Shown one piece after another: positions 1 through 63,134 of a stretch of DNA of 63,134 nt; within the stretch, counting starts at the first letter, position 1, and each line of letters begins with the position of its first letter. The stretch covers positions 1-63,134 of the IMG/VR virus record IMGVR_UViG_3300044946_000158; one strand, written 5' to 3'. The translations under genes and the position numbers were made by a program. The DNA comes from a virus. The notes beneath the pieces were generated by a model. The model saw nothing but the letters and a program-made list of their open reading frames with translations. It had not been told where the DNA came from and ran no database searches.

Positions 1-127
1 TACCCCCAAAAACGGACTTTGAGGAGCGCAAGCGATGACCTTTGAAGAGACGCCGTTTAACAAGTGGTTCAAATCCTATGAGCCGATTAAGTTCTATCCT
101 GGTAGAGAAATAGACGCGCAAGCCGCT
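1..127. repeat. Terminal direct repeat, left copy
   Basis: The first 127 bases are identical to the last 127 (63008-63134). An exact overlap of this odd length at both contig ends is what a de Bruijn assembler leaves when a circular or circularly permuted molecule closes at k=127. I therefore read it as evidence of a complete circular map of 63007 bp rather than as a biological terminal repeat. Confidence 0.95.
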
Positions 128-415
128 TGGGACGCCGCCACCTACGCAGCCTCTTCTCAGGAGCACCCTGTGATGACAGGAGTAAACGAACAAATTATGG
201 TTTGCCAGTGCCATGCTTGCACGCAGGCCCGTCTGTCCCAATTGGAACGTGCCGCACTAGTAGAAAAGGCCTACGCAGCCAACGTGGCCGCGGGAGACGC
301 CAGCAACGAAGCCGAGAAGGATGCTAGGCGCAAGGAGGCCAGTGCCGCCAACCCTGATGGGGAATCGTATGCCAATGAGATTGAGAGCGCATTTGGACTA
401 AAGGAGCCCCAATGA
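35..415 (+). CDS. Small conserved phage protein, function unknown
   Basis: A 126-aa ORF starting at ATG 35 behind a GAGGAG Shine-Dalgarno (SD). It opens MTFEETPFNKWFKSY, followed by an Ala/Glu-rich helical body with a Cys cluster (CQCHAC) near residue 57. The acidic-aromatic N-terminus resembles many small early proteins of tailed phages, but I recognise no specific family. The start overlaps the stop of the preceding gene across the circular junction (63045). It overlaps the next gene by 4 bp (ATGA), so it belongs to the early plus-strand operon. Confidence 0.7.
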   Translation: MTFEETPFNKWFKSYEPIKFYPGREIDAQAAWDAATYAASSQEHPVMTGVNEQIMVCQCHACTQARLSQLERAALVEKAYAANVAAGDASNEAEKDARRKEASAANPDGESYANEIESAFGLKEPQ

Positions 416-795
416 TTTTCGGAACCGTGCTATTCCTGTTCGTGGTCTTCGTGTTTAGCTTGGAAGTAGGACTTGGATTGGACCGTAATAGCTACTCCGC
501 CAAGTTCCAGGCCAGAATGAATGCGGTGGACGAGCGAACCTTCAACATCGTGAGCCAGCTCGGACACGCTGCGGGAGGTCTCGCGTGCGCGTGGGGCTCG
601 TACATGTTCTGGGGCCAGCACGGCGCGCTCTGGTCCATGCTGGTACTAGCGACCCTCGTAGGCATCAAAGAGTGGTGGTGGGATAATAAGTACGAATCCG
701 CCGAGGTCCGCGGCAGCAACCTGCTGGACTGGTCCATGTGGATGGCCGGCAGCGCGGTGGCCAACCTCGCGGTGTGGTTGCGTCTGAAATATTAG
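412..795 (+). CDS. Predicted multi-pass membrane protein
   Basis: A 127-aa protein with about three hydrophobic segments: residues 2-22 (IFGTVLFLFVVFVFS), roughly 52-85, and 105-124. Trp-rich stretches (KEWWWDN) lie between them. The start ATG overlaps the stop of the upstream gene (ATGA). No family was recognised. An inner-membrane location is inferred. A holin-like role cannot be excluded but has no positive support, because the gene lies in the early arm far from the endolysin. Confidence 0.7.
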   Translation: MIFGTVLFLFVVFVFSLEVGLGLDRNSYSAKFQARMNAVDERTFNIVSQLGHAAGGLACAWGSYMFWGQHGALWSMLVLATLVGIKEWWWDNKYESAEVRGSNLLDWSMWMAGSAVANLAVWLRLKY

Positions 796-815
796 TACCA
801 GCGTGTGATTGACGC

Positions 816-844
816 TTGACATACCGCGTGTTCGGGTGTACTGT
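816..844 (+). promoter_or_regulatory. Candidate sigma70-like promoter
   Basis: An exact TTGACA (816-821) is followed after 17 bases by TACTGT (839-844, a weak -10). It sits in the only gap between the 795 stop and the zinc-ribbon gene at 864. It would place transcription start near 851 and argues against a TTG start at 816 for that gene. Confidence 0.45.
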
Positions 845-863
845 CACGCGGCTGGATACAACG

Positions 864-1052
864 ATGGATACAACTAAAAACGGTGGACGACCTCGGCGGG
901 TGCGTTGCAAGCGCTGCGGATATTCTTGGATACCCACTAAATTTGGCTCGCCACCATTGCGATGCGCTAAGTGCCGGACGCCATACTGGTGGAAACGGAA
1001 GACCCGCCCCGCGAGTGGGCACGATCACGAGGAGGTACGAGCCAATGGCTAG
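864..1052 (+). CDS. Small zinc-ribbon protein
   Basis: A 62-aa basic protein with a four-cysteine zinc ribbon: CKRCGYSW at about residue 15 and CAKCRTPYW at about 34. I chose ATG 864 because an in-frame TTG at 816 lies inside the candidate promoter. Its 3' end overlaps the ATPase gene start by 8 bp. The same ribbon pattern occurs in the protein at 51276-51845 on the other strand. A nucleic-acid-binding or transcription-accessory role is inference only. Confidence 0.7.
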   Translation: MDTTKNGGRPRRVRCKRCGYSWIPTKFGSPPLRCAKCRTPYWWKRKTRPASGHDHEEVRANG

Positions 1053-2082
1053 AAGTGGATGTCTGTACGGGGGAACTGGAAGTAGAAAAACGACTCAACT
1101 CAAGTACCTCGCCCACTACATCGCCAAGACGACCGGTAAGTCGATGCTCCTGCTCTCGTGCGACGGTGGCGGCTGGGCTCCGTGTCAGCCCGAAGTAGAC
1201 GCCGGGATGATCCTGCCGTATCGCGTCGAGACCTCGACCATTCCGCTCGCCATCCTACGTAACATCTCGCGTGGCTACTGGCCGAAGGACGCAAGCGAAA
1301 CGCGGCCGAGCAAGATCAACCTCCTCCCGATCGACTGGACCCAAGTCGGCGGCGTGGCGGTGGAAGGCTGGACCTCCATCTCGCAGGTGGTGATGCGCTA
1401 TCTCCCGGACGCCGGCATCTCGGTCGGCGGCGAGGAACGCAACAAGCTCGGCGGGTTCTCGCAGGACATGTACGTCGAGGGCGAAATCAAGCGCTCGGAA
1501 TTCCGCAGCAACACGCGCGGCGATTACGGCTTCGTGCAGAATTTCCTCTACGGCCTAGTGATGAACTTCGGCGCATTACCGTGTGCATACGTGTGTCACA
1601 CCGCGCTGGAGTCCAAGACCGAGGACGACGACCGCTCGACCACCTTCGGCCCCGCGATATCCGGCAAGAAAGCGACCGCACAATGCGGCGCGTGGGTAGG
1701 CGACCTCATCCACGCGCAGGATTATTCGCAGCCGCGCACCGTGCGCGTCCCAGACCCGGCGGACGCGACCAAAACGGTGGACCAGGTCATTATGGACATG
1801 ACCGTGCGCTTTCATTACAAGAAGCATCCCGACCCGGCTACCGGCGTGCCATTCCCGGCTAAGCCTCGCGTTACGCCGGAGCAGATGGCCGCGCTGGAGA
1901 AACGATTCCCAGGGGGATACTTTGAGCCCACGTCGGACGGCCAGAACACGTTCGCCACGTATCTAGAAGAGGTGGACCGCCTCAGTGCATCACAGGGCGA
2001 TACTTTGAAAGGCTGGCGCGAGAAGATGGATTCCAAGCTGGGCCGAGGCCCGGTAGTGGTGGCGAAGGAGGCAGCGAAATGA
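1045..2082 (+). CDS. Sak4-like RecA-fold phage ATPase
   Basis: A 345-aa P-loop ATPase starting at ATG 1045 behind GGAGGT (1031). An upstream in-frame extension to 883 has no SD and overlaps the zinc-ribbon gene. The Walker A-like loop YGGTGSRKTTQ lies at residues 8-18, with Arg where GxxxxGK[ST] has its last Gly. A beta strand VGGVAVEGW (Glu in the Walker B position) and a sensor-like strand CAYVCHTALESK follow. Sak4 proteins are RecA/RadA-core ATPases that work with phage SSBs in single-strand annealing and recombination. The SSB-like gene at 2459 fits that pairing. Family assignment is by motif only. Confidence 0.65.
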   Translation: MARSGCLYGGTGSRKTTQLKYLAHYIAKTTGKSMLLLSCDGGGWAPCQPEVDAGMILPYRVETSTIPLAILRNISRGYWPKDASETRPSKINLLPIDWTQVGGVAVEGWTSISQVVMRYLPDAGISVGGEERNKLGGFSQDMYVEGEIKRSEFRSNTRGDYGFVQNFLYGLVMNFGALPCAYVCHTALESKTEDDDRSTTFGPAISGKKATAQCGAWVGDLIHAQDYSQPRTVRVPDPADATKTVDQVIMDMTVRFHYKKHPDPATGVPFPAKPRVTPEQMAALEKRFPGGYFEPTSDGQNTFATYLEEVDRLSASQGDTLKGWREKMDSKLGRGPVVVAKEAAK

Positions 2083-2459
2083 GGTTGAGTGACGCAATTG
2101 CAACCGGAAGAGTGCTGATTAAGGATTTGAAGCCTGCGACGCTGAAGGGTTGCGTAATTGGAATGGCCTGCATGGGTGTAGGAACCGAGGCTTTGCTTAA
2201 AGCCGTGCAGATAGAAAGTTACTACGAAATTTATCACTACTGGCCTTGGTTACGAAATGCAACTCTTAGCCCAGTAGACGGTGGCGTACATGATGGGATG
2301 GAAGTAATTTACTCAATTTTTGACTTCCATGTGATGCGTAAAGGTGATTGGACCCTCGACCAACTCATCGACTGGGTCCGCAGCGTCGAGCCCGCCGAGC
2401 GCGAAGTCATCAATATTTCCATAGCATCACCTAATCTAAAAGAGGAGGCAATCAGATAA
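2079..2459 (+). CDS. Conserved phage hypothetical protein
   Basis: A 126-aa protein opening MRLSDAIATGRVLIKDLKP, with a Cys/Gly-rich segment (GCVIGMACMGVG) and an acidic helical C-terminus (LDQLIDWVRSVEPAE). Phages often carry proteins with this 'LSDAI...G' N-terminus followed by an ALGAA-like helix, but no function is known to me. It overlaps the ATPase by ATGA and the next gene by TAATG, so it is probably co-translated. Base composition is visibly AT-richer than its neighbours. Confidence 0.65.
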   Translation: MRLSDAIATGRVLIKDLKPATLKGCVIGMACMGVGTEALLKAVQIESYYEIYHYWPWLRNATLSPVDGGVHDGMEVIYSIFDFHVMRKGDWTLDQLIDWVRSVEPAEREVINISIASPNLKEEAIR

Positions 2460-3196
2460 TGGCTACACCATTCGGAAGTCCCATTCAAGATGAACCGGAA
2501 CACCACGATGACCCGCAGCAGCAACTGGACGCGGAGGTCGCGGATCTCGATCCCAACGACCCGCGCCTCACCTCGGAAGCGTTAGACGTTAACCCCGAGG
2601 GCGACGCTTACGCCCGCCAGCCCCTGCCGCCGGACGCCAAGTATCGCGCCAAGCTGAAGCTGCTGAAGGTGAAAGACGCCACCGGAGCGGAGCACGATTT
2701 CCTGCCGAAGATGCACAAGAAATCGGGTACCGCCTACGCGTTTACCAGCATCGTCGCGACCATCGAGGATGCGAGCGGCAAATATGACGGGGTACCCGTG
2801 TACGACTCGTGGGTCGGCACCTTCATGAACAAGGACAAGTCCCACAAGGTCGGCACCATCATCCGGCTGCTGAAAGACCCGGCTGGCCAGCCGTGGGTCA
2901 AGCCCGGCGAGCGCCTGAATCACAAGCAGTGGATGGAGCGATTTGTGAAGGTCCTCGCGGGCGAGCCGGAGGTCGGGATTGAAACGCAGTGGGAGTGGTC
3001 CTGCCAGGCCTGTGGCAAGGCGGCTAAGGATAAGAACGAGGCCTATCCGAAGTCGATCACCGGCATGCATCGCTTCCCGCCGCTGCGAGGCGGGGGATTC
3101 GACCCGGAGATGCGCTGTGCCGTCAACCCGGCGCATGGATTCTCGCGTGCGCGGGTGCGCATGTCGCGCGTATTACCCTTGTCCGAGGTCAAGTAA
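2459..3196 (+). CDS. Putative single-stranded DNA-binding protein
   Basis: A 245-aa protein with an acidic, disordered N-terminus (residues 1-50), a beta-rich central core (about 55-165), and a CQAC...C cysteine set near residue 182 that may bind zinc. Position directly after a Sak4-like ATPase is where many phages keep their SSB, and the central region is compatible with an OB-fold. I see no diagnostic SSB motif, so this is a context-based inference. An acidic C-terminal tail typical of SSBs is absent. The acidic stretch is N-terminal. Confidence 0.4.
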   Translation: MATPFGSPIQDEPEHHDDPQQQLDAEVADLDPNDPRLTSEALDVNPEGDAYARQPLPPDAKYRAKLKLLKVKDATGAEHDFLPKMHKKSGTAYAFTSIVATIEDASGKYDGVPVYDSWVGTFMNKDKSHKVGTIIRLLKDPAGQPWVKPGERLNHKQWMERFVKVLAGEPEVGIETQWEWSCQACGKAAKDKNEAYPKSITGMHRFPPLRGGGFDPEMRCAVNPAHGFSRARVRMSRVLPLSEVK

Positions 3197-3206
3197 GCGC
3201 AACAGG

Positions 3207-3295
3207 ATTCCGCTGATCCCATAGCAGCGGGATAAGCTGGCATCGCTCGCACAGAGACCCCACGTCTCTGGCGGGGACAGCGGTGCCAGCGGAAT
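3207..3295 (+). ncRNA. Multibranched structured RNA candidate
   Basis: The 108-base gap before the next gene folds almost entirely by complementarity. P1 pairs 3207-3213 with 3289-3295 (7 bp). P2 is a side hairpin ATCCC (3216-3220) with GGGAT (3229-3233). P3 pairs 3238-3247 with 3279-3288 (10 bp, one G-U). P4 is CAGAGAC (3252-3258) with GTCTCTG (3264-3270), loop 5. P1 ends about 6 bases before the AGGA that would serve as SD for the gene at 3317. A cis-acting 5' UTR element or a small RNA both fit. I match it to no known class. Confidence 0.6.
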
Positions 3296-3316
3296 TTCTC
3301 TAGGATGGACGATGCA

Positions 3317-4186
3317 ATGAGTCTGAAGAATCTAAAATACGTCGGCTACACGGAGGTCGCGAAGCCTGAGAATGATGGGTGGCGTTGCGACCCGGTGGAG
3401 GATGCCGTGCGTGCGTATCGTGAAGGCACCGCGCTCGCACCGGACCCGATGTTCTCGGATATGATTAAGCGGGGGATGGTGTGGGTACCCGCGCGCATGC
3501 AGGAGTTCTTTGGCGTGGATTTCGCGTACTCGACCATCACGAATGCTTTCCTAGAGTCATCGTCAATGTGGGCTCGGATTCATGGCATAACCGCTCCCGA
3601 ACCCGAGCCGGAACCGCCTCCGCCGCTTGAGCCGGAGTTCGAAGTGAACATGGTGGAGGCGCTGGTCGGCTGGAAAGCGTGGACCATCGACAAGGGGCAT
3701 CTGTTCAGCGTTAGCGTATCCAGTGCGCGATGGCTGCCGGACCAGCCGCTGGTGGCCCATTGCGCCGTAAGGCATACGTATCCTACGCATCCTAAGCACG
3801 CCGAGTGTCCCATCGAGAACTGCTCCTGCGGCATCTACGGAGCCGCCACCCGCGAGTCCGCCGAAGAGTACATCGACCAGGCCGAAGAGTTCGTGGGCCT
3901 CGTGTATGGTTGGGGCCGCTACGTTCGCAGCGACAAGGGCTGGCGTGCGCAGTATGCCTATCCGAAGGCTTTTTACTTGTCTGCGGACCAAGAGTCGCTC
4001 GTCGCTGCTCTCAAGCCCTTTCACGTGCCCATTCACATCGAGCAGCCTGTGCTCGCCTATTCCCCCGAGGAGGACGGTTATGAACATCGGAACGACGAAG
4101 CGGATTGGTATAGCGGAGCCTGTGAAGTCCCCGTTGCCAGCGAAGATTCCAACGACGCAAAAGACGCCAGCGACACGGAAGATTGA
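3317..4186 (+). CDS. Conserved phage hypothetical protein with Cys cluster
   Basis: A 289-aa protein. ATG 3317 is preferred because AGGA (3302-3305) is suitably spaced. An in-frame ATG at 3305 overlaps that SD. The N-terminal part (to about 90) ends in a Pro/Glu linker (PEPEPEPPPPLEPE). The C-terminal domain begins VGWKAWTIDKGHLFSV and contains HAECPIENCSCGIYGA and a GLVYGWGRYV segment. This second domain resembles a widespread phage/bacterial family of unknown function combining 'GW+aW' with 'C.CGIYA'. It lies downstream of the structured RNA. Confidence 0.65.
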   Translation: MSLKNLKYVGYTEVAKPENDGWRCDPVEDAVRAYREGTALAPDPMFSDMIKRGMVWVPARMQEFFGVDFAYSTITNAFLESSSMWARIHGITAPEPEPEPPPPLEPEFEVNMVEALVGWKAWTIDKGHLFSVSVSSARWLPDQPLVAHCAVRHTYPTHPKHAECPIENCSCGIYGAATRESAEEYIDQAEEFVGLVYGWGRYVRSDKGWRAQYAYPKAFYLSADQESLVAALKPFHVPIHIEQPVLAYSPEEDGYEHRNDEADWYSGACEVPVASEDSNDAKDASDTED

Positions 4187-4236
4187 AAAGGTACCCGCAC
4201 GAGTTTGAGCAGTTCAAATCGCAATGAGGAGGCATC

Positions 4237-4506
4237 ATGAGCAGCACCACCAGCACCAGCCGTGGCAGCAAACTATCCCGCAGCATCCAGTTCTTCCGCG
4301 AGGCCAGCTACGATGAGGCCCGCGTGGCGCATATACTGGTCAATGAAATCATGGCCGAGCGCACTCGGCGACAGGGGGACAAGGAGGCTAAGACGCCCGC
4401 GCCTAGAGCGGTACGAGCCCGGAAGCCGAAAGTTGCGGTCGCGGCTGCGAAGCCCTTGGACCCGGCCAGTGACTTCGCGGCGAGTGAGTCGCTGGCGAAC
4501 GCTTAG
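4237..4506 (+). CDS. Small basic hypothetical protein
   Basis: An 89-aa protein with a clear GAGGAGG SD before ATG 4237. It has a Ser-rich start, a helical segment (SYDEARVAHILVNEIMAERTRRQ) and an Ala/Lys/Pro-rich basic tail. Such tails often contact nucleic acid, but no domain is recognisable. It is followed four bases later by the next start, consistent with one operon. Confidence 0.65.
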   Translation: MSSTTSTSRGSKLSRSIQFFREASYDEARVAHILVNEIMAERTRRQGDKEAKTPAPRAVRARKPKVAVAAAKPLDPASDFAASESLANA

Positions 4507-4509
4507 CCA

Positions 4510-4959
4510 ATGGCGAATATACCGGATGGGCGTACGCCTTTCGACTTTCCTGCGTCCTACGAAACCTTCGACGCCGAGAAAGTGAGTCTGTACGTTCAGG
4601 CTGCTGTGAGCCAGGATTACGCGGGCCTTGGAAGCACCTTGAAGTTCAGGTCATTGTTGCAGGCTCACGTGGACAATATGGTCATGCAGATTACTGGCTG
4701 GTGCGCAGCTGGTCGGATTCCCAGTAACACAGTGACAGAGACCGTGGAGTATCCCGATGGCCCGTGGCAGGCCCTATGGGAAGTGTACGCACCGGAATGG
4801 TGCAAGAGCCGCTGGCCCACGAAGATGAAGTCCCATCATATAGACAAGGTAACTAATCACTATTTCGTGTGTCCCCACCTGCCTTTTCCTGACAGCGACA
4901 GGGACACGCATATACGATTCATGATGACGGCTCGCGGGTCAGCTAACAGGCCGTGGTGA
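4510..4959 (+). CDS. Hypothetical protein
   Basis: A 149-aa protein with no recognised family. Mixed alpha/beta composition with several Trp and Cys residues (GPWQALWEVYAPEWCKSRWP). Start ATG 4510 lies just after the 4506 stop, with no strong SD, so translation may be coupled to the upstream gene. Confidence 0.6.
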   Translation: MANIPDGRTPFDFPASYETFDAEKVSLYVQAAVSQDYAGLGSTLKFRSLLQAHVDNMVMQITGWCAAGRIPSNTVTETVEYPDGPWQALWEVYAPEWCKSRWPTKMKSHHIDKVTNHYFVCPHLPFPDSDRDTHIRFMMTARGSANRPW

Positions 4960-4976
4960 TATGGGAGGAGGCGGGG

Positions 4977-5111
4977 ATGGATAACTACAACTGGACGTTC
5001 TTAAGTAGGGTAGGAGAAGAACCGTGGAATGTTCTTAGTCCATTTATCCAAAGGTACTACGGAGAGATTGTTGCTGGGGCGATTGAGGCTTGGCTGGTGG
5101 TGATGGGATGA
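4977..5111 (+). CDS. 44-aa small protein
   Basis: ATG 4977 follows GGAGGAGGCGGGG (4964-4976) and opens a 44-codon frame, MDNYNWTFLSRVGEEPW then a hydrophobic C-terminus ending AWLVVMG. The stop overlaps the helicase start (ATGA at 5108), the arrangement used by most neighbouring gene pairs. This supports it as a real gene. The C-terminal 20 residues could be membrane-associated. No function can be assigned. Confidence 0.55.
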   Translation: MDNYNWTFLSRVGEEPWNVLSPFIQRYYGEIVAGAIEAWLVVMG

Positions 5112-6445
5112 TACCGGAGCCCGACCAATTCGCCGCGCTGGACGCTCTGGTGGAAGACGACGCCGGAGAGACTCAGGCCGTTTCGTGCCATTTCATCAGC
5201 GGCAAAGCCGGGACCGGAAAAACGTTCAGCGTGGTGAAACGTTGCGCCGATGAGCCCGGCTGGGGCGTGCTATCCGCAACTACCGGCATCGCTTCGATTA
5301 ATCTCGGCAGCATTACGCTAAACAGTTTACTAAAGTACTTCAACACGGACAGTCTGCGCGATTCACTTCTCTCAGGGGCCTTGTCACGCATCATCCACCA
5401 GAAGTTGCAGCACGTGCGCAATATCGTAATCGACGAATTCAGCATGATGTCCGGTACGCAACTCGATTACCTGTATCGTGGAGTGGAAGCCGCGAACCGC
5501 TACACGTCGCGTCAAGGTAATCCACTTGGCATTGTGGGCGTCGGCGATTTCGGGCAACTTTGTCCTGTAAAGGAACCGTGGGCATTCGAAGCCCAGTGCT
5601 GGCTGCAGTTCGCCCGGAACACCACGCGTCTCGACAAGGTCTGGCGTCAGGACGGCGGCCCGTTTCTCGACGCGCTGAACCTCGTGCGCGAAGGCCACGG
5701 CGCGGACGCCGCCGATGTGTTGGACGCGGCAGGCATCACCTGGCACACCGCGCGCCACACCGATTTCGACGGCACCACCATCGTCCCGGTGAACTCGCTC
5801 GTGTCGACGCACAACGACGTGGCGCTGGACAGGGTGCCCGGCCCGCGATTCACGGTGACCTCCCGCCGCTGGGGGATGCAGCGCCGCGAGTGGGGCGAAA
5901 ATGTCAGGACGCACGAGTGGGGCATACCACCGCGCGCCGAGTTCAAGATTGGTGCCTATGTGATGATCCTCACGAATGACACGCCGCATTTCTCATATGT
6001 AAACGGCGATTGCGGGCATATTCGCGAGCACAACGATTACGGCTCTACCATCGAACTGGTGCGCAACGGCGAGGTCGTGTCGGTCCCGCGTCTGGTGCGC
6101 TCGGTCCCCGCCGACCGTCCCGACGATTACCCCCACGGCGGCCCCCGGCTCGATGACCGCGATTTCGTAGGACATCCGTTCGTGTCGACCAAGGGGAAGT
6201 ACATCGCGGGGCAGATTGAGTACGCACCGCTGCGGTTAGCGTATGCGTCGTCTTGTCATAAAAGCCAAGGGCTGTCTCTTGATCGGGCGCAGGTAGATAT
6301 ACGACATTCATTTTTCGGGTCGCCGGCCATGCTCTACGTCGCAATTTCCAGATGCCGCTCGCTCGCGGGTCTGCGTCTAGTGGGCTCGCGGGATAAATTT
6401 ATTCAACAATGTAAGGTAGATGAAAGGACGCGACCATGGCTCTGA
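5108..6445 (+). CDS. PIF1/RecD-like superfamily 1B DNA helicase
   Basis: A 445-aa helicase. Walker A GKAGTGKT lies at residues 32-39, Walker B IDEFSMMSG near 107, motif III GDFGQLCPV near 146, motif V-like SSCHKSQGLSLD near 380, and motif VI YVAISRCRS near 410. This order and the 'HKSQG' and 'VAISR' signatures are those of PIF1/RecD2-type helicases, which unwind DNA 5'-3'. In this phage it probably serves replication or recombination alongside the Sak4-like ATPase and polymerase. Start ATG 5108 overlaps the small upstream gene. A TTG at 5090 is in frame but less likely. Confidence 0.85.
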   Translation: MIPEPDQFAALDALVEDDAGETQAVSCHFISGKAGTGKTFSVVKRCADEPGWGVLSATTGIASINLGSITLNSLLKYFNTDSLRDSLLSGALSRIIHQKLQHVRNIVIDEFSMMSGTQLDYLYRGVEAANRYTSRQGNPLGIVGVGDFGQLCPVKEPWAFEAQCWLQFARNTTRLDKVWRQDGGPFLDALNLVREGHGADAADVLDAAGITWHTARHTDFDGTTIVPVNSLVSTHNDVALDRVPGPRFTVTSRRWGMQRREWGENVRTHEWGIPPRAEFKIGAYVMILTNDTPHFSYVNGDCGHIREHNDYGSTIELVRNGEVVSVPRLVRSVPADRPDDYPHGGPRLDDRDFVGHPFVSTKGKYIAGQIEYAPLRLAYASSCHKSQGLSLDRAQVDIRHSFFGSPAMLYVAISRCRSLAGLRLVGSRDKFIQQCKVDERTRPWL

Positions 6446-6810
6446 GACTAACGTGGGACCTCATCATAATCCGCTGGCTGCTGATGTTCGTGGGAATCGC
6501 GACGATAATAATATGGCTGGTGTCGGCGCACGCGCAGGACAAGCCCCCCGCCGCGCCGACGCTCACCCCCACCGAGGTCCAATCGCTTCGCCTGCAGGTC
6601 CGCCAGAAGGACGCAGTAATAGCTAAACAGGCTCTCGACAGCGCGCAGGCCAAGTTCCAGCAGGCGCTCGCGGATCTCAACGCCGAGGCCGAACGTGTCA
6701 AGACCGAAAATAAGTGGGATAAAAGTGTGGCCTTTGACATGAACGACCTCCATTTTACCGCCGTGGCTAAGGAGCCTGCGAAGGATAAGGCGGCGGCGGT
6801 GAAGCCATGA
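6436..6810 (+). CDS. Exported or membrane-anchored coiled-coil protein (spanin-like candidate)
   Basis: A 124-aa protein. Residues 12-32 form one hydrophobic segment ending in a possible signal-peptidase site (VSAHAQ). A Pro-rich linker and a predicted coiled coil (about residues 45-95, SLRLQVRQKDAVIAKQALDS onwards) follow, then an Ala/Lys tail. A single N-terminal membrane anchor followed by a periplasmic coiled coil is the architecture of inner-membrane spanins, but no partner outer-membrane lipoprotein is adjacent. It overlaps the 3' end of the helicase by 10 bp. Confidence 0.6.
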   Translation: MALRLTWDLIIIRWLLMFVGIATIIIWLVSAHAQDKPPAAPTLTPTEVQSLRLQVRQKDAVIAKQALDSAQAKFQQALADLNAEAERVKTENKWDKSVAFDMNDLHFTAVAKEPAKDKAAAVKP

Positions 6811-7022
6811 GCGGCCAGTGGCCCAGCGACAACCCTCCGGTCATCCAGACGCCCAACGGCCCGGTCACCGAATGGTGTCGTAAGCAGGCCGCCTGGAATC
6901 AGCGCGACAACCCTGCCTTGCGCGAGCAGATCATCGCCATGATCGCCATCGAATTGCACCTCGGGTATGAGGACGCGCTACGGGAGCACAAGCGGCGATT
7001 TCCTGAAAGTTGGTCACTATGA
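6807..7022 (+). CDS. Small hypothetical protein
   Basis: A 71-aa soluble protein opening MSGQWPSDNPPVIQTPNG, with a C-terminal helix (LREQIIAMIAIELHLGYEDA). Both ends overlap neighbouring genes by ATGA, so it is embedded in the polymerase operon. No family recognised. Confidence 0.6.
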   Translation: MSGQWPSDNPPVIQTPNGPVTEWCRKQAAWNQRDNPALREQIIAMIAIELHLGYEDALREHKRRFPESWSL

Positions 7023-7294
7023 GAGACGCAATCGGCAACAAACTCCACGAAGGCGCACTCCTGTGGATGCAGCAATGGGGCTGCATCGCCAAGGTCACGC
7101 GATTACACGAAGGCGGCCTGTCGGTTGTCTCCGGCAACTCGCGGGAGGTCTCGCCGGCGGTCATCACTGTGGAGATTCAGATTCCCATCTCCATCGAGCC
7201 GGGCAAGGCGGGGCAGGAACCGTTGCTCAATGGAATCCTGTGCGTGCGCGATCCGCAGAGCGAGCGGGTGCTAGAGAGTGTCGTCAAGCAATGA
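7019..7294 (+). CDS. Small hypothetical protein upstream of the polymerase
   Basis: A 91-aa protein starting at ATG 7019, which overlaps the previous stop (ATGA). The upstream in-frame GTG at 7010 is less likely. Predicted mostly beta (GALLWMQQWGCIAKVTRLHE and following strands). It ends overlapping the polymerase start at 7291. Phage replication operons often hold such small beta proteins, but no function is known to me. Confidence 0.6.
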   Translation: MRDAIGNKLHEGALLWMQQWGCIAKVTRLHEGGLSVVSGNSREVSPAVITVEIQIPISIEPGKAGQEPLLNGILCVRDPQSERVLESVVKQ

Positions 7295-10200
7295 CCGCGC
7301 GGTCTAAGCCGGATAGTTGTGTCGGATGCCCATGTTTTTCCATGGGCACGGATTTCAGCGAAATCGAAGGCACGGGCTCGCTCGGCGTGATGCTCGTGGG
7401 GGAGGCCAGTGGTGAGCATGAGCAACGCGATCAACTACCCTTTCGGCCATACGCACCGGCTGGTGGTGTACTCGAACGCGTCCTTCGTCGTATGGGGGTG
7501 GACCGCCAACAGTTGGCCACGACTAATTGCTTGCGCTGCCGCCCCCGGAATAATTGGCTTGAAGGTGCGCCGTGGGAGTTTTCGGCACTCACACAATGTC
7601 GTCCAAATCTGGATGCCGCAATTTCTAGTCGTAAGCCTCGTGCGATTGTTGCGCTGGGCGGCATCGCGACGCGAGAACTCACAGGACAAGCTGGCGAAGC
7701 GCGGGGCGTGACGCATCTCGCGGGATACGTGCTCCCGCTGATGGGAGGCCTACGCAAGGTCCGGCATCCCTGTACTGAGTCTAACGAAGCAGACGGCACG
7801 CATCATCCGCATTGCCTGCTGTGTGGCGGAGAGGGCTGGTGGGAAACCGAGGAGCCTGCTGCTGCCTCTAACGCTGTGCCCATTATCCCCAATTTTCATC
7901 CGGCATTTATCAGGCGCGGAAAAGCAAGTCACATCGGCGTCTTCTCGCGCATCCTGCAACGTGCCATCAATATCGCCAAGGGAACTGACAAGAATTGGAT
8001 ATGGAACGTGGACCCGGAGGTGCACAGTGCCCAGCTTGGATACCGAACTCGCCCGACTCGACAAGATGCCGAGGACTACGCAACTCGACTGGCTGCGCTA
8101 CCTGCGGAAGAACTTAGCTACGATATTGAAACATCTGAATCGGCTTCCCTTGACGAGGATGCCCGAGAAGGATTTACTAATACTCAACTGGAACTTGTGC
8201 AATTTTCTGCTGGGCCGCTCGGTAGCATCGCCATCCCCTGGCGCGACGAATTCAAGCCCACCATCCAGCGGCTCCTGCACTCCCCCAATCCCAAGTGTGG
8301 CCACAACGTCTGGCTGTTCGACAACAAAGTCCTCCGTGCGGCGGGCGTCCGTGAAGCGCTCGACCTCACGCCGAAGGGGATAATCCATGACACGCTCGCG
8401 ATGTTTCATCACTGGCAGCCTGACCTGCCTGCTCACCTTCAATTTGCTGCTTCGTTCGTCCAATTCCCGTTCCCTTGGAAACATCTCGCTGGCACTAACC
8501 TGCCTTTCTACGGCTGCGCTGATGTGGACGCTACTCTACGGCTATACGCCATGCTTGAGGCTACGCTGAAGCGCGACGGCATCTGGCAGGGCTACATGTC
8601 ACAGGTCTACGAGGTTAGGCCCGTGCTGGCCGCGATGGAATCCCGCGGCATGCCCATCGACGACGCTGCACGCGTGGCGCTCGGCCGTGAATTCGAAATC
8701 GCGCAGGCGGAAATCGGACGCAAAATCGCTGCGCAGGTCCCACCGGACTGTGGCCTGATAGACGTGTTCGCAGGCTTGAATCCCGAACTCCGCAAATGGT
8801 TCATCGACCACGGCACGCAGCCAAAGTTCTGGCAGAAACATCCGCAGGACGAAGTGTGTGAGATGATGGTCACTCCGCGCTACGACGATGAAGGCAAGTG
8901 CTATCACTACGAGTACCGCAAGGTAAAGGTCGCAGGCGTGGACGCAGCAGGCGAGCCGTGTGAGGTCGAGGAAAGCCGCTGGTGCCGGGTGTGGGACTTC
9001 AACCCCAACTCCCGCCCGCAAGTCATCGCCTACATGAACGCCAAAGGTCACCCGGTCCCGAAGGACCGCCATCGCGAGGACGACGATGGCAACAATCCCG
9101 AGACCACCGCCGAGAAGGAACTCCGCAGGCTCGCGAACAAGACCGGGGACACCTTCTACCTGGACGTGATCGAATATCGCGGGATGACCAAGCTCCGTGG
9201 GACCTACGTGGACGGCTTCGCGCCTGGACCCGACGGCTGCGTGCATACCACGTTTACGTTTGGCTCGGCCATCGCGCAACTGACCTCCCGTAATCCCAAC
9301 ACGCAGAACTTCCCGAAGCTGAAGCCGACCGTGGCGCTCGCGACGGCCATGCGCCGGATGGTAGCCGCGAAGCCAGGTAAGGTCATCACCGAGTGGGATT
9401 ACAAATCCTGTCACGTCCAGACCCTGGGCTTTCTCGCCGAGGACCTGAACTACATGCGCATGGGCCGTCTCGACATTCATTCCTTCGTCGCCGGCCATTT
9501 CCTGAACCTGTGGGATGGCCGCAAAATCATCCACGAATCCGACGACGAACTCCGCGCGCGCTTCAAATGGCTCAAGTCCGACCCCGAACGCAAGCGGGTG
9601 CGCGATGACCAAGCCAAGCACGCGATTCTCGGCATCGGCAACGGCCTCAAGGCTCGCGGCTTGTTCGAGCGCTACATGGAATCCTTCCCGCCGCGACCAT
9701 GTCCAGCATGCTCCGGCACTGGCAAGGTACCCGGCGTGCGCGGCCTGAAACATTGCCCGGCCTGCAAGGGCCTCGCGTTCATCCCCGGTCAGCGCATCGC
9801 GGAGGAAGTGCTGGAAATTTGCGAGCTATTATTCACGAAAGTGTTCGAGTTCCAGCGCCGCGAGGTCAAGGTCGCGCACGAGCAGCAATATCTCAAGACT
9901 GATTTCGGCCACCTGCGACGGTTCTATGAGGTATTCCGCTGGGACCCCCGCAAGGGCGCCATGGCTCCCGGCGACCAGCACGAGGAAGCCATCGCGTATC
10001 GCCTCGCGAACATTGCGCACGCGCATCTCCGCGAAGCCATGAAGGAACTTGGGCGACGTGGGCTCGACGAGAAGTATGGGATGTACAATCAAATCCACGA
10101 CGCTCTGCAATTCCATTTCGATGAGCGCCTCTTGGACGAGCACGTGCAGGAGATACGCGAGGTCCTAGTCGCGCCGTCGAAGGTCCTGCGGCATCCGACC

Positions 10201-10299
10201 ATCTGCCCCGATGGCTTGGTGATTGATGTGGAAGCCGCATACGGACGCACATGGGCAATGATGGAGCCGTTGAACGTGAAACAGGAGGCCGTCGCATGA
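7291..10299 (+). CDS. Uracil-DNA glycosylase-like domain fused to family A DNA polymerase
   Basis: 1002 aa from ATG 7291 (overlapping the previous stop). An open extension to 6967 runs through two other genes. Residues 1-230 resemble family 4 UDG: CVGC near 10, GEASGEHE near 37, NCLRCRP, TQCRPNL and NFHPAF, with Cys positions fitting a 4Fe-4S site. The 3'-5' exonuclease keeps DIET (277), HN...FD (337) and YGCAD (about 407). Polymerase motif A is EWDYKSC (700). Motif B is KHAILGIGNG (near 776), with Leu at the E. coli Phe762 position. Motif C is QIHDAL (935). A CPACSGTG...CPACKG zinc knuckle (803-828) is inserted between B and C. There is no 5'-3' exonuclease domain. It is the replicative polymerase of the phage. 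Confidence 0.9.
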   Translation: MTARSKPDSCVGCPCFSMGTDFSEIEGTGSLGVMLVGEASGEHEQRDQLPFRPYAPAGGVLERVLRRMGVDRQQLATTNCLRCRPRNNWLEGAPWEFSALTQCRPNLDAAISSRKPRAIVALGGIATRELTGQAGEARGVTHLAGYVLPLMGGLRKVRHPCTESNEADGTHHPHCLLCGGEGWWETEEPAAASNAVPIIPNFHPAFIRRGKASHIGVFSRILQRAINIAKGTDKNWIWNVDPEVHSAQLGYRTRPTRQDAEDYATRLAALPAEELSYDIETSESASLDEDAREGFTNTQLELVQFSAGPLGSIAIPWRDEFKPTIQRLLHSPNPKCGHNVWLFDNKVLRAAGVREALDLTPKGIIHDTLAMFHHWQPDLPAHLQFAASFVQFPFPWKHLAGTNLPFYGCADVDATLRLYAMLEATLKRDGIWQGYMSQVYEVRPVLAAMESRGMPIDDAARVALGREFEIAQAEIGRKIAAQVPPDCGLIDVFAGLNPELRKWFIDHGTQPKFWQKHPQDEVCEMMVTPRYDDEGKCYHYEYRKVKVAGVDAAGEPCEVEESRWCRVWDFNPNSRPQVIAYMNAKGHPVPKDRHREDDDGNNPETTAEKELRRLANKTGDTFYLDVIEYRGMTKLRGTYVDGFAPGPDGCVHTTFTFGSAIAQLTSRNPNTQNFPKLKPTVALATAMRRMVAAKPGKVITEWDYKSCHVQTLGFLAEDLNYMRMGRLDIHSFVAGHFLNLWDGRKIIHESDDELRARFKWLKSDPERKRVRDDQAKHAILGIGNGLKARGLFERYMESFPPRPCPACSGTGKVPGVRGLKHCPACKGLAFIPGQRIAEEVLEICELLFTKVFEFQRREVKVAHEQQYLKTDFGHLRRFYEVFRWDPRKGAMAPGDQHEEAIAYRLANIAHAHLREAMKELGRRGLDEKYGMYNQIHDALQFHFDERLLDEHVQEIREVLVAPSKVLRHPTICPDGLVIDVEAAYGRTWAMMEPLNVKQEAVA

Positions 10300-10544
10300 T
10301 ACGCACACTGCTACTTTCCGCACTATTATTTCTCATTCCCGTCACGCTGATGCTGGCCCCGTCGCTGGTGAGTCAAGAAAAACCCTCAGAGAATAAAATA
10401 CTTATCCTTTGCGCACCGACCGACCTTGAGTCACAAGAACATCCCGTGCGCTTGTCCAGCCAAAGAATAGAAGCCTGCCTTTATACCCTAAAAAGCGGAG
10501 AAACTGAGATTAACAAATGCGGACTTCCTACGGTAAAAAAATGA
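10296..10544 (+). CDS. Small exported or membrane-anchored protein
   Basis: An 82-aa protein starting at ATG 10296 (ATGA overlap with the polymerase). Residues 4-24 (TLLLSALLFLIPVTLMLAPS) form a signal peptide or anchor. The rest is polar with three Cys, compatible with a disulphide in the periplasm. It is first in a run of exported proteins leading to the lysis genes, so a lysis or envelope role is possible. No family recognised. Confidence 0.6.
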   Translation: MIRTLLLSALLFLIPVTLMLAPSLVSQEKPSENKILILCAPTDLESQEHPVRLSSQRIEACLYTLKSGETEINKCGLPTVKK

Positions 10545-11083
10545 AAACTCTACTTGTAATCGCATTGCTTGCTATGCTGGCCGGAACCGTCAAAGCGGAC
10601 CAAACCTGGACCTACGCCGGGAACGCTATCGACTACGCCATAGGCACGAATCCCGGTCCTATCGGCCTGAACCCCTGCGGCTGCGCTCTGGACGGCACGC
10701 TCACACTGGACGCCAATGACACGGTTACGTCCTACAGCTTCACGGTAGGCGCAGACACGCTGACGCAGTTCAATTCCACAGGCTTGCTGGGCAAGGACCC
10801 GTTCGCCGTCTTCAATCCAGCCGATAACTACTTCCGCTGGGCCTTAAATCTCATCGGCGCGGACGGCACCGTAATGCATTCGCAATTCGATGGCTCTGTG
10901 AGTGACGCGATGGATTGGTCATCCAGCGGACTGTTCGTCGAAGCTGATCCGGGCACGTGGGCGGACCCGCTCGCGACGCCTGAGCCCGGCACGCTCGCGG
11001 TCTCGGCAATTGCGCTGGCGCTATTCGTTCTGGTGTACTACCATTCCACTCGAAGGGAGTCTTACACATGCAGATGCAAATGA
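10541..11083 (+). CDS. PEP-CTERM domain protein with signal peptide
   Basis: A 180-aa protein. Residues 1-20 form a Sec signal peptide (MKTLLVIALLAMLAGTVKAD). The body is a Gly/Asn/Thr-rich beta domain. The C-terminus carries TPEPGTL (PEP at about 147-149), an 18-20 residue hydrophobic helix, and then HSTRR. This is the tripartite PEP-CTERM sorting signal recognised by bacterial exosortase. ATG 10541 overlaps the preceding stop. An upstream ATG at 10517 would add eight residues before the signal. The tail runs nine residues beyond RR, longer than usual. The role may be superinfection exclusion or surface modification (inference). Confidence 0.75.
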   Translation: MKTLLVIALLAMLAGTVKADQTWTYAGNAIDYAIGTNPGPIGLNPCGCALDGTLTLDANDTVTSYSFTVGADTLTQFNSTGLLGKDPFAVFNPADNYFRWALNLIGADGTVMHSQFDGSVSDAMDWSSSGLFVEADPGTWADPLATPEPGTLAVSAIALALFVLVYYHSTRRESYTCRCK

Positions 11084-11682
11084 ACCGTCGTGAATTCACG
11101 GGCCACTTGGCTATGGGAGCATTTGTAGCGACTGCTGCTGTAGCTACCGCAGGAGTAACTTGTAACGTACCGAACTGGGTAGATACGGCTGTTAACGATT
11201 TGCCCACTATCCTAAATATTGCTACAACGGTCGCTACTATTGTGGCTAACGCGGCCACAGGCGGAGCGCTTACCCCCGCGATTGCCGCAATCATCGCCAC
11301 GGCGACAGCAGCGGTGAATGTCGCTATTCCAGTGATTCAAGACTTGATAGCGAAATACAAAGCCAATCCCACCGCAGGCATCATCGACAACATCAAGACC
11401 GCGCTGCTCGACGTGCAGAACCAGCTCGGGCAGATCCTCACCGCCGCGCATGTGGTCAACGCCACCTTGCGAGCCGTGATTACTACCTCCATGGGCCTCG
11501 CGATTGGCGTAATCACCGCGATTCTGTCACTCTTACCCGCGCCCGCTGTCGTGGCTGGGGCACTCAAGGCTCAGGCGGCCGCGCAATCCGGCTGGGTAAA
11601 GAATCCTACCAGCCCGACCACGATCAATGCCCAGCTTAATGCCTTCTTGCAAGCGAATGGCTACGGGAAATTCGTCCATTGA
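11068..11682 (+). CDS. Protein with twin-arginine-like (Tat) signal
   Basis: A 204-aa protein. MNRREFTGHLAMG (from residue 5) followed by a moderately hydrophobic Ala-rich stretch is a Tat-type signal, with RR at residues 7-8. The mature part is a series of Ala/Thr/Val/Ile-rich helices that could be membrane-active (about residues 50-85 and 140-170). GAAGGGAG precedes ATG 11068. Its start overlaps the PEP-CTERM gene by 16 bp. A Cys lies near the cleavage region (AGVTC) but the lipobox is poor. Location next to the endolysin suggests envelope action, unproven. Confidence 0.6.
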   Translation: MQMQMNRREFTGHLAMGAFVATAAVATAGVTCNVPNWVDTAVNDLPTILNIATTVATIVANAATGGALTPAIAAIIATATAAVNVAIPVIQDLIAKYKANPTAGIIDNIKTALLDVQNQLGQILTAAHVVNATLRAVITTSMGLAIGVITAILSLLPAPAVVAGALKAQAAAQSGWVKNPTSPTTINAQLNAFLQANGYGKFVH

Positions 11683-11888
11683 TAACGCTGACGCTCGCCG
11701 CCAGCCTGAACGATGACAAGTGTCTCGTGATGGAGGATGCCGTCCAGTTCTGTGCGACGGACTCCTCCCAGCCTAATACGGCCACGGTGATTTATTTCGA
11801 GTCCGGCGCGACGCTCTTGGTGAAGGAAACTCTGGAGGAGGTGCGCGATGCTATTTACAGGGAAACTACCCGCCCGGTTTCATCCTAA
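11679..11888 (+). CDS. Small beta-strand protein
   Basis: A 69-aa protein read from TTG 11679, overlapping the preceding stop (TTGA). The layout MITLTLAASLND...TVIYFESGATLLVKETLEEV is reminiscent of FlbD-like or other short 'xYFESGxxLxVKExxEEV' beta folds found in phages. This is a pattern resemblance only. The 3' end overlaps the next gene by 41 bp in another frame. Confidence 0.5.
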   Translation: MITLTLAASLNDDKCLVMEDAVQFCATDSSQPNTATVIYFESGATLLVKETLEEVRDAIYRETTRPVSS

Positions 11889-12615
11889 GACGCTCTGCGC
11901 CGAGCGCTACTTCGGGGAGGCTCTGCTGTCGCCTCCTACTGGCGCTCCTCCTGTACCTGAGAAAGTTTTCTGGGGCTATAAAATCCCCGCTGACCAGTGG
12001 CAAATGTTTGGGAACGACGTAGCGGGCGATTGCCCGATAGCCAAGACCTTCCACGCCATCATGAACTGGACCGCGCACACTGGCACGATGAAGACGTTTA
12101 CCAACCAGCAGGCTCTGGACATCTACACCGAACTGACCGGCTGGAATCCGCTTACTGGGGCCAATGATACCGGGCTAGTGCTGACCGACCTGTACGACCG
12201 CTGGCAGACCACTGGCATCTGCGGCGATAAAATCCTCGGCTGGATGGCCTTCAATCCCGCCGCGCCCAATCGCATTGAGCAGATCATTTGGGCGTGTGGG
12301 ATGGCCGATATTGGTATCCGCTTTCCCGACTCCGCGATGGTCCAGTTCAATGCTGGAGAAGCCTGGAGCGTGGTTCCTGGCACGCCGATGCCCGATGACG
12401 GCCACAATGTTCCGCTGTTCAACTTCGGCTCGGCAGGGTATCAGTGCGTAACCTGGTCCAAGCTACAAGCCATCCTGAAAGCGTTCATCGTGACCTATTG
12501 CGACGAAGCCTATGGTCCGATTCATGAAAGCTGGTTCGACATGACTACCGGCATGTCACCCAGTCATTTCAACCGCGACCAAGTGTGGGCGGATGTGAAG
12601 GCTCAGGCGGCATGA
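11848..12615 (+). CDS. Papain-like cysteine-protease-fold protein
   Basis: A 255-aa protein with a strong GGAGGAGG SD. NDVAGDCPIAKTFH (Cys62) and DDGHNVPLF (His186) are spaced as the Cys and His of papain/C39-like folds, and the first motif sits on a helix start as expected. Similar proteins are frequent in phages and environmental bacteria, but catalytic activity has not been shown to my knowledge. It overlaps the endolysin start (ATGA) and may form part of the lysis cassette as a second hydrolase, or be a surface-binding protein. Confidence 0.55.
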   Translation: MLFTGKLPARFHPKTLCAERYFGEALLSPPTGAPPVPEKVFWGYKIPADQWQMFGNDVAGDCPIAKTFHAIMNWTAHTGTMKTFTNQQALDIYTELTGWNPLTGANDTGLVLTDLYDRWQTTGICGDKILGWMAFNPAAPNRIEQIIWACGMADIGIRFPDSAMVQFNAGEAWSVVPGTPMPDDGHNVPLFNFGSAGYQCVTWSKLQAILKAFIVTYCDEAYGPIHESWFDMTTGMSPSHFNRDQVWADVKAQAA

Positions 12616-13031
12616 GCAGCAAATCGCTCGACGACCTGCAGCCGGACGTGCGCCTCCTGTGCATCAGCCTCATGCAGAAGGCAGCGCTGGGGGATATGCA
12701 TACCACACTCATCGACACCCTACGCACGGAACCCGAGCAGGTAGCGGACGTGGCCAAAGGCGTGTCATGGACAATGGACTCGCTGCATCTGCCGCAGCCA
12801 CCGGACGGTCGCGCGCGTGCGTTCGACCTAGCGCCGACAATTGTGCTCACAATTAAAAACTGGGGACCGGACCGCCCGGAATGGCAGCAGCTCGGAGCGT
12901 GGGGCGAGGAATTAGGTCTCGAATGGGGTGGGAGATTTCCGCACCCCGACCCGAGTCACTTCCAGTTACGTCATCCGTCAGCCGCAGTGCGGCAAGCGCA
13001 GGTTCCCGCCGTTACCGAACAGCAAGTATAG
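12612..13031 (+). CDS. Endolysin, M15-family L-Ala-D-Glu-type peptidase
   Basis: A 139-aa protein from ATG 12612, overlapping the previous stop. The VanY/M15C layout is visible: SLHLPQPPDGRARAFDLAP (His59, Asp72, with a short insertion versus SxHxxGxAxD), then WQQLGAWGEELGLEWGGRF and a terminal SHFQL (His116) as third zinc ligand. These enzymes cleave peptidoglycan stem peptides. There is no signal peptide, so a holin or equivalent is needed. It is the last plus-strand gene, and its 3' end overlaps a convergent minus gene by 54 bp. Confidence 0.8.
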   Translation: MSSKSLDDLQPDVRLLCISLMQKAALGDMHTTLIDTLRTEPEQVADVAKGVSWTMDSLHLPQPPDGRARAFDLAPTIVLTIKNWGPDRPEWQQLGAWGEELGLEWGGRFPHPDPSHFQLRHPSAAVRQAQVPAVTEQQV

Positions 13032-13154
13032 CACCAGCAGCACCAGCAGCAGTCCGCCGAGGCCGAAGCCTTGCGTGCGGTATGCGCCGTTGTTGTACCA
13101 GTACCCGCCACCGAAAAAGAACAGCAGGATGATGATTAATAGTATGAATAACAT
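12978..13154 (-). CDS. Short hydrophobic protein, DUF3309-like
   Basis: A 58-aa minus-strand frame from ATG at 13154. It has two hydrophobic blocks (FILLIIILLFFFGGG and GLGGLLLVLLVLYLLFG) around an aromatic/Gly turn, YWYNNGAYRTQGFG. This two-helix, Gly-rich pattern is the DUF3309 type of tiny membrane protein known in bacteria. Its 3' end overlaps the endolysin gene convergently. Position beside the endolysin makes a holin or pinholin role conceivable, but the family is not an established holin. Confidence 0.6.
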   Translation of the reverse strand: MLFILLIIILLFFFGGGYWYNNGAYRTQGFGLGGLLLVLLVLYLLFGNGGNLRLPHCG

Positions 13155-13160
13155 GGTCGG

Positions 13161-13991
13161 TTAGCTCGTCTGCGTCAGCTTGAAGCTGAGCTTCCCGGCG
13201 GGTGCGGTCACGACCACCGTCGCGCTAGCGCTGGCCACCTTGCCCGACGCATCACTCACCGTCACCGTGTATGTCCCGGCCGCCGTGTAGCTGACGGTCA
13301 CCGTGGAATTATCCGCCGAAATGCTCCCGGTCGCGCCGGTAGTCCCGCCATTGCCGTCCACGACCGCGACACTTGGCGTCACTCCTGCTGGGAGAGGCTG
13401 CGTCGCGCCGGTCTGGTCCACCACCGTCAGCCCGAAGGTGCTAGGTGTACCGACTACGCCCGTGCCATCACTCCCCGAGGCTCCCCCCGCAGTTGTGAGG
13501 GTTCCGCCGGTGACCACCGCAGTGTCCGCGCCGGCCTGCGTGAACGTGAAATTACTCGGCCCGAATCCCGCCGACGCTACCACTGCCGCGCCTTGCGCCG
13601 AATTAAGCGTGGGATCGCTGACGCCTGAGATGGCGAAGCTGTCCCCCACGTTCAACCCGTGCGGCGTCGCGGTCATTACCCCGGTCGTGCCGCCTACTCT
13701 CTGAATGCTGCTGATTTGTATCGTAGCCATGGTATCTCCTTGTTGTAGTATCAATCTGAAAGCTAACTTGGCCCCGCCCTGCAACTTTTCGAGTATCGCC
13801 GCCAGTGCTGCCAAGACCTTGTGCTGGAACCGCCGCTCCTCATGTTCCTCATGCCAGTCCTCGCGGCCCTCGCGGATGCGCTCGTTGCGATACTCGCGAC
13901 CCAGTTCCGTGTTGTATTGCTGGCGCTTGGCTTCGATTTCATCCAGTGCCTGCCGCCGCCTGCGTTCCTCGTGCTCGCTCTCCATCGTCAT
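13161..13991 (-). CDS. Charged coiled-coil region joined to Ig-like domain protein
   Basis: A 276-aa open frame made of two unlike parts. Residues 1-88 are highly charged helix (EEHEERRFQHKVLAALAAIL). From residue 88 (MATIQISS, ATG 13730) comes a beta-rich protein with a C-terminal Ig-like repeat (YTAAGTYTVTVSDASGKVAS) as in phage surface decorations. AAGGAGAT lies just upstream of ATG 13730, so the second part is probably also made alone (189 aa). The first part may be a separate gene whose stop was lost, or a true long form. The start at 13991 has a GGGGG-type SD. Confidence 0.6.
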   Translation of the reverse strand: MTMESEHEERRRRQALDEIEAKRQQYNTELGREYRNERIREGREDWHEEHEERRFQHKVLAALAAILEKLQGGAKLAFRLILQQGDTMATIQISSIQRVGGTTGVMTATPHGLNVGDSFAISGVSDPTLNSAQGAAVVASAGFGPSNFTFTQAGADTAVVTGGTLTTAGGASGSDGTGVVGTPSTFGLTVVDQTGATQPLPAGVTPSVAVVDGNGGTTGATGSISADNSTVTVSYTAAGTYTVTVSDASGKVASASATVVVTAPAGKLSFKLTQTS

Positions 13992-14019
13992 GGCCCCCGC
14001 TATTACTATAGCCCCGATG

Positions 14020-14532
14020 TCAATGGCCCCGGCTGAAGAATGCAGCTACCGCGATTATTAGGGAAATAACCGTGCCAATGGCTGCAAACACTGCAAAAAA
14101 ACTATGCGTCCCAGCTTCCTTCTGCAATTCCTTACCTATGCCGCCACTGCGGAACTCCCGCAGCCCCACGATTTCCTTCTTCATCTCGTCAATCTTACTC
14201 TCAATAGCCTTAAACTTGGCGTCGGCTTCCTCGCGTGGCAAGAGCGTTGCGGCCTGGTCCTTGAGGCTACCCCGAAACTCATTTACACTGTCGAACCTCT
14301 TTTCTGTGGCTGTCTCTGCTTTGCTGACCGCCTTCTCACTGGCGGTCAGCGCGAGCGAGGTCTTTTCATCCATAGCCCGGAAACGTTCCTCATACCGACG
14401 GTCTCGTTCGTCGGCCAGCTTCGCTAAGCTGTCTACTTTTTCCTCCAAAAGTTCCTTGAGGTCATCCAGATGACTGACCAGTTCCTTGAGGTCCGGCACA
14501 TTGGCACGTCCAGCATTTTCAGATACCGGCAT
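14020..14532 (-). CDS. Coiled-coil protein with C-terminal membrane anchor
   Basis: A 170-aa protein with a long coiled coil (about residues 14-125, including ALTASEKAVSKAETATEKRF), a Gly/Arg-rich turn, and one transmembrane helix at about 145-165 (FFAVFAAIGTVISLIIAVAA). Proteins with this 'EKAVxKAExAxEKRF' segment are common next to lysis or tail genes in diverse phages. Function is unknown. It is end-to-start adjacent to the next gene (shared A at 14532). Confidence 0.65.
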   Translation of the reverse strand: MPVSENAGRANVPDLKELVSHLDDLKELLEEKVDSLAKLADERDRRYEERFRAMDEKTSLALTASEKAVSKAETATEKRFDSVNEFRGSLKDQAATLLPREEADAKFKAIESKIDEMKKEIVGLREFRSGGIGKELQKEAGTHSFFAVFAAIGTVISLIIAVAAFFSRGH

Positions 14533-15062
14533 TAGGGCTTGACCTCTGGTGGCACTGTATCCGGCACCAAGTCTTGGGCCTTGGCCACCTGTTTCACGAC
14601 TTCCTTATTGGCCGCAGCAGCATCGGCAGCCGCGCCCGCAGCCCTATCTAGTTGCTTCTGCAACTTGTCGCCTTGCAGCTTCGGCACGTTCTCGGCAATC
14701 CAGTCGCGTAACCAACTAGGCAGCTTCTGTGACATGGCCAGCCAGTCCAACAGAGAATCCACTGAATATCCGACCAGCATGGAAATCAGCGGATTATCCG
14801 GCACGCTGAACCAACTAGGCGGCGTCCATCCTGTCCAACTTACGAGATGCACGAATCCGTAATGCCGGTAGCCGTAGAAAATCGGTATCTCGATGGCCGT
14901 GCGAATCAGGTAGGTATCCCAGTTCGCCTTGAAGTAATCACGCCGGCGAGTGATATTCGTCGACGGATTGCGCATGGCCGACCCCGCACGTTTCAGCAGG
15001 AACAGAAACTGGCCCAGCAGAAACGCAGCGTAATTTAGAGCATCACTCTCGATTGGCGTCAT
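14532..15062 (-). CDS. Putative membrane protein of the late 3' region
   Basis: A 176-aa protein with a hydrophobic N-terminal segment (residues 9-25), aromatic-rich central segments (RTAIEIPIFYGYRHYGF), and an Ala-rich helical C-terminus (AAGAAADAAAANKEVVKQ). It could span or line the inner membrane. Placement among lysis-associated genes suggests an accessory lysis or envelope role. No named family recognised. Confidence 0.55.
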   Translation of the reverse strand: MTPIESDALNYAAFLLGQFLFLLKRAGSAMRNPSTNITRRRDYFKANWDTYLIRTAIEIPIFYGYRHYGFVHLVSWTGWTPPSWFSVPDNPLISMLVGYSVDSLLDWLAMSQKLPSWLRDWIAENVPKLQGDKLQKQLDRAAGAAADAAAANKEVVKQVAKAQDLVPDTVPPEVKP

Positions 15063-15075
15063 CTACTGTATCCCC

Positions 15076-16044
15076 TTATGCTGCAACGTTACTGTACCCT
15101 ACAGCACGTATTTGATACAGTCCTAATTCACTAGGTTGCGTCTTGGCGTCTCCGTAACAGCAGCTCTGCCAAACACAGGGTGACCACAGGTCGCACGCTC
15201 CCCGCGACATCGGCCACGCTCGCCACGGGATGCTCTCGCGATCGCACTCCGCATCGCGCATGCTGATGGCCTCGCGCAGCACTTGGCCCACGGTTTCAGC
15301 GCATACCGCATCGTCCGGCACCGCCACTGGCACGTGATGCACGAGATTCGCCGCCACGCCGCCTTTGGTCATCTCTCCGACCCAGTCCTCGGGCGTCTCG
15401 TTCGGCAGGTCCACGAGCCACACCGGAACCGACGTGGGGGAGCGTGTAAAGCGATAGCGCAGACTCGGCATGGCCGGATTCTTGAACGCCCGCGCCCACG
15501 GACTCACGCGGCGGCCTTTGCTCTCGCGCCCAATTTCAATCACGTGCAGGGTCATGGGCCGCCGGGTCGCCGCGATATCGCCTATCACCGGCCAGCCGTG
15601 CAACTCCCGCGACATGTGGTCCGCAGTCCATTGGTCGGTGGTAATCCAGCGATGCAACTCTCCACTCGCGTCCGCATGCGCGCGCACCCGCCAGTCGAAC
15701 TGTGAATTGAGCCGCGCCGCAGGGACCTCCGTCAGCGCCGGAGGATTCAGAGCGAGCAGAATGGTATCGAACATGACGCACCACTCGCGAGCCAATGCAT
15801 ACGGATTCCCGCCGAGGATGTCCAGCCCCGGATTCGCTGCGGCCTGCATGAACTCGGTACGGGCCTCGGTGGCTGCCGCGTCCGGTGCCGTGTCCTGCGA
15901 CACCGCGACGATGGCCTTGCGCAGGCAGGCAAGAAATAGCGAGCGTGGCCGCCAGCGTAGCGGACGGTAATCCACGGACAGCAAATGGCGGCGGCGGCAG
16001 GACTGCCAGTCCGCGATGCTCCGTGCGTCGAGCGTGTAGCTCAC
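15076..16044 (-). CDS. PD-(D/E)XK nuclease-like protein with Cys cluster, possibly inactive
   Basis: A 322-aa protein. The N-terminal motif ARSIADWQSCRRRHLLS (Cys16) and the C-terminal CDLWSPCVWQSCCYG (Cys284, 290, 295) match the layout of the nuclease at 59933-61618 (FQSCPRRR...CVYPSPC....CYG). The fold implied is the Cas4/AddB-type PD-(D/E)XK nuclease with a 4Fe-4S cluster. I cannot find a convincing D...ExK core in the middle. Its place in the late module, between lysis-associated and ejection genes, is odd for a recombination enzyme, suggesting a paralogue with altered role. Confidence 0.5.
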   Translation of the reverse strand: MSYTLDARSIADWQSCRRRHLLSVDYRPLRWRPRSLFLACLRKAIVAVSQDTAPDAAATEARTEFMQAAANPGLDILGGNPYALAREWCVMFDTILLALNPPALTEVPAARLNSQFDWRVRAHADASGELHRWITTDQWTADHMSRELHGWPVIGDIAATRRPMTLHVIEIGRESKGRRVSPWARAFKNPAMPSLRYRFTRSPTSVPVWLVDLPNETPEDWVGEMTKGGVAANLVHHVPVAVPDDAVCAETVGQVLREAISMRDAECDRESIPWRAWPMSRGACDLWSPCVWQSCCYGDAKTQPSELGLYQIRAVGYSNVAA

Positions 16045-17468
16045 TGGTCGTCCACCTGCGGCGGTGGCTCGATGCGTCGCGCGGGGAATCCTATGGTCCC
16101 GAGCTTGGCGGCGCGGTCCGACAGACTCGGATTAAACGCCCGGCTGACCTGCGAATTAGCCTTGTCCAAAGGTCCGCCGTGGAACAGCGCATCCGCGACC
16201 CCCGCAAGATATCCATGCGGCAGCCCGCGCTGACTGATGCTGACGCCGCCACGCAGCCTCCCGAGCTTCCCGCCCTCGGCCTTGTACTCGCCTTGCTCGG
16301 CCTTCAGCTTATTGACCGCACCCTTGCTCCCATTAATGGCGTCGTCCAGCTTCCACAGTGCGCCGTGCTGTTCCTTCAATGCGCGCACATTCTTACCGGG
16401 ATTGGCTCGGCCCCACTCGGTGTACACAATATCCGCCGCGCCGCTACGCTCGGCTTCGCGTATCTCGGCCTCCACCGGATCTGCGTACTGACCCATGGAC
16501 GCTTTTTTATAGTGGGATGCCAATGCCTTATCCACGTTCATGCGACGGTGATTCAACTCGTCGAGCGACCAGTCCTTCTGATACTCAACAGCCGCGTCTT
16601 GTATCTTCTGAATGGCCGCACGACCCTCGGCGGTCTGTCGCATATCCGGCGTGATGAGTCTCAAGATGCGCCGTGAGATATCCATGGGCACGATGCGTCT
16701 CTGTGCAATCGGGGCGAATCCACGATCGAATTCATCGTTCACTGCCGTATGGGCCCGTTCCACGGATTTACCGAGATCCTGTACGTTTTTAATACCTGCA
16801 CTCTGAGCCTGCTCCACAATTTTTGGCATGCTCTTTTCAATCGCCGCGTGCTCCTCGGCTCCCGCGCCAATCGCCGTCGATATCCGCGCTTGACGCATGG
16901 CTGCATCCGGCGCGCCAGCCTTCTCGATTCCCTTGCGCATGGCCCCGAGCATCACAATCTGAGTTAGTGCTGATGCGAGTCCATGCGCGAACGCTTCTGG
17001 GTCCTTGTCCTTCATCCCCTTCCACGCCTCGCCCCCACCGGATTCAATCCCACGCGCGATATTCCCAACTGTCGGCCCGAGTGGCCCCATGACCGTGCGT
17101 TCCTTAGCTTGCGTAGGCGTGTCCTTGCCAATACCCAGCACCGATTTCCCTACATCTAGATAACCTTGGCCCACGTTTTTAATCGCTCCGCCCACGACCT
17201 CCGCTGGGTTGGTAGATTCCGGTATGCCTAATCCAGTTGCGCCGCCGAGCACCGCTCCACGTCCGAGCTTCGATGCCATGCTGCTAGGATCGTCCTCGTA
17301 CCATTTTGGTGGCGGAGATATCTTCGGCGTGGGCGACGTGGCTGCACTTGCTGCCTTCGCAGGCGCGGGATTCTCCTTGTAATGTTTCAGGACAGCAATC
17401 TGCTCGTCATCGCTCATTGAGAGAAACGCGGGGTCCTTAAGCGCCTTGTCCACCCGTTCATCCGGCAT
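16041..17468 (-). CDS. Putative virion/ejection protein C
   Basis: A 475-aa protein. Its N-terminus has a 'DPAFLSMSDDEQIAVL' segment typical of large phage internal proteins, followed by Pro-rich linker, Gly/Ala-rich possibly membrane-active stretch (about residues 60-165), long helices (190-400) and a basic tail. It is third in a run of three Gly/Ala-rich, coiled-coil proteins after the tail genes, matching the order of podovirus ejection proteins that form the DNA-injection channel. No direct homology claimed. Confidence 0.5.
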   Translation of the reverse strand: MPDERVDKALKDPAFLSMSDDEQIAVLKHYKENPAPAKAASAATSPTPKISPPPKWYEDDPSSMASKLGRGAVLGGATGLGIPESTNPAEVVGGAIKNVGQGYLDVGKSVLGIGKDTPTQAKERTVMGPLGPTVGNIARGIESGGGEAWKGMKDKDPEAFAHGLASALTQIVMLGAMRKGIEKAGAPDAAMRQARISTAIGAGAEEHAAIEKSMPKIVEQAQSAGIKNVQDLGKSVERAHTAVNDEFDRGFAPIAQRRIVPMDISRRILRLITPDMRQTAEGRAAIQKIQDAAVEYQKDWSLDELNHRRMNVDKALASHYKKASMGQYADPVEAEIREAERSGAADIVYTEWGRANPGKNVRALKEQHGALWKLDDAINGSKGAVNKLKAEQGEYKAEGGKLGRLRGGVSISQRGLPHGYLAGVADALFHGGPLDKANSQVSRAFNPSLSDRAAKLGTIGFPARRIEPPPQVDDQ

Positions 17469-19501
17469 CAGGGATTCGCCTCTAGGTAGGCTTTCACCTT
17501 GGGACTCAGCGGTCGCGCATTAACTTGAGGTGGTGGTTGCGGCGCACCTTTAGCTGGAGCCACGCGTCCACCGACCAGCTCCGCAAACGAGTCGTGTGAT
17601 AGTGCGGTCGTGACCTCATCCTTCAGCCGATTAATTCTCTCGATGGCGTCCTGCGAGCTGGTCGTGTTTGTGGGATTCGGCAACTCGGACAGCAGCCGAT
17701 TCACAGTAGCCTCGGTAATTCGGCCACCACGTGATAATTTACCAAGACCGGAGATGGTCCCTGCGAGTTGTCGATATATCCGCAAGAATTCCTGCTGCTC
17801 GGGACTCGTGCCCATGGCTGCGAGCTTGGTCATGGCCTTGCCGAATCCAGTCTTGCCCTCACCAGTTGCGCCAATCATCGGCAACTGCGCGAAGAATCCG
17901 CGGTCCAGTGACTTAAGCGCGGGACTGGCAGCCGCTTCATTCAGATATCGCGTGGCCAGCGCAATCTGTGTCTTTTCCAGCGGCGTGAACTTGTCCTGCG
18001 ACCAGCCCCAGGTGCGCCGAGCCAAGGCCTCCGCGAGCGGCTTGGATTTCGCGGTCCCGCCGATCTCTTTCATATCCTTGCCGTCGTGGAGCTGATTGGC
18101 GGCTTCAATAACCTGCGGCGCAGCACCTTTCCAGTCGGACGCAATATGACCCTGCTCGTCAAGTGGTGGCGTGATGGATTGCGTGGTGGGGCGTGTAGCC
18201 GAACTACCACTCCCGCCACCACTAGGAGGAGTAACTTGCGGGGGAGGCGTGGGGCGGCGCGTGCCGCCGATGGTCTGCGTGCCACCACCAGCACCCGTTG
18301 CTCCAGTCACATTCGGCGTGTGCTGACTAACCGTCGTCTGTCCGGTGCTCGGGTCCGTAGTACGTGTGGTGGTACCAATCCTTTGTGGTCCCAGCGCCGT
18401 GCCTTTAGTCGCTAAATCTGCCGTGTTATATTCAGGGATGGTGTATGTCACGCCTCCTACGGAGACTTGTTTCATTTTCTGGTTGGCGGTCCCGTAGCCT
18501 ACCACCCGCCCGTTCTGCTGTAAGGGGATGATCATCATGTCATCGCCATACTTGCCCAGATTTAGATTCCCGTCCTCATCGGCCTCAGCAGGGTCAGCGG
18601 CCTTGAACACAATACCTTGCTCCTGTAGCTTGCGGGCCTCGGCCATGGTTTTGGGTTGCATAGCGGTGGCGCGGCCTGTAGGATTAGCAGCCTTTAGTTT
18701 TAGGGCTTCAGCCTGCTCCTCCATTTTGAACTTGTGCGCGAGAGTATGTTCGGCGGTGTAGGCGTCCACTTTCTTTTTAAGTTCGCGCTGGTCCTGTCGC
18801 TCCTCTTCCTGCTTGGCCCGCAGCCGTGGAGCTTCCATCCGCGCGTCTAAGGGCGGGGGCGGCTGCGGCCTGCTAGATGCCGAAGGGTCCTGGCTGGGCA
18901 CTTTTGGGCTCGGCGGCTGGCCTGCACCCCCGCCGCTGGCTGCGAGATTCGTGGGATTCGTGCCTGCCACCGTGCTCGGGAGATTATTCGGCAGCGGCCC
19001 GCCCCCGGGACCCATGGCGCTAGCGTTTAGCTGCGGCGGAGGCGGAATCCCCGGCTGCGCAGCCTTTGCCCCCGGACCCTGTGAAATCGCATGGTCGATC
19101 AGCGTCACGTGTTTATTCACCATGTCCTTGGTGGCCGGGTCCTTGCCTCCGCTCTTGATATACGCGGCTTTCGACGCGTCATACATACCTTGAAACTGTT
19201 GCCTACGCTCAGGCGTGAGCGGGGGATGCTGGCCATTCGCGTCGGCCGGGAGATCCGGGTCCTGCCCGCTATGCAATATCGCGCCATAGGTGGCCATGTT
19301 GCGCTGATTCAACTGCACCTCCGCGAGCCGCTGAGCGTGCTGCTTGTCCATGGCGTCGGTCAGCGGATTTTTCGTGCCGTGTCCGCCGAGACCGGATATC
19401 ACCTGCCCCGCCGCGCCGAGCACGCGTTCCTTGGGCGTAGGGTCTATACTCGTCTGCGCACCATCATACTGCGGCGGCGGGGTCATCTGCGGATCGGGCA
19501 T
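17468..19501 (-). CDS. Putative virion/ejection protein B
   Basis: A 677-aa Pro/Gln/Gly-rich protein. Disordered N-terminal third with repeated PPP and PPQ segments, a charged helix (about residues 225-270), a beta region, then a helical C-terminal domain from about 460 (DEQGHIASDWKGAAPQVIEA). The large size, low complexity and position between two similar virion-like genes support an internal or ejection role. It shares one base with the next gene (17468). The start near 19501 has AAGGAGT upstream. Confidence 0.5.
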   Translation of the reverse strand: MPDPQMTPPPQYDGAQTSIDPTPKERVLGAAGQVISGLGGHGTKNPLTDAMDKQHAQRLAEVQLNQRNMATYGAILHSGQDPDLPADANGQHPPLTPERRQQFQGMYDASKAAYIKSGGKDPATKDMVNKHVTLIDHAISQGPGAKAAQPGIPPPPQLNASAMGPGGGPLPNNLPSTVAGTNPTNLAASGGGAGQPPSPKVPSQDPSASSRPQPPPPLDARMEAPRLRAKQEEERQDQRELKKKVDAYTAEHTLAHKFKMEEQAEALKLKAANPTGRATAMQPKTMAEARKLQEQGIVFKAADPAEADEDGNLNLGKYGDDMMIIPLQQNGRVVGYGTANQKMKQVSVGGVTYTIPEYNTADLATKGTALGPQRIGTTTRTTDPSTGQTTVSQHTPNVTGATGAGGGTQTIGGTRRPTPPPQVTPPSGGGSGSSATRPTTQSITPPLDEQGHIASDWKGAAPQVIEAANQLHDGKDMKEIGGTAKSKPLAEALARRTWGWSQDKFTPLEKTQIALATRYLNEAAASPALKSLDRGFFAQLPMIGATGEGKTGFGKAMTKLAAMGTSPEQQEFLRIYRQLAGTISGLGKLSRGGRITEATVNRLLSELPNPTNTTSSQDAIERINRLKDEVTTALSHDSFAELVGGRVAPAKGAPQPPPQVNARPLSPKVKAYLEANP

Positions 19502-19513
19502 TGGCTCACTCCT

Positions 19514-20131
19514 TTAAGCAAATAACGAGAATACTCCCAGCAGCGCATCGCTCGTGTTCGCGAGCGTCGCCGCGTTCTGAGCCTGGTCGTTCTTGCGCGC
19601 GTCTATGGAATTGGTGGTCAGATTAGCGTTAGCCGTCTCGCCCACGCCGAGCAACTGCGCAGCGTCAGCGGTCTCCGCCGTGCCGGTGGACGCCAGCGCC
19701 TTGCTGGTATCCGCCACGCCCTTGGCGCCCTCACTCTGCGCGCCGAATAGTAAATTATCAATGTCGGCCATCTGCTTGGTCTTGGCATCCGCGTTGACAC
19801 TCGCAGTCCCGCCGCCGCGAGCCGTGCCGCTAGCGTCCGCTTGCTTGCGACTAGCGTCCGCCGCGCTGGCCTGCTGATTCGCGACCGGAGCGATCGCCTG
19901 CTGCGTCGCGGTGCGGTTGCCGCTCATGAGCTTCTGATAATAATCGAGCGACTGTCCGAGTCCGCTGGCACCCGCTGCGGTCGTGGCCGCACCCGTGGCT
20001 GCCCCGGCTTCGGCCGTGGGCAACGCGAAATTAAACAGGTTCTTCGAATTCGTGAAGCCTTGCAGGGTATTCGTGCGGTCGGTCTTGCTGGACCCGCCGC
20101 CGCCGAATATCGAATTGACCAGTCCGCTCAT
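19514..20131 (-). CDS. Putative virion/ejection protein A
   Basis: A 205-aa Ala/Gly/Thr-rich protein from ATG 20131 (MSGLVNSIFGGGGSSK). The open extension to 20245 overlaps the GNAT gene and lacks an SD. N-terminal 'SIFGGG' followed by long alanine-rich helices is common in small internal virion proteins of podoviruses. Its start overlaps the preceding gene's stop. It is the first of three consecutive ejection-like genes. Confidence 0.5.
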   Translation of the reverse strand: MSGLVNSIFGGGGSSKTDRTNTLQGFTNSKNLFNFALPTAEAGAATGAATTAAGASGLGQSLDYYQKLMSGNRTATQQAIAPVANQQASAADASRKQADASGTARGGGTASVNADAKTKQMADIDNLLFGAQSEGAKGVADTSKALASTGTAETADAAQLLGVGETANANLTTNSIDARKNDQAQNAATLANTSDALLGVFSLFA

Positions 20132-20529
20132 TCGACCTCCAACCCACCGGGGTCGCCCATGACATATACAGGCTCGTCTAGTCGCTTCATTCCGCGTGCC
20201 TCGCACAACTTTTCCGAATGGCGATTGGCGGCGGTGGTAATCCATCCCCGTGCTTTCGCGTCAGTGAGAAACGTAAGCATCTCATCCGCGAGTTCTCCGG
20301 CGATAGTCGTGCCGCGATATTCCGGCCTCACATACAGAGGGCCGCAAAATGGGACCAGCTGGAACACATGGAACCCGATAATCTGGCCCGCTTCTTCCTT
20401 GACGAGAATGCGCGACGTGGCTCGATTAAGGCTCATCCATCCCCGCGACGCGAGCATCTCCTCGATAGCATCCCAGTCTTCCTGCGATGCGGTCGGCCCG
20501 TCTATCCAGCGCGTGGTTATGTCATTCAT
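20128..20529 (-). CDS. GNAT-like N-acetyltransferase domain protein
   Basis: A 133-aa protein from ATG 20529, overlapping the spike gene stop (ATGA). The core reads IIGFHVFQLVPFCGPLYVRP, then EYRGTTIAGELADEM, the R-G-x-x-x-A/G acetyl-CoA loop of GNAT folds, followed by a helix and a terminal strand. Phages often carry such a domain within the tail or ejection gene cluster. The substrate is unknown. Candidates are a host protein, tRNA or polysaccharide. Family call moderate, activity unproven. Confidence 0.6.
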   Translation of the reverse strand: MNDITTRWIDGPTASQEDWDAIEEMLASRGWMSLNRATSRILVKEEAGQIIGFHVFQLVPFCGPLYVRPEYRGTTIAGELADEMLTFLTDAKARGWITTAANRHSEKLCEARGMKRLDEPVYVMGDPGGLEVE

Positions 20530-23315
20530 TTTATGGTCACCGTGATTTCCAGTCCCCCCGGCACAGTCAGCACATAATCCCCCTTGGCCAGTCCGGGAAG
20601 AGACACCATGGCCGCAGATAGCGGCATCTTGCACTTGGTCACGCCCGGCCCGTAGCTGCTGCAGGCCATCGCGAATACCCACGGCAACGGCGCCGGCACA
20701 GGACTCACCGCTACGCCTGTGCCGGTGAGCGTAGTGGAAGCCGTGGCGCTACTGGACCCATTGACCGTGAGTGTGGCGGTCTCGGCTCCCGCGAGGCTCG
20801 GCTTGAACGTCAGGATGATAATACACGTCTGACCCGCCGTCAGCACTAGTCCATTCGTGCAAGTTCCGGTCGCGGTATCGGTCCAGTCCGCAGCGTTCGT
20901 CCCCGACAGTACACTCTTCGGCGTGGCCAGCGTGACGCTCCCGGTGCCCGCGTTGGTCACCGTCGCAGTCGTGGCCGCGCTCACTTGCCCCACGGTTACC
21001 GCGCCGAATAACATGGTCGGCGTCGGCGCGATGGTCAGCACGAACGTGGGCGCTTGTCCGTTTACCGTCAGGCTGGCGCTGGCGGTCGCACTGGTAGCCG
21101 ACAGCGTCACTGTTGCTGATTCCGCTCCACCAGTACTGGGCGTAACCTGCACGCCTTTGTTGCAGGTCTGCCCCGGCGTAAGCACCTGTCCACCTTGGCA
21201 ATTGTTGGTCGCGGCACCTAATGAGAAATCCGCCGCATTGGGACCCGAGAACGTGGTCGTAACTGGCGCGGCCAAGGTCACGTTTATATTTCCCGTGTTG
21301 GTCAGCACGAAAACCTCGACCGCGCTGGTGGTACCCTGCGGCACCGTGCCGTAGCTCCAAGTCCCCGGTGTGAGGCTCATGGACGCGCTTCCCGCGCTGG
21401 TGCCCGTGCCCGTGAGGCTCACCGATCCCGAGGCGTTTCCGTTTATCGTTAGCGTGGCCGATTCCGCTGCCGTCGTCACCGGAGTGAACACCACTAGCAC
21501 CGTACAACTCCCACCGGGCGTCACCGTTCCGTTATTGGCGCAGGTCCCGCCCGAGCGCACGAAGTCTGCCGCGTTCGCACCGGAGAAGGTATAAAACGAT
21601 GCCGACAGCGTCAAGTTGGCGGTGCCAGAGTTCGTGACTGTGACCGTCAGTGGCGATGACGAGGTATTCTGTGTCTGGTTGCCGAACGCGACCGGACTAG
21701 GTGTGATGCTGACCGCCGGGGAGCCGCCACCGCTGCCGTAATTCACCGCTCCCACGGTAACCGTTCCGCTGCCACGAGCGTTTCCATTGATGTCCAGCGG
21801 CAGATACGTCGCCACCGCCGGGATGCCAGAGCCGCTCGCTAAGGAATTTAGATTCGTGCCCATGACTACCGCTGAGTTTCCAGGCACGAAGGTGGTGAGG
21901 TTCACGGAAGGATTGGTGCCGCTTAGTGAGTTGGCATCACAGGAACAGAAACTCTTCCAAGTGGTAAAGCTGGTAGTGAATCCGCCAGTATAAGCCCACT
22001 GCGCCAAAGGACTAGAGTAGTACAGATTGTAGTTAGCGGTCGGAGCGTTAGTGTTGCCACCATTATAAAAATAGTATCCGCCGCCGCTTTGCAGGATGTT
22101 GTTTTCCTCCGTCCAGCCGGTGCCGAATTCCATATTGAATAGCGGCCATGCGTTGTTGTTATTCCCGCCCGACCCGGCGTCGATGATGGTATTGTTGAGC
22201 AGGTATCCGTTATTGATTCCCAGCGGAGCCACGACGCCGTTGGCCGTCGCCACATCCGTATTGGTTTTGTAGAAAACGTTGTTGAATACCCACCACGGAG
22301 CCATTGTTCCGCCGCTGCCACCGTTGTTGTTTTCCAAGTAAATCATCGAGGTGGGATGCAGGCCCACGTCCCCGATACTGAAATTGTCGAAGAAGGTCAG
22401 ATTCCCGGCGAACGCCGCCCCTGGATGTCCGGTGAAGGGATGGAAGAAATTGTGGTGGTAATTATTGGTGACATCGTCCCAGTTGCGCGAGGCGTTGTAG
22501 GTGTTGTGGTCCACCTGCATGTTGGTCAGTACTTTCGTGCCGGTGTCGGTCGGTCCGCCCTCGATGGCTTGGTTGGCGTTATTGAAAGTGTTCCCGGTAA
22601 TGACCAGATTGGATTCGCCGCCTGTGAACGCGAAGAATATGCATACGTCGCAATCGGTAAAAGTATTTCCGGGTCCGACAGTAACGTTGCTGCCGCCTTG
22701 CAGGACCCGAACTCCCATGCAGTCGTCGCTGCCGTTGGAGCACACGCTGTCGGAAGTGGTGTTGTTGTGCACGTACACGGGGCCAAGATGTAGATGTTCA
22801 ATTTGAATGTTCGATGAGCCAAAGGCATCAACCATAGAGCTAATTTGCTGATTGGCGAGGCCCGTGCCGTTGGCGGTATTTCGGACGATACCGTTCGTGC
22901 CGCCGTCGATCACCACCCAGTTGTGCCCGTTGGTCTCGATAGCTCCTGGCGTGCCGTTACTAGTAGAGAAATACGGGGCCTGTACGATGGCGTTGGTGTC
23001 CCATTTGAGGGTAATCAGGTGTCCACTAGTGCCATCACCCTGAAAAGAAAATACGTTGGTAGCTCCTGCCGCAAAGGTGAATGTTCCGCAGATAAGTACT
23101 GTTGTGCCCGGCCCGATCTGCCCCGCACCAGTGCCCCAATTCGCAGACGTGTTGAAGAACGCTGGCGTTTGCACGCTAGTGGTACACGCGCCGGATGCCG
23201 CACCGGACTGCGTAATATAAATGTTCGCGGCCTGCCCACGCGCTCCCGCCGCCGCTGCGAGTGCCACTGCAACGAGTACGAAGGCCTTAAGACTGCAGGA
23301 AGCAGCTTGACTCAT
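20526..23315 (-). CDS. Secreted-type tail spike: beta-helix plus three choice-of-anchor-D-like domains
   Basis: A 929-aa protein. Residues 1-28 form a Sec signal peptide (SLKAFVLVAVALAAAAGARG). Residues 30-530 are Asn/Gly/Thr-rich repeats typical of a right-handed parallel beta-helix. From about 545 come three roughly 100-residue Ig-like units with SITPSPVAFGNQTQNTSS, TVTNSGTANLTLS and FSGANAADF...SCTVLVVFTP signatures, as in choice-of-anchor-D/ASH domains of environmental bacteria. A C-terminal cap ends in TVTIK. The beta-helix suggests polysaccharide binding or cleavage. A signal peptide is unexpected for a cytoplasm-assembled tail spike. Confidence 0.65.
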   Translation of the reverse strand: MSQAASCSLKAFVLVAVALAAAAGARGQAANIYITQSGAASGACTTSVQTPAFFNTSANWGTGAGQIGPGTTVLICGTFTFAAGATNVFSFQGDGTSGHLITLKWDTNAIVQAPYFSTSNGTPGAIETNGHNWVVIDGGTNGIVRNTANGTGLANQQISSMVDAFGSSNIQIEHLHLGPVYVHNNTTSDSVCSNGSDDCMGVRVLQGGSNVTVGPGNTFTDCDVCIFFAFTGGESNLVITGNTFNNANQAIEGGPTDTGTKVLTNMQVDHNTYNASRNWDDVTNNYHHNFFHPFTGHPGAAFAGNLTFFDNFSIGDVGLHPTSMIYLENNNGGSGGTMAPWWVFNNVFYKTNTDVATANGVVAPLGINNGYLLNNTIIDAGSGGNNNNAWPLFNMEFGTGWTEENNILQSGGGYYFYNGGNTNAPTANYNLYYSSPLAQWAYTGGFTTSFTTWKSFCSCDANSLSGTNPSVNLTTFVPGNSAVVMGTNLNSLASGSGIPAVATYLPLDINGNARGSGTVTVGAVNYGSGGGSPAVSITPSPVAFGNQTQNTSSSPLTVTVTNSGTANLTLSASFYTFSGANAADFVRSGGTCANNGTVTPGGSCTVLVVFTPVTTAAESATLTINGNASGSVSLTGTGTSAGSASMSLTPGTWSYGTVPQGTTSAVEVFVLTNTGNINVTLAAPVTTTFSGPNAADFSLGAATNNCQGGQVLTPGQTCNKGVQVTPSTGGAESATVTLSATSATASASLTVNGQAPTFVLTIAPTPTMLFGAVTVGQVSAATTATVTNAGTGSVTLATPKSVLSGTNAADWTDTATGTCTNGLVLTAGQTCIIILTFKPSLAGAETATLTVNGSSSATASTTLTGTGVAVSPVPAPLPWVFAMACSSYGPGVTKCKMPLSAAMVSLPGLAKGDYVLTVPGGLEITVTIK

Positions 23316-24549
23316 AATTTGTGCCTGTCCCGTCCAGATAAATAAAACATGTGCGATTCTGTGCCATAGCCAAGGTGGCCCCGCCGTCGATAGTGGATGT
23401 GGCAGGCGTGATCGTCACGGTCCCCGCGCCCTTGTTCTTAATCATGAATATGAAGCCCTGCGCGAACCCGGTGGTCCCGGCTTGCGGTAGCGCGACGGCC
23501 ACCGCGCCCACGTTGTTATAGGTAACCCGCCCGCCACGGTCCGCCGCGAGGATCGTGTCGCTCGTAACCGTGACGACACGCACCGGCACGCCGCCCACGA
23601 TAAATTGGGTGAGCGTCCCGACGCCCCCGGATGGCGTGGACGCCAGATACTGCGGCACGCCGTTGACTCCGGTCGGTGCGGCGATGCCCGACAATTGATT
23701 GTTCACGCCCGCACCCGAGTAATACGCAATGGCGAACTGCTGCGCAGTGTTCAAGGTTCCGGTGAGGCACGCGGCGCTGCCCTGCTGGCCCACGGTGCCG
23801 GACCACGTCGCACACTGACCGTTCACTGGCACGCCGGAGGTCACCCACGGCAATACTCCGGTTGCGCCGTTGATGCCCGCGACCAGCCGATTCCCGGTGG
23901 TGTCATAGGCCAGCAGCGCGCTAGTGGTCGGGGCGGCCCCAGCGGAGTTCGGCAATTTCAGAGTCGCAAGGGTGAAATCCTGCAGCCCGGTCGAGTACGC
24001 GTTGGCTTGGTCGGTGTAGACATGGGTAGCCAGTTCGCGGGACTTCGCGAGCGTGCCGGTCCAGCCCAGTGTGAGCGTCTGAGCAGCGATGCTGCCGGTG
24101 ACATTGGTGTCGTTGGCGACCGCGTTCACCACGGTGCTCGGGAGCATGGCCGCGACGATGGAGCAGAAGCTAGGCGTGGCGGACCCAGTGGTGCAATTGG
24201 CGAATACCGTATCCGCCGTCGCATTCGAGAGCGCGAAGCTGAGCGCGGGCGTGGTAGTCGCGGTGGCCACGCTGGTGGTAAACAAGGGTGAGAGATTCCC
24301 GGCGCTGAAACTAGTAACGGTGCCACCTACGCCGCCACCGACAGCCGTCCAAGTGTTAGTAGCGGTACAGGTCTTGAGGCTCGCGGAGGTGGTGTCCCAG
24401 ATAATCGGCTCCGGCTGGCCCGCGACTGCTGGCGTGCAGCTCGGCAGCGGCTCTTGCCAGGAGCGCACCAGCGTGAGAGTGCCCTGCGCGTGCGCGAGCG
24501 ATGGGAGCAGCAGCACGACAATCACGATGATAAAGATTGATTTACGCAT
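23287..24549 (-). CDS. Signal-peptide-bearing tail-fibre-like protein
   Basis: A 420-aa protein. MRKSIFIIVIVVLLLPSLAHAQ is a textbook Sec signal peptide with AHA cleavage. The rest is Thr/Ala/Ser/Gly-rich, low-complexity beta sequence (for example GNLSPLFTTSVATATTTPAL). It ends in a compact domain (TFTITPA-type strands, NRTCFIYLDGTGTNYESS) seen at the C-termini of phage fibres. It overlaps the following spike gene by 29 bp. Virion role is inferred from composition and context. Confidence 0.6.
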   Translation of the reverse strand: MRKSIFIIVIVVLLLPSLAHAQGTLTLVRSWQEPLPSCTPAVAGQPEPIIWDTTSASLKTCTATNTWTAVGGGVGGTVTSFSAGNLSPLFTTSVATATTTPALSFALSNATADTVFANCTTGSATPSFCSIVAAMLPSTVVNAVANDTNVTGSIAAQTLTLGWTGTLAKSRELATHVYTDQANAYSTGLQDFTLATLKLPNSAGAAPTTSALLAYDTTGNRLVAGINGATGVLPWVTSGVPVNGQCATWSGTVGQQGSAACLTGTLNTAQQFAIAYYSGAGVNNQLSGIAAPTGVNGVPQYLASTPSGGVGTLTQFIVGGVPVRVVTVTSDTILAADRGGRVTYNNVGAVAVALPQAGTTGFAQGFIFMIKNKGAGTVTITPATSTIDGGATLAMAQNRTCFIYLDGTGTNYESSCFLQS

Positions 24550-24552
24550 TTG

Positions 24553-24957
24553 CTAATTATTACCTATGACATCGTAGCTCGTGCCGTTATTTTGCACTCT
24601 TACATACTGATATTGATTCAGGAGCACGTAACCCGCCAGCCCGTCGATGGTCGCGATTACATCAATGACTCCGACCGCCGCGTCCACCTTTTTCACCGTG
24701 AATATCTTGCCCACCGGGATGCTCCCCGGCGCGGGCAGCGTGAGCGTGACCGTTCCAGTGCCGGAGCTGCCGCGATACACCACCTCGGGGAATATGCTGG
24801 CGATTGCGGCGGTATTGACGTTGAAAGCCACGTTGGTGGCCGCGCCGAGGCTGTCAAGAATCGCGAGGTCGGCGTTCAGCTCGCCGCCCCAGATATTCAA
24901 ATCACCCCCCACGGTAGGTACTACTAAGTTAAGTATCGGAGTCGGTGGACCCGGCAT
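24553..24957 (-). CDS. Tail appendage protein, putative
   Basis: A 134-aa protein opening MPGPPTPILNLVVPTVGGDL, a Pro-rich start common in phage fibre-associated proteins, with C-terminal beta strands (YVLLNQYQYVRVQNNGTSYD) that could be a fibre cap. There is no signal peptide, unlike both neighbours. It probably associates with the fibre encoded just downstream (23287-24549). Confidence 0.5.
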   Translation of the reverse strand: MPGPPTPILNLVVPTVGGDLNIWGGELNADLAILDSLGAATNVAFNVNTAAIASIFPEVVYRGSSGTGTVTLTLPAPGSIPVGKIFTVKKVDAAVGVIDVIATIDGLAGYVLLNQYQYVRVQNNGTSYDVIGNN

Positions 24958-24967
24958 CTCGTCTCCC

Positions 24968-25399
24968 CTAGAAAATCAGCAGGGTAATCTGCCCCGCGTC
25001 ATTGGCGTTGTCCGCATCCAGCGAGTAGCGATACGGATTAAACGCATTTTTTACCAGTGCCGCCGAGCCTAGCACACCGGTCTGCCCCGGTGGGATGGTC
25101 AGCACGATAGCGCCGTTGTCCGCGCGATTCCCGGTGCCCGCGCCCACTCCCTTACGTACCAGATACACGTTGCCGGCGTTGTTGACCATCGGCGAGTTCC
25201 CTTTCATGCCCTGTACCACGATCTGGTTGCAGGCGACGGTGTACTCGTCCGTGGTCGTGCTAGTGGGCGTGGACGGCGAGCCTGCCGCAGCCGGGTCCAC
25301 CAGCGACATAATCGGCACGGGCGTACCCGGCGTGGGGACCACGATGCTGCCGAGCGGCCAGTCGGGGCCTTGTTTATCGAGATGAACGGAGTTAGCCAT
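24968..25399 (-). CDS. Putative virion-associated protein
   Basis: A 143-aa soluble, Gly/Pro/Thr-rich beta protein (MANSVHLDKQGPDWPLGSIV start) with a C-terminal RYSLDADNANDAGQITLLIF strand pair. Resembles small decoration or appendage proteins by composition only. GAGGAGA precedes ATG 25399. A 17-codon signal-like micro-ORF overlaps the start. Confidence 0.5.
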   Translation of the reverse strand: MANSVHLDKQGPDWPLGSIVVPTPGTPVPIMSLVDPAAAGSPSTPTSTTTDEYTVACNQIVVQGMKGNSPMVNNAGNVYLVRKGVGAGTGNRADNGAIVLTIPPGQTGVLGSAALVKNAFNPYRYSLDADNANDAGQITLLIF

Positions 25400-25445
25400 C
25401 GTGTCTCCTCGCGAACAGCAGCAAACTCAAGAATAGATTTTTCAT
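25392..25445 (-). CDS. 17-aa signal-peptide-like micro-ORF
   Basis: ATG 25445 opens MKNLFLSLLLFARRHDG, whose stop TAA overlaps the start of the 25399 gene (ATGGCTAA). It looks like the hydrophobic core of a signal peptide ending out of frame with the following gene. It may be a coupling leader, or a decayed signal peptide of that gene. A GAGAG lies upstream. Low confidence as an expressed gene. Confidence 0.3.
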   Translation of the reverse strand: MKNLFLSLLLFARRHDG

Positions 25446-25452
25446 GTGACTC

Positions 25453-27729
25453 TCAATTAATAATCCAATAATTCCAGCAGGTCTGTCCGGTGGTAGAAGT
25501 CTCTGTGAGCGTGAAGCTGGTTCCCGCTACAATTGCCGACACCACAGGCTCGGCGGTGATCGTCGGGACCACGCAGGTGGGCGCAGATGGCAGATTCCCC
25601 ACATAGGTACGCGGGGTGATGATAATAACGCTGTTGAGCGTTACTGCTGTGGTGTTGACCGTATAAGTTGCAGTAGTGGTAGGGATGACAAATGCACCGC
25701 TGGCTGCAGAGCCACAAGCTGCAGGAGACACTGAGTTAACAGCACAAGCAGTCAGTGTGCTGTAAGTGTTACTGACAAAATCCCCAGGGATGGCCCGATT
25801 AGGACTGCCAACGCTATTGGTCGTCTCTGCGGTAAGATTTCCACCCACCCAATTCGAAACGGAAGTCCGGTTTAGCACATTGGACTGTGCACTGATGCCG
25901 GGATAGCCGCCGCTAAGCGTAGCATCCACCGCAGTGAGGTCCTTGATGCGCGTGCCGCCGCTGGGCGTGTAATAAGCGTTGAGCGTTGTCCCTACGTGGT
26001 CTAATTCGATGATGTCACCAACTCCGCAACCGCTGGCGGCTGGTGTCTGTATCAAGAGTGTTGCGGCATTGGCGACGATTTTATAGATAGCCCGGTTAGG
26101 AACCGCTCCGCCGGAGGTACTGCATACGTATTTGTAAGCGGTACGGGTGGATGGGAAGCCGCTTGCGCCAGCCGGAACATTGGTCAGGACTCCGACGGTA
26201 TCTGCGGCATTTATTCCGGTAACTTTGACTTGTGAGAATTGGTCGTTGTTGACAATCAGCCCTTGATAAGCGGCCATATTGTCGGAAGCCGTTGCAGTGA
26301 CCGGAGTGACTGTCGCGGAATTTACCCCCAGTAACGCTCCGCAATTACTGGAACAGCTTACCCATGCGGGTGCGAGTGTCGCCGCGTTGCCACCAAGGAA
26401 ATTGTCAAACACGGTGGGATTCGGCGTAGTCAGCGGAGTATTGGATTGCTGTTTGACGAATCCTGATCCGCCACCCGATGCCGCGTTGGAGAAGAGTGCG
26501 CCCGGATAAATGTTCGTTCCACCTATACCAGCGTTGACGGATTCGTAGTTGATCGTTCCCGAGCAGTAGCCAGGATTCGTTTCCGTGAAATTGTTGACGC
26601 GCGCGAAGGCTGTAGAGGTCAGTTGTTCGATGTCGTAGGTAATAAAATTGATCGTACAGCCTCGCGACATGTTCGCGCCAAAGGTCCACCCATTGATACT
26701 CTCTTGATCGGTGAACTTGGTCCAAGTGCCGGGGTGGGTAATCGGATGGGAAGCCTGTACAATGCGGCCAAGGATGCCGACGTTGGAGCACAATAACCCC
26801 GAAGCGGCAAATCCTACCGAATGTTCAGACTCGACGTCATAGCAAATGTCCGCGCCTTCCGCCCAAGTCTCTTGGAACCATTGCCAGTTGTTGTGGTTGT
26901 TCTGTGTGGACGTGAACGCGATAAGCCGATTGGTTCCGGCTACGGCTGGAGAAATCAAGGGAGTATTGGGAGGACCCCACCCAGGAGCCATGACCGCTAA
27001 AACGTTTTGATAGTGAACTGTAGCAGCTTCATACATGCAAAACCCGCACTCGTTTCCGCGCTGGTTGTCCACGCCCTGAAAGCCGATGTTCTCGAAAAAT
27101 ACATCATTACCGATACTGTTCGTGGTATCAGGGCGATGCCAGAAATAGGCAATCATGTTGGTGCTGGCCCCGGCAGCGGTGCGGGCCGCAGCGGTAGCTT
27201 TGAAAATGACTCCCTGCGCGTTTTGCACTCCACCGATAGCCGCCACAAATGGGGCCTGCTCACCGATTAGACGCCATTGGCAATATTGATTCGCGCTCCC
27301 GGCGTTGGCGGGGAAGGCGATGCTGTAATAGAGGCTTCCGGCTTGAAGAATGTTAGTTGCAGACGATTCCAGTGTGGCCGAACTTATAAGGTAGGTTCCG
27401 TTTTTGAAGAACAGTGTGCCGCACGTTGAAGCATTCGCATTGATGACATTATTTAAGACAACCGCGATGTCGGTCCCGGTGTAATCGACGGTTCCGGTTT
27501 TGTTGTTTACCGCGCTGATGGTGCCTGCGGATACGGTAAAGGTATATAGGGAGCTGGGGCTGCCGCCAAACGTACCTCCAACTACACCGCTCCCAGAGCC
27601 GCCGCCTGACACATTAGACTGTCCCCCGCCCCCGACGCCCGTCTGACCATACGACAGTGCACTGGTCAGCATCGCCAACAGGATTATTAGGACAATGGGC
27701 CAAGCGCGTTTCATAATTGGTCTGAGCAT
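25453..27729 (-). CDS. Signal-peptide-bearing tail spike, beta-helix type
   Basis: A 758-aa protein. Residues 1-29 form a signal peptide (MKRAWPIVLIILLAMLTSAL region, ending SYGQ). After a Gly-rich linker comes NKTGTVDYTGTDIAVVLNNV...GTLFFKNGTYLISS, the entry strand of pectate-lyase-like beta-helices, then a long Asn/Thr/Gly beta-helix (to about 450). A jelly-roll-like module (about 470-640) and a short C-terminal beta cap follow. Probably a polysaccharide-recognising spike. AGGAAAAGG precedes ATG 27729. Confidence 0.65.
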   Translation of the reverse strand: MLRPIMKRAWPIVLIILLAMLTSALSYGQTGVGGGGQSNVSGGGSGSGVVGGTFGGSPSSLYTFTVSAGTISAVNNKTGTVDYTGTDIAVVLNNVINANASTCGTLFFKNGTYLISSATLESSATNILQAGSLYYSIAFPANAGSANQYCQWRLIGEQAPFVAAIGGVQNAQGVIFKATAAARTAAGASTNMIAYFWHRPDTTNSIGNDVFFENIGFQGVDNQRGNECGFCMYEAATVHYQNVLAVMAPGWGPPNTPLISPAVAGTNRLIAFTSTQNNHNNWQWFQETWAEGADICYDVESEHSVGFAASGLLCSNVGILGRIVQASHPITHPGTWTKFTDQESINGWTFGANMSRGCTINFITYDIEQLTSTAFARVNNFTETNPGYCSGTINYESVNAGIGGTNIYPGALFSNAASGGGSGFVKQQSNTPLTTPNPTVFDNFLGGNAATLAPAWVSCSSNCGALLGVNSATVTPVTATASDNMAAYQGLIVNNDQFSQVKVTGINAADTVGVLTNVPAGASGFPSTRTAYKYVCSTSGGAVPNRAIYKIVANAATLLIQTPAASGCGVGDIIELDHVGTTLNAYYTPSGGTRIKDLTAVDATLSGGYPGISAQSNVLNRTSVSNWVGGNLTAETTNSVGSPNRAIPGDFVSNTYSTLTACAVNSVSPAACGSAASGAFVIPTTTATYTVNTTAVTLNSVIIITPRTYVGNLPSAPTCVVPTITAEPVVSAIVAGTSFTLTETSTTGQTCWNYWIIN

Positions 27730-27744
27730 ACCCTTTTCCTCGTA

Positions 27745-28026
27745 CTAGGACACCTTAAAAGTACCATTGACCTTGTCCCATTTTAGTGTCGCGCCGTTCG
27801 CGAGCTGCGACGTGTCGATGGGAGCCACGTTCACGCCGAGAAATTTCGTGGTCGCGGGGCCGGAAGTGGATGCAGCAGGCGCAGCGGGGGATGCTGGAGC
27901 GTTCGCGGGCAGTGCGGCGTTCACGCGGTCCACCAGCGCGTAATGCTGGTCGAGCACCTGCTTCAGTACGCGATGCGCGTCCTCGGGAGTTTTCAGGTCG
28001 GATACGTTCGGGTAGTAACGATTCAT
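27745..28026 (-). CDS. Small virion-module protein
   Basis: A 93-aa protein opening MNRYYPNVSDLKTPEDAHRV, with an N-terminal helix (HRVLKQVLDQHYALVDRVNA), a Pro/Ala/Ser linker and a C-terminal beta hairpin (ATLKWDKVNGTFKVS). Helix plus linker plus fibre-like hairpin suggests a small adaptor of the tail tip or spike. It overlaps the tail-hub gene by ATGA. Confidence 0.55.
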   Translation of the reverse strand: MNRYYPNVSDLKTPEDAHRVLKQVLDQHYALVDRVNAALPANAPASPAAPAASTSGPATTKFLGVNVAPIDTSQLANGATLKWDKVNGTFKVS

Positions 28027-31000
28027 ATGCGGGCCTCATCGCCGCCAGCGTCCCCGATCAGCGGCTTGTTCATGTACGCGTCCTCGCGGCCCCACGCTCC
28101 GACCAGCACTTCACTCTTATCGGCGTAGCACTGGAATGGCAGCGCAGACGACATCCTGTAGGCGTACAACTGGCCCTTGTTAGCGGTCACTGGAAACACA
28201 ATCTTGACCACGCCGCCGCCCGTGGACGGCAACGTGATCGGCGCGGGCGACACGCCATCATACGCGGTGATGGTAAATGTAACGGGCGCGACCGCCGCGT
28301 AGGTGATGCTGGTCTGACGAATGTGCATGTACCCGCGCAGGCCATGGGTGCTTGGTTGCGTCTGCCAAGTCTCGGCTACCTCGGGCGTCTCTTCGTAGAG
28401 CCATTTCACGCCGAACAATTTCCACAGCAGCAAATCCGTCGGCTCAATCCGCACCTGATGCGCGATGAACGGCGGGTCGAACGAATACGCGCGCTCGCTC
28501 TCGCCGTTATGCTGCACCGCCGTGCTGAACGGGTGCGCCGTAAGGCCGTCGGAATCCCGCACCAGCAGGCCTTTAATCGCGTTGAAGGTGTCCGCCACCA
28601 TGATGAATCCTTGGAACCATTTTGCGCCAGTGTATCCCGCGTCGTCCCAGTCGGTGAAGCGGTCGGCGATGATTTCCGGCTGCGTGATAAACGACGGCTG
28701 CCACGTATGCAGCCGGGTCGCGGTGGCTTGCCGAGTGAAGTCATCCGTCCAGGTAAACAGGAGGCCCATGTACACGGCGTATAACGCGCCTCCGAGTGAT
28801 ATCGGCTGCTGCTTGCGGGTGAACGATTGCGTGATGATTTGTGCGGGCGCGACTGCCACTCCGAGCGACATCGGCGTGATGGTCAGCGACGCGGACGCAG
28901 CCGCAGGGATGGCGTCAAAGAACATATCCCCCCACTGGTCGCCCACGCGCAGGTCGCCAGCGTCGAATTCCCTTGTGTACACGGCACAGGCAATCGGCCC
29001 GCCGATATCATTCGCGAGGTCCTGCTGGCCCGCCACCTGCCCGGACACATTGCCCATGAGGATCTCGTCATAGAGTTGGGGATTCGATGGCGTTAGGTTG
29101 CTGGGCACTTGGTCCACGCGCACGACCGAGGTTACCGCCGGAGTATAATTGTCGATACTCCACGCGCCGGTGCGGGTGTCGAGCACCAGCATGCGATAGG
29201 TAGCGAATATGTCGATGTACGTTGCATAGAGATAGCCGTTTGAATAGGCCAAGCGGAAAGACGCAGCTTGCGAGTAAGCCGGCGGGTAGATGGTTACTGG
29301 GCCGCGCACAATGGTCTCGCCGAGCACGCCCTCGTGCGGAAAGAGATTCGAGAGGTCGGCGGAAGTGAGCGAGCCGGTGCTGCTACCGACGATGCCGTCC
29401 TTGGCCCAGAAGTATACCTGCTTGCCATCGTTACAGTGTCCCAGCGGGGCCGCGAGCCCGCGGTCAATCGGCTGGTCCTGAATAGCGTAGCGCTGCGATG
29501 GATTGTCAGGCTGCGGAATCAGTCCCCACCAGCGGTCCGAGGAGCCTACGAACGAGCGACCGTCGACGATTTCGCCACCGAGCAGCGGCTCCGACGGCTG
29601 GCAGATTTCAAGGTTGTATTTGTCGGGCGCGGCGTCTGGCGCAAAGTTTTTACTGAAATACAGGGTGCCGGGCCGCAGCGGATCGCCGCACGCGAAAATA
29701 GTCCCATTGGCGTCCGGTCCCCACACATACGGAAGAAACTGCTTCGCGATAGCGGGCTCATAGATGGACAGGAACGAGTTCTGGCTGAATCCCGCATTCT
29801 CAACGAATTGGAACAGGTACACGCCGGGCTGCCCCGCGACCTCCGTAGGTCGGGTCCATAACGTATACACATTCTGGTTGTCGATACGCACGAGGTTACC
29901 TGGTAGAAACCGCGTCACGTTGGCTTGCGCAGACGCGGGAACAGCCACTAGTGCGGTGGTGCCGGTGACCGCAATGGCGATGCTGGTGTTGAACACGAAC
30001 GGCACGTCTATCGAGGGCCACGGCTCGAAGTTATCGGTTTCGAGTGCGTCCCCGGCGCGCGCCGCCGCGTCGTCATAGTTATCAACGAAGATGGTATTCG
30101 AGATGGTCAGCCGATGGGAGCCAATGAATCGCCATTCGGTGACGCTGCCGCCGTAGCGGAAGATGTCCCAAGTGTCGAAGCCGGCGACGGTGGTGGTGCC
30201 GGGAACCGATACGTTCACCGATTGCCGCCGCGGGGAGATGCCATAGCGCGGAATCGGCGAGGCGTTGCCCTTCGCGCCGGTGACCGATGACCGCGGCCGG
30301 ATGCGATACATATACGGCGCGCCTGCGTTGCCCACGTCTGGCAACGAGCCGCCGAGGACCGCGATGGTGAAATCATGCTCGATGGCCCCGGCAGCCGGAC
30401 CGATGATATTCCATTGGAAGCGCACCGACACGAGGTTCTGCAAGGTCAGCGCTTCGGCTGAGCCCACACGGGTCAGCGCGCTGATCGGGATAAATAGCTG
30501 GGTCCACGCGGAGTTGCCGACGTTCATCTGCTGCGACGGGGCGGCTACGGTCTGTCCGTCCGCGCTCGCGGCGGATTCGGCGTCGATAATCGCGCGCTGC
30601 TCGATGGTCTGGATAATGGATAGTTGCGTGACCGTGTTGGCAACCGCGCCGGTGAGGTCCGAGGGCCGGATGGTGTAGTAGTAATAATCGCTGTCGTAAT
30701 TCCCGTCGGACACGTCGAACAGGATCTTGGCCTCGATGAGATTGGTCGGGTCGTTTACCAAGACCGCGAACGAAATGTAGTCATCGGGGCGGAAGGACCG
30801 GCCCGCGATGGTGAAGAGTCCGGTCAAGGGGGCGGTGGCGGTGCCGATGCCAGCAGCTACCGAATAGCTGATTTCCGTTTCGCTAATGACCGCGCCGCCC
30901 GTGGGGGCGACTGCGCCTGCAATTTGCTCCACTTGAATCGCGCCGAGAATGGTAAAGGTGGCTCCCGCGAGGTAGGTGTTCGCGGTGGAGGTCTCGATGG

Positions 31001-31961
31001 CGATGGAACCGTCCGGCCCGGCGGTCACCGAGAGTACGTAGACGATTTCACCAGTGGATTGGAACTGGATAAGCGCCCCGCGCCGCAAGGACGCGAGAGT
31101 CTCGGGAGAGTAGAGGCTCTCACCGCTTTTCCCGGCTGAGAGATTCGGGGTGACCAGCACGCAGCGTCCCGAGGACCCGGCATAGTAGGCCACGGCTACG
31201 ATGGCAATCGGCGTAGGCAGCGACGAGTACACGTCCTCCACCCAGAATTTATTTCCCGCCGCGCCGATTTGTATCACCATGCCGCGATCATAGAGCGAGG
31301 TGGTCTGAATGGGGATGGTGTATTGATAGCCATTGGGGTCGGCGATGACGCCCGTGTGCACGAAATCTAGTGTGCGATAGCTGGAGGTAAGCGCGGATGC
31401 GGTGCCGCCGAGCGTCCACGAGCCCTGCGCGATGCTGGCCACGTTCGCAATGGGCGGCAGGGCCACGGCCTCGCTGGGTATCTGTGGCTCGGGAATGCCC
31501 ACGGGCTCGACATCCACGAAGTTCGCGAGACCTCCGAAGCCCGGAGCCGATACCTTCTGATAGTCCGCGCCGTTGGCAATGTACATGTACGGATTCGGCG
31601 ATTCATTGGGGCGAAACGGCAGCATGCTGGCGCCCCCGATGGCGGTGGGGCCGGTGGCGAGGGTCGCAACCTGCACGCCGATGTCAAGCCACACCGCGCC
31701 GAGAGCGTCGACTGCAAGCGTGCGCGGCTGGTCCTGCGTCTTGATGGCCGCGTAGGTGCGAAGGTTTAGTATCGGCTGGCCTCCGGTGGCGAACCGCAAG
31801 GCCTGCCCCGGCCGCGTCTTGATGTTATTGTCGCTGGTCCCGCGCACGTTCTGGACGATGGCGTATTTATCCGGCGGGAGCGCATCCGGGGATACGTTGG
31901 TCTTGAGGCCGCCGAGGTGGAAGCGGAATGCATCGTTGGGGCGCTGGAATTGTTGGGCCAT
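28023..31961 (-). CDS. Tail hub/nozzle protein (podovirus tail tubular B-like)
   Basis: A 1312-aa protein, the largest in the window. The N-terminus, FHLGGLKTNVSPDALPPDK followed by YAIVQNVRG...KTRPGQ, is the typical opening of podovirus distal tail or nozzle proteins (T7 gp12/P22 gp10-like groups). The body alternates beta-propeller-like segments (LAVDALGAVWLDIG, FACGDPLRPGTLYFSK) with Ig-like strands. It shares its first base with the stop of the upstream structural gene. Assignment rests on the N-terminal signature, size and location. Confidence 0.65.
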   Translation of the reverse strand: MAQQFQRPNDAFRFHLGGLKTNVSPDALPPDKYAIVQNVRGTSDNNIKTRPGQALRFATGGQPILNLRTYAAIKTQDQPRTLAVDALGAVWLDIGVQVATLATGPTAIGGASMLPFRPNESPNPYMYIANGADYQKVSAPGFGGLANFVDVEPVGIPEPQIPSEAVALPPIANVASIAQGSWTLGGTASALTSSYRTLDFVHTGVIADPNGYQYTIPIQTTSLYDRGMVIQIGAAGNKFWVEDVYSSLPTPIAIVAVAYYAGSSGRCVLVTPNLSAGKSGESLYSPETLASLRRGALIQFQSTGEIVYVLSVTAGPDGSIAIETSTANTYLAGATFTILGAIQVEQIAGAVAPTGGAVISETEISYSVAAGIGTATAPLTGLFTIAGRSFRPDDYISFAVLVNDPTNLIEAKILFDVSDGNYDSDYYYYTIRPSDLTGAVANTVTQLSIIQTIEQRAIIDAESAASADGQTVAAPSQQMNVGNSAWTQLFIPISALTRVGSAEALTLQNLVSVRFQWNIIGPAAGAIEHDFTIAVLGGSLPDVGNAGAPYMYRIRPRSSVTGAKGNASPIPRYGISPRRQSVNVSVPGTTTVAGFDTWDIFRYGGSVTEWRFIGSHRLTISNTIFVDNYDDAAARAGDALETDNFEPWPSIDVPFVFNTSIAIAVTGTTALVAVPASAQANVTRFLPGNLVRIDNQNVYTLWTRPTEVAGQPGVYLFQFVENAGFSQNSFLSIYEPAIAKQFLPYVWGPDANGTIFACGDPLRPGTLYFSKNFAPDAAPDKYNLEICQPSEPLLGGEIVDGRSFVGSSDRWWGLIPQPDNPSQRYAIQDQPIDRGLAAPLGHCNDGKQVYFWAKDGIVGSSTGSLTSADLSNLFPHEGVLGETIVRGPVTIYPPAYSQAASFRLAYSNGYLYATYIDIFATYRMLVLDTRTGAWSIDNYTPAVTSVVRVDQVPSNLTPSNPQLYDEILMGNVSGQVAGQQDLANDIGGPIACAVYTREFDAGDLRVGDQWGDMFFDAIPAAASASLTITPMSLGVAVAPAQIITQSFTRKQQPISLGGALYAVYMGLLFTWTDDFTRQATATRLHTWQPSFITQPEIIADRFTDWDDAGYTGAKWFQGFIMVADTFNAIKGLLVRDSDGLTAHPFSTAVQHNGESERAYSFDPPFIAHQVRIEPTDLLLWKLFGVKWLYEETPEVAETWQTQPSTHGLRGYMHIRQTSITYAAVAPVTFTITAYDGVSPAPITLPSTGGGVVKIVFPVTANKGQLYAYRMSSALPFQCYADKSEVLVGAWGREDAYMNKPLIGDAGGDEARI

Positions 31962-33808
31962 CAGGCGGCTCCATCCGTTGCGGATGCGGGCGCGGGCGCG
32001 AATCGCGGATGCATCTCCGCGTCCCGCTGCGATTGCGCGAAGATGACCGAGGTGTATTCGCCTAGTTCCGCGAGCTTCAGGCCGTAGGAGGCTGCGGCGG
32101 CGAGAAATCGCTGGAACAGGGGCAACGTCGCGGTGAATTCGAGTCCGCCCATCTTAAAGGCCGCGAGATGCTGGGCATAGTCGAGAATGGCGTCAAGGTC
32201 CCCACGCGATACCTGCAGGAAATCCGCGTCGCTAGCAGGCACAGGCGCGTTCTGCACCACCGTGGCGGTTATGGTATAAGGTCCGACATCCGACACAGGT
32301 GACACTGCGACGAGATTCAATCCCGCGTGATACGCGACTGTGGGCTGGCCCGGTGTATCGCGTTCCCAGCCGGTGTGGTAGAGGTCCCCGGCGGTGATGG
32401 AGTCGATTTGCAGCGGCACGTTCGCGACGCGCAGGGCCAAGAGTACGGAGGCCTTCGAGAGCAGGGCGAGGCCCATCTTGTAACGCTGGTTACAGTAGGT
32501 TGCGCGCGCGGGGTCCTTGGCGTTTGATTCGCGGGACAGCAGATCCGCGAGCGCTCCCCATTTGATGACGTGCGTCCAATCGTCGGGGACGGACAGAAGC
32601 GACGGATTGCCGACGGATAACGCGGGTCCCGCCTCTACGGTCAGCAGTTCGTAGCTGCCCGCGTAGCTCGGCGGCTGGTCGGTGTCGAACGATATCGGAG
32701 GCTCGGTCGATTGCAGGTACACGCTGGGCGCAGCGGGCGGCGTGCCAGCTGGCGTGAGCGTGTACTGGCGATTGAACGATGTCTCGGCGAAGCTATCCTC
32801 GGGCCACAGCACCGAGGCGTTGGCGCCCACGCGAATGTTGCCGCCGTATGGTCCGCCCGGAACGCCTGCGCTGCTGAAGCCGCCAGTGGAGACGTTTTGG
32901 GAAATGGTGAACGTGCCCGCGAGCATGGTCGGAGCGGATTCCGGGCCGCTGTAGAGCTGGGGTCCAGAATAATTAAAATCCTTTGGACCTATGACGGGTT
33001 GCGCTCGCAGCGACCCCAGCAGCGCGATGTTATAAAAGAAAAGGTAGTCATTGTTGACCGAGATGCCGTTGATAATGAGGTTCGGGATAGGCGGATTCAA
33101 ATAAAAGCTCTGGCCCAACGTGAAGCTGCTCGGTACCGGATTTATAGGAATGGTCCAAGAGGCCGTCAGCGGGAACAGACTAGAATTGGAGGTCAGCACG
33201 TAGTTCATGTTCGAGCCGGATATAGTAGCCACCAGCGTATAGGTCACCACAATCGGCTCGATGGTGCCTTGCGGAGTTGCGCCGCCATAGAGCCCGATGC
33301 CATAAGGCGTGCCTATGTTGATAGTGGGGAGGTACGCCACCCGGCGGATGTCGATGACTGAATCCGGCAGGAGCGTGCGTCCGGCGGCAGCAGGCACGAG
33401 GCGCACGGTCAGCGTGCAGCCAGTGACCGCCAGTATCTCGTCACGCCGCCGAGCGACTGCGTTCATGAAATCGTCCTGCGTGAATTGCAGGGAGGCTATA
33501 CCGGATGGCGGCTCCAGCAGGTGATAGGCCATGACGGAATAGAGGTCGGTGTCGTGCAGGGTCGGCAGACGCAGGGAGCCGGGCATCGCCACCGGGTCGG
33601 TGAAGTCGAAAAAGGTTACGTTCTGTTGCAGGGGAAAGGTGAAATCGTTGCGCCAATAGGAGGTGAGCGCATTCCATGTGCGCAATGCTTCCTGAATAAG
33701 CCCCGTGAGTTCGGCAGGCTGCCAAAAAGTTTGCGTACTATCAAACAGACGATTGGCGAGCTGTTGCCGCGCCGTGCCGAGAGTCGTGTATGTATATGCT
33801 GGTGCCAT
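31961..33808 (-). CDS. Large neck/tail structural protein
   Basis: A 615-aa protein. N-terminal helices (TLGTARQQLANRLFDSTQTF then LTGLIQEALRTWNALTSYW) resemble those of head-tail connector or adaptor proteins, which begin 'TLxxLRxxVxxRLxD...f...ELxxxINEALR'. The large C-terminal part is beta-rich. Context between spike and tail-hub genes supports a tail or neck component. It abuts the small gene at 33808. Confidence 0.55.
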   Translation of the reverse strand: MAPAYTYTTLGTARQQLANRLFDSTQTFWQPAELTGLIQEALRTWNALTSYWRNDFTFPLQQNVTFFDFTDPVAMPGSLRLPTLHDTDLYSVMAYHLLEPPSGIASLQFTQDDFMNAVARRRDEILAVTGCTLTVRLVPAAAGRTLLPDSVIDIRRVAYLPTINIGTPYGIGLYGGATPQGTIEPIVVTYTLVATISGSNMNYVLTSNSSLFPLTASWTIPINPVPSSFTLGQSFYLNPPIPNLIINGISVNNDYLFFYNIALLGSLRAQPVIGPKDFNYSGPQLYSGPESAPTMLAGTFTISQNVSTGGFSSAGVPGGPYGGNIRVGANASVLWPEDSFAETSFNRQYTLTPAGTPPAAPSVYLQSTEPPISFDTDQPPSYAGSYELLTVEAGPALSVGNPSLLSVPDDWTHVIKWGALADLLSRESNAKDPARATYCNQRYKMGLALLSKASVLLALRVANVPLQIDSITAGDLYHTGWERDTPGQPTVAYHAGLNLVAVSPVSDVGPYTITATVVQNAPVPASDADFLQVSRGDLDAILDYAQHLAAFKMGGLEFTATLPLFQRFLAAAASYGLKLAELGEYTSVIFAQSQRDAEMHPRFAPAPASATDGAA

Positions 33809-34008
33809 CAGCCGCGTTTCGCTCCCGACTTGCGCCCAGACTTCTTGCTGCGTTTCTTCACGACGCCATTCGCGATACGCACGGCCTTACCTTCGTCGCC
33901 GGTCTTCGCGAGCACACTATTCGCTACGGAAGACCATTGCCTCTGCGACACGGCGCTAGAGGCTTTCTTCGTGTGCCTGCGCGATTCCTCGGGGTCCCAC
34001 GGCATCAT
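33808..34008 (-). CDS. Small basic conserved phage protein
   Basis: A 66-aa protein: MMPWDPEESRRHTKKASSA, then WSSVANSVLAKTGDEGKAVR, then a Lys/Arg-rich tail. The middle matches a widespread short phage/prophage family ('W..IANavL...GdE..AIriAN...') of unknown function. Basic tails of this type may contact packaged DNA. It overlaps the upstream gene by ATGA. Confidence 0.65.
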   Translation of the reverse strand: MMPWDPEESRRHTKKASSAVSQRQWSSVANSVLAKTGDEGKAVRIANGVVKKRSKKSGRKSGAKRG

Positions 34009-34220
34009 TCATCCCCGAGATTACGCCCAGCGTGTCCAGCCCGCAGTTCGCGATTGAACCGCTCCACCACCGACTCGCCGTCGTGATGCTCGATGACATC
34101 GTCCATCGGCTCGTCGAGACAGTGCGGACGGGTGTCGAGGAACGGGCGCTTGGATGCGAACTCCGCCGCATATTCCTTGTCGCGAACGCCCGGACGATTC
34201 TGGTTCTTGGTATAAGCCAT
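34005..34220 (-). CDS. Small hypothetical protein
   Basis: A 71-aa polar protein opening MAYTKNQNRPGVRDKEYAAE. AAGGAGG precedes ATG 34220. No family recognised. Charged, probably soluble, in the structural operon. Confidence 0.55.
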   Translation of the reverse strand: MAYTKNQNRPGVRDKEYAAEFASKRPFLDTRPHCLDEPMDDVIEHHDGESVVERFNRELRAGHAGRNLGDE

Positions 34221-34237
34221 GTTGCCTCCTTGAAATT

Positions 34238-36409
34238 CTATCCGCGCCCGCTACACATGATATTCGCGGTGTACTGCGTGCTGACCACGGGCGTTCCGAT
34301 GAAACTGATTATTGCCTGTGTCTGGGTGGTCGCAATATCCCAATAAGTCAGACCGGATGCGCCGTCACCACGTGAAATAGAACAGATCGGATTGGTGTTA
34401 ACCCACGCGCCGTCCTTGAACGTGACGGTAATGGTGGGATTGGCGGTGGGCGTTCCGGTACCAGCGGTTATCACTAAAACGAAAAGTGGGTCGTAACCAG
34501 AGACGGTTAGAGACGGAGAGGTGCCCCAGCCTGCGCTTAGTACCCCATCGATGTTGGCGAGTGCGGTTCCTTGGTTATAATAGGGTCGCTTGACCTTGGT
34601 CTGCGCGCCTGTATCAGTGATGCCTACAGCAGAAAGCGTGCTTGAGAAGGCTCCGGTAGTCGCTCCCAGAACCGGACCATTCACGGTAATTCCGCAGAAG
34701 CTAGCGGTGGCTCCCGCATATTTCACAACGCACCAGTTCGCGGTACCGTTCGTGTCGGTATTCGTGGGATATCCCAGGGAGGTGAGATTCTGGTTATTAA
34801 TCCACGCAACCGTGGCCTTAGTGCTGTTCGCAGTGATTCCACCAGACGCAAAGCAGCACATCCAATTTCGCTCGGCGGTCAAGGTTACCGCGGTATTGGC
34901 GTTGGAAGTACCGGAGATGGCGATATTGAATGGATAGGTGCTGGCACAAGTCCCCGCCGGACAACTAAGAGTATTGTCGCTAAAGATGAGATTACGCAGG
35001 GTCAGTTGATTGGTGCTGGTGTTGCTGATATGCAGGACCTGTTGATGCGGGTAAGCCACCGAGCCGCCGTCGAACACAATGGTGTTGTGATGAAAATTAA
35101 CATTATCGCCGAAAGTCAGCGTGGCAGTCGGATTGGCGTCGTCCCAATCTACCAGATAATCCTGCCGCTCCATGTTGGGGCAGTCGTGAACGTCGATGCC
35201 AACATTGTTGCCGCCCATCAAAAACGCAATAGTGTTTTGGAAGAACTGGCAATCGGCAATGTCCACGTTAGTCGCGCCTACGAGTTTCACAGCCACGCCA
35301 CCATTATCCGCGTACATGCTGTGACTGACTACCCCACCAGAGTTGCTGAAGTCATAGACCGTGGCGAAACCAGGACTGGTCGTGCTGGTAACAAAGACAT
35401 TGTCGAGTTCCACTTGGCTGCAATAGGTACATGCGATTCCCACGCCCTGGTTGCTCACGACAGTCCCGTTGATTAGGAAATTGCGTAGATGCACCCCGTA
35501 GATTGCACTCGTGCCATTGTTGATACTAAGAGCCGTGCCTGTGCCGGTGTATTTCAGCGAGGATACCGGAGCCGAGCCCGCACCGCCCTGCTCGACAGCA
35601 CCCTCGATCTGAACGGCTTGGGTGAAAGCGAGACCAGTCGCGTAGGCACAGGTTTGCGGGGGGAGTTTAAGGATGCCGCCAGCAGAAATGGCAAAGTTAC
35701 CCGCTGCTTGCAAAGCGGTGGAATCATTGGTGGTGCCGTCGCATACTGCACCGAATGCAGCAGCAGTAGGGTCCACCCACGGGTTAGGTCCCTTGAATGA
35801 CACGCTAGCGAGGAAGGAATTGGTGCCTGTGAATGTATTATTGAAGCCGAGAAACGCGGCGGTGGTGGCACAGGACCCAGCGGAGGAGGTGATCGGGCCG
35901 GTAAGCGCGGGCGTCTGTGCACAAGCGAGTAAGCCAGTGAGGTCCGCGAAATTAGGCTGCACGAACGCAAGCGTAGCCGGGGAAGAGGTATTGTTGCCGA
36001 AATAGAGATGCGGGCCGACTGTGCCGCCCACAAAGGTGCCCGTGTCAAACAGGGGGATGTCCGAGTAGGTTACGGGTAACGGGAAGCCCGCACCGGAGAG
36101 GGTAATATCGTAGCGTCCATTGGCGGCGTAAAACTGCCAGTGGCCGTTGGTCTGGGCAGTGAACGGGTTAGCGAGTATGGTGCCGACGTTGTCCGAGTAG
36201 ATGGGATTCGCCAGCCCGCCACCATGGACATAAATTGAGACGGTACAAGCTGGATAGGAGACCTGCACCTGCGTCGTAGAGTTCAGGCCAGCGGTCAGCA
36301 CGGGCTGCGCGCCGGACTCGCACCAGCCTTGATAATTCGGCAGCGCCGACGCGAGCGCCGGGCACGCGAGCGCCACGAGTACTAGCAGCAGGTATCGCGG
36401 GCGCATCAT
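34238..36409 (-). CDS. Signal-peptide-bearing tail spike with pectate-lyase-like fold
   Basis: 723 aa from ATG 36409. The open extension to 37054 lies in another frame of the neck gene. Residues 1-23 form a signal peptide (RPRYLLLVLVALACPALASA). Residues 25-150 form an N-terminal beta domain. FGAVCDGTTNDSTALQAA near 228 is the Pectate_lyase_3 signature opening a beta-helix that runs to about 560. The C-terminus is a beta sandwich ending CSGRG. It is probably a depolymerase or receptor-binding spike. It sits between capsid/neck genes, and its start overlaps the neck gene stop. Confidence 0.7.
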   Translation of the reverse strand: MMRPRYLLLVLVALACPALASALPNYQGWCESGAQPVLTAGLNSTTQVQVSYPACTVSIYVHGGGLANPIYSDNVGTILANPFTAQTNGHWQFYAANGRYDITLSGAGFPLPVTYSDIPLFDTGTFVGGTVGPHLYFGNNTSSPATLAFVQPNFADLTGLLACAQTPALTGPITSSAGSCATTAAFLGFNNTFTGTNSFLASVSFKGPNPWVDPTAAAFGAVCDGTTNDSTALQAAGNFAISAGGILKLPPQTCAYATGLAFTQAVQIEGAVEQGGAGSAPVSSLKYTGTGTALSINNGTSAIYGVHLRNFLINGTVVSNQGVGIACTYCSQVELDNVFVTSTTSPGFATVYDFSNSGGVVSHSMYADNGGVAVKLVGATNVDIADCQFFQNTIAFLMGGNNVGIDVHDCPNMERQDYLVDWDDANPTATLTFGDNVNFHHNTIVFDGGSVAYPHQQVLHISNTSTNQLTLRNLIFSDNTLSCPAGTCASTYPFNIAISGTSNANTAVTLTAERNWMCCFASGGITANSTKATVAWINNQNLTSLGYPTNTDTNGTANWCVVKYAGATASFCGITVNGPVLGATTGAFSSTLSAVGITDTGAQTKVKRPYYNQGTALANIDGVLSAGWGTSPSLTVSGYDPLFVLVITAGTGTPTANPTITVTFKDGAWVNTNPICSISRGDGASGLTYWDIATTQTQAIISFIGTPVVSTQYTANIMCSGRG

Positions 36410-37380
36410 GCCGGACCCGCCGTGCCGGAGAGCGTCGAGTAATGCGGCACCCACATGCGCTGCAGGTGATGGATGGAATAGTAATTGTCCACCAGTTCCT
36501 TGTCCTGACGGCGATACTGGATGAGCAGCTTTTTGTATTCGGAATCGGCCGCGCCCATGAGGAACCGGAAATCCGGCCCCGAGGATCGCGGGGACATGTC
36601 CTTGTTGGCCTCCGCCCATTCGTAGGCGAAGTAGCGGGCCTTCGCGAGTACCAGGGCCTCGTCGATGGATGGCGGCAGCGCGTCCGTCAGGTTCACGAGG
36701 TCCGTGCCGCGGCGCAGGCCGTAACACTGATACGTGTAAGGTGAGATGGGCTGGCCCCAGAGTTCGAACATCGGCCAGCCCAGCGTTGGCGAGCCGGGAC
36801 GCTGGTCGGTGCCGAGGGACACGATAGCGGTCGGCTGCGCGACCCACGAGCGCTGCGGGTCCGACTCGTCGAGCATCGCCCGAGTCATGGTCAGGTCCAG
36901 GTAATCGGCCCACGCGAGATTGCGCACCGAGATCCAAGTGAGAAAGTCGGACATCGGCGGCGTGTAGTAGGCCTGGTACACGGAATAGGCGATTGCGGTC
37001 CCGCCAAGATCGTCCATCGGGCGGTCCAGCGTGGCGGTCGAGACTTGGTCCCATGCGATGATGGAGTAGATGCCTGCGATGCCGGGCGACGCGCTGGGAC
37101 GGAACTGGCGCTGGGTGACGAGCGACACGAGTGATGAGGAAGCGTTCAGCGCGGCGGTCGCGGTCGCATCGAAGATGACTGTGTTCGCGCCCTGCGTGGT
37201 CGTGACCGTGCCTGCGTTAACCAGCGGCGGCGATACTAGGGATGATTGAAAGAGGTTAAAAGACCACAGGTGCGATTCGCGGACGGCCCGCCATGCGCGA
37301 TTTATTAATGTGCGCGAAAATGCGAATGGAATCTTAGGTACGCTGCCACGTAGCTCAGCTTGCATATCCCCGAATGCCAC
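36406..37380 (-). CDS. Neck/tail-tube adaptor-like structural protein
   Basis: A 324-aa protein. The N-terminal helix-turn (PFAFSRTLINRAWRAVRESHLWSF) is typical of podovirus gatekeeper or tail tubular A-like proteins. A central beta insert (residues 55-150) and helical C-terminus (DEALVLAKARYFAYEWAEA) follow. The gene lies in the usual adaptor position between capsid and tail genes. Family call by pattern and synteny only. Confidence 0.55.
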   Translation of the reverse strand: MAFGDMQAELRGSVPKIPFAFSRTLINRAWRAVRESHLWSFNLFQSSLVSPPLVNAGTVTTTQGANTVIFDATATAALNASSSLVSLVTQRQFRPSASPGIAGIYSIIAWDQVSTATLDRPMDDLGGTAIAYSVYQAYYTPPMSDFLTWISVRNLAWADYLDLTMTRAMLDESDPQRSWVAQPTAIVSLGTDQRPGSPTLGWPMFELWGQPISPYTYQCYGLRRGTDLVNLTDALPPSIDEALVLAKARYFAYEWAEANKDMSPRSSGPDFRFLMGAADSEYKKLLIQYRRQDKELVDNYYSIHHLQRMWVPHYSTLSGTAGPA

Positions 37381-37395
37381 ACGCTCACCATTCCC

Positions 37396-37539
37396 TCAGC
37401 CTCGTTTGACGCCAGTCTTCAGATGGCGCTTGGGGCGTTTCGAGTGTGAGTGTACCAGCGGCGCACGTCCGCGCTCGCCCTTGTGGAACTGGGGAGGTTC
37501 CTTCTCGTGACCCATGTGATGTCCGCGGCTACGTGCCAT
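37396..37539 (-). CDS. 47-aa basic small protein
   Basis: ATG 37539 is preceded by AGGAGGCAGC and opens a 47-codon frame rich in Arg, Lys, His and Gly (MARSRGHHMGHEKEPPQF start, KRPKRHLKTGVKRG end). The SD strength and fit between two structural genes support it as real. It could be a DNA- or RNA-binding minor virion component. Confidence 0.6.
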   Translation of the reverse strand: MARSRGHHMGHEKEPPQFHKGERGRAPLVHSHSKRPKRHLKTGVKRG

Positions 37540-37547
37540 GCTGCCTC

Positions 37548-37907
37548 CTAGACTAATCGTAAGCGAACTCGGATGCTCTTACCGGAAAGGTTAACCGCGT
37601 TGGCCACTTCGAGGCCCGTGGCTAGAACGAACCAGCGCAGCACGACGGATGGTAGCGCGTTGGCCATGGGACCGCTGGTCGACTGGTTCAGATTCATGAT
37701 GTACACGTAATTGATGCCGTCGCTTGAGACCGCATCCGCCTCCGCATACTCAATGCCGCCGAAGCCGAGGTCCGACGCATTGATCGTTTCGCCGGATGTT
37801 AGCGTCACGCCAGTATTGTTGTAGGACGCTGGACCATCGTGGTCAATGACCATTTCATACTTCGCCCCCACGGGCTGCGGGTATCCTGCCATTGGTCGGT
37901 TGGCCAT
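37548..37907 (-). CDS. Putative small structural protein
   Basis: A 119-aa beta-rich protein (MANRPMAGYPQPVGAKYEMV start, LSGKSIRVRLRLV end). Located just downstream of capsid genes in the operon, where head-decoration or completion proteins are often encoded. No motif proves this. AAGGAGC precedes ATG 37907. Confidence 0.5.
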   Translation of the reverse strand: MANRPMAGYPQPVGAKYEMVIDHDGPASYNNTGVTLTSGETINASDLGFGGIEYAEADAVSSDGINYVYIMNLNQSTSGPMANALPSVVLRWFVLATGLEVANAVNLSGKSIRVRLRLV

Positions 37908-37916
37908 GCTTGCTCC

Positions 37917-38564
37917 TTACAGTCGCCCGATGCTACGGGTGATGAACACTGGGCTGATGGTCGAAATTACCGGAGTGCCGACCGCCACACCGAAGATGTT
38001 CCCTAGGGTAATGGTGGTGAGGGCCACGCCTGCGTCGGCAGTGGACGCCACGGCGGCGGATACTTTCGCGGATACTGAGGATCCGACGGCGGCGGCGGTC
38101 AGCGCGGAGTCGAACAGCACCGAGGCCAGCCCCTGGACCTGCACCCAGCCGTAGTTCCCCTTGGTAATCGCGTTGATGAAAATGCCCGCGAAGTACACCG
38201 GGAGCAGGGTGGTCGGCTGCACGTCGGCGGTCACGCGGTACTGCGGCGTGGCACCTGAGCCGAGGTCGGTGGCTTGATAGAACGCAATGGTCCCGCGCGC
38301 CGGCGCGGCGGTGGAAGTCGCGAGCGTCTGGAAGTAGGTGTAGATTCCGCCGTAGAGCGTGCCGGTGCCGACTGTGTCCGAGAGGGCCAGTGCGGTCGCA
38401 TCGTCGAGACAGATGCGGTCTCCGGGCGTGGTCGCGGAAACGATAGGTCCGGTGATGCCCGCTGGCAGCGAGACGACCAAGCCACCTTGCGCGGCGTCGT
38501 TGATATTGTTCAGGTAGCGGGCCGAGAGCTGCTCGGCTTGTTTGGTGTAGTATCCTGCGGCCAT
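37917..38564 (-). CDS. Putative capsid-associated (decoration-like) protein
   Basis: A 215-aa Ala/Gly/Thr-rich protein. A short N-terminal helix (YYTKQAEQLSARYLNNIND) precedes a beta-rich body with repeated small residues. It is encoded immediately after the major capsid gene and has an AAGGAGCGACC SD, consistent with high expression. Decoration or stabilisation of the head is inferred. Confidence 0.5.
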   Translation of the reverse strand: MAAGYYTKQAEQLSARYLNNINDAAQGGLVVSLPAGITGPIVSATTPGDRICLDDATALALSDTVGTGTLYGGIYTYFQTLATSTAAPARGTIAFYQATDLGSGATPQYRVTADVQPTTLLPVYFAGIFINAITKGNYGWVQVQGLASVLFDSALTAAAVGSSVSAKVSAAVASTADAGVALTTITLGNIFGVAVGTPVISTISPVFITRSIGRL

Positions 38565-38573
38565 GGTCGCTCC

Positions 38574-39716
38574 TTAGAATCCCGCTCCGACCACGCCAAC
38601 GTTGTCACGTGGCGAGGTGGTATAAAAGTTGATCCCTAATTTGAGAAACATGACTATCAAATCCGCGTTCGTTTGCGAGCGAATCGGCGGCGTGAAGTTA
38701 AAGTTATACTCCGGGTCCGCACTGGGGCGAATCTTCCAGCCCTTGACCCGCAGCCAGAAGAACGGCTCGCCGGGGTTGCACAAGGTAGATGACGGATAAT
38801 TGGAAATCGCCCGCTGCCCCGCAGACAGTGACGGGGTCGTGAAGGTCGTGGGCTTGATGGAGGTGGTCTGCGACAAACCGGACGGGAGAATCTGGCCGTA
38901 TTTCGTGGACGGGCAGAGTTTCTCTTCGAAAATCATGGCGTCCAGAATCTTGATGCCGGACATCCCGATGTCCACGTCCTTTTCCTGCGCGAACCGCTGC
39001 TTGGGCTCTTGGCGTTCGAGGAGGTAGGCGTACAGGGCTTTGTTGCACAGGCCGATGTCCGGGCGCTGACTGCAATTGAGATAGGCTTCGAGCAGCAGCT
39101 TGTAGGAGACTTGGCCGGGATTGCCCGCTTGGTCACCGGCCCAGATGGGGATGGAGTTCAGAGCGTTCAGCGTGGCGCCGTTGCGCAGGATGCCGCCGTA
39201 GGTGGTGAACACGTTGCCGTCCCACGAGGGATTGATGCCGTCGTTCAGGGCTTCCGACAGACCGTTCACGAAAATGAGGCGGTTTGATCCGGTGATGGAT
39301 TGGCCGTGGCGGAAGAAGTCGATGCCGAGGTCGGTATTGAGAGCCTGCACCGCGTTGACCATGTACGCGTCAATGAGCTTGACCTTCACGGCTGGCCCGG
39401 AGCCTTGCAGCACGTTGGTCTGCCAGAGGTTCAGCGGGACCTGCTCGTTGTAGTCTTTCGGTACGAAGCCCATTGCGGAGATGATGTTCTTTTGAAAGAC
39501 GGCTACGTCTTGACCGGGAGCGACAGCTCCCCCGTTCACGCGGTCATACATGAACGGAATCTGCATGAGCGAGCCGCCCAGGAATTCGTCGACCGCGCCC
39601 ATGGAGCGCATCTTGCGCTGCCAGGCGGAGTCGTAAAAGAAGTTGTCATAGAGTATATCTTCGCGCAGCTCGGCCAACGTGGTTGCCGCGATCATATCGA
39701 ACAGTGGATCTGCCAT
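38574..39716 (-). CDS. Major capsid protein
   Basis: A 380-aa protein (MADPLFDMIAATTLAELREDIL start) with an HK97-like feel: an N-terminal arm, SLMQIPFMYDRVNGGAVAPG (strand plus E-loop-like region), a central helix-rich domain, and DNVGVVGAGF end. Gene order portal, small helical genes, scaffold-like gene, then this gene with a strong AAGGAG SD is diagnostic for the coat protein. Fold family is not verified. Length is within the usual range. Confidence 0.75.
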   Translation of the reverse strand: MADPLFDMIAATTLAELREDILYDNFFYDSAWQRKMRSMGAVDEFLGGSLMQIPFMYDRVNGGAVAPGQDVAVFQKNIISAMGFVPKDYNEQVPLNLWQTNVLQGSGPAVKVKLIDAYMVNAVQALNTDLGIDFFRHGQSITGSNRLIFVNGLSEALNDGINPSWDGNVFTTYGGILRNGATLNALNSIPIWAGDQAGNPGQVSYKLLLEAYLNCSQRPDIGLCNKALYAYLLERQEPKQRFAQEKDVDIGMSGIKILDAMIFEEKLCPSTKYGQILPSGLSQTTSIKPTTFTTPSLSAGQRAISNYPSSTLCNPGEPFFWLRVKGWKIRPSADPEYNFNFTPPIRSQTNADLIVMFLKLGINFYTTSPRDNVGVVGAGF

Positions 39717-39747
39717 TTTACTGCTCCTTAACTATCCGCTGCGAATA

Positions 39748-40581
39748 CTAATTGGTAAGATTCTTCTCCATCAATTTCTTGGTAGCCCGCATCACGCGGT
39801 CATTCGCGAGCGTGTTCTCGTTGGAATCCCACGGCTGCTTGGTGCGGTCGCCCTGCGCTCGCGGAGTGAACGGCGATGACGATGGCACGAACGGTCGCGT
39901 GTCCGGGTTGCCGTACTGCGACGCGAACTTTTCACGCGCTTGGGCCTCGCCCTGCTCGATAAGGCGCTTTTCGTAGGCGGCTTTGTCGGCGGCGTCGCGC
40001 GCGGCGATGGCGTCGTCCACCTTGTACTTTTCCTTCCACACTGCCTCGACCGATAGCTTGCGCGACACGGCTTCTTGACGCAGCGCACGAAAGTTCAGCA
40101 TCTTGTCGGGGAACAGGCGCTGGTGCTGGTAGGCGATGTCCTGCGCGGTGGCGATGGCTTCGCCCTCTTTATCGGCGATGCGCAGAATCTCATCACTGGT
40201 AAAATATTTCGAGGCGTCGAATCCATTCGCAGGCAGCGGCGTATCTTTGGGAGGCACGTTAAAGCCTGCTTTCTCGGCCAGTTCAATGAGGCCTTGGTCC
40301 TGCGCGGCTTTGACGAGAGCGATAGCGCGCGCCTTCTCACTTTCAGCGGACATGTACTTTTTCTCCATGTCCTTGTACGCGGCGGCGGTCGTGTCGAACC
40401 ATTCGTTGGCCTTGTCGTTATACTCACGGGCCTTGCGCTTCTCCGTCGCGGCTTCTTCGGCGGCCTGAGCTGCCTTGGCTTCGGAGGCGAGCCACGCTTT
40501 TTCGGCGACCGGGTGATTGAGGGCCTTGATGTCCTCATCGGACGCGCCCTGCGACTTCAGATAATCTGTGTAGGCGGACAT
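39748..40581 (-). CDS. Putative capsid scaffolding protein
   Basis: A 277-aa, highly charged, mostly helical protein. Residues 30-110 are Ala/Lys/Glu coiled coil (AKAAQAAEEAATEKRKAREY), followed by a Pro-rich region and a short C-terminal helix (RVMRATKKLMEKNLTN), the kind of motif that contacts coat protein. Position directly upstream of the capsid gene and absence of Cys are typical for scaffolds. Confidence 0.65.
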   Translation of the reverse strand: MSAYTDYLKSQGASDEDIKALNHPVAEKAWLASEAKAAQAAEEAATEKRKAREYNDKANEWFDTTAAAYKDMEKKYMSAESEKARAIALVKAAQDQGLIELAEKAGFNVPPKDTPLPANGFDASKYFTSDEILRIADKEGEAIATAQDIAYQHQRLFPDKMLNFRALRQEAVSRKLSVEAVWKEKYKVDDAIAARDAADKAAYEKRLIEQGEAQAREKFASQYGNPDTRPFVPSSSPFTPRAQGDRTKQPWDSNENTLANDRVMRATKKLMEKNLTN

Positions 40582-40584
40582 GTG

Positions 40585-41025
40585 TTACCTCCCCCAACGC
40601 GAGCGCGTGGATTCCTGCGCGGGTACGTTATGTGGTGCAGGCGCGGGCGTAACAGGTGTATTAACCGGAGCCGGTGCTCGCAAAAAGGGTGACGGCGCGG
40701 GACCAGTACGCACGACCGCATCCGGCACGTCGCCTACGACGCAGGACATCGCCATGTCCATCTGCCGCGCGGCTTCGTCGGTGTGCTTCGCGGTTTCGGG
40801 GAAACGCTTCACGAGAGCAGCCAGCCCACGCTTGACCGCCGCGAACATGCGAATAGTGGTCGAGTAGTCCTCATGTGCGGCAGCGGCGTCTTGCGCTCGC
40901 GCAGCAGCGAGGTCGGTCGCGGCCAGTTGCGAATCAGCCCCGCGACGGAACGCCTCGTTGTGCAGGAGCGGGGCTACGTACCCCGCGTCCTCGGCTCCGA
41001 TGAGTTCGTTAAGATTGCGTGCCAT
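40585..41025 (-). CDS. Small helical structural-module protein
   Basis: A 146-aa protein. Helical N-terminal two-thirds (RFPETAKHTDEAARQMDMAM) and a Pro/Ala-rich C-terminal tail. AAGGAGAT precedes ATG 41025. Lies between portal and scaffold genes. Capsid-assembly accessory or minor head protein possible. Confidence 0.55.
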   Translation of the reverse strand: MARNLNELIGAEDAGYVAPLLHNEAFRRGADSQLAATDLAAARAQDAAAAHEDYSTTIRMFAAVKRGLAALVKRFPETAKHTDEAARQMDMAMSCVVGDVPDAVVRTGPAPSPFLRAPAPVNTPVTPAPAPHNVPAQESTRSRWGR

Positions 41026-41034
41026 TGTATCTCC

Positions 41035-41340
41035 TTATCCCGCACTAGGCGGGGCTGCAGGTTCACCGGGCTGCTGGTGCTCCATCATTCCGGCCATTAC
41101 CTTGCGCATAAGATCGTTGATTTGCTCGACGAAGGGGGCGGTACCGGGGTAGGCCTTCGCAATGGTACGGAGATTCTGCACGATGGAGATGGCCATCTGT
41201 GTCCCTTGCTGCATCGCGGGCGCCGGGGCGGCGGGCGACGGAGAGGCTGCGGCGGGCGAGGTCGGGGATTGAGGCGAGGACTGCGGGGACGCGCCATCGG
41301 CTGACGGCGGAGGCTGGAGGGCTGAAGGTGAGCTGGCCAC
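41035..41340 (-). CDS. Small Pro/Ser/Ala-rich structural-module protein
   Basis: A 101-aa protein. Residues 1-45 are Pro/Ser/Ala low-complexity. The C-terminal half forms helices (MAISIVQNLRTIAKAYPGTA then VEQINDLMRKVMAGMMEHQQ). This helical motif is seen in short genes next to portal genes in several podoviruses. Function unknown. Confidence 0.55.
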   Translation of the reverse strand: MASSPSALQPPPSADGASPQSSPQSPTSPAAASPSPAAPAPAMQQGTQMAISIVQNLRTIAKAYPGTAPFVEQINDLMRKVMAGMMEHQQPGEPAAPPSAG

Positions 41341-41353
41341 GGGTCACGGGGGT

Positions 41354-41518
41354 TCAGGCGCGCTTGTGCGCTTGCTTCGACGCTTTCTTCATGCTGCCGG
41401 AGACGAGATTCTCGGAGCGCATGTCGGATTTCAGCGAGAGCTTGCGCTTGCTGCCGCCCAGCTTCACGAGGTTGCCTACGAATCCGCCGCGCTTGCTGCG
41501 TGACTTGCCATATGCCAT
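41354..41518 (-). CDS. 54-aa basic protein
   Basis: ATG 41518 has AGGGAGAT upstream and is preferred over the 41578 in-frame start. The product (MAYGKSRSKRGGFVGNLVKL...) is very basic and Gly/Ser-rich, ending KKASKQAHKRA. Probably nucleic-acid binding or a minor head protein. Confidence 0.6.
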   Translation of the reverse strand: MAYGKSRSKRGGFVGNLVKLGGSKRKLSLKSDMRSENLVSGSMKKASKQAHKRA

Positions 41519-41681
41519 TGCGAATCTCCCTAATGAACTCTGAATCGTAAAACTGGGGGCGGGAGGAACGGCTGCCATCCGCGGCGTCCGTTCCGTCCCT
41601 GCTCCGGGATTACCCTGTCGGGGAGCCTGCCGTACCAGCCGGGTTCAGGGGCGGGGCCGGGGCTCGTCGGGTCAGGGACAG

Positions 41682-41747
41682 TTATTTCTTGTGTCCGCGC
41701 TTCCGGCCACGCTTGCGGTCGGCTACGAACCTGTCGTTGGTATTCAT
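41682..41747 (-). CDS. 21-aa basic microprotein
   Basis: ATG 41747 follows GGAGGCAATCAGA and opens MNTNDRFVADRKRGRKRGHK, then Lys and stop. The strong SD and basic content match the other tiny basic genes in this operon. The -1 frame beyond its stop stays open with coding-like composition to 41530, just before the next SD. The 41519-41949 interval otherwise holds a terminator and no clear gene. Confidence 0.45.
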   Translation of the reverse strand: MNTNDRFVADRKRGRKRGHKK

Positions 41748-41783
41748 TCTGATTGCCTCCGTGAGATTCGGTCCCTGAACGTG

Positions 41784-41863
41784 AAAAAGCCCGCGACCGA
41801 CTTGGTAATCAGGAGAGGAGGCAAAAAAGGAATGCCGGGGCCTGATTACTGTCTATCGCGGGC
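41784..41863 (-). terminator. Large hairpin with T-run, probable terminator in the late operon
   Basis: On the minus strand, GCCCGCGA...GTAATCAG (41863-41842) pairs with CTGATTACC...TCGCGGGC (41812-41789) in an imperfect 17-plus bp stem. GCGGGC is followed by TTTTT (41788-41784). The loop is about 29 bases. It lies between the portal-linked gene 41950 and the capsid genes, so it may attenuate rather than end late transcription. Confidence 0.5.
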
Positions 41864-41949
41864 CATTCGATTCGCTACGGATTTCGTGGCGTCGTTTAGG
41901 AACCCGTTCGAGATGAGTGGAACACACGATGGGGGGAGCGTGTCAACAC

Positions 41950-42162
41950 TTATTTTTCGTCGGGGTAGATGCGGTGTTGCTCGCGGAAGGTTACCGAGCC
42001 AACCGAGCCCTGCGTCATGTTCACGATTAGCGTGCCCGTGGCGTGTTCGAGGTGCAGCAGGGCGAGAATAGTTTCGGTATCCATGCACGTGTTGAAATTG
42101 CGTTCGCGCACGAGTTGGTGGGATTCGGCAGGTGGCGTGGGAATGCGAGTGTGGGTAGACAT
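41950..42162 (-). CDS. Small hypothetical protein following the portal gene
   Basis: A 70-aa protein from ATG 42162, overlapping the portal stop (TAATG). MSTHTRIPTPPAESHQLVRE start, a helical middle (METILALLHLEHATG-type) and a beta end. Translation is probably coupled to the portal. No family recognised. Confidence 0.55.
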   Translation of the reverse strand: MSTHTRIPTPPAESHQLVRERNFNTCMDTETILALLHLEHATGTLIVNMTQGSVGSVTFREQHRIYPDEK

Positions 42163-44309
42163 TATTTCGATGAGGTGATAGTGGAGCGCGTGCCGCCATC
42201 CTTGTTACGGAGCGCGAACGGCGCGGCATTCGTCGCTGGCCTGCCCTCTGGTTGCTTGCCCGGCGCGGCTGCACCAGGCGGCTGACCCGGCGCACCAGAC
42301 GACGACCCACCGCCAGCATCCGCCTGCAACGCCGCTTTCATCGCTTCCATGCGCGCCGCGAACTCCAGCATCTCTTCCTGCTCGGCGGCGAAACGCTCGC
42401 GGACGGTGTTGCCGGGGATGGAACCGTAATTGGGAATGTTCCACGCTTCCGCGATGGTCTGCGAGTCGATTTGCACGCCGGCCTTTTTAAGCTGAATCAG
42501 CCCGAGCTTCATGGACATCTGCTGCATCTCGTGGAGGGAGTTAGGCATGATGAAGAAGCGCAGGTTGTCGGCGAAGGTGCGCGCGCGCTGGATAGTCGAG
42601 TGTTCAGAGGGTATCGCGGTGGATTTCCCAGTCATCTGGTCCGTCCGTTCTACCGGCTCCCCCGGCATGTGACTCGGTATCAAGGTCGCTGGGTCATAGT
42701 CGAATACTTCCGGCGTGACGCCATCCGGCCCCACCCACTGCATCACCCGCGAGGTCGTGTAGTACTGCAGGATGAGATATTTAATCATGATGCCGAGATC
42801 CCGCATCGGCGGCTCCATCGAGCGCGACTGGTCCTCCACGATGGGGCCATTGGCTTCCATTATTTTTTCTAAATCGTCCATCGAGCCGACCGCGCGCATT
42901 TTAGTGAGCGTCTGGATGTCCGCGATGCCCTGCTGGTGGTCGAGAGTGTTCTCGAACTTCTCCCACAGGGCCATGGACTCGGGGGAGATTTTCAGGATCT
43001 CGGGATTGATCGTTTCTTGGAATACCTTGCCGTCCACGGCGGTGCCATCGTAACCAACGCGTGCGCGGGGCTGCATCGGGTCGTAGCGCTTGGCCTCGGA
43101 CGATGACACGGCGTTCGTGTCGTAGGCGAGGCCGGGGTCCAGTTGCGCGCGGGCCTTGTCCATGTTGCCGCGAGCCAGTTCGTTGATGGCGGACTGGATT
43201 TCGTGCCCGTCGTGAGCCATCGAGAATCCGAGGGGCTCCCACGGCCATTCGTCCACGCCGAACGATACGCCGGGGAACATGCCGTGCCAATCGAACGATG
43301 GACCGTCGTAGAGTTTCACAGTGTCGGTGGAGATGATCAGGCGGCGGTATGGGTAGAGGCGCGCGTCGTTTTCGTTAGCGACGCGGAATAGAGACTGCCC
43401 GGTCTTGATGTCCACGCCCGCTGGGATGCGCTGGCCCACAAATGGCACGGTGTAGGACCACGATGACCCCGGCTCGCCCATCGGGATTTCGGCCTGGGTA
43501 GTGTTGATGGTGAGGTCGATGACGTAGGTCTTGCGCATCGGCACCAGTAGGTCGGCCATGCCGGGAGCGGTCGAGCGCGGCCTGGCGTTGCCGAAGATGC
43601 GCTGGAGGATGTTGCCGCCGCTGGCCGCGCGCACGTCGTCGTTCATGTACCAGTAGCGCGAGGACGAGGGGCGCAGGCGATGCTGGAATGCCGGGAACAT
43701 TCCATGAGCCATGGCCACTGGCATTTCGTCGAGGATCGTGACCGCGTAGGCTTCTTGGTAATTGCCGGAACTGGGGAGCTGCACCGGGAGCACGCACGGG
43801 GCGCCGTAGGTGAGGAGGGTGATTTCCCCGCGCCCGGTGCCGTACATGGCGCGGCGGTACACCGGATGGAGCCAGCCGCGACAGGTAACCGCCGCGTATG
43901 CCAGGGCTTCCTTGACCTTGCGGTCCGCGAACGATTCAAGGTACCAGGCTTTGGTCACCTTGTTCATCATCTCGGCTTGGTCCTTGTAGCTACTGTTGTC
44001 CGAGTGATACCCCCACATGGGCCGGAGCTTGGCGAGCGCTCCGACGGTCTCGCGGATGTTACGTTTGAGGCGGTTGGTGGAAACGTGCGAACGGTAGTCG
44101 GCGGTGCGGTGGGTGGACACGTCGCGGCCGGAGATGATATCGAGGGCCTTGCGCATGTCCGCGTAGCCGCGCTGCGATTTGAGCCAGGATTGGCCCTCCC
44201 CTACGCAATCATCACAAAAACTAATTATCTGCGATTCACTAGCAGCTGCAGGTGGGCATTGCCATGAGCGATAATCCGACGGAGCGCCTTCATGAAGGTC
44301 TAGTGCCAT
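42162..44309 (-). CDS. Portal protein (P22-like size class)
   Basis: A 715-aa protein. N-terminal helices with a GEGQSWLKSQRGYADMRKAL segment, a long central portal body (RNIRETVGALAKLRPMWGYH; NKVTKAWYLESFADRKVKEA) and an Ala/Gln/Pro-rich C-terminal crown (EEMLEFAARMEAMKAALQAD). Length and layout fit large podovirus portals, which form the dodecameric DNA gate. It lies downstream of the terminase. It starts directly after the HNH gene stop (TAAATG) with a weak SD (GGAAC) inside that gene. Confidence 0.75.
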   Translation of the reverse strand: MALDLHEGAPSDYRSWQCPPAAASESQIISFCDDCVGEGQSWLKSQRGYADMRKALDIISGRDVSTHRTADYRSHVSTNRLKRNIRETVGALAKLRPMWGYHSDNSSYKDQAEMMNKVTKAWYLESFADRKVKEALAYAAVTCRGWLHPVYRRAMYGTGRGEITLLTYGAPCVLPVQLPSSGNYQEAYAVTILDEMPVAMAHGMFPAFQHRLRPSSSRYWYMNDDVRAASGGNILQRIFGNARPRSTAPGMADLLVPMRKTYVIDLTINTTQAEIPMGEPGSSWSYTVPFVGQRIPAGVDIKTGQSLFRVANENDARLYPYRRLIISTDTVKLYDGPSFDWHGMFPGVSFGVDEWPWEPLGFSMAHDGHEIQSAINELARGNMDKARAQLDPGLAYDTNAVSSSEAKRYDPMQPRARVGYDGTAVDGKVFQETINPEILKISPESMALWEKFENTLDHQQGIADIQTLTKMRAVGSMDDLEKIMEANGPIVEDQSRSMEPPMRDLGIMIKYLILQYYTTSRVMQWVGPDGVTPEVFDYDPATLIPSHMPGEPVERTDQMTGKSTAIPSEHSTIQRARTFADNLRFFIMPNSLHEMQQMSMKLGLIQLKKAGVQIDSQTIAEAWNIPNYGSIPGNTVRERFAAEQEEMLEFAARMEAMKAALQADAGGGSSSGAPGQPPGAAAPGKQPEGRPATNAAPFALRNKDGGTRSTITSSK

Positions 44310-44843
44310 TTAGTTCCAACTTGCTCCACGACGCACCGCTTTGATTGCGCAGCGACTGACTCCATAAATACGCATGAGGTCGCGGGTAGGTGCAGTGGAA
44401 TTTCGTATCGCATCCGCGGACTCAAACGATAGCTTGGCTTTGGCCCCACGACGTGAGTTTATCTTGCGCGTGACGGCTTCCAAATGAAATGGATTAATAC
44501 AGCGACGATTGCGGCAGAGATGGTCTATTTCTTTACCTTCAGGGATAGGGCCGAAGGTTAGAGTGTAGGAGATACGATGTGCTTGTACCTCTTCTAATAT
44601 CGCAGTGAAACTGCCATAGCCTTCAGGTGAGATATACCCAGCCCAATCCAAGCAATCTATTTTTCCCACACTAGGAGCCAAACTAACCTTGCTCCAAAAC
44701 TGTGCGATTTTTCGCAGCAATGGGACTTTACCGTTATGCCCGTGAACAAATCGAAGAGGCTTACCCTTCCTTGTCCAACCATCATCCCCACGATTACGAG
44801 TTGCGATAGATGTCTCTTGCCCACATCCGCATTCGCAAAGCAT
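44310..44843 (-). CDS. HNH homing endonuclease (free-standing)
   Basis: A 177-aa protein. The HNH core is AHRISYTLTFGPIPEGKEID followed by HLCRNRRCINPFHLEAV (His89, His108, Asn117, His120, with Cys pair 110/115). The C-terminal segment (LSFESADAIRNSTAPT...YGVSRCAIKAVRRG) is a DNA-binding helix-turn-helix found in intron-type endonucleases. It occupies the exact gap between an upstream late gene and the portal, and is AT-richer than both, suggesting recent insertion as a selfish element. Confidence 0.85.
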   Translation of the reverse strand: MLCECGCGQETSIATRNRGDDGWTRKGKPLRFVHGHNGKVPLLRKIAQFWSKVSLAPSVGKIDCLDWAGYISPEGYGSFTAILEEVQAHRISYTLTFGPIPEGKEIDHLCRNRRCINPFHLEAVTRKINSRRGAKAKLSFESADAIRNSTAPTRDLMRIYGVSRCAIKAVRRGASWN

Positions 44844-45316
44844 TAGGATTTCACCGATATCCTGTCCGCGTGGAAGATTTCCTCACCCGCGCCGCGATTG
44901 CCGATGTCATTGTGCCGCGCCCACAGATACATATCGCGCTGGAGTTTTAGGTTGCGGTATTTCTCCTTGGCGCGCTCGTCGCGGAGCTGCAGGTAGCCGC
45001 GGATGAATTCCTTATCATATTCGCTGGTGGAGTCGGAAATCATCTTGGCGTACAGGCGGTCGCGGACTGCTTGTCGATGCGCCTGCACCTGTTCCATGTC
45101 ACGCAGCATTTCCTGCTCGCAGGCGTCGCGTTCCTGCTGTTGCAAGCGAGCCTCCAACTTGTCTACGTCCTTCAATGTGTCGGCGTATTCGCGGCGGTAA
45201 CCGGAGGGCGTGGGGAAATCGGAGTAGGGCGCCAGCATGACGAAGCCGGACGGGTGCGCGGGGTCTGCGCCGTTGACGAAATAAATTACAGCCTCGATGG
45301 TTCCGGGCTTGAGCAT
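44843..45316 (-). CDS. Helical protein of the packaging module
   Basis: A 157-aa protein. A beta start (IEAVIYFVNGADPAHPSGFV) then a long charged coiled coil (residues 50-130, EARLQQQERDACEQEMLRDM). Lies between terminase and portal. The 44843 base is shared with the HNH gene start. Function unknown. Small terminase-like or portal-accessory roles are possible but unsupported. Confidence 0.55.
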   Translation of the reverse strand: MLKPGTIEAVIYFVNGADPAHPSGFVMLAPYSDFPTPSGYRREYADTLKDVDKLEARLQQQERDACEQEMLRDMEQVQAHRQAVRDRLYAKMISDSTSEYDKEFIRGYLQLRDERAKEKYRNLKLQRDMYLWARHNDIGNRGAGEEIFHADRISVKS

Positions 45317-45398
45317 GCTAAGGGGGAGACTAACACGAAACGTTGCGGGGGACTACTACGCACTCGTTAGTTTACTGGCCGCTCGGTGCGTTCCCGGC

Positions 45399-45464
45399 CT
45401 ACTGCGCAGGTCCAGGGCATATATGAGTTCCAGTGAACATCACACCGCATCTGCTACATACCAT
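45399..45464 (-). CDS. 21-aa Cys-rich microprotein
   Basis: In the 160-base gap after the terminase gene, GAGGTGATG lies upstream of ATG 45464, which opens MVCSRCGVMFTGTHICPGPA then Gln and stop. C-x2-C...C is a half zinc-ribbon pattern as in tiny phage genes beside terminases. Short length keeps confidence low. The rest of the gap shows no other feature. Confidence 0.4.
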   Translation of the reverse strand: MVCSRCGVMFTGTHICPGPAQ

Positions 45465-45480
45465 CACTTGGCATCACCTC

Positions 45481-47736
45481 CTATCGGAAGCGTTCCAATC
45501 GCGAATCGCTGTACACGAGGTCCAGCAAATCTACGCTCTTGCCCTCGCTCAGTTGCGAGGCCGAGTACATATGCGCGCCGGTATTCGGCGTCAGGTCAAT
45601 CGGCGGGAGCGCCTGACTGGCCGCCGGGCCGCGCTTTAAGGAACGTTGCGCCAAGATGTCTTGGTCATGAGGGCAGAACACCGCCATCGCAGCCGCGAAA
45701 ATGCGGTCATCATGTTCGCCTTCTTCGTGTTCCATCTTTTCCTTGCCGGAGGCAGTGATAGTGACCTCGAACGTCTTCATTTCCTCAATGAGCCATGGAG
45801 AGTTAATCTTCATCCAGCCGTTCTGCGCGGAGTTCTTGAAATTGCCAAGGAGAATAGGTCGCGACCATGACCATGTATACCAGCCGAGTTTAGTGGCGCG
45901 AGATTTTGACACGCGCTTCTGGTCGTATCGCGTGAAGCGATGAAAGTTCGAATAGCCCATCTTACGCATCTGATGCTGCGCAGTGTCGCCCACGGCTGCT
46001 ACCTGCTCAATGGATACGTAAGGCTCTTTCCAGCGGGTAGTGCCGACCTCCATGAACTGGCCATAGTACGCCGCAATAGCCAAGATAAACGAGAACGCCT
46101 CTACATGATTTACGTAGGGCGAGCCGAACTCGGCGCATTGGATGTCGGGATCACCGCGCCGACCAATGGCCCACACTGAAATAGCAGTAGCATCCAAGCC
46201 TCGGCCCTCGGAGGTATCAACACCGATGCTATAAGACATGTTCGGGCGCGGCGGGTGGAAGACGATGAGTTTGCCGACGGCATGATCGAGGTTGGTGGGA
46301 TCAAGGGGATGATGCGCGAGCGGGTCCCCTTTGTAGCCGTCGAAAATCAGGGGGATAAGTTCCCAGCGATAGGTTTCCTTGTGGGACACATACTTAACCG
46401 GCACACGCGCGGCGCTATAGTCGATATCCGCAGGGTCCGGCTCGTGCGCTTCCTCAATGGACTGGCCGCTGATTCCGTAAGCGGTATATTGGCGTACCCG
46501 CTCGGTCTCAATGACTTCAATGGTCTCGTGGCCGAATGCCGATTCCGCGCTGCGTTGAAGGGCGTCAATGTCATCACCAGCCATTTCCTGTAGAAATTTT
46601 CCCTCCACTCCCTTGTACTTGGCCTCAGCGTGATTCCACTCCCAGAACCACTGCTGGTCTAGAGGCATCTCCCAATACGGACCCTTAAATATGCCACGAC
46701 GCTTCTGGTCCGCAATGAGATACTTTTCAAGCAGGGGATTGGAGCGCACGTACAAGGTGGCCTTCGCAACGTGCGCAGCGGTATCGCGGTCGGGATGCCA
46801 GTGCGAGGGAATAGGCCGAGTGCGCCGATCTGTTTCAGTTGGGTATATATCGACTCCTGAAAACCATGGCAGGAACATCGGGAACATGCGCGAGTGTGGC
46901 CATTCTTTCTTGGAGTAATACCACGTACCCGCCCACCAGCCTTTGTCGCCGCGTCCAGTGGATTCAAGAACGCCGAATACGCGTGGTGAGGCATGGACAG
47001 CCTTCCACAGGCCCTCGTCGATGAGCATGCTTGCGGCGTCGCCATAGAGTGCAACCTCCGAGAGGTGATAGGAGATAGGTGTGCTGCCAGTGGCGATACC
47101 AAACTTTTGCGAGCCGTGCTGAAAGCTGATGGAAGAGGCCGTGGCTCCGAAGATGAGGCGTCCACGGTCGCCTTCGACGCGTGTTGTAGGAGTCGGACGC
47201 AACCACACCGGGAGCATATCGAGGCACAGCAGCATCATGCGCGACATCTCACCAGTTTTCGTCTGGTCCGCCGAGCCGATGACCGCGCCCACACCGGAAT
47301 AGAAGAACACGCGATGTGAGATTAGGAGTTCCGAGAAGATGGAGACGCCGAGTTGCCGCGCCTTCAGGGCCATGATTTCAATGGCAAATCCACGCTCCTC
47401 AAGGTCGCAGATGATATCGAAGTAGATACGTTGCGGAACTCGGAACTGGAAGCGTTGAATCACACCTTGTTCGTCACGTAGGAAAGCGTAGCGCGTGAGG
47501 AAATATGCACAGTCGCATGCACAGAGGGCTTGTTCATTCTGAATCCACCTTACTTCCGTCGCGGTGAGATTCTGCGTCGTGGCAGGGCGGCCCTGCGCGT
47601 CCAGCGCGTACTTGCCCTCTTTCAGGAGGTGGGCTTCGAAACGGATGACTTCGTCGACGGACTTGTAATCGAGGGGGAAGCCCAGCTCGCGCTCGGCGAG
47701 TTCGATGCGTTCGCGGACGCGGGATTCAGAGTACAT
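45481..47736 (-). CDS. Terminase large subunit
   Basis: A 751-aa protein. The ATPase domain has the terminase-type Walker A KARQLGVS (residues 125-132), followed by VIGSADQTKTGEM and HLSEVALYG (Walker B region, with acidic residue). The nuclease domain has IGVDTSEGRGLDATAISVW (near 505) and the later acidic residues AAVGDTAQHQM and EHDDRIFAAAMAV. The order matches phage TerL, which translocates DNA into the prohead. It is preceded by the DUF6527-like gene. Confidence 0.9.
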   Translation of the reverse strand: MYSESRVRERIELAERELGFPLDYKSVDEVIRFEAHLLKEGKYALDAQGRPATTQNLTATEVRWIQNEQALCACDCAYFLTRYAFLRDEQGVIQRFQFRVPQRIYFDIICDLEERGFAIEIMALKARQLGVSIFSELLISHRVFFYSGVGAVIGSADQTKTGEMSRMMLLCLDMLPVWLRPTPTTRVEGDRGRLIFGATASSISFQHGSQKFGIATGSTPISYHLSEVALYGDAASMLIDEGLWKAVHASPRVFGVLESTGRGDKGWWAGTWYYSKKEWPHSRMFPMFLPWFSGVDIYPTETDRRTRPIPSHWHPDRDTAAHVAKATLYVRSNPLLEKYLIADQKRRGIFKGPYWEMPLDQQWFWEWNHAEAKYKGVEGKFLQEMAGDDIDALQRSAESAFGHETIEVIETERVRQYTAYGISGQSIEEAHEPDPADIDYSAARVPVKYVSHKETYRWELIPLIFDGYKGDPLAHHPLDPTNLDHAVGKLIVFHPPRPNMSYSIGVDTSEGRGLDATAISVWAIGRRGDPDIQCAEFGSPYVNHVEAFSFILAIAAYYGQFMEVGTTRWKEPYVSIEQVAAVGDTAQHQMRKMGYSNFHRFTRYDQKRVSKSRATKLGWYTWSWSRPILLGNFKNSAQNGWMKINSPWLIEEMKTFEVTITASGKEKMEHEEGEHDDRIFAAAMAVFCPHDQDILAQRSLKRGPAASQALPPIDLTPNTGAHMYSASQLSEGKSVDLLDLVYSDSRLERFR

Positions 47737-48020
47737 TAATCTTCCCAGTCCGGCATTTCAACGTTCTGGCCTGCAAGCTGGTGGTGTGAATCAGCGCAGA
47801 ATTGGATGCGTCCGTCCGTAACGATTAAATGACAACGCGAGGCAGGATGGTGCTGATTCACAAGTAGTGATGGCGTAAACGTTGGCTTGTCCAGCGACCC
47901 GTTCCATGCCCACTGCGGTCTGCTCGCGTCTCCGTTCACACGAAAGGAGTGACCATAACCACAGCCGGGACAGTGAAACGCCCAGTCGCCAGAGCCGTAA
48001 TTGTGAATCTTCGCGCCCAC
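47736..48020 (-). CDS. DUF6527-like zinc-binding phage protein
   Basis: A 94-aa protein: WAFHCPGCGYGHSFRVN, then QWAWNGSLDKPTFTPSLLVN, then CHLIVTDGRIQFCADSHHQL and a terminal DW. This is the recognisable DUF6527 pattern (CPGCG, 'WNGs.dkPTfsPSl', 'FCDS.H.lag'), frequent next to phage packaging genes and sometimes misnamed as a dehydrogenase. Function unknown. Its stop shares a base with the terminase start. Confidence 0.8.
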   Translation of the reverse strand: MGAKIHNYGSGDWAFHCPGCGYGHSFRVNGDASRPQWAWNGSLDKPTFTPSLLVNQHHPASRCHLIVTDGRIQFCADSHHQLAGQNVEMPDWED

Positions 48021-48814
48021 TACTCAGCCTCGTCTTCGCCCTCGTCCTCTTCATCCACAATCTCAGCGTCCGTCGCCACCGGAACATTCGGCGCCGGCGC
48101 CACCAGCCTCGGAGCCTCGTTGAACCTGTCACTCAGGCGGCGAATCGTAGACTCCGGCGGCGGCGCGGGCACAGCCGCAGCCTGCGCCGTGGAACTGGCC
48201 TGCACCGCCTGCGTCACCGTGATATTGGTCTGGGCGGACTTCGGCGTGGGCGTCCAGCCGGAGGCCTTGTGGAATAGCGCGCGGTCCTGGGTGCCGTCGT
48301 CACGCAGGGCCATCTCCACCGTTTTCTGCACCACGCGCGGCTGGTTCAGGCCGGTGATGACGGTGGCCGCGTTCGCGCCCTGGCGGACCACCTGGATGAT
48401 GAGCTGTTCGAGCACACGGGTGGACGAGACCCCAGCCGCGCAGCAGAAGGCTTCGATGGGGATGCGCGCGCGCAGGCCGCGTGCACAGGAGCGATACGCG
48501 GCGAGGACCTTGCGCGCGTCGGGGTCCTCGCTCGCGTCGAGGAACCGCGGCCAGGCGGAGTCGAGGTTCCAGCCGACGGGACGGAGCGGCGCGGGCTCGG
48601 CGGGGACCGCGTCGACAATTACGTTGCCGTCGTCGTCGGTGACGGCTGGGGTGGCCGCACGCCTGCGGATACCCATGCCCCGTAGCACGCCTGCGATATG
48701 CCGGAGCTGGAGGGTAATTTGGGGCATCTCGTAAAATTGTTCGGGGGTCACGCCGAGGTGCGCGAGTTCGGCTAGGAGGTTGTCGGGGAGCGTTACGATG
48801 GCGGTGGTGCTCAT
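48020..48814 (-). CDS. Putative terminase small subunit
   Basis: A 264-aa protein from ATG 48814 (AGGAAT SD, ATGA overlap with 48811). The open extension to 48868 lies over the next gene. Helical middle (RIPIEAFCCAAGVSSTRVLE, HTH-like; VIITGLNQPRVVQKTVEMAL-type) followed by a Pro/Ala linker and an acidic C-terminus (EIVDEEDEGEDEAE). Small terminases combine an HTH with acidic tails and lie just upstream of TerL. The DUF6527-like gene separates them here. Assignment by position and composition. Confidence 0.45.
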   Translation of the reverse strand: MSTTAIVTLPDNLLAELAHLGVTPEQFYEMPQITLQLRHIAGVLRGMGIRRRAATPAVTDDDGNVIVDAVPAEPAPLRPVGWNLDSAWPRFLDASEDPDARKVLAAYRSCARGLRARIPIEAFCCAAGVSSTRVLEQLIIQVVRQGANAATVITGLNQPRVVQKTVEMALRDDGTQDRALFHKASGWTPTPKSAQTNITVTQAVQASSTAQAAAVPAPPPESTIRRLSDRFNEAPRLVAPAPNVPVATDAEIVDEEDEGEDEAE

Positions 48815-49041
48815 GCGGATTCCTCCCCCTCGCCCTCTTCCATCGCGGCCTTGCGGTCCGCGTGCCATTGCTTGTTCACCGCCGCGAGGTCGAGCATGGA
48901 GAATTCCGTGGGCTTCGGCTTAGGGCGCTCGACGCGGGTTGAGGCGGCGGCGAGGAGCGTTTGCGCGTCGGCTATCTTTTCGAGCGCGATGACACCACGT
49001 CGAGCAAGGCCGAGCACGCGCAACTGGGCGTACCAGTTCAT
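48811..49041 (-). CDS. Small helical hypothetical protein
   Basis: A 76-aa protein opening MNWYAQLRVLGLARRGVIAL with a helix, then an acidic C-terminus (EEGEGEESA). Overlaps both neighbours (shared base at 49041, ATGA at 48811). No family recognised. Confidence 0.55.
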   Translation of the reverse strand: MNWYAQLRVLGLARRGVIALEKIADAQTLLAAASTRVERPKPKPTEFSMLDLAAVNKQWHADRKAAMEEGEGEESA

Positions 49042-49574
49042 CAGGGTATCACATCATCCAACTGCCCCCACTTGGCCCGCTGCTCCTGCGTCGTGTCAGT
49101 GATGGTCACGTCGCCGTCGCCGAACGCTTCGTCGGGAGGGTATATCGCCGACTCCTGCCGCGTGGTGCCGTCGTGGTCGCGCACTTCCATCGGCACCGGG
49201 AGGCCCACGCGCAAGCGTTCCGCGTTGGGGGATTGAATCATGCGGTCCAGACGCGTGGCGGCCACTTCGGCCTGCGTGCCGTCGTCGTTGCGGGACAGTG
49301 GCGCGGTGAATAGTTGGCCTTTGCCCGGCGTCGCGTCGGGGACATTGTGCGCCAGCGGCTTCGAATGGAGTTCAATGTAGGACTCCGGGTTAAGGTGATT
49401 ATCGAGGTGCAGAGCGAGCGAGATGGTATAGCCCACGCGAGGGAAGGACATACCGCTGCCCGAGAGCATCCCTTCGCCTTCGAGCAGGCGCATGAAATCA
49501 TCGAGGAGGATCTGTTTCAGTTCCGGCGCAGACAGCGCTCGATTCGGAACGGATTCATTGTGCGTGGGGCTCAT
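49041..49574 (-). CDS. Hypothetical late-operon protein
   Basis: A 177-aa protein with an N-terminal helix (APELKQILLDDFMRLLEGEG) and a beta region containing VGYTISLALHLDNHLNPESY. Found at the head of the packaging module. Overlaps both neighbouring genes. No recognised domain. Confidence 0.55.
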   Translation of the reverse strand: MSPTHNESVPNRALSAPELKQILLDDFMRLLEGEGMLSGSGMSFPRVGYTISLALHLDNHLNPESYIELHSKPLAHNVPDATPGKGQLFTAPLSRNDDGTQAEVAATRLDRMIQSPNAERLRVGLPVPMEVRDHDGTTRQESAIYPPDEAFGDGDVTITDTTQEQRAKWGQLDDVIP

Positions 49575-49783
49575 TCTCGTCCCTCCCGATGCTCTCTTTT
49601 ATTGACGGCGCATAGGGCATGTGCGCCGACAGGCTCAAGGTGCAGGCGATTCGTACTGACACGAACAATCCTGAAGTCGTAATTCTTTACGGTCACTACT
49701 TCCCCAATGGCGAACTCGATGAAGTTCGCAGGCGCGGGCTTGTCCGCTGGCAACGTCTCGAAGCGATTCGTGTCGGGATTCAT
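49571..49783 (-). CDS. Small conserved phage protein
   Basis: A 70-aa protein: MNPDTNRFETLPADKPAPAN, then FAIGEVVTVKNYDFRIVRVS and RLHLEPVG. The strand pattern 'F.iGEvv.vkg..F.V..i....l.L.p' recurs in tiny phage proteins of unknown function, often near terminase genes. ATGA overlap downstream, shared base upstream. Confidence 0.65.
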   Translation of the reverse strand: MNPDTNRFETLPADKPAPANFIEFAIGEVVTVKNYDFRIVRVSTNRLHLEPVGAHALCAVNKREHREGRE

Positions 49784-49989
49784 CAGAGCTTCCCATCTAG
49801 TGCAATCGACGCGTTCGCAGTCATAACGGCTTCACGCAGCAAGCGAATCGCTGCGGTCTGGTCGGCACTGGCTGGAGTGTTCTCGATGATCACATGGCCC
49901 AATTCCTTAGCCTTCGCGCGAATCGCTTCGTACTTCGGAAGCTGCTCGGGCGACGGCGAGTGATAGGTGAAGATATTATTTATGTCCAT
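49783..49989 (-). CDS. Acb2/Tad1-hairpin-like protein, candidate anti-CBASS sponge
   Basis: A 68-aa protein. NIFTYHSPSPEQLPKYEAIR followed by AKELGHVIIENTPASADQTA and LREAVMTANASIA is the pattern of a large phage family ('F.YH.P...Q...Y..iR..ak.la..I....P.S.e...A...L..AvmwaNAaIA') that I associate with the Acb2/Tad1 hairpin domain. Acb2 proteins sequester cyclic di- and trinucleotides made by CBASS. GAGGAGGCAGC precedes ATG 49989. The family link is from pattern memory. Nucleotide binding by this variant, which has 'TANAS' where 'WANAA' is usual, is unproven. Confidence 0.6.
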   Translation of the reverse strand: MDINNIFTYHSPSPEQLPKYEAIRAKAKELGHVIIENTPASADQTAAIRLLREAVMTANASIALDGKL

Positions 49990-50197
49990 TGTGCTGCCTC
50001 CTCGGATAGGACACTACGTTGATACTTTGTACTTCCCCTTCCATGCCCATCCACATGAAATCCTTTTGACTCTGCGCTTCCCTGCGACTAAAGAAGCGAG
50101 TGGGCCTATCGCCCATCCCATCGCACAGATATTCCTCTTCGCCATCCAAGCCGATCACCAGAAGCGCGTAGCCGGGAGCGCGTAGTCGCTCGCTCAT
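49976..50197 (-). CDS. Small hypothetical protein
   Basis: A 73-aa protein opening MSERLRAPGYALLVIGLDGE with a short beta core (EYLCDGMGDRPTRFFSRREA). Its 3' end overlaps the Acb2-like gene by 14 bp, its start overlaps the previous stop. Function unknown. Confidence 0.55.
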   Translation of the reverse strand: MSERLRAPGYALLVIGLDGEEEYLCDGMGDRPTRFFSRREAQSQKDFMWMGMEGEVQSINVVSYPRRQHNGHK

Positions 50198-50577
50198 GGC
50201 TTCCTCCTGGATTTAACTCTCACCGGATTCCTGACTCGGCCCTTGACCCGCCCCATGCGCGCCGCGCGGCGCTCGATGGCCTCCCGAATCATCCGGGCAC
50301 GCTCCTCCGCGCTCACGAACGGCGAATCGAGGTCCTGTCGCGTGATGGTCCGCCACGGCAGCCCGGCACGCAGGCAGGATAGCACGGCTTCGCGATGCAG
50401 GAGGCTGCGGTGCAGCATGGAGCCGTCGAAGTTGAAAGCGAAGTCGCGGCGCGCGCGGATGGTGGCGGCCGGGACGTAGTATTGCCAGCGTCGGGCGATG
50501 TGCCGTTCGGTCGCGGAGGTGATGAGGCGGCTGGCCATGGGGGATGTGGTGTGGGCGAGGCCGAGTCCCGCGCTCAT
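50194..50577 (-). CDS. Small basic hypothetical protein
   Basis: 127 aa from ATG 50577 (ATGA overlap). An in-frame GTG at 50589 is less likely. Rich in Arg: helices LITSATERHIARRWQYYVPA, RARMIREAIERRAARMGRVK and a basic tail. The basic C-terminus suggests nucleic-acid contact. No family recognised. Confidence 0.6.
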   Translation of the reverse strand: MSAGLGLAHTTSPMASRLITSATERHIARRWQYYVPAATIRARRDFAFNFDGSMLHRSLLHREAVLSCLRAGLPWRTITRQDLDSPFVSAEERARMIREAIERRAARMGRVKGRVRNPVRVKSRRKP

Positions 50578-50936
50578 CGACAGACGCACTTTCCATCGAG
50601 AAATTTCATGTAATCGCTGTGGTCATCGACGGTGAGTATTTCGTCTTCAGCTAAATCCAGCTTCACTAGAAGCGCTATGTGGGTCTCAGGGTCTTTTGGG
50701 GTAGATGGCTTATCGACGCCACGATCCAGCCGAGCGTTGCGCTCGTAGGATGATTCGATATCTCCACCCTTGCGCAATTCGGCCAGATAGCCCTCAACGT
50801 TCATGATGTGACGCTCACGAGCCTTGCCCATTTTAGCTCGGTATTTCTCCATCTCGCGCTCGTAACGTTTGCGGTCCTGCTCCACGTGCTTGTGAATCGC
50901 AGCCTGTAGCTTGCTGACTTTCACTTTCATCTTCAT
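50574..50936 (-). CDS. Coiled-coil hypothetical protein
   Basis: 120 aa from ATG 50936, preceded by GAGGAGGCATGCC. The longer open frame to 50984 lacks an SD. Lys/Arg/Glu-rich helix (RKRYEREMEKYRAKMGKARE) and acidic C-terminal half. Overlaps the following gene by ATGA. Function unknown. Confidence 0.6.
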   Translation of the reverse strand: MKMKVKVSKLQAAIHKHVEQDRKRYEREMEKYRAKMGKARERHIMNVEGYLAELRKGGDIESSYERNARLDRGVDKPSTPKDPETHIALLVKLDLAEDEILTVDDHSDYMKFLDGKCVCR

Positions 50937-50952
50937 GGCATGCCTCCTCATT

Positions 50953-51279
50953 TTACGAACTCCCAACAGCCTTCTGCCCCTCACGTCGCGACACCATATA
51001 CAGCTTCCGCCGGCGCTCGCCGTTCTTCGCTCCCCACGCGCGCGATGGCGTGCTGGCCACCACCTCCACCACCACCTGGGGCTGCTTGCGGAGCTTCGTG
51101 ACCACCAGTTCCTTGCGCTCGGGCTTGCCGGAGTAGACGTATTTCGTGCCGGGGTCCCTGGCCTGCGCGGCCTCGAACTGCTCGCGGTTGCGGCGGGTCA
51201 CGAACGCGGCCAGTTGCACGCTCGTTTGCGGGCCGGAGCGGGCGCAGAGGGTCAGGACGTCTTCGATCCATTGCTTCAT
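50953..51279 (-). CDS. Small protein with possible winged-helix fold
   Basis: A 108-aa protein. MKQWIEDVLTLCARSGPQTS followed by VQLAAFVTRRNREQFEAA looks like an N-terminal helix-turn-helix with a wing, and the C-terminus is basic. Could bind DNA and regulate the late operon that it helps open. Overlaps the zinc-ribbon gene by ATGA. Confidence 0.5.
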   Translation of the reverse strand: MKQWIEDVLTLCARSGPQTSVQLAAFVTRRNREQFEAAQARDPGTKYVYSGKPERKELVVTKLRKQPQVVVEVVASTPSRAWGAKNGERRRKLYMVSRREGQKAVGSS

Positions 51280-51845
51280 GTAGCCTCCTCAATATATTCA
51301 GATTCACGAATATCGGCCTCAGCAGCAAGGTCCGCAGCGGGCTCCGGAGGCTCCGACGGCTCAGTCGGGACCAGTGCCTCCACAATATTATCCACTAGTT
51401 CCTCAGTGCGGTCGGGCGCAGGCTTGCTGGGCCCGGGCTTCGCAAACGACTCCGGCGCAGGCTCGTCGAACCGTGGCGGCGGCATGGGCGCGGCCGGAAA
51501 CGTCACATTCATCACCTTGCGATCGCCATTGTCGGCGAAATCGGCGAGCTGTGGCGGCGGGGGGAGGCCGCGCGGGGACGTGACATCTCGCGGACGAGCA
51601 GGGCGCATCGCCGTAACTATTTCCTTCACTACCCTGGCCACCCGCGGCGCCATCACCTTCCACTTCGGATTCGGCGGGTCACTGGGCTTGCGCGCGAGGC
51701 TCGGCTTCTCCGGCTCGCGGTCCCAGTAGAACGAGCGGCACCGTAGGCAGCGCGCCGGCGGGTGCGCGAGCGAGTTGCCGACCCAGTCGTAGCCGCAGCG
51801 CAGGCAGTGCCAGGTGGGGCGGGGGGCTTGGGGCCTACGTGGCAT
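51276..51845 (-). CDS. Zinc-ribbon protein with Pro-rich middle
   Basis: 189 aa from ATG 51845. The open extension to 52034 reads through other genes. N-terminal ribbon WHCLRCGYDWVGNS then RCLRCRSFYW (residues 10-40) has the same layout as the small protein at 864-1052. The rest is Pro/Ala/Glu-rich with an acidic end. DNA or RNA polymerase contact is inferred. No family named. Confidence 0.6.
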   Translation of the reverse strand: MPRRPQAPRPTWHCLRCGYDWVGNSLAHPPARCLRCRSFYWDREPEKPSLARKPSDPPNPKWKVMAPRVARVVKEIVTAMRPARPRDVTSPRGLPPPPQLADFADNGDRKVMNVTFPAAPMPPPRFDEPAPESFAKPGPSKPAPDRTEELVDNIVEALVPTEPSEPPEPAADLAAEADIRESEYIEEAT

Positions 51846-52062
51846 CCGGGACCTCCCGCACGATGTCCCCCGGTGCCAGCATGTACTGGTGTAGCAGCAT
51901 CTTATGGCCCTCGACAACGGCCTCCACGCCCGACGAATACATCCCGTCGACCTGTTTGTGCGGCTCGACAAGACCATTGCCAGACACGAACAGGTGCACG
52001 CAAGTAAACTCGATTGCGATGTGGATGCTGGCACCTGCGCGGATAATTTGATACCTCGGCAT
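51835..52062 (-). CDS. Small beta-strand hypothetical protein
   Basis: 75 aa from ATG 52062, overlapping the previous stop (TGATG). Core strands YQIIRAGASIHIAIEFTCVH and LFVSGNGLVEP. 3' end overlaps the zinc-ribbon gene by 11 bp. No family recognised. Confidence 0.55.
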   Translation of the reverse strand: MPRYQIIRAGASIHIAIEFTCVHLFVSGNGLVEPHKQVDGMYSSGVEAVVEGHKMLLHQYMLAPGDIVREVPDAT

Positions 52063-52190
52063 CACCCAAACCTCTTCACAATCCGGCGCAAGCAGGCCAT
52101 CTCCAGCGGGTCCTTGCGCAGCAGCACGCAGTGGAGGCACATGCATTTCTGCGGCGGCGGCGCGGCGGGCTTGTCCTTGAACTCGGGCAT
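52062..52190 (-). CDS. 42-aa Cys-containing protein, first gene of the late operon
   Basis: ATG 52190, with AAGGAAC upstream, opens MPEFKDKPAAPPPQKCMCLH, then C...C with a basic end. Four Cys (C-x-C-x2-C...C) could bind a metal. The start directly follows the leader hairpin. Longer open frame to 52247 lacks an SD. Confidence 0.55.
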   Translation of the reverse strand: MPEFKDKPAAPPPQKCMCLHCVLLRKDPLEMACLRRIVKRFG

Positions 52191-52202
52191 GCTAGTTCCT
52201 TG

Positions 52203-52245
52203 GAGGGGGCTCCACAACAGGCGGTTGGCAGCCGCCAGCCCCCTC
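52203..52245 (-). promoter_or_regulatory. Late-operon leader hairpin
   Basis: Read on the minus strand, GAGGGGGCT (52245-52237) pairs perfectly with AGCCCCCTC (52211-52203). Inside it GGCGG (52236-52232) pairs with CCGCC (52224-52220). An 8-base bulge lies on the 3' side. CAAGGAAC and ATG 52190 follow at once, so the structure borders the SD of the first minus gene. Confidence 0.6.
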
Positions 52246-52790
52246 ATTACACACTACTTACAGGCAGCCTAGCATAGTATTCGCGAAAATGTCAAGTGAA
52301 AGGTTAACCTCCAGCATGCCAATTGCGGTCGCGATGGTAGCGGGAAGGGTAAAAATATAAAAAATGTGCGCGTACAGACCGGCGGGGCGTGGCGCCGCCA
52401 TCTCGCCCCCTCATCCCGGACAACTCGCGGCCTATGACTATCAGGACCATTGGTACGCATAGTACGCATAGTAGGACCAGTACCATCAGTACCGATTGCG
52501 TGTGTGCGCGGGGGATCGCGGGGGCGCGTCGCGTCGGTGACGCCGGGCGCGGGTGACCCGGCCGGCGCTGGGGGACAAGCGGTCAGCCACGGACGGACCT
52601 AGCACACATGGTACTAGTACTACCGTGCCCACTAATGGGCATGATCACAATTTGCGGACACGTCCCCTCCCATCCCACACAACTTGTCATACCGTGTCTT
52701 TTACACCACAAGTTTGTTGTATTGTTACCACACTGGCGGTGACACTTTGCGTCTACATGCATTATTATTGTACTTATTCGCATTTTGTGC

Positions 52791-52820
52791 TTGACACGCC
52801 GTATGTGGTGAGCGCATTAT
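52791..52820 (+). promoter_or_regulatory. Candidate promoter of the right early arm
   Basis: Exact TTGACA (52791-52796) and CATTAT (52815-52820) separated by 18 bases, upstream of the leader peptide and first gene of the plus-strand arm. Best -35/-10 pair in the control region. Confidence 0.5.
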
Positions 52821-52886
52821 GTGGGAGTACGGTAATTGCAGTCCTTGATTGTACGCGGTTCATGATAAGCAGCACTTGGAGGCACA

Positions 52887-52916
52887 ATGACACGCTCTGT
52901 TATTTGGGGACGCTAG
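52887..52916 (+). CDS. Possible 9-aa leader peptide
   Basis: GGAGG (52877-52881) is correctly spaced from ATG 52887, which opens MTRSVIWGR and stops at TAG 52914-52916, four bases before the first structured leader element. The strong SD with so short a frame suggests a leader peptide coupling ribosome position to the hairpin. It could also be chance. Confidence 0.3.
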   Translation: MTRSVIWGR

Positions 52917-52919
52917 GCC

Positions 52920-52969
52920 GAGTTAGCAGCATACGCCATGCGTGCGCGTGTGGCGTGCGAAGTTAACTC
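52920..52969 (+). promoter_or_regulatory. Structured leader element, copy 1
   Basis: GAGTTAGC (52920-52927) pairs with GTTAACTC (52962-52969), one G-U, enclosing ACGCCA (52933-52938) paired with TGGCGT (52951-52956). GGAGG of the next gene follows at 52971. Confidence 0.65.
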
Positions 52970-52982
52970 TGGAGGCGCAATC

Positions 52983-53198
52983 GTGATAAGCATACATGAC
53001 AAACTATTACACGCGGTAACGGAGTACGATCGCAAGCAAAGCACGAAACGCGGCTATAACGTGTGGGCCTTGCCTCAGTACTTGGGGGCAATCAATGAAC
53101 GTGTTATTCCCGCAATCGAGCAAGGCGTGCCAATTCGCAAGGCCATTCTGCGGGGATTCTGCGGGGATTCTGCGGGCGATTGGCTACGGTATGCCTGA
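52983..53198 (+). CDS. Small conserved phage protein, first gene of right arm
   Basis: 71 aa from GTG 52983 behind GGAGG. The in-frame ATG 52938 lies within the leader hairpin. Sequence pattern LLHAVTEYDRKQSTKRGYNV then LPQYLGAINERVIPAIEQGV and AILRGFCGD matches a common phage group ('...Y..r...kr.yNpyALg.YL..v......G....AI..gF...'). Function unknown. The 3' end has a tandem 11-base repeat (GGGGATTCTGC). Confidence 0.6.
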   Translation: MISIHDKLLHAVTEYDRKQSTKRGYNVWALPQYLGAINERVIPAIEQGVPIRKAILRGFCGDSAGDWLRYA

Positions 53199-53264
53199 AA
53201 GCGGTAGGTGAGACGGCTATCACTATCGAGGAATCGCGCGGGAGCCTATCGGATTACGGCTATT

Positions 53265-53322
53265 GAGTTAGCAGCATCGTGTCCCTCGCGCGCGGGTGCG
53301 GGGGATAGGGTGAAGTTAACTC
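53265..53322 (+). promoter_or_regulatory. Structured leader element, copy 2
   Basis: GAGTTAGC (53265-53272) pairs with GTTAACTC (53315-53322). Inner stem CCCTCGC (53283-53289) with GCGGGGG (53298-53304), one U-G. GAGGAGG follows at about 53327. Confidence 0.65.
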
Positions 53323-53338
53323 TTTTGAGGAGGCGACA

Positions 53339-53737
53339 ATGTACGATTCACTAGGAACGATTCGCGAGTTTAAGACACGCAACTTTCGCGTGGTAGTGGA
53401 TGCCATACCAGAGGAGTACCTAGACCTGTCGTTTGATGACACCGGCGAAGTGGCACGCAAACTGGATAATGGCACGTTTATCGCGTTTGTGGCGCGTGCA
53501 CGCGTGTTTCTGCGTGGGAGCGAGGTCGGAAGCGATTATCTTGGAGGGTGCATCTACGAATCGCTGGACGCATTCCAAGACCATATCGAATGTGGCAAGC
53601 AGAATCGCAAATGGGAGAGGCAAGGTAAGGAAGGGCGTTGTGGGAGCTACTTCCACCAAATGATTAACGAAGCGTGCGCGGAGGCAAGGAAACACGTCGC
53701 GGAACTGGCAAGCGTGCGTGTACGCAAGGCGAGTTAA
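53339..53737 (+). CDS. Conserved phage protein
   Basis: A 132-aa protein. FKTRNFRVVVDAIPEEYLDL, then SFDDTGEVARKLDNGTFIAF, GSDYLGGCIYESLDAFQDH, and a C-terminal helix with SYFHQMINEACAEARKH. The layout (beta sheet with 'LsfDd.g', 'G.dyLGgCiYes', 'GSYf..mv.eAi.eAR') recurs in many phages. Function unknown. GAGGAGG SD, located between two structured leaders. Confidence 0.7.
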   Translation: MYDSLGTIREFKTRNFRVVVDAIPEEYLDLSFDDTGEVARKLDNGTFIAFVARARVFLRGSEVGSDYLGGCIYESLDAFQDHIECGKQNRKWERQGKEGRCGSYFHQMINEACAEARKHVAELASVRVRKAS

Positions 53738-53787
53738 CCGCTTCACGCGCCCGCGCACGGTCGGGGGGCGCGTGGGGAAGTTAACCC
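53731..53787 (+). promoter_or_regulatory. Structured leader element, copy 3
   Basis: GAGTTAAC (53731-53738, containing the upstream stop TAA) pairs with GTTAACCC (53780-53787), one mismatch. Inner stem CACGCGCCC (53744-53752) with GGGCGCGTG (53766-53774) is 9 bp perfect. A second hairpin, GTGCCC/GGGCAC (53796-53814), lies between it and the SD. Confidence 0.65.
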
Positions 53788-53826
53788 AAAGGGCCGTGCC
53801 CACCTAACGGGCACAGAGGAGATAAC

Positions 53827-54627
53827 ATGGTCTCAAATCAACCGATGGATAATTACCAGATACAGCGGTTCGCGCCGTCAGTATTCGCGGGTCAACCGTC
53901 ATTACGCCAGTCTGATCGTTATGCGTTCATCCCTACTATCGACGTGGTGGAAGCGATGCGTGCAGCCAGCTGGAACGTGGTGATGGCTAGCGAATCGCGC
54001 ACGCGGGATGAGCAACGCAAGGGGTACACCAAGCATATGTTGCGGTTCCGGCCCGCGAACGTATCACTCGCTACCGTTGGGGATTCGATCATCGAAGTGG
54101 TGTTGATTAACTCTCACGACGGCTCTAGTCAATATTCGCTGCAAGCTGGCGTGTTCCGCCTAGTTTGCTCTAACGGCATGGTAGTGGCCGATTCGCTGGT
54201 GGATGCGATTAAGGTCAGGCACACGGGGAATGTTATCGACATGGTGGTGGATGGCTCCGCGCGGATTTTGGAGAATGCGCCAGTCGTACAGAACACTATC
54301 CAATCCTGGAAGCAAATCACACTCACAGCGGGCGAACAGCAATTGCTCGCGGAGGGTGCTCACACGTTGCGATTCGAGGATGAGACCGCAATTCAGCCCG
54401 CACAACTGCTTAGGCCACGACGCTACGGTGATAACGGTTCGTCGCTCTGGAACACGTTCAACCGGATTCAAGAGCATGTTATCAAGGGTGGCGACCGTGC
54501 GTACGATTCGCAGGCGCATCGTCGCGTGCGCAGTCGCGAGGTCAAGAATATCGACGGCAACACGAAGCTCAACAAGGCTCTGTGGTCGCTAGCAGAGGGT
54601 ATGGCTAAGTTGAAATTGGCCGCATAG
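53827..54627 (+). CDS. DUF932-like phage/plasmid protein
   Basis: A 266-aa protein with a GAGGAGAT SD. RYAFIPTIDVVEAMRAASWN, KGYTKHMLRFRP, EVVLINSHDGSSQYSLQAGV then FRLVCSNGMVV are the hallmarks of the DUF932 family ('...HmvRf.......g....ElvlvNSHDG...y.l..G.fRlVCsNGlvvg'). The family occurs on phages and plasmids, function not established, possibly linked to DNA recombination. The helical C-terminus is the usual size. Confidence 0.85.
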   Translation: MVSNQPMDNYQIQRFAPSVFAGQPSLRQSDRYAFIPTIDVVEAMRAASWNVVMASESRTRDEQRKGYTKHMLRFRPANVSLATVGDSIIEVVLINSHDGSSQYSLQAGVFRLVCSNGMVVADSLVDAIKVRHTGNVIDMVVDGSARILENAPVVQNTIQSWKQITLTAGEQQLLAEGAHTLRFEDETAIQPAQLLRPRRYGDNGSSLWNTFNRIQEHVIKGGDRAYDSQAHRRVRSREVKNIDGNTKLNKALWSLAEGMAKLKLAA

Positions 54628-54683
54628 TGACCAGTCTCCGGCCCATGCCGCATCCCTGAGCGTGGGCCGGGGGAAGTTCACTC
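54626..54683 (+). promoter_or_regulatory. Structured leader element, copy 4 (diverged)
   Basis: AGTGACC (54626-54632, within the DUF932 stop) pairs with GTTCACT (54676-54682), one mismatch. Versus copies 1-3 both arms changed together (TTA/TAA to TGA/TCA). Inner stem GGCCCATGC (54640-54648) with GCGTGGGCC (54660-54668). GAGGAGG follows. Confidence 0.55.
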
Positions 54684-54703
54684 GCGGTACTGAGGAGGCA
54701 AAC

Positions 54704-55600
54704 GTGAATCTATCGAGCGTCACGAGGTACGCGCGAGGCAAGGCGCCGTTTATCGGCATTCCTTACCTCAGCGTGGCAGAAGGGAAGTATCAGACGGCGG
54801 TGTTTCACCGTCAGCACCTGTCCGCGTTTCTGACCTGTCCGCAACTGACCACGGCGAAGTATGACGAACGCGAGCACCTGCTAGTTTTGAGTGGGAGCAA
54901 GGGACGGTTACGCGCGGAGTACCGCCTGAAGGACCTGCGGGCGTTCGATGGCGGGCGGGTGTGGCAGGTCCGTAGTGCACACGAAACATGGGCGAGGGGC
55001 CAGCGCACGTCGGCGGTCAAACGCAACCTGTCGCCGGAAGCGCGCAAGGTCATCAAGTTGGAATTTGAGATTGGCAAGCTGGAACGCAAGCGTGAGCGGG
55101 AGTTTTTCAACCTGAGCGTGCCGCGTAGTCCCATGCTGCCCAGATTATACGGGCCAGCGTCCGACAGTCACCGTAAGCAAGAGCGGCGATGGCATGATGA
55201 GAAGCCCGTGCGCCAGCGTCTCGGATGGCTGGCCCATCGCACCCGCAAGACTTGGGCAGAGTTCTACTGCGACGCGGAGGCCATTCTCGGGCGTCCGATT
55301 GATTCCTTGCGGCGGCATGATCGGGTGTGCGGTCGCAAGTGCGGGCCGGACCGTCTCGACTACCTGAAACACTTCGCAAAGTATCTGGGCATGGCTGACA
55401 AGCCGTATCGCTCGAATCAGTGGGACCCACTCGAACGTGAGAAGTACGGGGAGCACTTCGGCAAGACTCAGGTGGAAGTTCACCGTCACGCGCAGATTGA
55501 ATATCTAGATAAGTTACACAGGCGGGCCGCGCTAGACGATGAGATTGCCAATATCCGCAGCATGATCGCGGACCTGCAAGTTACGGAGGTAACACAATGA
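54704..55600 (+). CDS. Hypothetical protein with basic helical segments
   Basis: 298 aa from GTG 54704 behind GAGGAGG. The open extension to 54662 overlaps the leader. N-terminal beta part (GKAPFIGIPYLSVAEGKYQT), then charged helices (KVIKLEFEIGKLERKREREF; DYLKHFAKYLGMADK) and a C-terminal coiled coil. No family recognised. Could be nucleic-acid binding. Overlaps the next gene by ATGA. Confidence 0.6.
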   Translation: MNLSSVTRYARGKAPFIGIPYLSVAEGKYQTAVFHRQHLSAFLTCPQLTTAKYDEREHLLVLSGSKGRLRAEYRLKDLRAFDGGRVWQVRSAHETWARGQRTSAVKRNLSPEARKVIKLEFEIGKLERKREREFFNLSVPRSPMLPRLYGPASDSHRKQERRWHDEKPVRQRLGWLAHRTRKTWAEFYCDAEAILGRPIDSLRRHDRVCGRKCGPDRLDYLKHFAKYLGMADKPYRSNQWDPLEREKYGEHFGKTQVEVHRHAQIEYLDKLHRRAALDDEIANIRSMIADLQVTEVTQ

Positions 55601-55797
55601 GCGACACACAGGCGGCGGGGCATCGCATTAAATTATCAGGGGCACAGGTCACGCGCGTGCAGGAAGCGCTCACGCGCTATCACGAAAATTGTCGGACCAC
55701 TGACTATGACACGAAGGCCGCGTACATCCCCCCGCAGATCGCTACGGAAGACTTGGTAAACGACATTCTCGACGTGGTGATGGCGGTGCAATCGTGA
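55597..55797 (+). CDS. Small helical hypothetical protein
   Basis: A 66-aa protein opening MSDTQAAGHRIKLSGAQVTR, helical, acidic. Its SD (GGAGG) lies in the loop of a small hairpin GTTAC-GGAG-GTAAC (55580-55593). Overlaps both neighbours. Function unknown. Confidence 0.55.
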   Translation: MSDTQAAGHRIKLSGAQVTRVQEALTRYHENCRTTDYDTKAAYIPPQIATEDLVNDILDVVMAVQS

Positions 55798-55946
55798 CCG
55801 CCGACCTGCTAGCCGTCGCGTTGCTCGCCATGGGCCTAGGGTATGCGCTGCGCCGCTGGTGGCGGGAGTCGCATCCGTACTCGTGGCAGCGGAATCGCAT
55901 GGTGCGGGCCAGGATGCGGGCGTATCGCGAGGGGAGGGGGCGATGA
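55794..55946 (+). CDS. 50-aa single-pass membrane protein
   Basis: GTG 55794 overlaps the preceding stop (GTGA) and opens a 50-codon frame. A hydrophobic helix (DLLAVALLAMGLGYALRRWW) comes first, then a strongly basic tail. Stop overlaps the next ATG (ATGA). An N-out/C-in small membrane protein is inferred. Role unknown. Confidence 0.55.
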   Translation: MTADLLAVALLAMGLGYALRRWWRESHPYSWQRNRMVRARMRAYREGRGR

Positions 55947-56164
55947 GCCTCGATAAAAGTATACCGGATCTGAGCGATTCACTAGACCGTCTGACCGTTA
56001 CCGCACTGCGCGTCAAAGCGGAGCGCGATGAGTTTCTCCGCGTTCTAGATTTAACCTACCCAATACTCGCACAGTTGGCTATCGGCGGGGGTGTGGAAAT
56101 TGAGTACGCAGAGAAAGTCTTTGCGCAAGTCGGCTCCGCATTGGCCAAAGTAGGTGTGCGATGA
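55943..56164 (+). CDS. Small helical hypothetical protein
   Basis: 73 aa from ATG 55943. The longer frame to 55859 overlaps the membrane gene. Sequence SLDRLTVTALRVKAERDEFL and LAQLAIGGGVEIEYAEKVF, helical. Tight overlaps on both sides. No family recognised. Confidence 0.55.
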   Translation: MSLDKSIPDLSDSLDRLTVTALRVKAERDEFLRVLDLTYPILAQLAIGGGVEIEYAEKVFAQVGSALAKVGVR

Positions 56165-56484
56165 GCCAGCACACACCTGCACCATGGACAGTCAACGGTC
56201 CCAGCAAGCCCGATAACACAGGCGGGCGTGACTACTGCGTTGTCGACATGGACGACAAAATTATCGCAGAGTGTTTCGAGCATGTGGGCCGTCTGCCAGA
56301 TAATACCTATGACACGCGGCCCGCGTATGATAACGCACGGCTGATCGCCGCTGCGCCGGACCTGCTCGACGCGCTCAAGCTGGCAATCCCGTTGATGGTT
56401 GGTGCGCTTGCATTCGTAGATTGTAAAGCACAACTACAAACCGCACGCGAGGCCATCGCCAAGGCCACGGCGGTGCAACCATGA
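56161..56484 (+). CDS. Conserved 'HTPAPW' phage protein
   Basis: A 107-aa protein. MSQHTPAPWTVNG at the start and RPAYDNARLIAAAPDLLDAL near the end are the signature of a very common phage/prophage family of unknown function. Mostly beta then a helix. ATGA overlap at its 3' end and with the preceding gene. Confidence 0.8.
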   Translation: MSQHTPAPWTVNGPSKPDNTGGRDYCVVDMDDKIIAECFEHVGRLPDNTYDTRPAYDNARLIAAAPDLLDALKLAIPLMVGALAFVDCKAQLQTAREAIAKATAVQP

Positions 56485-56678
56485 GCACGCATCCCATCCC
56501 CGCAACCCTGCGGCGCATCCCCCGCGAATCCCTGTACCTGTCCTGCCACGGCGCGAATCTCGGCCGCGAACTGGCCGCGTGCGACCATGAGGACGGGGAG
56601 GTGTACGCGAGGCTCAACCGGCCCGAGGACCTGATGGAATACCGCCACGCGATTCGGGAGGTGGACGATGTTTCGTGA
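56481..56678 (+). CDS. Small hypothetical protein
   Basis: A 65-aa protein, MSTHPIPATLRRIPRESLYL start, containing CHGANLGRELAACDHEDGEV. No family recognised. Overlaps neighbours. Confidence 0.5.
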   Translation: MSTHPIPATLRRIPRESLYLSCHGANLGRELAACDHEDGEVYARLNRPEDLMEYRHAIREVDDVS

Positions 56679-57162
56679 TTACGAACCACCCGACGAACGC
56701 TCCCAGACTCCTGAAAACTGGGGCCGCACGCCGGAGGAAACGGACTGGCTCCTGCACTCTGAGCTGCCGGAGTACGAGCCGCCCGACGAGTGCGGCATTC
56801 CCGAACGCGACATGTTCGACTACCCGCCCGACGAATACGACGCTTGGCTCGACGGCCTCCACGACGCCCGCGACGTGGAACCCATCGCGGAGCCGCCGGA
56901 TGACTTGTACGACCCCCAGCGGGAACGCGCCGAGGACCGCCAGGACGCGATCGCGGCCCTGGACGACGCACAGGTCACCGCCGACCCGTTCGATGCGCTG
57001 CTCGCAGAGGCGTATGCAGCGAGGCTCCACAGTCACGATTGCCACGAGTGCGGGCGGAAACAGTTCCCATGCGCCAGCGTGCCGTGTGAGTTCCGGCCGT
57101 TCGACCGGGCTGGCGACGGCCGCAGGTGGCGGTGTCACGATTGTAAGGGGGCGACGACATGA
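56668..57162 (+). CDS. Acidic protein with C-terminal zinc finger
   Basis: A 164-aa protein. Residues 1-110 are Asp/Glu/Pro-rich (YEPPDERSQTP, EYEPPDECGIPERDMFDYPP). The C-terminus has HDCHECGRKQFPC...C and RWRCHDCKG, a possible zinc site. An acidic body joined to a zinc finger is reminiscent of DNA-mimic or adaptor proteins, but this is speculation. Confidence 0.55.
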   Translation: MFRDYEPPDERSQTPENWGRTPEETDWLLHSELPEYEPPDECGIPERDMFDYPPDEYDAWLDGLHDARDVEPIAEPPDDLYDPQRERAEDRQDAIAALDDAQVTADPFDALLAEAYAARLHSHDCHECGRKQFPCASVPCEFRPFDRAGDGRRWRCHDCKGATT

Positions 57163-57347
57163 GCGACAAGAAAGTTTATTTGGGAGACGCTGTATATGCT
57201 CGGCATGACGGCTACTCACTAATTCTCACAACAGAGGACGGCATCCGGGCCACCAACGAAATATATCTTGAGCCACAGGTGGTTCATGAACTGCTCGCGT
57301 ACCTACAGAACCTTGGGGTACCGTACATTGGATTGGTGCGACCGTGA
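57159..57347 (+). CDS. Small conserved phage protein
   Basis: A 62-aa protein: KVYLGDAVYARHDGYSLILT then EDGIRATNEIYLEPQVVHEL. The pattern 'VYLGDaVYa..dg..i.LtTe.G....n.I.LeP.V...L..y' is widespread among phages of many hosts. Function unknown. GTGA overlap with the next micro-gene. Confidence 0.75.
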   Translation: MSDKKVYLGDAVYARHDGYSLILTTEDGIRATNEIYLEPQVVHELLAYLQNLGVPYIGLVRP

Positions 57348-57409
57348 CCCTCGGACGCCTCATCTTCATCCTGCTGATCATCGCCGTGGGCCTGCTGGAA
57401 GCCTTGTGA
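57344..57409 (+). CDS. 21-aa membrane micropeptide
   Basis: GTG 57344 overlaps the previous stop and encodes VTLGRLIFILLIIAVGLLEA then Leu, stop overlapping the next start (GTGATAA). Almost purely hydrophobic. The precise double overlap with neighbours suggests real translation. Confidence 0.5.
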   Translation: MTLGRLIFILLIIAVGLLEAL

Positions 57410-57630
57410 TAATCCATACCGTGTTCACTTGCGGCAAGAAATGTGACGGCTGTCGTCATGAGGATTACCCAGACCAAGATGCGGTCAAGCCTGGAGATGC
57501 GGTAGCCATTGATGTGTCTGCTTTCAAAAAGGCTCCGTGTGGCGGGCGTATGTGGTTAATTGTGGGTGGTCCACATATCGGCAGTGGTGGGAACGGCGTC
57601 TGCGAGTACAACATCCTCATCGGGGACTAG
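57406..57630 (+). CDS. Small Cys-rich hypothetical protein
   Basis: 74 aa from GTG 57406, overlapping the micropeptide stop. FTCGKKCDGCRHEDYP gives a C-x3-C-x2-C cluster, and two more Cys follow. Beta-rich end (GNGVCEYNILIGD). Its stop overlaps the convergent stop of the lipoprotein gene at a shared CTAG. Confidence 0.5.
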   Translation: MIIHTVFTCGKKCDGCRHEDYPDQDAVKPGDAVAIDVSAFKKAPCGGRMWLIVGGPHIGSGGNGVCEYNILIGD

Positions 57631-58085
57631 CGCACTCTGAACGTGCGCCAAGCGGCGTCATACCTCGGGAACGTCGGCGTGGTCTGATTGCTGCGCCCGA
57701 CCGCCACATTCCACCCGGACCACGCGGCCACCGGGGCATCGTTCAGGAGTTCGTTGCGCCACCCGCCGCGCCAGTGCTCGCGACCGTAGATGGAGAGTAT
57801 GGCGGTGCCCAGTGACACGCCGCCGCGCAATTCCTCGCGCGCACGGAACTCGCCGTATCCGCCATCCGGGCAATGTATGAGGTCGTTGCGCTGCCGGCAG
57901 GCGTGGATCTCGTGCGTGGCGTACAGCGAGGAGCCGACCGCCACCGCGAGGATGGCCCAGTTGACCCGATCGCGATACCAATGATGCCGCGCGGCTGGGG
58001 GCGCCGGGGATAGCGATTGCCCGCACACGCAGGCGGGCAGGGCGACGAACAGCGCGAGCGGGAGTATCCGGGCCAGGATTCTCAT
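57627..58085 (-). CDS. Putative lipoprotein, exported
   Basis: 152 aa from ATG 58085. MRILARILPLALFVALPACV reads as a signal peptide with a possible lipobox LPAC (Cys at about 19, Pro at -2 is unusual). A second hydrophobic stretch (WAILAVAVGSSLYATHEIHA) follows. It is on the opposite strand to its neighbours, with its own TTGACA (58121-58116) so close upstream that the mRNA could be leaderless. A moron-type envelope or exclusion protein is inferred. Confidence 0.55.
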   Translation of the reverse strand: MRILARILPLALFVALPACVCGQSLSPAPPAARHHWYRDRVNWAILAVAVGSSLYATHEIHACRQRNDLIHCPDGGYGEFRAREELRGGVSLGTAILSIYGREHWRGGWRNELLNDAPVAAWSGWNVAVGRSNQTTPTFPRYDAAWRTFRVR

Positions 58086-58092
58086 GTCCCAG

Positions 58093-58121
58093 ACGATGCC
58101 GCGCGGCGTTGCGGGTGTCAA
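58093..58121 (-). promoter_or_regulatory. Candidate promoter of the lipoprotein gene
   Basis: Minus-strand TTGACA (58121-58116), 17-base spacer, CATCGT (58098-58093, weak). Predicted start of transcription falls at about 58086, one base before the ATG. Confidence 0.4.
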
Positions 58122-58191
58122 GGGGAAATATCGCGCGTTGGAGACGAGCCTGCCCGTGAAGTGTGAAATTCGTCCCAGTTTTGGTTTGAAA

Positions 58192-59058
58192 TTAGTACGG
58201 AACCCAATACTGCTTACTCAATCTCTCCAGCGAAAAGGCCCCGCAGAAGGTCTGAGTGTGGTAATTGACCGCGTGACCGCACTTTTTGCACCTCGGTCGA
58301 CGCGTCTTAATCGTCTTGGTGGGGTCATTCGGGTCCGGTTCGACGACCAAAATGGTTAATGGGCATTCCCTATTAACCAATTTGCTCGGCAGGGTCACGA
58401 CGTACTGGTGGCAGCCTCGCAGGATGAACTCGTATTCGGCACGCAGGCGGTGATCGTCCTTCGGCAGTTCCGACAGGGTTACATGCTCTAAGACTTTCGC
58501 GAAGTCGGCCTTGTGCCGAATCGCCACTAGCATCCTGACCTCAACCTTGGCGTGAATCGCCTGCAGGATGTTGATTCGCAACGCATTGGTAAGCACGCGA
58601 GCATAAATCACCTTGGTTACTAGCTGGCCACGCCGGGGCACGGTCTTGGCGAACACACAATCCGGCAGCATGGTCCGAATCACGTGATGAATGTGTTTGA
58701 TGTTCCGGGTGGAGTGTTCGAGCGAAAATTCGTGAAATATCTCTAGGTGGGTGAAATGATCCGTAACCAGCGTCTCCATGAGCCTGTACCGCGAGAACTG
58801 CTTCATGGCCTGGATGTCCCCGCATCCCACACAGCAACGTAATTTACATTGCGAGATATTCTGACGCTGCACCGGGTGTTCGTCATGGCGCACGAAACAA
58901 TACTTGTCCCCGCAGGCGTCGAGCCGACGAGCCTTTGTTTCGTCGCCCAAGAGTTCAGCCAGAACCTGGGCTTCAGGGGACAGCGGCGGCAAGGATGGTT
59001 CTTGGTCGAGTTGGGCTAGTTGCTGGGGGGTTAGAACTAAACTTGGGGACGTGGCCAC
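58192..59058 (-). CDS. Rep-like protein with two Cys clusters, putative replication initiator
   Basis: 288 aa from GTG 59058 behind AAGGAGAAATCCTT. The open frame extends to TTG 59271 without SD. N-terminal CGDKYCF...QCKLRCCVGCG and C-terminal RCKKCGHAVNYHTQTFCG are zinc-ribbon-like. Between them HFTHLEIFHEFS and IKHIHHVIRTML could be motif 1 and the HUH (HIH) motif of rolling-circle Rep proteins, but their spacing is short and no clear catalytic Tyr stands out. The C..R.C..CG segment resembles Rep/transposase Zn heads. Location beside an AT-rich iteron stretch supports an initiator role. Confidence 0.4.
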   Translation of the reverse strand: MATSPSLVLTPQQLAQLDQEPSLPPLSPEAQVLAELLGDETKARRLDACGDKYCFVRHDEHPVQRQNISQCKLRCCVGCGDIQAMKQFSRYRLMETLVTDHFTHLEIFHEFSLEHSTRNIKHIHHVIRTMLPDCVFAKTVPRRGQLVTKVIYARVLTNALRINILQAIHAKVEVRMLVAIRHKADFAKVLEHVTLSELPKDDHRLRAEYEFILRGCHQYVVTLPSKLVNRECPLTILVVEPDPNDPTKTIKTRRPRCKKCGHAVNYHTQTFCGAFSLERLSKQYWVPY

Positions 59059-59438
59059 AAGGATTTCTCCTTCGGTGATTTCAATAGGATTTATTTGCTG
59101 TACTGGGATAAGGGGAGGTTCAGGAACCGCGGGGGGAGCGCTTTGAAAGTAAGAATGGGTAGGTGGCAGTCCATCCCGACCGCCACCCGCCACGCAAACA
59201 AACCCGCGAAATCCCTGGGGAGGACCCCAAGTACGAGGGTAACTTGGCCACAGTACCACACTCTTTGTCAAGAGGTAAATACATTTATTTTATGAGAATT
59301 ATTCAATAAATCCTGTATAGTCATCCATATAGACATCCATTCCATCCATTCCATGTATAATAGTTATCCTCAAAGATACCTGTTGACATCAGGCGGGGAG
59401 TGTGGTATTCCGGTACGGACCACTGAGGAGGTATCCAC
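59059..59438. other. AT-rich intergenic region with iteron-like repeats, candidate origin
   Basis: 380 bases between the Rep-like gene and the next plus gene. 59275-59380 is strikingly AT-rich for this genome. CATCCAT occurs at 59322, 59334 and 59343 (9-12 base spacing), and TATAAT at 59356. An exact TTGACA at 59383 is followed by TATTCC at 59406 (17-base spacer) before a small hairpin (59402-59423) and the SD of the 59439 gene. 59059-59271 is open in the Rep frame and may encode an N-terminal extension. Confidence 0.45.
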
Positions 59439-59711
59439 ATGGGCGACATGGCCGACATGGAACGGGATAGATGCTTAGACGACGATGATTTCGAAAACTT
59501 TCTCGAAGTCAGTTTTAATCGTCCTGATCCTACACGATCTGTGTGGGTTACGCGTGAGGGCGTCAGGGTCCCGATCGTGAAAATGTCCAATCGTCACCTC
59601 CTGAACACGATCCGCATGCTCCGGCGCAAGGGCATCGGCGAGCGCGAGCCGGGGACACCGTTTTTCGATACAATGTTAAAGGTTGCACGTAAACGTAAGT
59701 TAACAAAGTAA
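59439..59711 (+). CDS. Conserved small phage protein
   Basis: A 90-aa protein with GAGGAGG SD. MGDMADMERDRCLDDDDFEN start, then VWVTREGVRVPIVKMSNRHL followed by LNTIRMLRRKG. The 'W.TrdG...pi..M...HL.NtIr.LrR.g' motif is found in many phages, function unknown. C-terminal basic helix. Confidence 0.7.
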   Translation: MGDMADMERDRCLDDDDFENFLEVSFNRPDPTRSVWVTREGVRVPIVKMSNRHLLNTIRMLRRKGIGEREPGTPFFDTMLKVARKRKLTK

Positions 59712-59726
59712 TTGAGGAGGACTCCG

Positions 59727-59936
59727 ATGTGCCCTTCTAAGCTACAGACGCCTACGCCTACGACGCTGGTCGACACCCTGACCTATTCCTCCTACGCCCA
59801 CAACCGCCAGCTGACCCCATACGTAACGCCCGAGCAATGGCGGGTAGTGTTCGGTGAGCGCACCGCGGCACTGGAGGCGAGGTATCAGGACGAATGCCGC
59901 GAGGTGATGTCGCGGGCGCTGGAGGGACGGCTGTGA
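59727..59936 (+). CDS. Small hypothetical protein
   Basis: 69 aa from ATG 59727 behind GAGGAGG. The 59712 in-frame start overlaps the SD. Thr/Pro start then SYAHNRQLTPYVTPEQWRVV and a C-terminal helix. Stop overlaps the nuclease start (GTGA). Confidence 0.55.
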   Translation: MCPSKLQTPTPTTLVDTLTYSSYAHNRQLTPYVTPEQWRVVFGERTAALEARYQDECREVMSRALEGRL

Positions 59937-61618
59937 CGACCAAGATATTCGTGGACCGATCGCGCGTTTTGGATTTCCAAAGTTGCCCGCGGCGTCGGTT
60001 CTTGGCGTATCACCAAGATAACCTTGGGATTACCAGTGTTAACAAACCTCTTCCCTTGGCTGTGGGCTCGGCGGTGCATTCCGGCCTCGCAGTGCTGTTA
60101 CAGGCCGCGTCCGTGGTCCCCGGCGCCCACAACGATCTTATGGCGATGGCCGCGTTCGAACAGGATGCAGTGAATGCCGCACTCGCTGACTTCGCCCAGT
60201 ACGCGGGCCACCTAGACCTCGACCTCGCCGAATCGACCGCCCTAGCGCAGCCGGGCGCGTCACTGGGCGACCATCTGGCCGCGTCCCTCGGCATGTCCCC
60301 GGAAGACGCGGGCCTCGGCGAGCTGACCGAGCGCGTCGGCCGGGCGCGGAGTGAGTTTGACCAATTCCTGTACGTGGAACAGTCGGCGCTGGTGGAGGCG
60401 ATGGTCCGAGCGTACGCCCGCCGTCGCCTGCGTCCCCTGCTCGAACAGTTCGAGGTACTGGAAGTGGAGCGCGAGGGGGAGTGGCTGCTGTCACAATGGG
60501 AGACAAATGCGTCCTTATTGGGGCCAGAGTTCGAGGGATGGTGCAATTGCGGCCATTCCCACGATTTGCACGCGTCTGGTGCCCCCTACGCCTGTACTGT
60601 CTTGATGTGCGAGTGTGAAGCGTATGACAAGGACATCACGTCGCTGTGGTTCATGTCCCGCCCCGACGCCCTCTTACTCGAACGCGACACCCGCCAGCTC
60701 TACCTCCTCTCGTTCAAGACCGCCGCGACCTGGGACATCCGCAAGGAGCGCGACGCGCAGCATGACATGCAGGGATTGTCGGAGGGCGTCGAGGTGGAAC
60801 GCAGGCTCGCGAACGCGTGGACGGCCTTGCGCAAAGAAGTAGTCATGGACAGGGGGGACTTGACGCTAGAGGTTTGCAAGGCATACGATCTGAAGCCTGC
60901 GACAGCTAATTTTCTATTCGCGTCCCCGGCCCCGCCCCGCATCCACGCCATCCGCTACGAGTTCATGCTCAAAGGCCCCCGACGCCGCGACAAGGATCTC
61001 TCGCAGCGACTCTCACTCGACGCCTATTCGCAGGCCAGCCATCTGGTGCGCGCCTACTACTCCCCCGGCATGACCTCCGCCGACGAACAATGGAACTGGT
61101 CGTGGCAATATCTCAAGCCCGGCGGCGAAACCTCCAACCTCTATTACAAGGCGTGGAAGGCGGCGCCAGTGTGGGAGCATATGCCCATTCGCGCGTGGAT
61201 CGACCGCCTCGATGCGCACGTGGAAACAATGGGCGAGGAGGGCTCGTCGCTTGGCTGGACGGGACCCGCGCAGGCCACCGGCGGCACCAGTGAGCATCCC
61301 TTGGACTCCGTGTTTCTGCCTCCCCTCGTCATCTATCGCAACGATGACGACCTCCGCGACTGGCTGGAGCAGACGGAAGCGCAGGAGCGCCGGGTGGCGG
61401 AAGGCGTGGCGGCGGTGCAGGCGGCGGGGGACGAAGGCGAGCGCCGGCACCTGCTCAACATCCATTTCGAGCAGCACCGCAAGGAGTGCGTATATCCGTC
61501 GCCGTGCCAGTTCGAAAAAATATGTTATGGTGGCGAATCGCTGCGAGCCGACCCGCTCGGCTCGGGACTGTTTGAATTGCGGGTGCCGAATCATCCGGTA
61601 GAATTGAGCAAGCCGTGA
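59933..61618 (+). CDS. PD-(D/E)XK nuclease with Fe-S-type cysteines (Cas4/AddB-like)
   Basis: 561 aa from GTG 59933 (GTGA overlap, GGAGGG upstream). The ATG at 59894 lies inside the previous gene. RSRVLDFQSCPRRRFLAYH (Cys18) and CVYPSPCQFEKICYG (Cys518, 524, 530) supply four Cys for a 4Fe-4S cluster, the Cas4/AddB hallmark. GSAVHSGLAVLL gives the early His. RPDALLLE (about 243) and LYLLSFKT (about 260) are the D and xxK of the core, with Ser in place of the usual Asp/Glu before FK. A CNCGHSHDLH...C.C zinc-like insert lies near 204. Likely recombination or end-processing nuclease. Confidence 0.75.
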   Translation: MTTKIFVDRSRVLDFQSCPRRRFLAYHQDNLGITSVNKPLPLAVGSAVHSGLAVLLQAASVVPGAHNDLMAMAAFEQDAVNAALADFAQYAGHLDLDLAESTALAQPGASLGDHLAASLGMSPEDAGLGELTERVGRARSEFDQFLYVEQSALVEAMVRAYARRRLRPLLEQFEVLEVEREGEWLLSQWETNASLLGPEFEGWCNCGHSHDLHASGAPYACTVLMCECEAYDKDITSLWFMSRPDALLLERDTRQLYLLSFKTAATWDIRKERDAQHDMQGLSEGVEVERRLANAWTALRKEVVMDRGDLTLEVCKAYDLKPATANFLFASPAPPRIHAIRYEFMLKGPRRRDKDLSQRLSLDAYSQASHLVRAYYSPGMTSADEQWNWSWQYLKPGGETSNLYYKAWKAAPVWEHMPIRAWIDRLDAHVETMGEEGSSLGWTGPAQATGGTSEHPLDSVFLPPLVIYRNDDDLRDWLEQTEAQERRVAEGVAAVQAAGDEGERRHLLNIHFEQHRKECVYPSPCQFEKICYGGESLRADPLGSGLFELRVPNHPVELSKP

Positions 61619-61881
61619 CCGACTCATCCCTAAGACAAGCACTAGCAGGGCTGGTGGCGAAGTGGCGTAGGTTTGCTGCTTCAACATTTCCCTACGGTTC
61701 GCGTGTTGAATCGCGTGCCATCGAAGCTTCTTGGCGTATGCAAGCGAAAGACGACGCTGCCGAACTTGAAGCCGTCCTCGCCGCGCATCCAGCGGCCCCG
61801 CAAGGGGGTGTTTTTGACAAAACAGTGGAGGACCAGACTTCGATGGCTAGCGCAACAATAAATCTAGGGGGCAGCGCATGA
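61615..61881 (+). CDS. Small conserved phage protein
   Basis: 88 aa from GTG 61615 (overlap GTGA). MTDSSLRQALAGLVAKWRRF, then EASWRMQAKDDAAELEAVLA. The pattern 'lr.aL..Lv.kWr......A...CA.eLe.vL' is a familiar phage/prophage helical family of unknown function. Confidence 0.65.
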   Translation: MTDSSLRQALAGLVAKWRRFAASTFPYGSRVESRAIEASWRMQAKDDAAELEAVLAAHPAAPQGGVFDKTVEDQTSMASATINLGGSA

Positions 61882-62117
61882 AATACATAGCAAATCCAGT
61901 TGAAGTAGAAGCTGAGAGAATTGCGGCGGTCGTCTCGCAGGCAACTGACGAACATCCGATGATTCTCAAGCTTGAAAGCGGAAAGCTGTATTCGCCAAAC
62001 GCCGGGATGCTTGCACGCATGTCGCCAGTTCCCGGCGATTACGTAGTCACTCAATCCGATGGCTACGTCTACCTCAATCCCAAAGATGTTTTCGAGCGAA
62101 AGTACCGACCAGCGTGA
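61878..62117 (+). CDS. Small conserved phage protein
   Basis: 79 aa with ATGA overlap. MKYIANPVEVEAERI then PVPGDYVVTQSDGYVYLNPK and DVFERKY. The 'PGDY.v...DgY.ylnPkdvFerkY' ending is common to many phages, unknown function. Base composition AT-richer than neighbouring genes. Confidence 0.7.
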   Translation: MKYIANPVEVEAERIAAVVSQATDEHPMILKLESGKLYSPNAGMLARMSPVPGDYVVTQSDGYVYLNPKDVFERKYRPA

Positions 62118-62121
62118 TTGA

Positions 62122-62634
62122 GTGCTAACCATTTCCATTCCACGCCCGATACTTGAAGGAATCTTCGACGAATGCGAGCGCTTCGCCCTCGAAGAGACTG
62201 GCGGGAGATTGCTTGGTTTTTACACATGGCGGGGCACTGACTTACATATCGACGTGAAGGCATTACTTCCTGCTGGTCCAAATGCTCGGCGGAGTCAGGT
62301 AAGTTTCTTCCAAGATGGCGAGTATCAAGAGAAATTATTCAGAGCCGTTGAAAAGAAACACCCGTCAATAAACCACCTCGGCAACTGGCACACGCATCAT
62401 TGCAACGGACTGCGAACGCTTAGCCAAGGGGACTGCGAAACATACCGGAAGAACGTAAACAGCCCAAATCATGCTATAGATTTCTTCTACGCACTGCTCA
62501 TTACTCATGGCACCCCGGATGAGCAGATGAGATATGGGATTCGTCACTTTGTTTTCGTGCGTCATGCAAATGACTTTGTTGAGGTTCCGACGCATCACGT
62601 AAACACGACAGGCTTGGAGGTACTTCAACTGTGA
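62122..62634 (+). CDS. JAMM/JAB (Mov34) metalloprotease-like protein
   Basis: 170 aa from GTG 62122 with weak SD. Glu24/25 in ALEETGGRLLGFY, then LGNWHTHHCNGLRTLSQGD with His90, His92, Ser101 and Asp104 reproduces the JAMM pattern E-xn-HxH-x7-SxxD, except that eight residues instead of seven separate the His pair from Ser. Prokaryotic JAB enzymes remove ubiquitin-like or CBASS Cap2-linked modifications, and in lambda-like phages a JAB domain processes tails. Here it is in the early arm, so anti-defence deconjugation is a live hypothesis. AT-richer than neighbours. Confidence 0.7.
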   Translation: MLTISIPRPILEGIFDECERFALEETGGRLLGFYTWRGTDLHIDVKALLPAGPNARRSQVSFFQDGEYQEKLFRAVEKKHPSINHLGNWHTHHCNGLRTLSQGDCETYRKNVNSPNHAIDFFYALLITHGTPDEQMRYGIRHFVFVRHANDFVEVPTHHVNTTGLEVLQL

Positions 62635-62729
62635 CCGCGCTAAAAGCCGCTATTGGCGGTAGCTCGGTTGAAACGCCACCACAAACCGGGGTACCCCTAA
62701 AAAGAAACTTTGAGGAGCGCAAGCGATGA
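62631..62729 (+). pseudogene. Truncated duplicate of the 62803 gene
   Basis: GTG 62631 opens 32 codons. ALKAAIGGSSVETPPQ followed by ...LKRNFEERKR aligns with the C-terminus of the 80-aa gene (ALEAADGDSDQRSTAQ...PPKTDFEERKR). The 26 bases TTTGAGGAGCGCAAGCGATG plus ACCTTT at its end recur exactly at the 63045/35 junction. It is a remnant of a tandem duplication, still open and overlapping the preceding stop. Confidence 0.6.
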
Positions 62730-62806
62730 CCTTTATGACAAAGCGAGTTGTTGTGGCGACCATGGCTAGCGCGGCATTACCGCGAGAGAAGGAACCGCCA
62801 CGATGA
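62726..62806 (+). CDS. 26-aa micro-ORF beginning like the gene at 35
   Basis: ATG 62726 overlaps the remnant stop and encodes MTFMTKRVVVATMASAALPR then EKEPPR. Its first three residues and its SD copy those of the gene at 35. The rest differs. Its stop overlaps the 62803 start. Probably the decayed head of the second half of the duplication. Confidence 0.35.
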   Translation: MTFMTKRVVVATMASAALPREKEPPR

Positions 62807-63045
62807 GCGAGCACACGACAAAGCTGGAAAGCGGAGCCGTAAAGGTGATTCTTGATCTCAACTTTTTAGAGTTGTTTGGGGATGACCGCGAATTGGTGTG
62901 CGGAATCATTGATTTGATTCAGGCTTATGAGAAGAAACACCAGCAGAAGTCCGCACTAGAAGCCGCTGATGGCGATAGTGACCAACGCTCGACGGCACAG
63001 ACCGATTTACCCCCAAAAACGGACTTTGAGGAGCGCAAGCGATGA
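62803..63045 (+). CDS. Small helical hypothetical protein
   Basis: An 80-aa protein. LESGAVKVILDLNFLELFGD then VCGIIDLIQAYEKKHQQK, ending FEERKR. No family known. Its stop overlaps the start of the gene at 35 across the circle. Confidence 0.55.
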   Translation: MSEHTTKLESGAVKVILDLNFLELFGDDRELVCGIIDLIQAYEKKHQQKSALEAADGDSDQRSTAQTDLPPKTDFEERKR

Positions 63046-63134
63046 CCTTTGAAGAGACGCCGTTTAACAAGTGGTTCAAATCCTATGAGCCGATTAAGTT
63101 CTATCCTGGTAGAGAAATAGACGCGCAAGCCGCT
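63008..63134. repeat. Terminal direct repeat, right copy (contains the start of the gene at 35)
   Basis: Identical to 1-127. From 63042 it repeats the first 93 bases of the gene at 35-415, which is therefore complete only when the ends are joined. Treat 63042-63134 as the same locus, not a second gene. Confidence 0.95.

Follow-up and report, generated by a model that had tools for sequence, protein, structure and literature searches.

The 63134-bp contig analysed here, which belongs to a soil phage and which we call the window, carries four hairpins, H1 to H4, at successive stop-to-SD junctions near the start of a rightward operon. These are very probably functional RNA hairpins, and together with their counterparts in related phages they constitute a modular RNA element of gene boundaries, as opposed to a DNA operator or a riboswitch specific to one gene. 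Action at the RNA level has good support; the mechanism is an inference.

Four hairpins at the first junctions of a phage operon

The window contains an exact terminal direct repeat of 127 bp (1-127 and 63008-63134) and is therefore probably a complete, circularly assembled genome. The sole relatives of its portal protein in the phage collection belong to the Tunturiibacter phages Tunturi_1 and Tunturi_2 (35% identical), and because the hosts of these phages are Acidobacteriota (PMC11924767), the host of the window phage may be an acidobacterium as well. Elsewhere in the genome, a 1110-aa protein (6967-10299) has a uracil-DNA glycosylase domain (139-319) joined with a DNA polymerase domain of family A, and the 751-aa terminase large subunit (45481-47736) matches its families in far-apart pieces and could carry an insertion such as an intein. 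A gap between same-direction genes (3197-3304) holds two hairpins (3207-3291) whose sequences are unrelated, one of them among the strongest plus-strand folds.

The coding strand switches at ~52.3-52.9 kb, where a rightward operon of small, tightly packed genes starts. Its first junctions are looser, with gaps of 65-89 nt, and these four gaps contain the four hairpins: those between a 9-codon ORF and gene 1, genes 1 and 2, genes 2 and 3, and genes 3 and 4. The hairpins stop after gene 4, which the following gene overlaps. Gene order suggests that the hairpin-bearing genes are transcribed as a polycistronic mRNA. A possible early promoter ahead of the operon (TTGACA, 18 nt, CATTAT; 52791..52820, plus strand) matches the consensus at 10/12 positions; the call is tentative because such matches are no more numerous than in shuffled sequence.

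The genes themselves, all on the plus strand, are diverse. The predicted 9-codon upstream ORF (MTRSVIWGR; 52887..52916) has its own SD, TTGGAGG, and terminates at TAG 52914-52916, 3 nt before H1. Gene 1 (52983..53198) starts with GTG and encodes 71 aa as read, with no known family. An 11-bp direct repeat, CTGCGGGGATT, at 53148 and 53159 (53148-53176) divides it into two frames, and the second frame, entered via the repeat, runs to TGA 53264-53266 at H2; the split could reflect genuine frameshifting or an error in the sequence or its assembly. A homologue search with gene 1 returned no relative, its similarity to a gene of the related phage G029 being not significant (score 31). Gene 2 (53339..53737; 132 aa) has a weak phrog_5644 match, gene 3 (53827..54627; 266 aa) encodes a DUF932 protein (Pfam PF06067, E 1.6e-41; phrog_12094), and gene 4 (54704..55600; 298 aa) has no known family.

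All four hairpins reported in the first-pass annotation of this DNA were present, at 52920..52969 (H1), 53265..53322 (H2), 53731..53787 (H3) and 54625..54683 (H4) on the plus strand, with folding z-scores against dinucleotide shuffles of -4.4, -9.0, -2.7 and -4.4, respectively. H2, with 24 bp, folds more strongly than any other 64-nt stretch of the window, whichever strand is taken. Each hairpin comprises a lower stem of 8 positions, a 2x2 internal loop, an upper stem of 12-17 positions and an apical loop. The lower stem pairs GAGTTA(G/A)C with GTTAAC(T/C)C and, in copy 4, TAGTGACC with GTTCACTC. The internal loop between the two stems, unmentioned in the annotation, is conserved as (A/C)G opposite AA; in H1 it reads AG and AA, flanked by GAGTTAGC and GTTAACTC, and in H3 CG and AA. 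The upper stem has a different sequence in each of H1-H4. Searched across the 63134-bp contig, the 3' arm GAAGTTMACYC has exactly four sites, all on the plus strand within 1.7 kb.

The position of the hairpins relative to the genes is equally regular. Each lies at most 4 nt from a stop codon or includes one: TAG 52914-52916 and TGA 53264-53266 adjoin H1 and H2, H3 encloses the gene 2 stop TAA 53735-53737, and H4 starts at the gene 3 stop TAG 54625-54627. The SD begins ~1, 4, 28 and 8 nt past H1, H2, H3 and H4, so that the SD is indeed close behind each hairpin, as had been claimed, but at a distance of ~1-28 nt and not of up to 41 nt.

Pairing is retained while the upper stems diverge

Across the upper stems of H1-H4, 46/48 cells are paired compared to a shuffle mean of 33.2, the observed count being reached in 0/5000 shuffles, and two-sided changes occur at 8/12 positions. 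The upper stem is kept by pairing, not by sequence, in agreement with the earlier observation that the inner stems differ yet pair. The same annotation had pointed to covariation in the outer arms of copy 4. The T-A to G-C replacement there is compensated, but two mismatches lie in the same arm, which makes this weak evidence alone. The lower stems of H1-H4 by themselves show one compensated pair, three mismatches (two in copy 4, one in copy 3) and one G-U/A-U difference, a score equalled by 1267/5000 letter shuffles.

The two strands also differ. On the mRNA strand, H1-H4 contain 13 G-U pairs versus 2 A-C mismatches, and the mRNA strand is more stable than its complement in 21/21 folded copies from the window and its relatives; for H1 the values are -27.0 and -16.6 kcal/mol. 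Both the G-U excess and the more stable mRNA strand of H1-H4 are expected if selection acts on the transcript and not on the DNA.

The element recurs in related phages

A portal-based search provided 22 loci of related phages, plus 58 via alignment. The window's own 3' arm, GAAGTTMACYC, is not a repeated element in these relatives: it occurs in 0/25 records of the first set, and the second set has four scattered matches in 3/47 records. Relatives were also searched by a sequence-blind rule consisting of a stop codon, a two-part hairpin with a small internal loop, and an SD plus start codon, which found 23 elements in 724 kb of relatives versus 1 in reversed sequence. Reversed sequence is a lenient control, as it contains no real gene junctions; hence each real stop-to-start junction was also shuffled. 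By this measure phage G012 has 10 junctions with a hairpin against 0.1 expected, two pairs of counts sharing one hairpin, the other relatives have 12 against 2.0 expected, and the window has 2 against 0.4 expected under the identical strict rule. H1 and H4 are uncounted under that rule because the ORF ahead of H1 is too short and H4 has too many lower-stem mismatches.

The copies share position and two-part architecture and fall into two types that differ in the loop. Type I, the window's type, is also present in G029 (L245 from 216) and G038. The G029 hairpin, CTAGCCAC AG TCTCAAGCCCA..TGGGCTTGGGG AA GTGACTAG, reads as plainly related to H4, TAGTGACC AG TCTCCGGCCCA..TGGGCCGGGGG AA GTTCACTC, with which we take it to be homologous; two adjacent pairs differ in both partners. 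In G038, two copies have a common lower stem, CTAACTGC, a common loop, CG/GA, and upper stems that are unlike. Type II, with loop GCTN opposite NATGG, occurs in phages G012, G010, G013 and G015; G012 alone carries about ten copies, at almost every junction of its early operon, with an internal loop different from that of the window. Pair counts, inflated for the relatives since their copies were selected by a pairing rule, are 126/133 cells with two-sided changes in 17/19 pairs for seven type I copies (H1-H4, G029 and two from G038), and 96/96 cells with two-sided changes in 13/16 pairs for six type II copies (five from G012, one from G010). When partners in the type I alignment were slid by 1-3 positions, paired cells fell to 37-51. 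The common loops, the common lower stems within genomes and the similarity of H4 to the G029 hairpin are features free of this selection.

A covariance model of type II, R1, detected further copies, none of them used to train it, in G015 (E 2e-5), G013 (0.002) and, weakly, G018 (0.04), and gave no report for H1-H4 at E <=5; the window copies are therefore a distinct loop type. The lower stem is almost one sequence within each genome and another sequence in other genomes. The proposal of an RNA-level family recurring among phages is thus borne out by elements of the same kind, with extensive covariation, in related phages; conservation of DNA sequence only, or a lack of covariation in homologous phages, was checked for and is not the case.

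Type I elements with GAAGTTNAC arms were absent behind 70 DUF932 relatives, and no copy of the hairpin element was found in Tunturi_1. Across viral contigs the strict arm pattern had 0 matches and a relaxed one 38, of which the 14 best-folding, having no comparable inner hairpin, amount to a chance control; a pattern for the type II loop matched phage G012 only. Like the structured RNAs of Rfam, the element lies upstream of genes and covaries. The Rfam scan suggested in the annotation was run with Rfam 15 on the window and five loci with related elements, and no family reached the gathering threshold, with chance-level scores only. A literature search, with most subscription journals outside it, found no published description of the hairpin elements, and the RNA element is apparently undescribed so far.

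Several other structures were seen near gene starts in these phages. In two unrelated phage contigs, a hairpin with a type-II-like loop (GCTN / NGTGG) directly follows the DUF932 stop codon (L008, 5855-5905; L023, 4470-4525), in L023 with the start site AAGGGGGA after it; these are tentative, as the rule behind them also yielded 5 matches in reversed sequence. In the syntenic relative G003 (L080 reverse complement, 19555-19660) a different strong hairpin stands after the DUF932 stop codon. Ahead of the SD, the sequence GGGGGCAGTGAACTGAAACTGAAGAGG is similar to the 3' portion of H4, as though this were the same junction and its hairpin had diverged. In G012 (L102 reverse complement, 8570-12170) almost every early gene is preceded by a hairpin and a repeated start-site sequence, often GCACTCAAAGGGGGA, and in G038 (L193 reverse complement, 19080-20670) the string GTTAGATCAA followed by an SD stands at several gene starts, whether a full hairpin is present or not. 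On the minus strands of Tunturi_1 (L180, PP887698.1 44000-63169) and Tunturi_2 (L257, PP885685.1 44000-63277), the SD itself lies inside a small hairpin loop, NNNNC-TGGGAG-GNNNN. Tunturi_1 has 8 such hairpins (7 in the last 19 kb) and Tunturi_2 has 6, all on the early-operon strand and mostly 4-12 nt ahead of the start codon; their stem sequences differ and all pair.

The element lies at gene boundaries irrespective of the gene

The first-pass annotation had described the hairpins as tandem structured leaders. They are not leaders of particular genes: the elements precede mutually unrelated proteins and occupy stop-to-SD junctions, which suggests a generic gene-boundary device. Among 21 translated sequences behind elements, no pair reached the similarity score cut-off, so the element is no single-pathway regulator. 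The SD lies outside the hairpin, and masking the 5' arm caused no consistent change in SD accessibility, which was unchanged for H2-H4 and varied with folded length for H1. Intrinsic terminators, taken as a G+C-rich stem followed by a T run, numbered 0 in 52200-55700 versus 3.1 expected from shuffles, and this role was rejected.

Proposed processing of the early transcript and its rivals

The hairpins would mark gene boundaries in an early polycistronic mRNA, and RNase III-type processing or stabilisation is the likeliest, though still tentative, candidate for their main role. RNase III, or another enzyme or protein acting likewise, would cut or bind the irregular helix of ~20 bp. The early transcript would thereby be split into units, each protected at its 3' end and with its 5' end set beside an SD, and every gene could be translated and decay independently. 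Consistent with this are the stop-to-SD position, the covariation, the generic use of junctions, most extensive in G012, the absence of a terminator and the unmasked SD.

We favour processing because a ~20-bp helix with a small internal loop between early cistrons recalls the RNase III sites of phage T7. The early mRNA of T7 has five processing sites, of which R1.1 is known as a 60-nt substrate (PMC4858673). As in T7, irregular hairpins of ~50-60 nt lie between early-operon cistrons, before unrelated genes (PMC4858673), and in the window too they separate cistrons of what gene order indicates is one polycistronic mRNA. Unlike the T7 sites, those described here have a stop codon in or beside the lower stem, a lower stem that is near-identical per genome, and an SD within 28 nt. 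No RNase III gene was found among the window proteins tested with Pfam, and a host enzyme must therefore be assumed. The main difficulty for processing is the near-fixed lower stem of each genome. RNase III has a weak sequence preference, so this constancy is unexplained unless the copies are recent duplicates or have been homogenised by recombination.

Mainly because the lower stem is nearly fixed, a dedicated RNA-binding protein has to be taken seriously as a rival, although we judge it unlikely. Such a protein, phage-encoded or from the host, would read the lower stem and the 2x2 loop and repress or activate several early genes together. The lower stem and loop are common within a genome and different between genomes, as if coevolving with a phage-specific partner, and the SD is close behind the hairpin. 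However, the elements precede unrelated genes, in G012 almost all genes of the operon, the upper stem is free to vary, and no candidate protein was recognised among the window proteins tested.

A role as translation insulators, another live rival, is also unlikely; in this case the helix would fill the intercistronic gap so that a terminating ribosome neither slides nor reinitiates, the gap attracts no Rho, and a fresh start is made at each SD. This would account for a stop codon inside or beside the lower stem in 4/4 copies, for a hairpin that takes up most of a 65-89 nt gap, and for an SD whose accessibility is largely independent of the hairpin. In E. coli, Rho-dependent termination at the end of a cistron results when the next gene fails to be started (PMC9239205). 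Any strong hairpin would do for this purpose, however, which leaves the common lower-stem sequence and the conserved internal loop unexplained.

Inverted-repeat DNA operators are very improbable. The arms GAGTTARC/GTTAACYC form an imperfect DNA palindrome, and GTTAAC is itself palindromic. A precedent exists in the closest repeats described so far, the start-associated sequences with extended inverted repeats (SAS/ESAS) of Cluster K mycobacteriophages, inverted repeats in one orientation just before the starts of several non-structural genes, with a consensus common within a subcluster and different between subclusters, for which the departures do not support RNA pairing and DNA binding was favoured by the authors (PMC3203893). 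The window elements resemble them in standing just before several gene starts and in having a group-specific consensus. In contrast to ESAS, pairing in the window hairpins is kept by two-sided changes; the G-U bias of the mRNA strand and the fixed position between stop codon and SD likewise speak against DNA operators. The 13-bp SAS, GGGATAGGAGCCC, has 2 matches with 2 mismatches in the window against 1.27 expected, none near the hairpins. The stoperators of mycobacteriophage L5 (Cluster A) are also short repeats at gene junctions in a single orientation, but they are asymmetric 13-bp DNA repressor sites; the stoperator sequence GGTGGMTGTCAAG has 5 window matches with 2 mismatches against 2.7 expected, a chance level, and none at the hairpins. 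A mobile inverted-repeat element, covered by the same low estimate, was rejected, since pairing survives in interiors that differ and inspection by eye showed no duplications at the flanks.

A three-segment switch would let the upstream ribosome set whether the 3' arm pairs with the 5' arm or with a downstream segment near the SD; it is highly improbable and unsupported in the window. In several G012 copies the 3' arm has a complementary segment downstream, clearly above shuffles in two (p 0.004 and 0.006), but H1-H4 have none (p 0.34 to 1.0) and masking the 5' arm has no consistent effect on their SD.

Implications for the phage group

Including the relatives extends the finding beyond four hairpins of one contig, to a recurrent RNA element of a phage group that has been little studied. 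One speculative reading, which we regard as rather improbable, is that a modular RNA punctuation mark, placed between stop codon and SD ahead of unrelated early genes, is in use across a clade of soil phages. The lower stem would be each phage's own password, common to its copies, and its reader an RNA-binding protein or a processing enzyme specific to that phage; sets of early genes would then be controlled post-transcriptionally with no cross-talk between related phages. If the lower stem is such a phage-specific recognition code, the element would add a new case of post-transcriptional control exerted on a whole operon through repeated RNA elements, and it would also be relevant to the start-associated repeats of other phages, which lack an explanation so far.
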